Shown here: positions 1-24,013 of the stretch, piece by piece
Layout: the number at the start of each line of letters is the position of its first letter
How positions within the stretch are numbered: position 1 is the stretch's first letter
IMG/VR virus record: IMGVR_UViG_3300032093_012631
Span: 1-24,013 of that record
Direction: 5' to 3' (one strand)
Length of the DNA: 24,013 bases
From: a virus
Position numbers and translations under genes: made by a program
The notes under the pieces: generated by a model
The model's input: the letters and a program-made list of their open reading frames with translations, nothing else
Databases searched by the model: none
What the model was told of the DNA's origin: nothing

Positions 1-748
1 GATCTGTCCAGGTACTGAGCATGAGGTTGTTCCAAGAGTATCCTTGAGACTCACGATTTTCAAATGCTTCTTGCATTCGCTTTTTACGAACACCTGGAAA
101 TGCACTCATGACATTGTCACTGGCATCGCCCCGGATACACTTTTCAAACAGCAGCCAATTGGGATTAGGCTTTGGCAACTCTTCACCCTTTTTGTTGAAG
201 GCAAGATTGCCATCTTTGTCGTAAATTCCATCTATGGTATAGAGCAATGCACTGATGCCGTCATAGATTTTCACATTTGGGGCCAACAGTTGTTGAAAGT
301 CACTGTCAGTGCTGACAATCACATGGTTACTGGTTGGATGCAATTGAATCCAGCGTGCAATCAAGTCATCTGCTTCAGCATGGGGAGCTTTCAAAACAGT
401 TGCATTTGTGCGATCTTGGGCAAACTGTATGAAATCATCAAGAGCTTCAAAAAAAGTTTTGTCTTCTTCCATTTCATCCACAGTGCGCTGACCAGCTGCT
501 ACTCTGCGGTGCGCTTTGTAAGGTGGGTAAAAATCCCTGCGCCAACTGCGGCTTTCCAAACACACTACCAAATGTGAGCCTTTTTGGTCGTTCCACACCT
601 TTTTGATACTGGTGAAGATAGTATGCATTGCCAAGCCCACTTGCGCATTGAAGTCAGGAGCTCTTACACCATAACGAACACGCATGGCTAGATTTTGTAG
701 ATCTACAATTACATAAGTGCTCACAGGCAGTTCTCCACTATATTGCAC
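1..748 (-). CDS. 5'-3' exonuclease of the FEN / phage RNase H family (3' end outside window)
   Basis: I translated the reverse complement by hand. The frame stays open from 748 to the window edge (249 residues), so the C-terminus is missing. Family landmarks appear in order: an N-terminal VIVDLQNLAMR metal-binding segment, YKAHR (the YKxxR motif), AEADDLIA (acidic metal ligands), STDSDFQQL and RGDASDNV followed by PGV. These are the signature residues of 5' flap nucleases such as T4 RNase H, which removes RNA primers and flaps on the lagging strand. Two GTG starts compete. GTG at 748 has GGGAGG 8 bases upstream. GTG at 724 has GGAG at similar spacing and would begin STYVIVDL, closer to the usual family N-terminus. 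It is the last gene of the QueE segment in this window, 25 bases after the preceding stop. The family call is firm; T4 rnh orthology versus a more PolA-like 5' nuclease is open. Confidence 0.88.
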   Translation of the reverse strand, partial: MQYSGELPVSTYVIVDLQNLAMRVRYGVRAPDFNAQVGLAMHTIFTSIKKVWNDQKGSHLVVCLESRSWRRDFYPPYKAHRRVAAGQRTVDEMEEDKTFFEALDDFIQFAQDRTNATVLKAPHAEADDLIARWIQLHPTSNHVIVSTDSDFQQLLAPNVKIYDGISALLYTIDGIYDKDGNLAFNKKGEELPKPNPNWLLFEKCIRGDASDNVMSAFPGVRKKRMQEAFENRESQGYSWNNLMLSTWTD

Positions 749-773
749 AACTCTAGCCTCCCTTGAGATTGTG

Positions 774-1394
774 TCAACTGTATTCAGTTTTCTGCTTGTT
801 GGGCCGACGTGCTCGCCTATTTGTGGGCACAGCAGTGGCAACAAATGTGTTGTCTTGTTCACCAAGATCACTTGCCACACTTCTGCATACATCTGTCAAC
901 CATTTTTCAACAATTTCCTGTTCACTGGCACCTTCATAGCCATTATCTCTGAGAAATTCAACAAAATAACTGTTGTAATCCAATTCAAAAAAGCTTTTGC
1001 TGGGATCAGAGGGGTCCCAGCTTATGTTGGGCATGGCCACCCAAGGCTCTTTCCGGGCTTCAGCAACTTGTTTTTCATGCTCAGTTTTATCCAGCTTGTG
1101 ATGCTTGAGCTCCACATCCAAAAGTGCTACAGCTTTTTCTGTAGTACCTTCTTGTGTTGTTAAGTTCACCATTTCTTTGTCGAAGTCATAATCAGAAATA
1201 TCTTTGTGCTTTTTTCTGGCTTGCAGCTTTTGGATTTCCTGAGTGAGCGGATCGCTCTCATTTATTTCAACCAGTCTTAAGTCCAGGTCCAGGCCGCTGA
1301 GAGCGTATTCTGCCTCTGCGATCTGTCTAGTACGCCCTCGCAAGCCCCAGCTTCCGGGCCAAAGACCAAAGGGGATTTTTGGCTTTTTGCTCAT
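774..1394 (-). CDS. hypothetical phage protein, 206 aa
   Basis: I do not recognise this family. It starts at ATG with a good ribosome binding site (AAGGA, 8 bases upstream). The N-terminus is basic and glycine/tryptophan-rich (KIPFGLWPGSWGLRGR). A charged, probably helical, middle section follows (about residues 45-115, rich in Lys, Glu and Asp), then a segment with aromatic residues (SFFELDYNSYFVEFL). The C-terminus is strongly basic (RRARRPNKQ). There is no signal peptide or membrane segment. The charge pattern would fit a nucleic-acid-associated or capsid-interior protein, but that is only inference. It lies between a 117-aa unknown and the 5' nuclease and is probably co-transcribed with both. 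Confidence 0.8.
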   Translation of the reverse strand: MSKKPKIPFGLWPGSWGLRGRTRQIAEAEYALSGLDLDLRLVEINESDPLTQEIQKLQARKKHKDISDYDFDKEMVNLTTQEGTTEKAVALLDVELKHHKLDKTEHEKQVAEARKEPWVAMPNISWDPSDPSKSFFELDYNSYFVEFLRDNGYEGASEQEIVEKWLTDVCRSVASDLGEQDNTFVATAVPTNRRARRPNKQKTEYS

Positions 1395-1447
1395 GTTTTT
1401 TCCTTGAATAGGTTATCGAATGTGAAGTCAGACACAAGCACAGATCT

Positions 1448-1801
1448 CTAGTTTGCAAGTTGAGGTTTATGAATGATTTCGATACTAGCACCTGTGTGAT
1501 GGTCAAATACTGTTATATGCATACCTGTATAATCATTCTGTATGAGTTGCATAACATAAGCTGCAACATGATTGCTCAGATTGTTGGCTCTGGTATCAAA
1601 ATCTTCAGATAATCTCGCATTTGTGCATGATATTGCACGTATAGTCACATGAGAGTTTTGAGATGTTGCTACCAGAGGGTTAAACGGGATGATACCAGAA
1701 GCCACTTGCTCAATTTGATTGAGTATTTCTTCGCGCAAAATTTGTTGCAGCTTATGATCAGCATCATCCAACCCCTTGTTACCTTCGAGTTTCGCGGTCA
1801 T
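1448..1801 (-). CDS. hypothetical protein, 117 aa
   Basis: Family not recognised. The ATG at 1801 is preceded by AAGGA with 6 bases of spacing and overlaps the previous stop as ATGA, so translational coupling is likely. The first 40 residues look helical and charged (DDADHKLQQILREEILNQIEQV). The C-terminal part alternates hydrophobic residues like beta strands (HVTIRAISC, GMHITVFDHHTGASIEII). No catalytic motif is evident. A 53-base gap follows before the 206-aa gene, and it contains only that gene's ribosome binding site. It sits in the same run as QueE and the 88-aa gene, but nothing in the sequence ties it to deazaguanine synthesis. Confidence 0.75.
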   Translation of the reverse strand: MTAKLEGNKGLDDADHKLQQILREEILNQIEQVASGIIPFNPLVATSQNSHVTIRAISCTNARLSEDFDTRANNLSNHVAAYVMQLIQNDYTGMHITVFDHHTGASIEIIHKPQLAN

Positions 1802-2064
1802 GTTTTGTCCTTGAATCTGTTTGGTAACACGTATGAGAGATCACTTAGATCAAACACATAGTCTGGTGCTGAAAGTTGCACTGCATATCTCACATGAGGA
1901 TGGATGTATTTTTGATGCTCGGAGATTGGGCATTCAGCTACACGCTTGGCCAGCGTGGAGAGATTGGTGGGATCCTGTCCATAGCTGATGGTGAAGAATC
2001 CTCGATTCTCCACCAATAGTTCTCCACTCTCTGAATACCAATTGAATCTTACTGGGATGCTCAC
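1798..2064 (-). CDS. hypothetical protein, 88 aa
   Basis: Family not recognised. I chose GTG at 2064, two bases after the queE stop, giving a protein that begins MSIPVRFNWYSESGE. The same frame is open back to an ATG at 2127, but that start would overlap queE by about 60 bases and adds a Pro/Cys-rich stretch that looks like a frame shadow. No clear ribosome binding site precedes the GTG, so coupling to queE termination is assumed. The protein reads as mainly beta strands (IPVRFNWY, GFFTISYG, VRYAVQLSAPDYVFDL). Its TGA overlaps the ATG of the 117-aa gene. The frame is well supported; the start is uncertain. Confidence 0.62.
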   Translation of the reverse strand: MSIPVRFNWYSESGELLVENRGFFTISYGQDPTNLSTLAKRVAECPISEHQKYIHPHVRYAVQLSAPDYVFDLSDLSYVLPNRFKDKT

Positions 2065-2066
2065 TG

Positions 2067-2951
2067 TTAAGCCAAACTTGCATAGAGGTGGATTTGGAGA
2101 TTGAGTATCATGCCATGTGTAGCACAATAACGTGCAGCATATTCATGATTGGCTTGATTGGCTGTCATATTCAACAGCCCCTCTTGCCAAAAACTGATTA
2201 CCTCATCAACAGTGCTCCGCTCATCCATAGATATTTGATTTTTTTCTGCGCGAAGTTGTTTGCTCTTTTGGGGAAGATCGTTGTAGACATTCATGGGACT
2301 CACAAAAACTGGCTTGCCTGTCTCCTGTTTCCATCGGTGTGCCCACTCAGGAACTGTGTTGTAGGGTGTGTCCGGGTCTGCACTCATCACAAACTTCAAA
2401 CAGTCTGCTCGTGCCAGCATCTCAGGACGAGGCTCAAGATACTTCACAGCCCGACCATTTTTCTCACTGCATTTGGGACTCACCACCAATGTGGTCTCGC
2501 GCGGAATGTTTTGCACAATGGTTCCATTGCTTTCAATCTGTGTTTTGGCAAACTGTGTGTTCATGTGCTCCAAAAATGGCACAATGTTTTTTTGGAGCAT
2601 GGGCTCGCCACCAGTTAACACCAGCACCATATCGCGCTTTTTCACAGGATCGCTGCCAGGTCCGCCATAAACCACATCAGCCCAAAGTGGAACGTCACCT
2701 TGAAAATGCTGAGAGATAGTTTTGGAGATCTTTGTGTCCAGTTCCGCCACTGTCATCCAGTCGCCATCGTCGAAAAAAGTGTCGCAAAAGCTGCAAGCAA
2801 GATTGCATTTGGCCAAACGCACAAACATGGCAGGCTCACCACGATAAGGACCTTCGCCTTGAAGTGTCACACCAAATATGCTAGTAACAAATATTTTGTC
2901 TACAGCATCTTTGAAATACTTTTCGCCTACGATTTCATTCTTCCCAAACAA
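2067..2951 (-). CDS. queE: QueE-like radical SAM 7-carboxy-7-deazaguanine synthase
   Basis: Predicted to convert 6-carboxytetrahydropterin to 7-carboxy-7-deazaguanine, the ring contraction on the way to preQ0 and preQ1. Counting from the TTG at 2951 (294 aa), FGVTLQGEGPYRGEPAMFVR occupies about residues 26-45, directly before a CX3CX2C radical SAM cluster (C49, C53, C56). TGGEPML (113-119) is the SAM-binding glycine motif. The protein is longer than typical bacterial QueE (about 210-245 aa), with inserts in the C-terminal half, as is common in phage versions. The TTG start is chosen because a perfect AGGAG lies 7 bases upstream. The longer frame back to 3005 would begin inside a promoter-like TTGACG box. 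It opens the leftmost transcript, and folE, dpdA and a queD-like gene lie upstream. Confidence in the enzyme family is high. Confidence 0.9.
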   Translation of the reverse strand: MFGKNEIVGEKYFKDAVDKIFVTSIFGVTLQGEGPYRGEPAMFVRLAKCNLACSFCDTFFDDGDWMTVAELDTKISKTISQHFQGDVPLWADVVYGGPGSDPVKKRDMVLVLTGGEPMLQKNIVPFLEHMNTQFAKTQIESNGTIVQNIPRETTLVVSPKCSEKNGRAVKYLEPRPEMLARADCLKFVMSADPDTPYNTVPEWAHRWKQETGKPVFVSPMNVYNDLPQKSKQLRAEKNQISMDERSTVDEVISFWQEGLLNMTANQANHEYAARYCATHGMILNLQIHLYASLA

Positions 2952-2976
2952 TATAATTCTCCTGATAACTACAATA

Positions 2977-3005
2977 ATTTTGTAGTATGTGTAATGATGC
3001 GTCAA
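2977..3005 (-). promoter_or_regulatory. sigma70-like promoter candidate for queE
   Basis: On the minus strand, TTGACG (3005-3000, 5 of 6 to consensus) is followed after 17 bases by CAAAAT (2982-2977, 4 of 6). The start point would fall near 2970, leaving a short leader with AGGAG before the TTG start of queE. The 3006-3057 gap between the GT17-like gene and this box shows no convincing terminator. Confidence 0.4.
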
Positions 3006-3057
3006 TAACCATATTCCCTAGCTTACCCTTGTTGATATGTGTTTAAGAAACATAGGG

Positions 3058-3936
3058 CTAGGAGCGGTGTGCATGGATAATGTCCTTGCTATAAAAGTCT
3101 AAAGTTGAAAATTGAGTCTCTGGCAAAATAAATGAGGTGTATTTTTGTCTATTATCTGTTAGAGATTGAGGAAAGTAATCATCTACTACAACTGTTTCAA
3201 AATGCTGCCCTGGACCTTCATGCGAACTTTTGGAAACAATGAATTTGAAAATGTCAAAGTTTTCAATTATTTCAGGCACGTTTGCCTCAGTATGAGCAAA
3301 ACTTTGTAGTTTTAAAATTCCATGAGTGTTGTCGCCCAAGGAACTCCAATGCCATCCTCCGTGGGCAATGAAGCGTGTGCTTGCAGGCAAAGGGGTCCAC
3401 GGAAAGGTGAAAGACCTTTCCGTTTGTGGATCAGTAAAAATTTGTGCTTTTGTTACGATAATATTTGGTCCGGCAATCCAAGGCATTGCTAGATTGTTTG
3501 CTATCCGCATATAATTAAATTTATAAAGATACATTGGGCAGAATAAAATCCAGCGTGCGTTAGATGTATCTTTTTGGCAATCTTGCACACAAGTCGGTCG
3601 TGGAATCTCATCAACATCGCTAGTAATAATGAGATCATTGGGCTGCATATCCCAAAGACCTCGCATCAGGCTCTGGCGTTGATGGTGCTCACGTTCCCAT
3701 GCATTGTTTCTGGTAAGCCCGCTAGGCATGTCAGAAACAACAATGTGTCTAATTTTTGTTGCGAATTTTGAGAAAAGATGCTGATTTTCATAAAAATATA
3801 AGGGTTTGTGTTGTCCACTATGAGTAAAGGGTGACTCTGCAATTACAAAAAAATCCACCTTATCCCACAATGTTTCGAGCCTTAACTCTAGGAGCATAAG
3901 TTCATTGTAAAAAGTAAAGCAATCATAAATTTTCAT
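3058..3936 (-). CDS. GT17-like glycosyltransferase
   Basis: The N-terminus (KIYDCFTFYNELMLLELRLE) followed by FFVIAESPFTHSGQHKPLYF matches glycosyltransferase family 17, related to MGAT3-type beta-1,4-N-acetylglucosaminyltransferases. This GT-A family occurs in bacteria and giant or phage viruses. The nucleotide-sugar/metal motif is SDVDEIPR, with Asp107, Asp109 and Glu110. WPF-like aromatic segments and HGGWHWSSLG later in the protein also fit the family. The 292-aa length is normal for a viral, soluble version; there is no membrane anchor. An AAGGA ribosome binding site lies about 10 bases before the ATG. It ends the sugar cassette, just upstream of queE. Donor and acceptor cannot be read from the sequence. 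They could be a virion glycan, host surface polysaccharide or modified DNA. Confidence 0.8.
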   Translation of the reverse strand: MKIYDCFTFYNELMLLELRLETLWDKVDFFVIAESPFTHSGQHKPLYFYENQHLFSKFATKIRHIVVSDMPSGLTRNNAWEREHHQRQSLMRGLWDMQPNDLIITSDVDEIPRPTCVQDCQKDTSNARWILFCPMYLYKFNYMRIANNLAMPWIAGPNIIVTKAQIFTDPQTERSFTFPWTPLPASTRFIAHGGWHWSSLGDNTHGILKLQSFAHTEANVPEIIENFDIFKFIVSKSSHEGPGQHFETVVVDDYFPQSLTDNRQKYTSFILPETQFSTLDFYSKDIIHAHRS

Positions 3937-3965
3937 AAAAACAATTTCCTTATGCTGAAGCGTTA

Positions 3966-5390
3966 TTATCTTCTAGCAATAATACCATCAACTTTAATAA
4001 ATTCCACAGTGTAACCTGTTTGCCGAAAGATTTCTGCCAGCTGGTTCCTCTTTGCATTGATAACATCTTCCCAAGATTTATGGGCAGTAGCTACAGCATG
4101 AACTTCCACGAACCATGTATAAACCTTATCTTTTACAGCGTTAACTTTTGAAAATGTAAGTGCATCTATCTCACCGCCTTCAATGTCACATTTTACCAAG
4201 TCAACCCGATCCCAAGCTGATTGCTCAATCAAGGTAGGTAAATCTACCGCAGGTACTACAATTTTTTGGTCTGTTTTGTACATAAAGCCATTCATCTGTG
4301 TATTTTGTTGGTTTACATAAAACTCGGCGTTGCCACAAGTGTAGCCCAATGCAAGAGGTAGGCATTGAATATTGGAGTAAGGGGCTGTTAATTTTTGTAA
4401 TACAGAAAAAGTATCTGGACTGGGTTCTAGAGCTATAATTTTTTCTGCATGTGAGTGCATATATAAGGCAAAAAGGCCAATATTGGCACCAATGTCTAAA
4501 ACACGCATTTTTGCGTGCGTAGACAATAGTTGATCGTAAAATCTTACATTATTTATTTCATTTAATGTGTGATCTGTATAATTGGCGCCATTTTGCCAAA
4601 AGTGCTGCAATTCAGGATCAAGTTCTATCCGAACTTCTGTTCGATCGCTGGCAATCAAACTTATAACAGGCATCATATTATTATTATCCTTTTGTAATTG
4701 AATTTTTTGTTGTTTATCTACAATAGTAGAAATTATTGCAACCCTATGATCAAGATCCAATCCTGGTAAATGTAACAGCCAGTCGCCATCTTCCCAACTC
4801 CCTACACTATTCAATTTATCTACAGGTTTATGAACATATGGATACAGTTGGTAGTTGTAGCTGTTCATATGCTTTTGGGGAACAATAGTGATTGTGTTAT
4901 ACCACCACGGAGGAACAATCAAATTCTCACCTGTAGGATAACTGGAACTGCCAGTATCGGGCCAACTACATAAATGGTTTATTGCCCATTGATCTGAATC
5001 CCACTTGCCTTGGGATGCAAATTCTAAGGCCAGAATAGCATGGAGAAACCTGCGAGTGTCTTCACTATTTTTTAGTAAAATACTTCCTGTATTAACACCA
5101 TTTGAATCAGTTGAAAGTATTACATTTGAGGATTGGATTATTCTATCTTCAATTTTGACATCAAAATTTGTTATTACTGAGTCACAATCAGTGTACCATA
5201 GCCACATTATCTCAGGATTTGAGTCCAAAATAGATAAGGCATATTTGAATCTATCAAAATTGGACGAATAATCGTCGAACAAAAATGCCTTATAATTATG
5301 GGCTTCAGCGTACAACTTTTTGTTTTTATCCCATGTCAAGTAGCTTAAGTCTTTAAGACTGGAGTTTATGACTGAAAAAATTGCATACAT
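3966..5390 (-). CDS. two-domain protein: GT34-like glycosyltransferase fused to FkbM methyltransferase
   Basis: Residues 1 to about 230 look like a GT-A galactosyl/mannosyl-transferase of the GT34 (GMA12/MNN10) type. WYTDCDSVITN contains the DxD metal motif (Asp68-Cys-Asp70), NTGSILLKNS lies near 100-109, SDQWAI near 132 and GDWLLHLPG near 202-210. Residues from about 250 to 474 form a class I SAM methyltransferase of the FkbM family: VLDIGANIGLFALY (motif I, about 297-310), IALEPSP (acidic end of strand 2), VDLVKCDIEGGEIDAL (396-411, the FkbM hallmark) and FVEVHA (427-432). FkbM enzymes usually O-methylate sugars. One protein may therefore add a sugar and cap it with a methyl group. A TAGGA ribosome binding site precedes ATG 5390. 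The domain calls are secure; the acceptor is unknown. Confidence 0.82.
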   Translation of the reverse strand: MYAIFSVINSSLKDLSYLTWDKNKKLYAEAHNYKAFLFDDYSSNFDRFKYALSILDSNPEIMWLWYTDCDSVITNFDVKIEDRIIQSSNVILSTDSNGVNTGSILLKNSEDTRRFLHAILALEFASQGKWDSDQWAINHLCSWPDTGSSSYPTGENLIVPPWWYNTITIVPQKHMNSYNYQLYPYVHKPVDKLNSVGSWEDGDWLLHLPGLDLDHRVAIISTIVDKQQKIQLQKDNNNMMPVISLIASDRTEVRIELDPELQHFWQNGANYTDHTLNEINNVRFYDQLLSTHAKMRVLDIGANIGLFALYMHSHAEKIIALEPSPDTFSVLQKLTAPYSNIQCLPLALGYTCGNAEFYVNQQNTQMNGFMYKTDQKIVVPAVDLPTLIEQSAWDRVDLVKCDIEGGEIDALTFSKVNAVKDKVYTWFVEVHAVATAHKSWEDVINAKRNQLAEIFRQTGYTVEFIKVDGIIARR

Positions 5391-5404
5391 CTCTGGTTAT
5401 CCTA

Positions 5405-6196
5405 CTAAAAATATTTGCCATTTGCTCTTGGAAACCAACAGTCGCCCCCTGCGCTATTTGGCGTCGGAGTAGCAGTCTGTTCATTTTGTTCACAGAGATA
5501 AGGTTTTCCTAAACCAATAGCAATAGCAAGGGCACTGCTTTGATTGCCAATAAATAGTTCACAGCCTTGAATTACTCTACACAACTCCAATAAGTTTGCT
5601 GTAGGGAAAAAATCAATTTGTGTTTTGAATACGCTTTCAAAGCTCTCATGTTCAGAGGCAGACCCCACAAATACTGCCTGCTCACACAAGTTGTTCTGAA
5701 GTAGTTCAAACCATTTGGGATGTGCCTCTGCTTGCAGATATCGAGAAGTCCTATTAACAACTAGTGATTTGCCTGGTATTATTATGGGATCTACTGGCGT
5801 TAACCAAGGTTCATGCAATAGCTTGTGATTTATAATAGGATCTGCTATGTTCCATCCCAAACTTAAGCCATAGACCTGAGTTTGATTACCTTGCCATCCA
5901 TGTGGTAAAATCCATTGCCAATTTTTTGAAGCCAAATCAATGTCAATTACTTCTGATTGCCACAGTTCTACACTGTGCAGGTAATCTTGGGCTTTTAACA
6001 ACGGATGTATTTGCTGGAAATCATCAAGTGTAAGCCTATTTGGATGTGGGTTGCCTCTCCACCCCAATACTTTCGTACAAAACTCATCAAGATAATTCAA
6101 TCGCACATAAAGATTACCACCACCAAGCATTTTTATAATGCATAAACTATAGATAGTGTCGCCAAATGTTGTGTAATTTAAAAAATTCAAAGGCAT
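5405..6196 (-). CDS. GT9/heptosyltransferase-like GT-B protein
   Basis: The 263-aa protein begins with a strand-loop-helix (LNFLNYTTFGDTIYSLCIIKML), as in ADP-heptose:LPS heptosyltransferases, where a GD(L/A) turn opens the first Rossmann fold. The second half has SLVVNRTSRY, then QAVFVGSASEHESF, then CELFIGNQSSALAIAIGLGKPYLCEQ. That order matches the donor-binding half of GT9 enzymes (the D-G-SG..HiAaAlgkP region). The N-terminal half is shorter than in cellular GT9 enzymes (about 320-350 aa). No ribosome binding site is visible. The ATG starts two bases after the upstream methyltransferase stop, suggesting coupled translation. It could also be a degenerate GT-B protein without catalysis. 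The fold is likely and the substrate unknown. Confidence 0.6.
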   Translation of the reverse strand: MPLNFLNYTTFGDTIYSLCIIKMLGGGNLYVRLNYLDEFCTKVLGWRGNPHPNRLTLDDFQQIHPLLKAQDYLHSVELWQSEVIDIDLASKNWQWILPHGWQGNQTQVYGLSLGWNIADPIINHKLLHEPWLTPVDPIIIPGKSLVVNRTSRYLQAEAHPKWFELLQNNLCEQAVFVGSASEHESFESVFKTQIDFFPTANLLELCRVIQGCELFIGNQSSALAIAIGLGKPYLCEQNEQTATPTPNSAGGDCWFPRANGKYF

Positions 6197-6198
6197 TT

Positions 6199-6783
6199 TT
6201 ATGCTTTTTTGTGTAACACTATCTCAATAGCAGATTCGCTAACCGGATTAAGTGTTTGATCAATATCTGTTTTGGCATAATCGAAATGGGAATCTAACAG
6301 CTCCAGCTTCAAGATTGATAGTTCAGGAAAATTCCTGAAAAAATCCGTGCAGTTGATGCTCACAGGACACCAGCTATGTGTTTTTTGAATGGTCCAGGAG
6401 GTTTTGTGATCACCATTGTAGCGACTGGGCCAATTTTTTTGTTCATAAATGTCTTCATCAGGAACAGTGATAATCATATGCCCTTTGGGTTTCAATATTC
6501 TAATCCAATTTTGCATTGCTATGTAAGGATCTACAATATGTTCCAAACAGTGGCTACTGATAATAAAATCATAAGATTCATTAGGAACGTTTTGCATATA
6601 TTGCGCATCACCATCACCCCAATCCCAAGCCCTTACGTGTGAAATTTTTGGAAAAAAAGTAGTGTAATTCAGCAGACTATCTGATCCTGCACCAATATCT
6701 ATACCATTCCCTACAAAATATCGGGTAATAAATCGGCTGTCAGATAGTCTTCGAATTATAGATTTGCTAGTTTCGTGTGTCAT
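6199..6783 (-). CDS. class I SAM-dependent methyltransferase (Methyltransf_11 type)
   Basis: A compact 194-aa methyltransferase. GIDIGAGSDSLL (about 27-38) is the SAM-binding glycine loop, and AWDWGDGDAQYM follows with an acidic patch. YDFIISSHCLEHIVDP (71-86) is the typical motif II with the C-L-E-H signature, and ILKPKGHMIITVPDED (96-111) is motif III. The family methylates small molecules, sugars, lipids or quinones and does not reveal its substrate. GGAG with 7 bases of spacing precedes the ATG. The first 17 bases overlap the end of the 151-aa gene. Its position among glycosyltransferases suggests methylation of a sugar or of the same glycan, but this is inference. A role on a modified base cannot be excluded. 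Confidence 0.8.
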   Translation of the reverse strand: MTHETSKSIIRRLSDSRFITRYFVGNGIDIGAGSDSLLNYTTFFPKISHVRAWDWGDGDAQYMQNVPNESYDFIISSHCLEHIVDPYIAMQNWIRILKPKGHMIITVPDEDIYEQKNWPSRYNGDHKTSWTIQKTHSWCPVSINCTDFFRNFPELSILKLELLDSHFDYAKTDIDQTLNPVSESAIEIVLHKKA

Positions 6784-7222
6784 TTTGGTTCTCCAAACTG
6801 TTGTTTAACGCCTGCCAAGTAAGCTTTCCTTCTCTGTGCTCAATCTCTATTTCCAAGGCTGCAATCAATTGCTCTTGCGTCATGCTCCGGGCCAACCTCA
6901 AGCACTTTTCAACTCCTCGAAGATAGCTTCGAGCTATGGCCACTTTCCCAGCAGAGGAGATGTCAATGCAGTTTTGCAGACTTTGGACCAAGCGAGATGC
7001 ACCCTCATTGGGTTTGTTCAAGTGCCACTTCACCTCACCTTGCACGCTGATGCTGAAGATGGTTTCGCCAAAGTCATTGTTGATTTGGAGTGCAGTAGTT
7101 GGTTGGTGTATATGTATAGCTAAATTGCTACCAACAGTGTATCCAGCTCCTGGGTTACCTAAAGAAACACTGGTGATTGCTCCATTACTGACTCCAGTGA
7201 CTTTGAAAGTGGTATTGCTCAT
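6767..7222 (-). CDS. hypothetical phage protein, 151 aa, with N-terminal GAGYT-type motif
   Basis: Not recognised as a named family. The first 50 residues contain VTGVSNGAITSVSLGNPGAGYTVG, a motif type often repeated in phage structural or adhesin proteins (…NGGSGYT…). Here it occurs once. The rest appears mixed, with a beta segment (ETIFSISVQGEVKWHL) and then helices with many Arg and Glu (residues about 85-145). The ATG overlaps the previous stop as ATGA, so translation is probably coupled. The ribosome binding site is weak. The 3' end overlaps the methyltransferase start by 17 bases. It may be a small virion protein sitting inside the sugar cassette. Function is unknown. Confidence 0.7.
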   Translation of the reverse strand: MSNTTFKVTGVSNGAITSVSLGNPGAGYTVGSNLAIHIHQPTTALQINNDFGETIFSISVQGEVKWHLNKPNEGASRLVQSLQNCIDISSAGKVAIARSYLRGVEKCLRLARSMTQEQLIAALEIEIEHREGKLTWQALNNSLENQNDTRN

Positions 7223-7500
7223 GAGATAGAGCTTTTCAAAAAAATTAGGAACTTATCAAAATCCTCTTGACTCCAAAACAGAAACCGCCAGGTTTGATAG
7301 TTTAACTTTTCGGCAGAGAAAATCTGCTTCACGTTTTCCTCGCACCATGCTTGCAGAAACTCAGCTGATGGCTCTGTGCGCTGTGCTGTGGGAGTGTACA
7401 TCTGTTCAAATGTCAACTCACATAGATGATGCAGCATAACTGACTTTACATCAGTTGGTAACGAGCCCCACTCGCGATAACGAGGAATGCTAATCTGCAT
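7219..7500 (-). CDS. hypothetical protein, 93 aa
   Basis: No family recognised. The protein is aromatic-rich and probably helical (TDVKSVMLHHLCELTFEQMY, AEFLQAWCEENVKQIF, YQTWRFLFWSQEDFDKFLIFLK). It has no signal or membrane segment. The ATG at 7500 lies one base after the folE stop, with AGGA about 9 bases upstream. Its TGA overlaps the next ATG. Tight coupling on both sides makes it a real member of the operon. Phage genomes often carry such a small protein paired with a GAGYT protein, but I cannot name a role. Confidence 0.7.
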   Translation of the reverse strand: MQISIPRYREWGSLPTDVKSVMLHHLCELTFEQMYTPTAQRTEPSAEFLQAWCEENVKQIFSAEKLNYQTWRFLFWSQEDFDKFLIFLKSSIS

Positions 7501-7501
7501 C

Positions 7502-8218
7502 TCAGCTCATCCTGGAGATGATGTTGAAAAACTCCTGCTTGATGTGCGGGTGATCTCTGAGCACACCGCGCATCACCGAAGTTGTCATATCAGACGAGTG
7601 TTCCCTAACACCTCTGTTGGTCATACAACCATGTTCGGCTTGAAGCAGCACTGCTACACCTTGTGCCTCAGTTACTCGCTCAATCTCATCAGCAATTTGA
7701 ACGGTTAGCTCTTCTTGAATAGTGGGACGGCTGCTGATCCAGTCAACAATGCGATTGAACTTGCTGAGACCAATTACATTTGTTCCCGGAAACACTCCAA
7801 TATAGCAGCGACCCTTGATGGGCTGAAAGTGATGTGCACAAGTGCTTCGCACTGTAATGGGACCAGTTACATACAGCTCATCATAAGTTTGGCTATTGGG
7901 AAATGTTGTGATCTTTGGCGGGGGGCAGAAGCGTCCACTGAAAATCTCAGTAACAAACATTTTGGCCACTCGTTGTGCTGTTTCCTGTGTGTTGTGGTCA
8001 TTGTCCACATCAATCACCAGGCTGCGAAGCACAGCTTCCATATTGCCTGCCACCTCGTTGATCAGCAGCTCAACTTCACCTTCGCTCACAAACTTGGAGA
8101 TGTTGTCATTGCTGAAATAGCGTTGCCCTGCCTTCTGTAGACGCTGTGTGATCTGTTGTGAAATGCTGCACTCGCAGCCTGTGCTGCTGCCATCATCGAT
8201 GTTGAATTTGCGGCTCAT
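7502..8218 (-). CDS. folE: GTP cyclohydrolase I (FolE)
   Basis: Catalyses GTP to 7,8-dihydroneopterin triphosphate, the first step of both folate and 7-deazaguanine synthesis. Counting from ATG 8218 (238 aa), the zinc site is visible: Cys127 and His130 in STCAHHFQPIKG and Cys198 in QAEHGCMTNRGV. The family strings GLSKFNRIVDW, RPTIQEELT and SDMTTSVMRG follow in the correct order. The usual CEHH motif is CAHH here. The start at 8218 has AAGGA 7 bases upstream. A longer frame to 8266 adds 16 residues with no ribosome binding site and is rejected. It lies directly downstream of dpdA, so in this genome the deazaguanine route is the likely purpose. Cytosolic; normally a homodecamer or tetramer-of-dimers type. 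The identification is firm. Confidence 0.95.
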   Translation of the reverse strand: MSRKFNIDDGSSTGCECSISQQITQRLQKAGQRYFSNDNISKFVSEGEVELLINEVAGNMEAVLRSLVIDVDNDHNTQETAQRVAKMFVTEIFSGRFCPPPKITTFPNSQTYDELYVTGPITVRSTCAHHFQPIKGRCYIGVFPGTNVIGLSKFNRIVDWISSRPTIQEELTVQIADEIERVTEAQGVAVLLQAEHGCMTNRGVREHSSDMTTSVMRGVLRDHPHIKQEFFNIISRMS

Positions 8219-8288
8219 GTATAGTTCCTTGTTTCTTATAGTGAGTATGATCAGAGAGTTTGCCAAAGTCTATCAGATAAGGTGAGAT

Positions 8289-9947
8289 TCACTCAAACTC
8301 ATCAAAGTCCATAACGATATTGTTGTCGGCATTCATGCCTGTGATTTTAGCCAACATAGCTGCATGCTTATCAATCAGTTGCATGGGCTTTTCACTGGTT
8401 AAGATTTCTTCACAAAGTCCGCCAGCAAATTCAATCAAGTCTTCGCTGATGTGATGTTTCCTTTCCTCCTGTGGTAAGTCTTGCATTGCACATGCATGTT
8501 GAATGGCATCAATGTGAAGTTCAACGTTGTGGCTCATGCCCAGCACATAGCTGAGGCCATCCATGCTGCTGGGCCATTTGACTTGATATTTCTCATGTTC
8601 CTGGAACTCTTTCTTGCCCCAATCGAACATGCCACTGCCATGCTCCTTGTGCTCATGCATAAGATAGTGCTTGTATTCGTCACTGTAGCGAAACTTTTCA
8701 CCGTGAACAGCTTCCAAACTCTGCTTGTAGATTTCACTTTCCAGTTCTTTTTGAGTGAAGGCTTGCTTTTTGAAAACAAGATCTTCATAGCCTTTGACAC
8801 AGATATCACCAATTGTGACCCTTTTGCCAATAGAGCTTTCACGAACAGCATGCTTGTGGTTGTGACGATTGATCCAGTCCTGAAACAATTCAGTACTACC
8901 TTTGAGTTCTTTCTTGTCAGGCAAGGCGTTGTTTTTATAGGCAATGCTTTGTGGACTCACTTCCCAACTATAGTAGATGTTTCCTTTAGCAACGTTAACA
9001 AAGGGGCTTGCAGCATCATAACTCAAGGTAGCCCTACTGTTGATGTGCTTTCTCCACACTCGTTGGAGAGTTGTAAGAGCACAACCTGCCTTGATTTTGC
9101 CGTTACCTAGATAATGGATCCAGTCTCGATTATCCAAATACTTGCCATCTCGCATGATGATAATTCGTCGAAGATTGATGGCAAAATTGCTGGCTTGCAC
9201 ATTACTGAATGCCCAAGTTTCAAAAGGAAGATCCTTCACAACGTCCCACCAAATATCACCCTCTTCTTGATTGCGACCCTGCAAAACGTTCAAAAATTGA
9301 GTATCGCCCTCACGCCTATTCCTAATGAAAAACTCGTGGTTTTCCATGCTGCTTTCAAGACAGTCGCGAAAGTTTTTAACTCCAGGATGTAAGTTTTCGC
9401 CTGTAATGGGATCATTACCAAACTTCAACAAACTGCCTGTGGGAACATCCAATACCATGCTGTAATCGCAACTGTGTTCCAGCCACCTCAGGATTTTCAT
9501 CCTAATGGCGTCTTTGTCTTTCATCCAGTCTTGGCTTGTTTGATTGTCTTTCTTTTGCCAAGGCCATTTGAGAACACCAGTGGCAATCTGATAACCGCCA
9601 CTGTCTCCTACAATCACTGTTGCATTTTTGTCTCTCTTTTGCACCATGGCTTCTTGGATATCACTTTGAGCTGGATCCCAATAGCTGTGCCCACTGCTGT
9701 ATAGTGCAGTGGGGTAATAAAATAGATTGGTGTTGGGTTGCAGGAAATCCAAATCTTTCAACCCATTTGGCAACCCACTGGGCACACGATCACCAAGTTG
9801 GCTCACTAGTCTCACATAGATCGCACTGATACTCGGTAAGAATACAGCATAGTCCTGGTTGGTGGTCCACATGTCTCTACCCGAAACTGGTTTCATGTTT
9901 TGGTAGATTTTGTGTAAATGTGGGTTGGGGCTGGAAAGTTTTGTCAT
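8289..9947 (-). CDS. dpdA: DpdA-like tRNA-guanine transglycosylase homologue (DNA 7-deazaguanine insertion)
   Basis: A 552-aa protein with the TGT fold signature. GDSGGYQIATG (114-124) corresponds to the DSGG(Y/F)Q substrate loop, LDVPTG (166-171) and FLNVLQGRNQEEG (218-230) match the vQG motif, and IHYLGNGK (277-284) matches the GvG region. LSYDAASPFVNVAKG follows, whose Asp311 is the likely nucleophile, aligned with the DcvxPTR Asp of bacterial TGT. Phage and DpdA proteins replace PTR by a small-residue/SP loop, as here. The DpdA family exchanges guanine in DNA for preQ0 or derivatives. The C-terminal 200 residues are family-specific and highly charged (HEHKEHGSG). There is no CXCXXC zinc cluster of canonical tRNA TGT. 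It lies between a glycosyltransferase (9-base gap) and folE. The fold is very secure; the DNA rather than tRNA target is inferred from the phage context. Confidence 0.88.
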   Translation of the reverse strand: MTKLSSPNPHLHKIYQNMKPVSGRDMWTTNQDYAVFLPSISAIYVRLVSQLGDRVPSGLPNGLKDLDFLQPNTNLFYYPTALYSSGHSYWDPAQSDIQEAMVQKRDKNATVIVGDSGGYQIATGVLKWPWQKKDNQTSQDWMKDKDAIRMKILRWLEHSCDYSMVLDVPTGSLLKFGNDPITGENLHPGVKNFRDCLESSMENHEFFIRNRREGDTQFLNVLQGRNQEEGDIWWDVVKDLPFETWAFSNVQASNFAINLRRIIIMRDGKYLDNRDWIHYLGNGKIKAGCALTTLQRVWRKHINSRATLSYDAASPFVNVAKGNIYYSWEVSPQSIAYKNNALPDKKELKGSTELFQDWINRHNHKHAVRESSIGKRVTIGDICVKGYEDLVFKKQAFTQKELESEIYKQSLEAVHGEKFRYSDEYKHYLMHEHKEHGSGMFDWGKKEFQEHEKYQVKWPSSMDGLSYVLGMSHNVELHIDAIQHACAMQDLPQEERKHHISEDLIEFAGGLCEEILTSEKPMQLIDKHAAMLAKITGMNADNNIVMDFDEFE

Positions 9948-9956
9948 ACTCTTATC

Positions 9957-11045
9957 TTACTTTACCTGAGTTGATCGTGCAACTGCATTGATGATGTTTT
10001 CAAACATTACATCAGCTGACAGATATCGTTGCAACAGAACTTTCTTTTGCTTTTCCAATTGTCTGCTGAACTTTTTGGGATGATTTAGCCTATGCTGAAT
10101 AAATTCCAGCAACTGTTGCTTGTGTGTTTGATAGTTGTCCCAACTTTGTGTCCACTGGCTGGGATAGAGAAAATCAGGATGATACATCTCGCTGTAACTG
10201 CAACGATTGGGCAGCACTGGAATCACATCAGCAAGCACAGCTTCCATCACACTGATGCCCAAATTTTCATGCAAGCTACAGGAAAAGATCACTTGACTTT
10301 CTGCCAGCTTTTTATAATAGCTGCCTTTGTCAAGGTTCATCTTTTGTGTAATGCACCAAGGATGTTTCATGCTGTTGGAGAGGTCTTCAGCAATTTCAGG
10401 CTGCTTATCTGGATTGTATCTGTGAGGCCAGATGACGCCTTGCTTGCGTTCTCTACTCTCTTGCATGATGTTATGCATGTGTTCAACAACAAGGTTGTGT
10501 GGTTGCCCGCTTGTTTTCGCCTTGCTGTGATACTCACTGCTGATGCCCAAGTTTTTCAAAAACATTTGTTTGTGAAAATCAGTTGCATACCAATTTTCAT
10601 CGCAAGCATGAAACAGTGCTTGCTCAGCAAGCCAAGGCCACGGTTTGCTCATTTTATATCCAAGGATATCAGTGGGATCGTAACTTCCAGCATGCCAGAT
10701 AGCTTGTAGATTCCAATTATATCCCATGAGATCATTCATATACTTGACTTGCAGAATCACTGGATTCCAAGCATCAGTGAACAAATGCACATCGTTTGGA
10801 GTTGTTTCTCCAGCATCATGTTTGTTGAGAAACTCAACCAGTTGAGTGCTTTTCCATCTGTTGGTGTCACTAAAATTCAAAAATGCACCTGATGACGTGC
10901 TAGTAGTGTTTTGAACACCATCCAGTTGAATAACTGTGGCCTTATTTCCCACCATTTCTTGGAGCCGCAGGGGAATCTCCTTATACCATTGTTCTGAATA
11001 ACGGCTGTCTAATGGCTCAATAGGCCATACAAATACATTGGGCAA
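9957..11045 (-). CDS. GT-B (GT4-like) glycosyltransferase resembling tRNA-queuosine mannosyltransferases
   Basis: The C-terminal half shows a retaining GT-B donor site: GVIWPHRYNPDKQPE, then YYKKLAESQVIFSCSLHENLGISVMEAVLADVIPVLPNR followed by SYSEMY. Both strings resemble the GTDC1/DUF3524 family that mannosylates queuosine in tRNA (pattern WxHRWxxDKxPE … HExFGxxxxEAVxxGxxPxxP…YPE). The same pattern is shared more loosely by GT4. The N-terminal half contains LFTDAWNP and AIWHAGSYDPTDILG, unusual for cellular members. I set the start at TTG 11045 (362 aa). AAGGA is 10 bases upstream and the promoter candidate at 11082-11110 lies just before it, whereas a start at 11090 would sit in the promoter spacer. 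It heads the transcript containing dpdA and folE. The glycosyltransferase call is strong; the queuosine-type acceptor is a hypothesis. Confidence 0.78.
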   Translation of the reverse strand: MPNVFVWPIEPLDSRYSEQWYKEIPLRLQEMVGNKATVIQLDGVQNTTSTSSGAFLNFSDTNRWKSTQLVEFLNKHDAGETTPNDVHLFTDAWNPVILQVKYMNDLMGYNWNLQAIWHAGSYDPTDILGYKMSKPWPWLAEQALFHACDENWYATDFHKQMFLKNLGISSEYHSKAKTSGQPHNLVVEHMHNIMQESRERKQGVIWPHRYNPDKQPEIAEDLSNSMKHPWCITQKMNLDKGSYYKKLAESQVIFSCSLHENLGISVMEAVLADVIPVLPNRCSYSEMYHPDFLYPSQWTQSWDNYQTHKQQLLEFIQHRLNHPKKFSRQLEKQKKVLLQRYLSADVMFENIINAVARSTQVK

Positions 11046-11081
11046 TTTTGTTGTGTCCTTCAAATATTGTCTTGTAGAGAT

Positions 11082-11110
11082 AGTGTACAAAACACAGAAA
11101 TTTTTGGCAA
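11082..11110 (-). promoter_or_regulatory. sigma70-like promoter candidate for the glycosyltransferase-dpdA-folE transcript
   Basis: Minus strand TTGCCA (11110-11105, 5 of 6), a 17-base spacer and TACACT (11087-11082, 4 of 6). Transcription would start near 11075, about 30 bases before the TTG start. The remaining intergenic DNA (11111-11221) holds no gene I can support. It has an imperfect stem (TTGAG…CCAG paired with CTGG…CTCAA) with no T-tract, so I do not call a terminator. Confidence 0.45.
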
Positions 11111-11221
11111 GCTTTGTATTGAAAAATGTAACGGCTTATCACTAATACAAGATAATTGAGCCAGCACAATCCTAGCCTGATCTCCTGGCGCTCAAATACC
11201 TTGTATAGCAATCCTTGGTGG

Positions 11222-11593
11222 TTATGCAGCGTCCCAGGCTAGCACAGCACCGTTCTCACCATCTTCACTAACGTCAATACTTACTGCACGACCTGGATAG
11301 CGAGAAGAGATTTGGGCGTAGAGGTCTTCGGCGATCATCTCGCAGCTTTTGAAGTCTAGCTGAATTACACCATCACCATATAGACTTTCTAGCCAACGCT
11401 TGAAAAGAATGAATTCGATGTCTCGGTCATTATGCACAACTGAGATGCCCACCTTGAAGTGAAACATGTGCCTGTGTGGATAGCCCAGGAAAGACACGTC
11501 CTTGAGACCGGGATCAGTAAGTGCTGCTGGATACTTGTGAATACCTTCTCTCTGGAAGGTAACATAAATCATTCTTGAAGTGGGTTCTGTCAT
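11222..11593 (-). CDS. queD: QueD/PTPS-fold protein (6-carboxytetrahydropterin synthase-like)
   Basis: 123 aa from ATG 11593, normal QueD size. The PTPS pattern is present: FQREGIHKYP gives the first zinc His (His19), GYPHRHMFHFKV gives the HxH pair (His40, His42), DIEFILFKRWLESLY matches the vDFgdlK region, CEMIAEDLYAQI matches the pTaEnla helix and IDVSEDGENGAVLAW matches the final catalytic Glu strand. QueD makes 6-carboxytetrahydropterin from dihydroneopterin triphosphate, the step between FolE and QueE, both of which are here. The usual catalytic Cys four residues before the HxH is absent (Leu36), so activity may differ. The longer frame to 11632 lacks a proper start. It is separated from the zinc protein by a short gap and ends the CYTH-PlcP-Agt transcript. 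The fold is likely; the exact reaction is less certain. Confidence 0.72.
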   Translation of the reverse strand: MTEPTSRMIYVTFQREGIHKYPAALTDPGLKDVSFLGYPHRHMFHFKVGISVVHNDRDIEFILFKRWLESLYGDGVIQLDFKSCEMIAEDLYAQISSRYPGRAVSIDVSEDGENGAVLAWDAA

Positions 11594-11659
11594 TTGTTTT
11601 TCTCTTTCAACAGTTGCGTATAGGCTACTCAACTATTTGGCTTATCACAAGCTACAGAA

Positions 11660-11878
11660 CTAGTTTTTCTGACAGTAGCGCAAGCCACACTCAGCTCCGC
11701 AGAATTCAATTCTTATTCCTAACACATCTCGAAAGTATGTGGGCCAGATGTCTCTTCCTACCAGTGTCACAACTCCTGCATCATCACAAATATATCGAGG
11801 ATAGCCTTCCAACTTTGCCTCGCATTCAGCACAAATCAAGGTGGGAAAATTTGTTGGGTCTTGTTTCTTGAGCCTCAT
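11660..11878 (-). CDS. small zinc-ribbon-like protein, 72 aa
   Basis: Seven cysteines in 72 residues, arranged as CAEC near the N-terminus, a single Cys in YICDD, then CGAECGLRYC near the C-terminus. This suggests one or two structural zinc sites. The sequence between (VTLVGRDIWPTYFRDVLGIRIEFCG) is not from a family I can name. ATG 11878 overlaps the stop of the Agt-like gene as ATGA. It lies between the lipid cassette and the QueD-like gene, and its partner is unknown. It could be a small adaptor, a transcription-related zinc finger or a metal chaperone; none is supported beyond the cysteines. Confidence 0.68.
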   Translation of the reverse strand: MRLKKQDPTNFPTLICAECEAKLEGYPRYICDDAGVVTLVGRDIWPTYFRDVLGIRIEFCGAECGLRYCQKN

Positions 11879-12867
11879 TTTGGGACCAACGTATCAACAA
11901 AAATATCGGCTGTTTTTTTCCAACTCCATTTTTTACTACCCGCAAAAACAGTTTGTCGACATAATGTCAAACATTGCGAGATGGCTGCATCAATGTCATG
12001 GTTTAGCGAACCAGTAACGCCATCATCTACAACATCTATAGGTCCCTGCACCGGAAAAGCTGCAACCGGCGTACCAACACTCATGCTTTCAATCATAACT
12101 AACCCGAATGTATCACTTTTGCTTGTGAAAACAAAGCAGTCAGCGTTTTGATATTGCTGCACCAATTGCTTACCACTCAATTGCCCAGTAAATGTAACCC
12201 AAGGATATGTCTTTTGTAACCTTTTGAGATCCGGACCATCACCTACGCATACTAGATTGTATTTTTCTGGCGATAAGCTACAAAACACCTCTAAATTTTT
12301 CTCAGCACTGACTCGGCCAACACTCAATAATGTTGGCTTGTCGGAGCACTTGCGGTCATTGAATTGAAACAATTGGGTGTCTACTCCCCGTGACCATGTA
12401 ATAGCCTGCGATAGGCCAAGAGACACCATCTCTCTTTGCATAGTAGGTGTGTTAACCAAAGTTGCTGCGCTATTTTGATGAAACCATTTGAGATACCTCA
12501 TTGTTTTGTTGGCCGGCACGCCAAATTTTTCCTGGAGATAGTGGTCCCATCTTGTGTGAAAGCTGGTTGTGTAGCGCCAATTTTTGTTTTGAAAAAATTG
12601 CCTAGCAGTCAAGCCCAACACACCTTCTGTACAAATGTGCAGGTGTGTAGGTTCATACGCCTCTATTCTTTTTGTCAAATTCCAAAAATTCAATGGTATG
12701 CGAGCACCTGGATATACCAATGCAGGCATCGACATCATTTGATCAGGAGTGATGTGGATGAGATTATATATGCCTCGAGAAAACAGTTGTTTTTTCACTT
12801 CATTCATTGTAGTCACAACACCATTTACTTGATCTTGACAGTTGTCGTCCACAATCACAAGTCTCAT
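11875..12867 (-). CDS. Agt-like GT4 glycosyltransferase (diacylglycerol glycolipid synthesis predicted)
   Basis: 330 aa from ATG 12867, chosen because GGAG lies 6 bases upstream and the ATG overlaps the plcP stop (ATGA). The N-terminus has QVNGVVTTMNEV (12-23) and LVYPGARIPL. TEGVLGLTARQFF (80-92) and TSFHTRWDHYLQEKFGVP (101-118) match the acceptor half of the alphaproteobacterial GT4 group that glycosylates diacylglycerol. The donor half has WSRGVDTQLF (158-167), LLSVGRVSAEKNLE (180-193), CVGDGP and SDTFGLVMIESMSVGTPVAAFPVQGP (251-276, with the EX7E pattern). In marine bacteria the Agt enzyme adds a sugar to diacylglycerol made by PlcP. I avoid the symbol agt because in T4 it means the unrelated DNA alpha-glucosyltransferase. 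Family match is strong; lipid acceptor is inferred from the plcP neighbour. Confidence 0.8.
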   Translation of the reverse strand: MRLVIVDDNCQDQVNGVVTTMNEVKKQLFSRGIYNLIHITPDQMMSMPALVYPGARIPLNFWNLTKRIEAYEPTHLHICTEGVLGLTARQFFQNKNWRYTTSFHTRWDHYLQEKFGVPANKTMRYLKWFHQNSAATLVNTPTMQREMVSLGLSQAITWSRGVDTQLFQFNDRKCSDKPTLLSVGRVSAEKNLEVFCSLSPEKYNLVCVGDGPDLKRLQKTYPWVTFTGQLSGKQLVQQYQNADCFVFTSKSDTFGLVMIESMSVGTPVAAFPVQGPIDVVDDGVTGSLNHDIDAAISQCLTLCRQTVFAGSKKWSWKKTADIFVDTLVPK

Positions 12868-13652
12868 TGAATACTCCATTTGTTTTTCATCATCATACTT
12901 TTGGTTTGAGTATCGTAAACCAAAAGTTCAATTGAGCCATCAAAATTTTCAACCAAGGCTGAAACAGTTTCACAAAAGTCACCACAATTCATATAAGCAA
13001 AGCCGTCATCAAATGTTTTCAATGCTGCGGAATGAATATGTCCGCAAATCACCCCGTGGAACGCCTCATCTCGTGCATACTGAATCAAATGCTGCTCATA
13101 TTTGGTAATAAATGCAACTGCTTGTTTGGTATTAGTTTTGAGAAAGCTACTGAGGCTCCAATAGTCCTTTCCAAAAAATTTACGAGCATAGTTCAAATAA
13201 GTGTTAACCCATAGCACAAAGCTGTGTGCCTTGTCTCCCAATATGCTCAACCATTTGTGGTATCTAATTACTCCATCAAACAAATCCCCGTGTGTTACCA
13301 AAAATCGTTGTCCATGCACAGTGTAGTGCTCAAAAGCATTGCCCAGCTCAATGTTTCCAAAAGTATGCATATCAGGTAACCATGCTCGGAGAGATTCGTC
13401 ATGATTGCCCAACACATATCTAACCCGTGTGCCTCTTTTGGCAGCAGTAAGCAGTCGTCGTACCACATTGCTGTGAGTTTGTGGCCAGAACTTACTGCTT
13501 TTTAATTTCCACAAATCAAAAATATCACCAACAAGATACAGATTTTGACAGGTGTTGTGCTTCAAAAATTCTGTAAGGAGTTCGGCTTGACATGCTCTAC
13601 TGCCTAAATGGATGTCACTTATGAAGATACTGCGATATTTGCTGTTTGGCAT
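12864..13652 (-). CDS. plcP: PlcP-type metallophosphoesterase (predicted phospholipase C; often annotated LpxH-like)
   Basis: 262-aa calcineurin-like phosphoesterase with all metal motifs: SDIHLGS (Asp13, His15), GDIFDLW (Asp43), GNHDE (Asn83, His84), THGD (His121) and GHIH (His205, His207). It has the PlcP-group extras: CQAELLTEFL after motif I, WPQTHSNVVRRLL, WLSILGDKAHSFVLWVNTY and WSLSSFLK, and a C-terminal YMNCGDFCETVSALVE. This group resembles LpxH but is known from phosphate-starved marine bacteria as PlcP, which cleaves phosphatidylglycerol or phosphatidylethanolamine to diacylglycerol. AAGGG with 5 bases of spacing precedes ATG 13652, which overlaps the CYTH stop as TGATG. The Agt-like gene follows in ATGA overlap, the same partner as in bacteria. 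It is soluble or peripherally membrane-bound. A UDP-diacylglucosamine hydrolase is the alternative. Confidence 0.83.
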   Translation of the reverse strand: MPNSKYRSIFISDIHLGSRACQAELLTEFLKHNTCQNLYLVGDIFDLWKLKSSKFWPQTHSNVVRRLLTAAKRGTRVRYVLGNHDESLRAWLPDMHTFGNIELGNAFEHYTVHGQRFLVTHGDLFDGVIRYHKWLSILGDKAHSFVLWVNTYLNYARKFFGKDYWSLSSFLKTNTKQAVAFITKYEQHLIQYARDEAFHGVICGHIHSAALKTFDDGFAYMNCGDFCETVSALVENFDGSIELLVYDTQTKSMMMKNKWSIQ

Positions 13653-14182
13653 CAGAGCCCTTTCAGATTCGTCAAAACTTTTTTGTAGTTACCCAAATTT
13701 TTATTTTGGAACCTCTTGTCATTACCATCAATCCAGCGCCAAAAACTGGGCTCAAGTAATGGGTGGACCTCAGGCAAGTCCATCTCAAACTCAGGCATTT
13801 CCACTTCAGCCATGCTCAAGTAGATGTCGCCACTTTTGGGATTTTTGAAAAAATCCACGTCCCACCTATTCAAACCTTCTTGAAACTTGCAGCGAGTTTT
13901 GTGGATTACGGGCTTGGCAATCAAAAACAATTTGTGATAATCGTGGATTGAAATTTCTGTTTCAATTTCGACAGTATTGCCAGTTACCTTTGTCTTGAAA
14001 GTGAACCAGTGGGTTTCAGCATCACCACTGTGGGGAACCACATGCCTAATTCTTGCACTTTTGTTGATATAACCCTGTGTAATTTCAACGGTTTGCACAT
14101 TGGGGTGACGCTTGAGATAGCGTAGTAACTCTTGAGGCTTTTCTGGCCGTAATAGGAGTTTACGTTCATGTTCAACTGGCAT
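13652..14182 (-). CDS. CYTH-domain (triphosphate tunnel metalloenzyme) protein
   Basis: The N-terminus EHERK (Glu4, Glu6, Lys8) is the ExExK motif defining the CYTH superfamily. Further tunnel residues alternate as expected: RIRHV (44-48), FTFKTKV (60-66), VEIETEIS (71-78), KTRCKF (95-100), WDVDFF (107-112) and AEVEMPEFE (125-133). Members hydrolyse tripolyphosphate, thiamine triphosphate or make cyclic AMP; 176 aa is the size of a stand-alone triphosphatase. GGAGG with 5 bases of spacing precedes the ATG, immediately behind the terminator at 14196-14225. Expression may therefore need terminator read-through, because I see no promoter in the 55-base gap. It is translated together with plcP (1-base overlap). 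A phosphate-related role would match that neighbour but is not shown by the sequence. Confidence 0.85.
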   Translation of the reverse strand: MPVEHERKLLLRPEKPQELLRYLKRHPNVQTVEITQGYINKSARIRHVVPHSGDAETHWFTFKTKVTGNTVEIETEISIHDYHKLFLIAKPVIHKTRCKFQEGLNRWDVDFFKNPKSGDIYLSMAEVEMPEFEMDLPEVHPLLEPSFWRWIDGNDKRFQNKNLGNYKKVLTNLKGL

Positions 14183-14195
14183 TTACGCCTCCATC

Positions 14196-14225
14196 AAAAA
14201 AATGGGCACTTGATGTGCCCATTTT
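14196..14225 (-). terminator. intrinsic terminator after the sliding clamp gene
   Basis: On the minus strand, AAAATGGGCAC, loop ATCAA, then GTGCCCATTTT form a perfect 11-bp stem, with the T-run continuing to seven Ts. It starts 12 bases after the clamp stop codon. The A-rich 5' side means it could act weakly in the other direction too, but there are no plus-strand genes to terminate. Confidence 0.88.
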
Positions 14226-14237
14226 AGTTTTCAACTA

Positions 14238-14990
14238 TCAGCGAAGCTTTGCTGGCAGCACATATTTGTATGTGGTGATACCAGTGTTGAGCTTGAGCTG
14301 AATAGCCCCTTTGACACTGAAACTCATTTCTGCATCAGCACCATCAACCAGCTTCAATAGTGCACTCACTAGCCCAATGGGCCACTTGTGTGAACTTTCA
14401 AATTGACCAGTGACACCGGTGGCAAACACCACACCGCCTCGCTGAGTAGCTGCGCCTTCGTCCCCAATGAAGAACTTGAGGTTACCGTCCACAGTCTTGG
14501 GAATGAAATATTGTTCATAGCTGCCAAGTGATCCAGCAGCCCAGTTGAACTGTTGAATGTTGCTCTTGCTGGGCTTGATCTTCACGTCCCAGCCAGGCTC
14601 CATATACTTGGGTTGATCAGGGACCATGTTTTTAGCCAGGAACCTATAGTTTATGAAACTGTTGCTTTTGTTTGTGTAGTGCATTTCAGTGGGCACATCC
14701 ACACCCTCGCGCTCAGTATACACCAGTTCCAGCTTACTGTCCTTGTGTGCAAATTCTGGGTCATTCACAATGCTGTTGAGCAAGCCAAGATTGGCAAGTC
14801 CAAATTCACCACTCCAGCCGTCTACTGGGTTCAAGGTTTCTGCCTTGAGAATAACTTGCTTGTCCTTGTCAATAGCCTCAATGGTGCTGGTTTTGGCTCC
14901 ACCAGATACCTTGATCTTTTCATAAAAACCAGTGCTGATCACATTCTTTGCAAGATCAGAGATTGCATCCTTAATAGCTGTTGCTGTCAT
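14238..14990 (-). CDS. 45: sliding clamp, DNA polymerase processivity factor (T4 gp45-like)
   Basis: 250 aa, matching phage gp45 clamps that form a trimeric ring around DNA and tether the polymerase and, in T4, activate late transcription. Visible features: an N-terminal helix (AIKDAISDLAKNVI), repeated beta segments, SGEFGLANLGLLNSIVNDPEF (clamp domain-1 region), FINYRFLAKNMVPDQPKY and a beta-rich second half (LKFFIGDEGAAT, HKWPIGLVSALLKLV, YKYVLPAKLR). ATG 14990 is used: AAGGAG lies 10 bases upstream, inside the end of the 66-aa gene. A TTG two codons earlier is possible but gives very tight spacing. It is the last gene of the polymerase transcript, followed by the terminator. No clamp-loader gene is in the window. 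Confidence 0.85.
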   Translation of the reverse strand: MTATAIKDAISDLAKNVISTGFYEKIKVSGGAKTSTIEAIDKDKQVILKAETLNPVDGWSGEFGLANLGLLNSIVNDPEFAHKDSKLELVYTEREGVDVPTEMHYTNKSNSFINYRFLAKNMVPDQPKYMEPGWDVKIKPSKSNIQQFNWAAGSLGSYEQYFIPKTVDGNLKFFIGDEGAATQRGGVVFATGVTGQFESSHKWPIGLVSALLKLVDGADAEMSFSVKGAIQLKLNTGITTYKYVLPAKLR

Positions 14991-14992
14991 TT

Positions 14993-15193
14993 TCAATAAG
15001 CTCCTTTATTACCCATTTTGCGTTGTATTGTTTCTTCGTCAACCAATGCTGCGTTTTGTTTCAAATCTTCGTCAGTCCAACCCAACATGTTTTTAAGCAC
15101 ATACCTCCTGCTAAGCCAAGGTGGCGCACTGTTCAATGCTTCAAATAACGTTTTCAATTCACTGGGTTCATATAGGCGTTTTTGGGTTTTCAT
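14993..15193 (-). CDS. small protein, 66 aa, resembling the end of a portal protein
   Basis: I take ATG 15193 (MKTQKRLYEPSELK), with GGA about 7 bases upstream. The frame extends to 15274, but the extra 27 residues are hydrophobic (LLTYLQLLLTILQRLC), overlap the 211-aa gene, and have no ribosome binding site. The core, APPWLSRRYVLKNMLGWTDEDLKQNAALVDEE, is like the C-terminal helix-turn of T4-type portal proteins (RYxxVxKNxLxxTxEE), but the protein is far too short to be a portal. It may be a small independent protein with that motif. Its stop lies two bases before the clamp ATG. Unknown function. Confidence 0.6.
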   Translation of the reverse strand: MKTQKRLYEPSELKTLFEALNSAPPWLSRRYVLKNMLGWTDEDLKQNAALVDEETIQRKMGNKGAY

Positions 15194-15212
15194 AATTTTT
15201 CCAAAATTGGTT

Positions 15213-15848
15213 TTAGAGGTCAAACATAACCTTTGTAATATAGTGAGCAATAGTTGCAGGTATGTCAACAACAAAGGGACACCATAATCTCATTTCATGA
15301 CCTTTTTGGAACAGAGTAGCAACACTATCCAAATCACTGCGCCCTTTGTAAGCAACATAAGCAGTGTGTTCAGGCACATGTTCCCCAATGAAAATTTGAC
15401 TGCCTTGATTGTCAAACTTCCGCAGCACACCAGCTGAATACCACCTGCCTACCTTCGTTCCAGTGTTTTGTTCATCTTGATACAGTTGATCAGTAGGTAT
15501 TTTCAAGAGTATATTGCTGTTTGTGAATATGAGATTGCCACATCCTCTCTTGTTTTTATGACCCAAAAGAGAAGCTTGCCTTCGTAGTGCAAATGGCAAG
15601 CCATCATATTGCTCTACAACAGATCCTGCTTGTGAAAACAACAGATCTTCTGCTTCACAAATGCTGTCAACTTCGTGAAAGTCTTGAGTTATAGTGTTCA
15701 GGCACAAATACCCAGTTAAGAATACCAAAGTGCTGGCGGTTGTGGGATGAGAATTGCTCCATGTGCTTGCTGATGCCAACGGATAGGGCTTGTAACGCAA
15801 GAGTTGAGCCCTCTCTTCTTTTGAGATTCCAAAGAGGGGGCTCTGCAT
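15213..15848 (-). CDS. hypothetical phage protein, 211 aa
   Basis: Not recognised. It starts at ATG 15848, nine bases after the preceding stop, with AAGAG about 7 bases upstream. It appears globular and mixed alpha/beta. Segments include STLVFLTGYLCLNTITQDF (a hydrophobic core strand, not a clear membrane helix), LLGHKNKRGCGNLIFTNSNILLKIP, TKVGRWYSAGVLRKF and a C-terminal MRLWCPFVVDIPATIAHYITKVMF. Three cysteines show no motif. It lies between the Pro/Lys-rich protein and the 66-aa protein in the replication transcript. A replication or nucleotide role is only a position-based guess. Confidence 0.72.
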   Translation of the reverse strand: MQSPLFGISKEERAQLLRYKPYPLASASTWSNSHPTTASTLVFLTGYLCLNTITQDFHEVDSICEAEDLLFSQAGSVVEQYDGLPFALRRQASLLGHKNKRGCGNLIFTNSNILLKIPTDQLYQDEQNTGTKVGRWYSAGVLRKFDNQGSQIFIGEHVPEHTAYVAYKGRSDLDSVATLFQKGHEMRLWCPFVVDIPATIAHYITKVMFDL

Positions 15849-15857
15849 TGTTTGCTC

Positions 15858-16187
15858 TTAGTTGTTTTTCTTTTTGTTTGACACTTTGGGCTCTTTCACA
15901 GCCTTGGTTTCCTTAGGCTGCTTAGCTGCTTTTGGAGTCTTGGATGCCTTGGATGTTTTCGAATCTTTTGCAGGTTTGGATTCCATAACAGATGGTGCAT
16001 CTTTAGCTGGTTCTAGAACAGGGGAGATTGGTGGTAATGGCACTACTGGGTTGCCAGCTGGTGTTACAACTACAGGTTGAATAGGCTCAGGGGCTGGTGG
16101 GGCTGGCACTGGTGTAGAAGGCTGCACAGGAGGCTTGGTTCCAAACACACGTCTTATGCTTTCGCAAATAGCAGAAAAAATATTCAT
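15858..16187 (-). CDS. low-complexity protein: Pro-rich middle and Lys/Ala-rich histone H1-like tail
   Basis: 109 aa in three parts. Residues 1-16 form an amphipathic helix (MNIFSAICESIRRVFG). About 17-62 are proline-rich (PPVQPSTPVPAPPAPEP…). About 63-109 are Lys/Ala/Ser/Thr-rich (KASKTPKAAKQPKETKAVKEPK) and end in KKKNN. The tail is like histone H1 and bacterial H1-like or AlgP-type DNA-binding tails, so DNA or polyanion binding is plausible. AAGGA with 7 bases of spacing lies before the ATG, directly beside one arm of an inverted repeat. The gene follows the polymerase by 62 bases and could be transcribed from the promoter candidate there. Disordered proteins with this layout also occur as phage virion or TonB-like linker proteins. 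Confidence 0.68.
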   Translation of the reverse strand: MNIFSAICESIRRVFGTKPPVQPSTPVPAPPAPEPIQPVVVTPAGNPVVPLPPISPVLEPAKDAPSVMESKPAKDSKTSKASKTPKAAKQPKETKAVKEPKVSNKKKNN

Positions 16188-16199
16188 AAATTGGTCCTT

Positions 16200-16249
16200 A
16201 AGGTTGACTTTCCCAAATCTACTTGACTTGGCGTTGAGTTGTCAACCTT
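16200..16249. repeat. inverted repeat between polymerase gene and the Pro/Lys-rich gene
   Basis: AAGGTTGAC (16200-16208) and GTCAACCTT (16241-16249) are perfect 9-base inverted arms, separated by 32 bases. One arm abuts the polymerase stop codon and the other merges with the AAGGA ribosome binding site of the next gene. It could be an operator, an RNA hairpin that masks the ribosome binding site, or chance; no T-run follows, so it is not an intrinsic terminator. Confidence 0.6.
16216..16245 (-). promoter_or_regulatory. sigma70-like promoter candidate before the Pro/Lys-rich gene
   Basis: Perfect TTGACA (16245-16240) and TAGATT (16221-16216, 4 of 6) on the minus strand, with an 18-base spacer. 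The box lies between the arms of the inverted repeat and overlaps one of them, so the repeat could be an operator over this promoter. The start point would be near 16209. Confidence 0.4.
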
Positions 16250-19003
16250 TCAAAAGCTGAACATACTGTCAAAAGTTTCGTTGTTTTTGGCATCCTCTAG
16301 ATTCCAGTGTAGCACACCCAATAAGTTTTCCAATTTTTTGTCCAAAATTGTTGCTTCCATCAAAGCGTCGTCAAAGGGCAAGGATTTGAACCAGTCAGGT
16401 AAGTAGAGTTGATCTACTGGATATGCAACAGAAGTCATGCCCAATGGGTTGGATCGCAGTTTACACACAATGACTTTTTGGCCATCTTGAATACGCATTG
16501 AACCATAGTCGTTGTAAATGTCACACAACAAGTTCCAATTTAACGAGGCCAAAACATGCCCAGGAATGGTTTTTCTTTTAACTGGGTCCTTTTTGAGATC
16601 AACACTTTCTTGTGCTTTTTTGATCATACCATACTGTGTTAAGTTGTTGACCCTTTTGGGGCTGCCTTTGGCCCAACTGGGCCATTTACTGAACTCAGTT
16701 CGGAACTCTTTGATGCGATTGAAAATTGAGTCTTTGTCAACCTCAGTCAAAACCAACGTCAAAATCTCGCTCAAAAACTCTTGAACTGGCTTGGGTGTGT
16801 CACTTCTCTTTAAGTCCAAGCCCATTGCTTTGATTTCACCAGGCTTGCCGTCAACATCCTTTCTCTTGCCTTCTTTGTCATAAATCATCACAGCATATCT
16901 CTTCTTGGTAATGAACAAGCCATGGCTTGCAACCAGTTCACGACCAGCTTTGATAACGCTACGAGATTCAGGAACATTGAATGCCTGTTTCATAAATCCA
17001 GGAAAGCTTTGGTTAGTGATGTCTGCAACTTGATCATACAGTTGTACCACTGCTTCACGACTCCAATCAAAGCTTTTGAAGTCTTCAAGCTGGCTCATTA
17101 CAGGGTATGCGCTAAAATAAATGCTGTCGGTGTCGCCATATATGACAGCATCACCTTTGTAGTGATATTTCCCTGATATTACCTCATTGATCTTACTACC
17201 CATGTGTTTGACGATACATCTACCTGTTAAAGTAGTACTTTGTGCAATACGGTTGTCAAACCACGATGAGCTAGAATTTCCGATAGCTCCATAAAGTGAA
17301 TTTAGCAAAATTTTCTTAATCAACTGCCTTCTGTCATAAAAATCAGCTTTTTCTTGATACTCACTCTTCTTAGAGGGATCAGGTTCTTCATCAGCTTTTT
17401 TGAAACATGCTTTGGCTTCTGCCTGCAACTCCTTTCTCTCACCATACCAGCGAGCCAGCAAGCCTGGTACCACACCCTCCTTGTTGAGATCAAAAATGGT
17501 GCCATTGGCACTGAGAGTCATTTGCTTTTTGGGATTTTCAAAAATCCATTGATACAGTTCGTCAGCACTGAGTTCCACAGTGGTGCCGTCTTCAAAGTCC
17601 ACAGTCAGCATAACCATTTCCCGATTCATCACTTGGTTATACTCAATAATGCCAAACATCTCGTTCCAACTGTCAGCAAAAGTGCGCTTTTCCTTTTGCA
17701 TCCTGTGTTGAATCAAACGATCATTACCCACAGGGCGGATTTGCCCTACTACTGTTTCCTTGCTCATGTTCAAGCTACGAATAGCACTGGGATATAGACT
17801 GTTGATGTCTACGCCGCCAATCCACTTGTGCATGCCTTCAACTGGGTCAGCCACATATGCACCAGCAATACCAGTGGGCTCAATGTCTTCGCCGTCACTG
17901 TCCTTCTGAACTTCTGCCTCACGACGCCGAATGGGTATGCAGAGACCAAGATCATGTGCTTCATTGGTAATGGCATTGTCAATAAGTTGCACTGAGCCCA
18001 ATGTTGTTTGAATCAATACACCGTTGGTGTGTGCAAGATCATTGGAAAGATCAATAAATTTCAATTTGCGATCAATCTTCACCAACAGCATGACGTCTTG
18101 CCTGTTATAGGCAATGAACTTTTCAAAATCTTCGTTGTAGAGCTTGTCCAAGCTGCCTTCATACGCAACTTTTTTCTCGCCCACCTCATACTCGCCCACA
18201 AAGTCCAGTCGATATGAATGCATTTCATGGTAGGTGTGTTTTCTGTATAGTTGGAGGTAATCCAAGTGCACTCTGCCCACTAGATCAAATGTAACAGTGG
18301 GCTTGCCATAGCTTTCATACTCTCTTTTCTTGGGAAATTTATTCCAGAGACACAGTCGTTTAGTGTGCTCCTTACTCAAAATTTGAATGATACGATTGTG
18401 CAAATAGGGAATATCATACCCCTCTGAATTCCAACCTGTGAGAACATCTGCATCCTCAATCAGTGTGAGAAACACATCCAAGAGTTCAGCTTCACTGCTG
18501 CATAGCACAGTGTCTTCAAATTTGTCCACAATATCAGAGGCTTGGTCAACTGTGAGTGTTTTGGGCTTGAGAACCAAGGTGAAGTTTTTGTCCAGCCAAC
18601 TTAGATACACCGAAATAGCTGTTACGGGATTGAATGCTTCATCAGCTGAGCTGAATCCACGGTCTGGATCATAATCTACTTCAATATCAAAAAATCCCAC
18701 ATGCAATTGTGGACTTGCTGCATTTTTGTAATGTTCATAAAAACACCGGAAAATGGGATTCATGTCACTTTCATATTGCTGTGTTTTTGGAACTTGTCTG
18801 CACTCTCTTTGAAACTCTTCCCATCGGGTGGTTTCAAATTTGTCCAATCGTTCACCATAGATGCTGGTATATTTGCCACGCTCGCTGGGAAAATACATCA
18901 CATACTTGCTGGGATATGTGTTGAACACTCTTTTGTGATTCACACGCTCCACCACATGAATACAGTTTTTGTCTTTTTCCAAAATAGCGTCAACGTATGT
19001 CAT
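16250..19003 (-). CDS. 43: DNA polymerase, family B, with 3'-5' exonuclease (T4 gp43-like)
   Basis: The replicative phage polymerase, 917 aa, similar in size to T4 gp43 (898). From ATG 19003: exonuclease I FFDIEVD (Asp106, Glu108), exonuclease II TGWNSEGYDIPYLHNRI (189-205), exonuclease III IAYNRQDVMLL (297-307). Polymerase motif A is GVDINSLYPSAIRSLNMS (397-414), motif B KKILLNSLYGAIGN (563-576), motif C YGDTDSIYFS (622-631). TKKRYAV further on corresponds to the KKRY thumb-proximal motif. All catalytic acidic residues are present. ATG 19003 has GGAG 6 bases upstream and overlaps the previous stop as ATGA; ATG 19015 is less likely. It is followed by a 62-base gap with the inverted repeat. 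There is no intein or split in this polymerase. Confidence 0.97.
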   Translation of the reverse strand: MTYVDAILEKDKNCIHVVERVNHKRVFNTYPSKYVMYFPSERGKYTSIYGERLDKFETTRWEEFQRECRQVPKTQQYESDMNPIFRCFYEHYKNAASPQLHVGFFDIEVDYDPDRGFSSADEAFNPVTAISVYLSWLDKNFTLVLKPKTLTVDQASDIVDKFEDTVLCSSEAELLDVFLTLIEDADVLTGWNSEGYDIPYLHNRIIQILSKEHTKRLCLWNKFPKKREYESYGKPTVTFDLVGRVHLDYLQLYRKHTYHEMHSYRLDFVGEYEVGEKKVAYEGSLDKLYNEDFEKFIAYNRQDVMLLVKIDRKLKFIDLSNDLAHTNGVLIQTTLGSVQLIDNAITNEAHDLGLCIPIRRREAEVQKDSDGEDIEPTGIAGAYVADPVEGMHKWIGGVDINSLYPSAIRSLNMSKETVVGQIRPVGNDRLIQHRMQKEKRTFADSWNEMFGIIEYNQVMNREMVMLTVDFEDGTTVELSADELYQWIFENPKKQMTLSANGTIFDLNKEGVVPGLLARWYGERKELQAEAKACFKKADEEPDPSKKSEYQEKADFYDRRQLIKKILLNSLYGAIGNSSSSWFDNRIAQSTTLTGRCIVKHMGSKINEVISGKYHYKGDAVIYGDTDSIYFSAYPVMSQLEDFKSFDWSREAVVQLYDQVADITNQSFPGFMKQAFNVPESRSVIKAGRELVASHGLFITKKRYAVMIYDKEGKRKDVDGKPGEIKAMGLDLKRSDTPKPVQEFLSEILTLVLTEVDKDSIFNRIKEFRTEFSKWPSWAKGSPKRVNNLTQYGMIKKAQESVDLKKDPVKRKTIPGHVLASLNWNLLCDIYNDYGSMRIQDGQKVIVCKLRSNPLGMTSVAYPVDQLYLPDWFKSLPFDDALMEATILDKKLENLLGVLHWNLEDAKNNETFDSMFSF

Positions 19004-19287
19004 CCAAAACTCCATAATCCATATAAATTCAAACCTGTGTAAAACAACATCAGGAGGGTCAGTAACTGATTTTTACGCAATATGCTGCTGATGGTCAAGG
19101 ACACACTGCCAAACAACCAAAACAAATACAAAATGTTCAAAGGCATTGCTTGGAATGCCAATAAGGCGGCAGCCAGCATACTGCTGGCTGTTCCTCCAAT
19201 TTCAAAAGCCAAGATAATCTTGGATCCTTGAGGCTTAACCAGCCCTGAAAACGCAAGCCAGAGAGCATGTGACTCTCTAGGAAACAC
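19000..19287 (-). CDS. small membrane protein, 95 aa, PnuC-like appearance
   Basis: Three hydrophobic segments: about residues 32-47 (TASSMLAAALLAFQAM), 48-67 (PLNILYLFWLFGSVSLTISS) and 75-92 (LLTLLMLFYTGLNLYGLW). SSILRKNQ lies between the last two. This alternation is reminiscent of nicotinamide-riboside transporters (PnuC) or SemiSWEET-like half transporters, but I cannot assign either. GTG 19287 overlaps the end of the DsbA-like gene by 11 bases. A downstream TTG (residue 26) is an alternative that keeps all three segments. Its stop overlaps the polymerase start, so the two are tightly coupled in translation. An inner-membrane location is expected. Confidence 0.68.
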   Translation of the reverse strand: MFPRESHALWLAFSGLVKPQGSKIILAFEIGGTASSMLAAALLAFQAMPLNILYLFWLFGSVSLTISSILRKNQLLTLLMLFYTGLNLYGLWSFG

Positions 19288-19552
19288 CTGCTGCTTTTAG
19301 CACTTCTTCCACGCTGTCCAGCTGTGTTTGAAGATCATTGAGAGTGTCTTGATTTTGTTGGCTCATTTTGTATGCGGTGCGGATAGCCATGTTTAGGATC
19401 TTTTTGTCAATATCAAGTTCCTCGCTCACTGCGCCCACCTGGTCTTTTAAGCCTTCCTTGAGAGTGGCAATCTCTCTCATAACGTCAATACCTGAATTCA
19501 CAAGTGCCATGATCTTGGATCGATCATTTGGACCAAGAGTGCCGATACCCAT
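19277..19552 (-). CDS. dsbA: DsbA-like double-stranded DNA binding protein (phage late-transcription type)
   Basis: 91 aa from ATG 19552 (GGAG with 8 bases of spacing), the size of T4 DsbA (89 aa). The pattern ALVNSGIDVMREIATLKEGLKDQVGAVSEELDIDKKILNMAIRTAYK matches the DsbA family of T4-like phages (conserved GLKDxVxAxAEELxIxxxxLNKAIRxAxK), and a Glu/Gln-rich helix follows. In T4 this protein binds DNA near late promoters. It is not the bacterial disulfide oxidoreductase of the same name. The longer frame to 19612 is rejected, because it begins at a TTG that is part of a TTGACA promoter box. The gene heads the polymerase transcript and overlaps the membrane-protein gene. Family match is good and DNA binding is by homology. 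Confidence 0.78.
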   Translation of the reverse strand: MGIGTLGPNDRSKIMALVNSGIDVMREIATLKEGLKDQVGAVSEELDIDKKILNMAIRTAYKMSQQNQDTLNDLQTQLDSVEEVLKAAGVS

Positions 19553-19584
19553 TTGTTTTGCTCCACGTTTGTTGGTATGCACTG

Positions 19585-19612
19585 ATTGTGTGGCAAGACT
19601 TGCATGTGTCAA
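19585..19612 (-). promoter_or_regulatory. sigma70-like promoter candidate for the dsbA-polymerase-clamp transcript
   Basis: A perfect TTGACA (19612-19607) and CACAAT (19590-19585, 4 of 6) with a 16-base spacer. The TGA of the preceding beta-propeller gene lies inside the TTGACA. A start near 19578 would give a short leader containing the GGAG of dsbA. Confidence 0.45.
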
Positions 19613-20604
19613 ACAACAATAAAGCTAGTGGCTTGAACTCCATTGTTGTAACCTTCTAGAGAAAAAAGATCACTACTAGAGGGTTGCCAATTGGTTTTGA
19701 ATCCTGTATACTGATTCATCATTCCACCCACGCTGAAGTAAAATGATTCTGTCTGGGTAATGGGGTTTTGAAAGTTAGCTGCGTCCTGGAATCTGTAACC
19801 TTCCTGAGTTTGACTTTTCCAGTTCAAACTGTTATCAGTAAACCAAATTGTACCACCAGTTAAGGCCACCGTTGCTTGTTTGCCAGTGGTTGATCGATAC
19901 AAAATCCGAGAGATGGGTTTGTTTTTGCCTTGATCACTTAGCTGATCAAACAATGTCCATTGTGTATTGTTTTGTTGAAAATTTGGTGTGTAAGCTATCC
20001 ACCCTTTGCCGCCCAACCAAACTTTCAAAGTCAAACCCTGACTGGCTTCAACACTGTATATTCCTGTTGACAAGATGCTGGGAAGAGTGACTCTAGTCCA
20101 AGTGTCAGTATTGTCTGTGCTCACCAACACCACAGGTGTTGATAAGTTGTTGGTGCTGCCCACTGCTATCCAATTTCCAGCTCCATAATGTTTGATGTCA
20201 AACAAAGTCATGGGCTCTTGATAACTTACATATTTTCTGGTCCAGGTGGCTGGACCACCATTGCCGCTCACAGCAATAAAACCAGTTTCACTCAAGTTAT
20301 TGAAATTTTTTTCATGACCAACAACACCAAATATGCCTTGGCCCCATGTAATTTTGTTCACCAGCCAACTTTTGTTTTCAGGGGTGTAGGAAAACCAGTT
20401 TACTAGATTACTGCTAACAGTGAAATCGCCAAAATTGGTTGCCCCAACCCAAATGTTGTTGCCGTAAGCCATGGATTGTAGGCTGCCCAATCCTTGTACT
20501 GGATTGTTCCCAGTTATCCAACTGGTTTCATTTTGGGAATAAGCCCACAATCCCCTGCTATACCACCTGGTGGGATCCATGCCAAAACTGTATAAATTTG
20601 TCAT
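19609..20604 (-). CDS. beta-propeller protein with WxxV/sialidase-like repeats
   Basis: 331 aa made of repeated beta segments with the pattern G..W.AVG / STDNTDTWTRV / WFTDNSLNWKSQ / SSNLVNWFSY / GPATWTRK, typical of BNR/Asp-box or Ycf48-type beta-propellers. I count about five to six such repeats. Each has Trp after a D/N-rich turn, for example IWVGATNFGDF, NWIAVGSTNN and AYTPNFQQNNTQW. No catalytic sialidase residues are evident, so a binding or structural role (virion decoration, tail fibre or receptor-binding part) is more likely than an enzyme. There is no signal peptide. AAGGG lies 2 bases before ATG 20604, tighter than usual; ATG 20580 is an alternative. It sits between the large repeat-domain protein and dsbA, and its stop overlaps the dsbA promoter. 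Confidence 0.72.
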   Translation of the reverse strand: MTNLYSFGMDPTRWYSRGLWAYSQNETSWITGNNPVQGLGSLQSMAYGNNIWVGATNFGDFTVSSNLVNWFSYTPENKSWLVNKITWGQGIFGVVGHEKNFNNLSETGFIAVSGNGGPATWTRKYVSYQEPMTLFDIKHYGAGNWIAVGSTNNLSTPVVLVSTDNTDTWTRVTLPSILSTGIYSVEASQGLTLKVWLGGKGWIAYTPNFQQNNTQWTLFDQLSDQGKNKPISRILYRSTTGKQATVALTGGTIWFTDNSLNWKSQTQEGYRFQDAANFQNPITQTESFYFSVGGMMNQYTGFKTNWQPSSSDLFSLEGYNNGVQATSFIVV

Positions 20605-20610
20605 TGCCCT

Positions 20611-22350
20611 TTATTTAACAGGCTTGAACTTTCCATTTGTTTGGATCTGAGGCGGTACACCATCAGGTGTTGTGATGTTACCAAATTTTCTTGCTTGCTT
20701 TTGAACTTCTCTGGGCCCCACGTCAGAGGTTGTGTTTACCCCTTTGACAACACGCCCTACACCGCCCTCTTCCGATAGTTTAGGCTGCTGGACTAGGAAG
20801 CCTTTTTCAATTTTGGGATTGATGTTATAGGGCATATCTTGAGGATCAGTGGACACCTGCCATCCCAAGTTTTTGGCTAAAAGTTGACTCAGCTTGGAAT
20901 ATAGTTTTTGTCGGCTGCTTCCTTGTGCGGTGAAAAATATTCCTTTGATGGGAACTGTTTTTTGTTGTTGAATAGCGTATTTGATCAATTGCTCAATGGC
21001 ACTGAAAACCCGGAATGCAGAACCTGTGCCACTGACATCCAAGCCATGTTCCTTGTGAGCAAATATGACTTCATATATGCCCCGTTTTTGTGGCTCGGGT
21101 CGATACATCAGCTCAAGTGTGTATTCATTATCATCAATCTGGAAGTCAAAAGTAATGTGGCTTTCTCCCTGCCCCACAACCTTCCACTTGCTTTGCGGTA
21201 GTTGATAGTCAAACGCCTCCAGTAAGCTCTTTTTGAAAATTGTGAAATAGTTGCGGGTTTGCAGTGCTTGGCCTCCAATTTCATTTGCAAGCCTCTGAGC
21301 CATAGCCCAATACAAACGATTTCTACTTCCTGGATCTCCAGAGAATGTCACATAGTCCCATTGGTGTGCCGTCAAATACCCACGTAAGATTCGGACTATT
21401 TTGCCCAAGAGCTGTACACCTTTTTCTCCAAACTCCATGGTTATGCCAATGCTGTCATCCACTGAAAAGGTGATGTTGTAACCGGTCCAATCGTCGGGTA
21501 TAGTGATGTTATGATGTTTGGCCACATACGGACCATAATCAAAAAAACTGCCATCAACTGGCTCTAATCCAATGTCTACCTCATGTCCAGCATACTCAAA
21601 TTTGGTTTGCACGATATTGTCGTCTTTGTTCCACATCCATCGAACATGCTCTGGTTCTCCGCGAAACACTTCCCCCAATTGGCTCTCATCACAGTCCTGC
21701 ATGTTCAAGAACCAGTTGGCTTGTGCCTTGTCATGTGGAGTAGCAGTTTTTCTTGATTTCAGTTTTTTGGCTTTGGCGCAGGTGACATCTCCGCCATAAT
21801 GGCGTGTGATTTTGGCTTTTAAGGTTCCGGGCGCACCTTTGGTTGTGGTGCGAGTGGTGCTTTCATTGGTGGCCCCGGCTGTGGTGAAAAATACGCCGCC
21901 CATGGGCAAAGTTTGGCCTTGAGGAATGAGACTGTTGTTCAGTCGCTTGATCCACTGGGGCGTGATGTGGCGTCGCCGCACTCCGCCGGAGAAAAACAAA
22001 TGCGTTTCAACCGGAGCGTCACCCTCTGTTTCCATCACTGCATACATGCGGTTACGGCCCTCGTGACCCACAACCCGGGCAGGCATTTCGAGGTCACCAG
22101 TTTCCCACTCTGGCGGCACAGAGATCACCAACCAAGGAGAGGCAATACTTCCGCCCTGTTCTAGATGCTTTTGGATATAGTCCGCACTCTGCGCCTGTTC
22201 ACGTGGGAGACTGTGAGCCAAACGTAGGAAAACACTGGGCCGCATCTCTACACGCAAGCCGAGATAGTCTACGTTTTGGTTGTCAGGAACTTCCCCTAGC
22301 CCTTTGACGTTGTCAATTTTCACTGCTTCAAAAAGATCTATCAATCTCAT
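20611..22350 (-). CDS. large phage protein with N-terminal HEGRNR domain and two copies of a GNAT-like repeat domain
   Basis: 579 aa. Residues 1-8 (MRLIDLFE) are a leader type seen on many marine-phage proteins. About 28-150 form a domain with LGLRVEMRPSVFLRLA and VVGHEGRNRMYAV; the latter resembles the GxxR motif of ParB-like domains. About 180-220 contain HYGGDVTCAKAKKLKSRK and KAQANWFLNMQ. Two repeat-domain copies follow, about 246-360 (…FSGDPGSRNRLYWAMAQRLANEIGG) and 376-497 (…SGTGSAFRVF…FTAQGSSRQKLYSKLSQLLAKNLGW). The pattern G-x-G-x-A, then SRxKLYxxL…LGW, recalls an N-acetyltransferase fold, but this is inference. ATG 22350 overlaps the previous stop (ATGA). The C-terminal 80 residues are Gly/Gln-rich and disordered. 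Function unknown; possibly virion-internal. Confidence 0.72.
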   Translation of the reverse strand: MRLIDLFEAVKIDNVKGLGEVPDNQNVDYLGLRVEMRPSVFLRLAHSLPREQAQSADYIQKHLEQGGSIASPWLVISVPPEWETGDLEMPARVVGHEGRNRMYAVMETEGDAPVETHLFFSGGVRRRHITPQWIKRLNNSLIPQGQTLPMGGVFFTTAGATNESTTRTTTKGAPGTLKAKITRHYGGDVTCAKAKKLKSRKTATPHDKAQANWFLNMQDCDESQLGEVFRGEPEHVRWMWNKDDNIVQTKFEYAGHEVDIGLEPVDGSFFDYGPYVAKHHNITIPDDWTGYNITFSVDDSIGITMEFGEKGVQLLGKIVRILRGYLTAHQWDYVTFSGDPGSRNRLYWAMAQRLANEIGGQALQTRNYFTIFKKSLLEAFDYQLPQSKWKVVGQGESHITFDFQIDDNEYTLELMYRPEPQKRGIYEVIFAHKEHGLDVSGTGSAFRVFSAIEQLIKYAIQQQKTVPIKGIFFTAQGSSRQKLYSKLSQLLAKNLGWQVSTDPQDMPYNINPKIEKGFLVQQPKLSEEGGVGRVVKGVNTTSDVGPREVQKQARKFGNITTPDGVPPQIQTNGKFKPVK

Positions 22351-24013
22351 CCGTACACCATACTGTCTATTCTTCGATATTTGATGTTGAAACTGTTCAT
22401 CAACAACTCAACTTCACGTAGGCACTCATTTCTGCCGCCGCCGACTATATAACTTCCACTGAAACGCTTGAGTTGGGCTACACTGGTCCAGTTCACTGTG
22501 ATACCATCACTCAGCATCCAGCGTTCAAATTCTGGACCAATGAACTGTTCGAAATTCAAAGCATAGTCATCACTGAGTTCTCCACCAAACAACTCTCTGC
22601 TGTCATTTACTTTGTTTTGATACATCAAGCGGATGGTTTTGATGATTGTTCGGTCACTTATGCCTTGGTCCATCCAACTTCTGAAATATCCATACCCCTT
22701 ATCTACAATTTGAAATCTGCTCCAGTCGATTGGATGAGGATTTTCTTCAGGATCTACTTCATCGCCTCTTATAGTATCCTCCCAGTAGATTATGATGTCT
22801 TGAACTGTGTCTCCGGTCATGCCTTGATCTTCAGCATTTACAAACATCAAAACTGGTCCAGTTTGATTGTTAACAAATTTAATAATTTGTTCAAAAACTG
22901 GATTTTCATCACCGTCATACATACCGCTGTATTCTGGTTGCACATCCACCACAATGACGCTGGTGCCTCTACCTTCATCCAGAGATTGTTTTTGGTATGC
23001 AGGATTGTAGAGCCGGAAGTAGCTAGCAGGATCATCCGGATACTTGATTACTTCTCTTCTCCAACCCAGCGTATCTGCTAACTTTTGGCTCAGCACATTG
23101 TAGAGTTTCTGCCTGCTGGGCTCACTGGCCCCAAATCTCAAAAGTGCAACAGGTTTGTGTTGGATAAACATGCTCACTGCTCGAGCCACACCCCAAAATA
23201 CTTTTGTTGCGTTGCCAGCACCTGTGATGCTCATTCTGCCCTCAGGGTCTTTGAACTTTAGATCATAAGTGTCTCTGCCAACTTCTGTGAACTGACACAG
23301 GTATTTTCGTTTTCCAACAGTGAACTGGTAAATGGTTTTGTCTGTTACATCTGATACCATCTCTGGAGGTGTTACTCCTTCGGGCACGCGGTTCAAGTCA
23401 AACAACTCCATCAAGCTGTGTGTTTCAGTAGCTCTCGCTTTCTCTTCTCGGGTCACAGCCCACTGTACATAGTCTTCCTCATGTTTTTTTCCAGAATGCC
23501 ATCCCAAATGCTGGGCCAAGCGGTTGCTGAATATATGATAGAGCTTGTGACGACTGGGCTCATTATCAAAAGATATAAAGACGATTGTTTTTACTATTGA
23601 ATTATTTTTCAAATAGTCATCTAAACCTTTGGCAACTGCCCAAAACACTTTGGTAGCATTTCCTGCGCCTGTTATGTCAGCAGCTCCGGTTGCATCACTA
23701 AATGTTACTTCCACCTCGTCGTCGTCTGGATGGAATGCAAGATCATATTTTTTATTATCGATTGCAAACTTGTAAACGGTCATGTCTGGACTGTTGGATA
23801 TCAACTTGGGCCCTAACACTCCTTCGGGCACTCGGTTCAAATCAAACAACTCCATCAGTGTGGATTCTTTGACAGAAGTTTTCTCAATCTTGGATAACTT
23901 TTTGTAGTAGTCAAGATCCTCTCCTAAATGGTCCAGTGCTATTTCTCGTGCCACTTGAGGGTCTTTGGTGTGTTCCATCTCCACTTGAATGCCACGCTTG
24001 AGCTGGGCCTCAA
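22347..24013 (-). CDS. large phage protein: DUF5661-like start, two repeat domains, isochorismatase-like C-terminus (5' end outside window)
   Basis: The frame is open to the right edge, reading GIQVEMEHTKDPQVAREIALDHL, so the true start is beyond 24013. The EHTxDPxxAxEIAxDHLxEDxxYY string is typical of a small phage domain (DUF5661-like). Numbering from the first in-window Met at 23984, two repeat domains follow: about 43-162 and 191-308. Both begin LMELFDLNRVPEGV and contain ITGAGNATKVFW and SRxKLYxxxSxxLAxxLGW. About 341-545 begin TSVIVVDVQPEY (Asp347) and contain VDKGYGYF (Lys429) and YIVGGGRNECLREVELLM (Cys521). That Asp-Lys-Cys order fits the isochorismatase-like cysteine-hydrolase fold. 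The gene overlaps the 579-aa gene by four bases. Roles are unknown; both proteins probably work together. Confidence 0.7.
   Translation of the reverse strand, partial: EAQLKRGIQVEMEHTKDPQVAREIALDHLGEDLDYYKKLSKIEKTSVKESTLMELFDLNRVPEGVLGPKLISNSPDMTVYKFAIDNKKYDLAFHPDDDEVEVTFSDATGAADITGAGNATKVFWAVAKGLDDYLKNNSIVKTIVFISFDNEPSRHKLYHIFSNRLAQHLGWHSGKKHEEDYVQWAVTREEKARATETHSLMELFDLNRVPEGVTPPEMVSDVTDKTIYQFTVGKRKYLCQFTEVGRDTYDLKFKDPEGRMSITGAGNATKVFWGVARAVSMFIQHKPVALLRFGASEPSRQKLYNVLSQKLADTLGWRREVIKYPDDPASYFRLYNPAYQKQSLDEGRGTSVIVVDVQPEYSGMYDGDENPVFEQIIKFVNNQTGPVLMFVNAEDQGMTGDTVQDIIIYWEDTIRGDEVDPEENPHPIDWSRFQIVDKGYGYFRSWMDQGISDRTIIKTIRLMYQNKVNDSRELFGGELSDDYALNFEQFIGPEFERWMLSDGITVNWTSVAQLKRFSGSYIVGGGRNECLREVELLMNSFNIKYRRIDSMVYG
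23374..23413. repeat. direct repeat, copy 1 (40 bp, 38 of 40 identical to copy 2)
   Basis: Encodes the MELFDLNRVPEGV start of the second repeat domain in the 22347-24013 gene. It matches 23818-23857 except for two bases. The copies are 444 bases apart, a whole number of codons (148), so recombination between them would delete or duplicate exactly one domain in frame. Confidence 0.9.
23818..23857. repeat. direct repeat, copy 2
   Basis: Partner of 23374-23413. The near-identity is confined to this segment; the rest of the two domains has diverged clearly at protein level. This suggests local gene conversion or strong constraint on this peptide. Confidence 0.9.

Follow-up and report, generated by a model that had tools for sequence, protein, structure and literature searches.

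A phage-borne PlcP-Agt-like gene pair predicted to turn host phospholipids into glycolipids and likely to augment phosphate supply

Phages have a very high phosphorus content, and phosphate is believed to limit their DNA synthesis in waters where it is scarce. The known phage answers to phosphate shortage are uptake, through pstS, and the recycling of host nucleotides. Two overlapping genes in an environmental virus record raise the question of whether the membrane of the host can serve as well. In bacteria, plcP and agt lead to the production of glycolipids under phosphate starvation (Sebastian et al. 2016, PMC4796936). PlcP yields diacylglycerol from phospholipids and Agt adds a sugar; over a quarter of the isolates surveyed have agt near plcP, and in E. 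coli the SAR11 agt gene suffices on its own for glycolipid formation (PMC4796936). PlcP, Agt1 and Agt2 of P. aeruginosa form a counterpart system (reviewed in PMC9804370). An earlier note on the viral DNA, made from its letters, had read the two genes as such a lipid-remodelling pair. The enzyme assignments, the viral nature of the contig and the recurrence of the unit in other viruses support this reading, and its purpose is what we infer. We consider it likely that the pair is a phage-encoded cassette for membrane-lipid remodelling, in which head-group phosphate augments the supply for the phage genome.

The window, meaning the whole stretch of DNA analysed, is IMG/VR virus record IMGVR_UViG_3300032093_012631, with a length of 24,013 bp. 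Both genes were found on the minus strand where the earlier note had placed them, and their Pfam families were confirmed. The upstream gene (12864..13652) encodes a metallophosphoesterase of 262 amino acids matching Metallophos above its cut-off (E 1.2e-9), a PlcP-like protein predicted to act as an Mn-dependent phospholipase C that converts phospholipid to diacylglycerol. The downstream gene (11875..12867) encodes an Agt-like GT4 glycosyltransferase of 330 amino acids, matching Glycos_transf_1 (E 2.9e-22) and Glyco_transf_4 (E 3.3e-12), a predicted diacylglycerol glucosyl/glucuronosyltransferase. The stop of the former and the start of the latter share the ATGA at 12864..12867 on the minus strand. 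The glycosyltransferase start is better placed at 12867 than at 12879, the first ATG taken by the ORF tool, because of this overlap and because of agreement with a relative 89-93% identical to the window (L002), which has the same 4-bp overlap (6001-6789 / 6786-7778). The overlap suggests that the two genes are translationally coupled.

Overlap in fact extends further than had been noted. On one side, an ORF of 176 amino acids (13652..14182, minus strand) has a stop that overlaps the PlcP start as TGATG; on the other, the glycosyltransferase stop is overlapped as ATGA by the start of a Cys-rich ORF of 72 amino acids (11660..11878, minus strand). The 176-residue product has an N-terminal EHERK resembling the ExExK motif, on which motif alone it may be a CYTH/triphosphate-tunnel enzyme; searches of Pfam, NCBIfam and PDB returned no match. 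It was seen only in close relatives of the window (91% identity) and is therefore no constant part of the plcP-glycosyltransferase unit.

Homologues in two other phages are annotated as LpxH-type enzymes, and several lines of evidence separate the window protein from that family. It scores 44.5 bits on NF003743 (cut-off 134) and 33.5 bits on TIGR01854 (cut-off 190.35). As a control, the LpxH model was searched in 12 bacterial genomes holding plcP; a true LpxH was present in 11 of them, with 232-337 bits on TIGR01854, and the detected plcP paralogues reached 44-57 bits. A profile built from phage PlcPs reverses this order, giving 316-368 bits to the bacterial plcP paralogues and at most 39 bits to the LpxHs. 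All PlcP rows of the alignment, phage and bacterial, carry GNHD (GNHDE in the window), and all 12 LpxH rows carry GNRDF. In a maximum-likelihood tree of 62 proteins, LpxH and PlcP split with support of 100/100, and all 21 phage PlcPs form one clade (100/99) inside proteobacterial PlcP. The earlier note had assigned the enzyme to the PlcP group and proposed phylogeny as the check; the low scores, GNHD and the split bear the assignment out, with no grouping with LpxH.

The dimetal site of the window PlcP is complete (D13, H15, D43, N83, H121, H205 and H207), and these seven ligands are invariant across 34 phage and bacterial PlcPs. The AF2 model is only fair (pLDDT 81). LpxH is both the nearest PDB fold and the nearest solved structure by sequence, which is expected because LpxH is a paralogous family. 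The two have in common the metal-site motifs D.H, GD, GN, H and GH.H, whereas the window enzyme lacks the GNRD signature, falls into another clade and stays far below the curated cut-offs. It is accordingly described here as PlcP-like, with predicted hydrolysis of phospholipids to diacylglycerol. The only bacterial label inside the phage PlcP clade belongs to a 3.7-kb contig of a 'Hyphomonas' metagenome bin (L102, JARFRJ010000437.1); from this position, the contig probably stems from a phage and was misassigned to a bacterial bin. The long-branch PlcP/LpxH-like relative of phage S-SRM01 (L018) lies outside the phage clade and was not used as support. A human fecal 'Bacteriophage sp.' record (H2/L019, MT836169.1) was not counted as phage; by eye it carries ORFs resembling tyrosyl-tRNA synthetase, polyphosphate kinase and exopolyphosphatase and, although it comes from a phage collection, it is probably a bacterial contig.

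The motifs QVNGVV, SFHTRW and SDTFGLVMIE, from which the earlier note had recognised an Agt-type enzyme, are all found in the window glycosyltransferase. GTcp, a characterised SAR11 enzyme, loses all or nearly all activity on mutation of its active site (PMC8231724). In an alignment, 13 of 14 such positions are identical in the window protein: G16, G82, G85 and H104 keep the same numbers, while R163, R190 and K195 of GTcp correspond to R160, R185 and K190, D256, T257, F258 and G259 to D252, T253, F254 and G255, and E264 and W320 to E260 and W316. The remaining position, T162, is S159. The catalytic dyad His104-Asp256 is thus matched by H104 and D252, and the diacylglycerol-site residues Thr162, Arg163 and Trp320 by S159, R160 and W316, two identical and one conservative. 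The UDP-sugar motifs GRVAXEKN and FPSXTDTFG appear as GRVSAEKN and FTSKSDTFG, each departing slightly from the consensus.

Comparisons with other glycosyltransferases agree. A phage profile gives 335-422 bits to the glycosyltransferases neighbouring bacterial plcP and 3.6-29 bits to WaaB, WaaG, WcaC and WcaI of E. coli, and the window protein is 32-44% identical to the former against 17-19% to these four GT4 enzymes, the only outgroup used. Since the E. coli proteins are too distant to root the tree, it was built unrooted; phage and bacterial proteins split with support of 99/92, a split present in 100% of bootstrap trees. The AF2 model has a GT-B fold (pLDDT 92), with MshA, BshA and PimA among its PDB neighbours. 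The Agt assignment is therefore supported, the protein standing apart from the E. coli polysaccharide and LPS GT4s and sharing key residues with a characterised Agt-type enzyme, so that it is predicted to transfer a sugar from a UDP-sugar to diacylglycerol. One subclade of phage glycosyltransferases (L024, L026, L039, L045, L059 and related) carries Glu at the catalytic Asp position, in WETFG. In GTcp, a change of this Asp to Glu removes more than 90% of activity (PMC8231724), and the enzymes of the subclade may be poorly active or take another sugar. The window protein, unlike these, retains Asp.

That the locus belongs to a virus is indicated by a T4-type family B DNA polymerase within the window itself (16250..19015, minus strand; phrog_262, 667 bits), which is 46-48% identical to its closest counterparts, in Agrobacterium phage Atu_ph07 (490 kb) and Sinorhizobium phage Phosso (469 kb). 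The same plcP-glycosyltransferase locus is common to seven other records, with PlcP 89% and the glycosyltransferase 92% identical to the window, and the records of close relatives reach 141-329 kb. A T4-type polymerase was found in all five of the large close relatives tested, and a terminase in the largest (329 kb). With the polymerase in the window and relatives of this size, the cassette sits in a bona fide phage genome and away from contig ends. The earlier note had allowed that the contig might prove to be a bacterial chromosome; the polymerase, the viral relatives and the terminase of the 329-kb record speak otherwise. A weak match to the T4 major capsid protein Gp23 (15213-15848, minus strand; E 4.6e-4) falls under Pfam's cut-off.

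Several other genes of the window, all on the minus strand, are of separate interest. A QueE-like radical SAM protein (2067-3005) and GTP cyclohydrolase I, FolE (7502-8266), are accompanied by a protein of 552 amino acids (8289-9947) that shares 30% identity with proteins from Pseudomonas jumbo phages of the PA5oct type; it gave no match in a family search and looks DpdA/TGT-like by eye. By sequence, these three likely form a 7-deazaguanine set for DNA or tRNA modification. An envelope-type cluster (3058-6783 and 9957-11090) contains a GT17-like protein, a GT34-like protein fused to an FkbM methyltransferase, weak GT9-like and GT4-like ORFs, and a methyltransferase.

The earlier note had proposed searching other viral contigs for the same two-gene unit, and it recurs widely. 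A pattern scan with PlcP alignment confirmed at least 568 PlcP relatives in IMG/VR, a number that includes contigs unchecked for phage hallmark genes. The glycosyltransferase stands directly downstream of plcP in 32 of the 82 loci inspected, some of them near-duplicates. A terminase and/or a T4-type polymerase was found in 17 of 48 longer records tested. The adjacent pair occurs together with a T4-type polymerase in five lineages (G001-G005, G013, G021, G024 and G028) and together with a terminase in G023. In G013 and G021 it sits between the terminase and polymerase genes, and therefore inside the phage genome. Mosig and several other PlcP-bearing phages have no Agt anywhere in the record.

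The distances of PlcP and of the glycosyltransferase among phages are correlated (r=0.74, 0/2000 permutations). In the comparison of the window with L002, dN/dS values are 0.03 for plcP, where dS is near saturation, 0.08 for the glycosyltransferase and 0.06 for the polymerase. Both genes are under purifying selection and, given the correlated distances, are maintained and travel together. They probably descend from a proteobacterial plcP-agt pair and now form phage clades of their own, and for this reason the pair is probably well established among viruses and not newly acquired from the current host.

Phosphate-related genes accompany the unit in related phages. The gene immediately upstream of plcP in L026/L027 is pstS (equivalog, 410 bits, cut-off 339); in L023, pstS lies directly downstream of the glycosyltransferase; and in the isolated SAR11 phage Mosig it is the divergent neighbour of plcP. 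The 329-kb relative of the window (G004) has a pstS-family gene far from plcP, and the next relative (L022, 70%) has phoH two genes upstream. Altogether pstS was present in 5 of 27 records tested, with one record only in the window's own group. A crude scan, which was likewise negative upstream of most of the bacterial plcP genes, detected no Pho-box-like site above the shuffled background upstream of the window unit.

Because the sequence features of both steps are present in the phage pair, conversion of phospholipid to diacylglycerol and then to glycolipid is its highly probable chemistry. The PlcP-like enzyme would strip the phosphorylated head group from host glycerophospholipids, leaving diacylglycerol, as its family suggests. 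The Agt-like GT4 enzyme, judging from its clade and residues, would use a UDP-sugar to add glucose, galactose or glucuronic acid to this diacylglycerol, and the resulting phosphate-free glycolipid would keep the bilayer intact. As the genes overlap, both enzymes would be made together if that observed overlap couples their translation. Head groups, dephosphorylated by other enzymes, could then add to the phosphate from which a phage genome of at least 300 kb is built. Phages like Mosig, whose records have PlcP and lack Agt, would leave the second step to the host. Roughly 0.66 million phosphates go into a 329-kb genome, and some ten million phospholipids are present in a small Gram-negative cell; at this order of magnitude, replacing half of the phospholipids would release phosphate for several phage genomes. 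Phosphate sparing is proposed because of the phosphate-related neighbours in related phages, and phosphate for phage DNA is the purpose that we hold to be reasonably probable. The fuller account, in which large T4-type phages hold a long-standing PlcP-Agt lineage that turns host phospholipid into glycolipid and feeds membrane phosphate into phage DNA, is one that we favour slightly.

Other explanations differ in whether the locus is viral, in what the enzymes act on, or in what their products are for. Bacterial DNA mis-called as viral, or a recently captured pair decaying as a passenger, is exceedingly unlikely here: mis-called contigs do occur in IMG/VR, and no terminase or T4-type polymerase was detected in many of the PlcP-bearing contigs matched, but the window and each of its five large relatives have the polymerase, the 329-kb relative adds a terminase, both proteins have phage-only clades, dN/dS is low, and a PlcP homologue exists in an isolated SAR11 phage (Mosig), which together rule out bacterial contamination for the window's group. 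A pair that alters lipopolysaccharide, with a lipid A enzyme of the LpxH type and an LPS glycosyltransferase, is very improbable. This reading can draw on LpxH being the nearest solved structure by sequence and fold, and on the homologues of Pelagibacter phage Mosig and Synechococcus phage S-SRM01 being annotated as UDP-2,3-diacylglucosamine hydrolase/diphosphatase; scores far under both cut-offs, the reciprocal profile scores, GNHD in place of GNRD and the separate clade (100/100) led to its rejection, and the glycosyltransferase is unrelated to WaaB, WaaG, WcaC and WcaI beyond generic GT4 features. Measured against these four E. coli enzymes, a polysaccharide glycosyltransferase is not supported either. 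We also regard as improbable a glycosyltransferase that is Agt-type by sequence and acts in the phage on another acceptor, such as modified DNA or a surface polymer. Phage glycosyltransferases often modify DNA or O-antigen, one subclade has the Asp-to-Glu change, and the 7-deazaguanine gene set (QueE, FolE and the DpdA-like protein, 30% identical to PA5oct-type phages) makes hypermodified DNA plausible; set against this, the GTcp residues docked to or required with diacylglycerol are conserved (His104, Arg163 and Trp320, with Thr162 as Ser), and the gene is coupled to, and co-evolves with, that of a diacylglycerol-making enzyme.

The main rival to phosphate sparing accepts the same enzymes and products and places the benefit in a changed envelope, through an altered charge or fluidity of the membrane, exclusion of superinfecting phages, or more favourable conditions for replication or lysis. 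In Ruegeria, phage adsorption is affected by lipid composition (PMC9938194), sensitivity to polymyxin is altered by glycolipids (PMC9804370), and the other glycosyltransferase-like ORFs abundant in the window (GT17, GT34 with FkbM, weak GT9 and GT4) are such as surface modification would call for. The small number of records with pstS, and the Pho box not found upstream of the window unit, point the same way. Even so, we judge an envelope benefit unlikely, since pstS adjoins plcP or the pair in three distinct phage lineages, and since several phages keep PlcP without the glycosyltransferase, a pattern more in keeping with phosphate release than with a specific glycolipid product.

Phosphate sparing by lipid remodelling is itself known chemistry; its viral, clade-forming version across several T4-type groups appears to be new. 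The system of Alpha- and Gammaproteobacteria uses the same two families, with agt downstream of plcP and the same catalytic residues in the glycosyltransferase, whereas the present unit is phage-borne, has phage-only clades of both proteins and overlapping genes, and shows no Pho box in the window by the crude scan. Pelagibacter phage Mosig EXVC030M (MT647606) has a PlcP-clade enzyme, 45% identical and in the same phage clade, beside a PstS-like protein; its genome differs in lacking Agt, and the enzyme is annotated as a putative UDP-2,3-diacylglucosamine hydrolase (LpxH-type). The genome announcement leaves the function of this enzyme undiscussed (PMC7892664). Like the pstS and phoH of cyanophages, the pair would place viral genes in host phosphate physiology, but those genes have uptake or unknown roles and not one in membrane lipid turnover. 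In cyanophages, pstS is commoner where phosphate is low (PMC9983427). No description of a phage plcP or plcP-agt unit was found in the open-access literature, a weak form of evidence because preprints and most subscription journals were outside its scope.

If the proposal is true, phages would gain phosphate from a third source, the conversion of membrane phospholipid to glycolipid, which would also change the surface of the infected cell. Remodelling of lipids would in that case be widespread among viruses, a trait so far concealed by LpxH and generic glycosyltransferase annotations, and viral 'lpxH' genes such as those listed in one survey of auxiliary genes (PMC10653327) may in many cases be PlcP, with the current name pointing to the wrong pathway. 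Recurrence of the pair in several large viruses suggests that host-membrane phosphate may go into viral DNA.

Two further neighbourhoods were observed among the viral records. In a 207-kb record with a terminase and a T4-type polymerase (L029), genes for P-II (GlnK) and an ammonium transporter (9130-10693) lie 1.2 kb downstream of the PlcP-glycosyltransferase pair, placing nitrogen and phosphorus genes of a phage side by side. In a 96-kb T4-type phage record (L049), an isocitrate lyase gene (4670-5995; PF00463, 337 bits) lies directly upstream of plcP.
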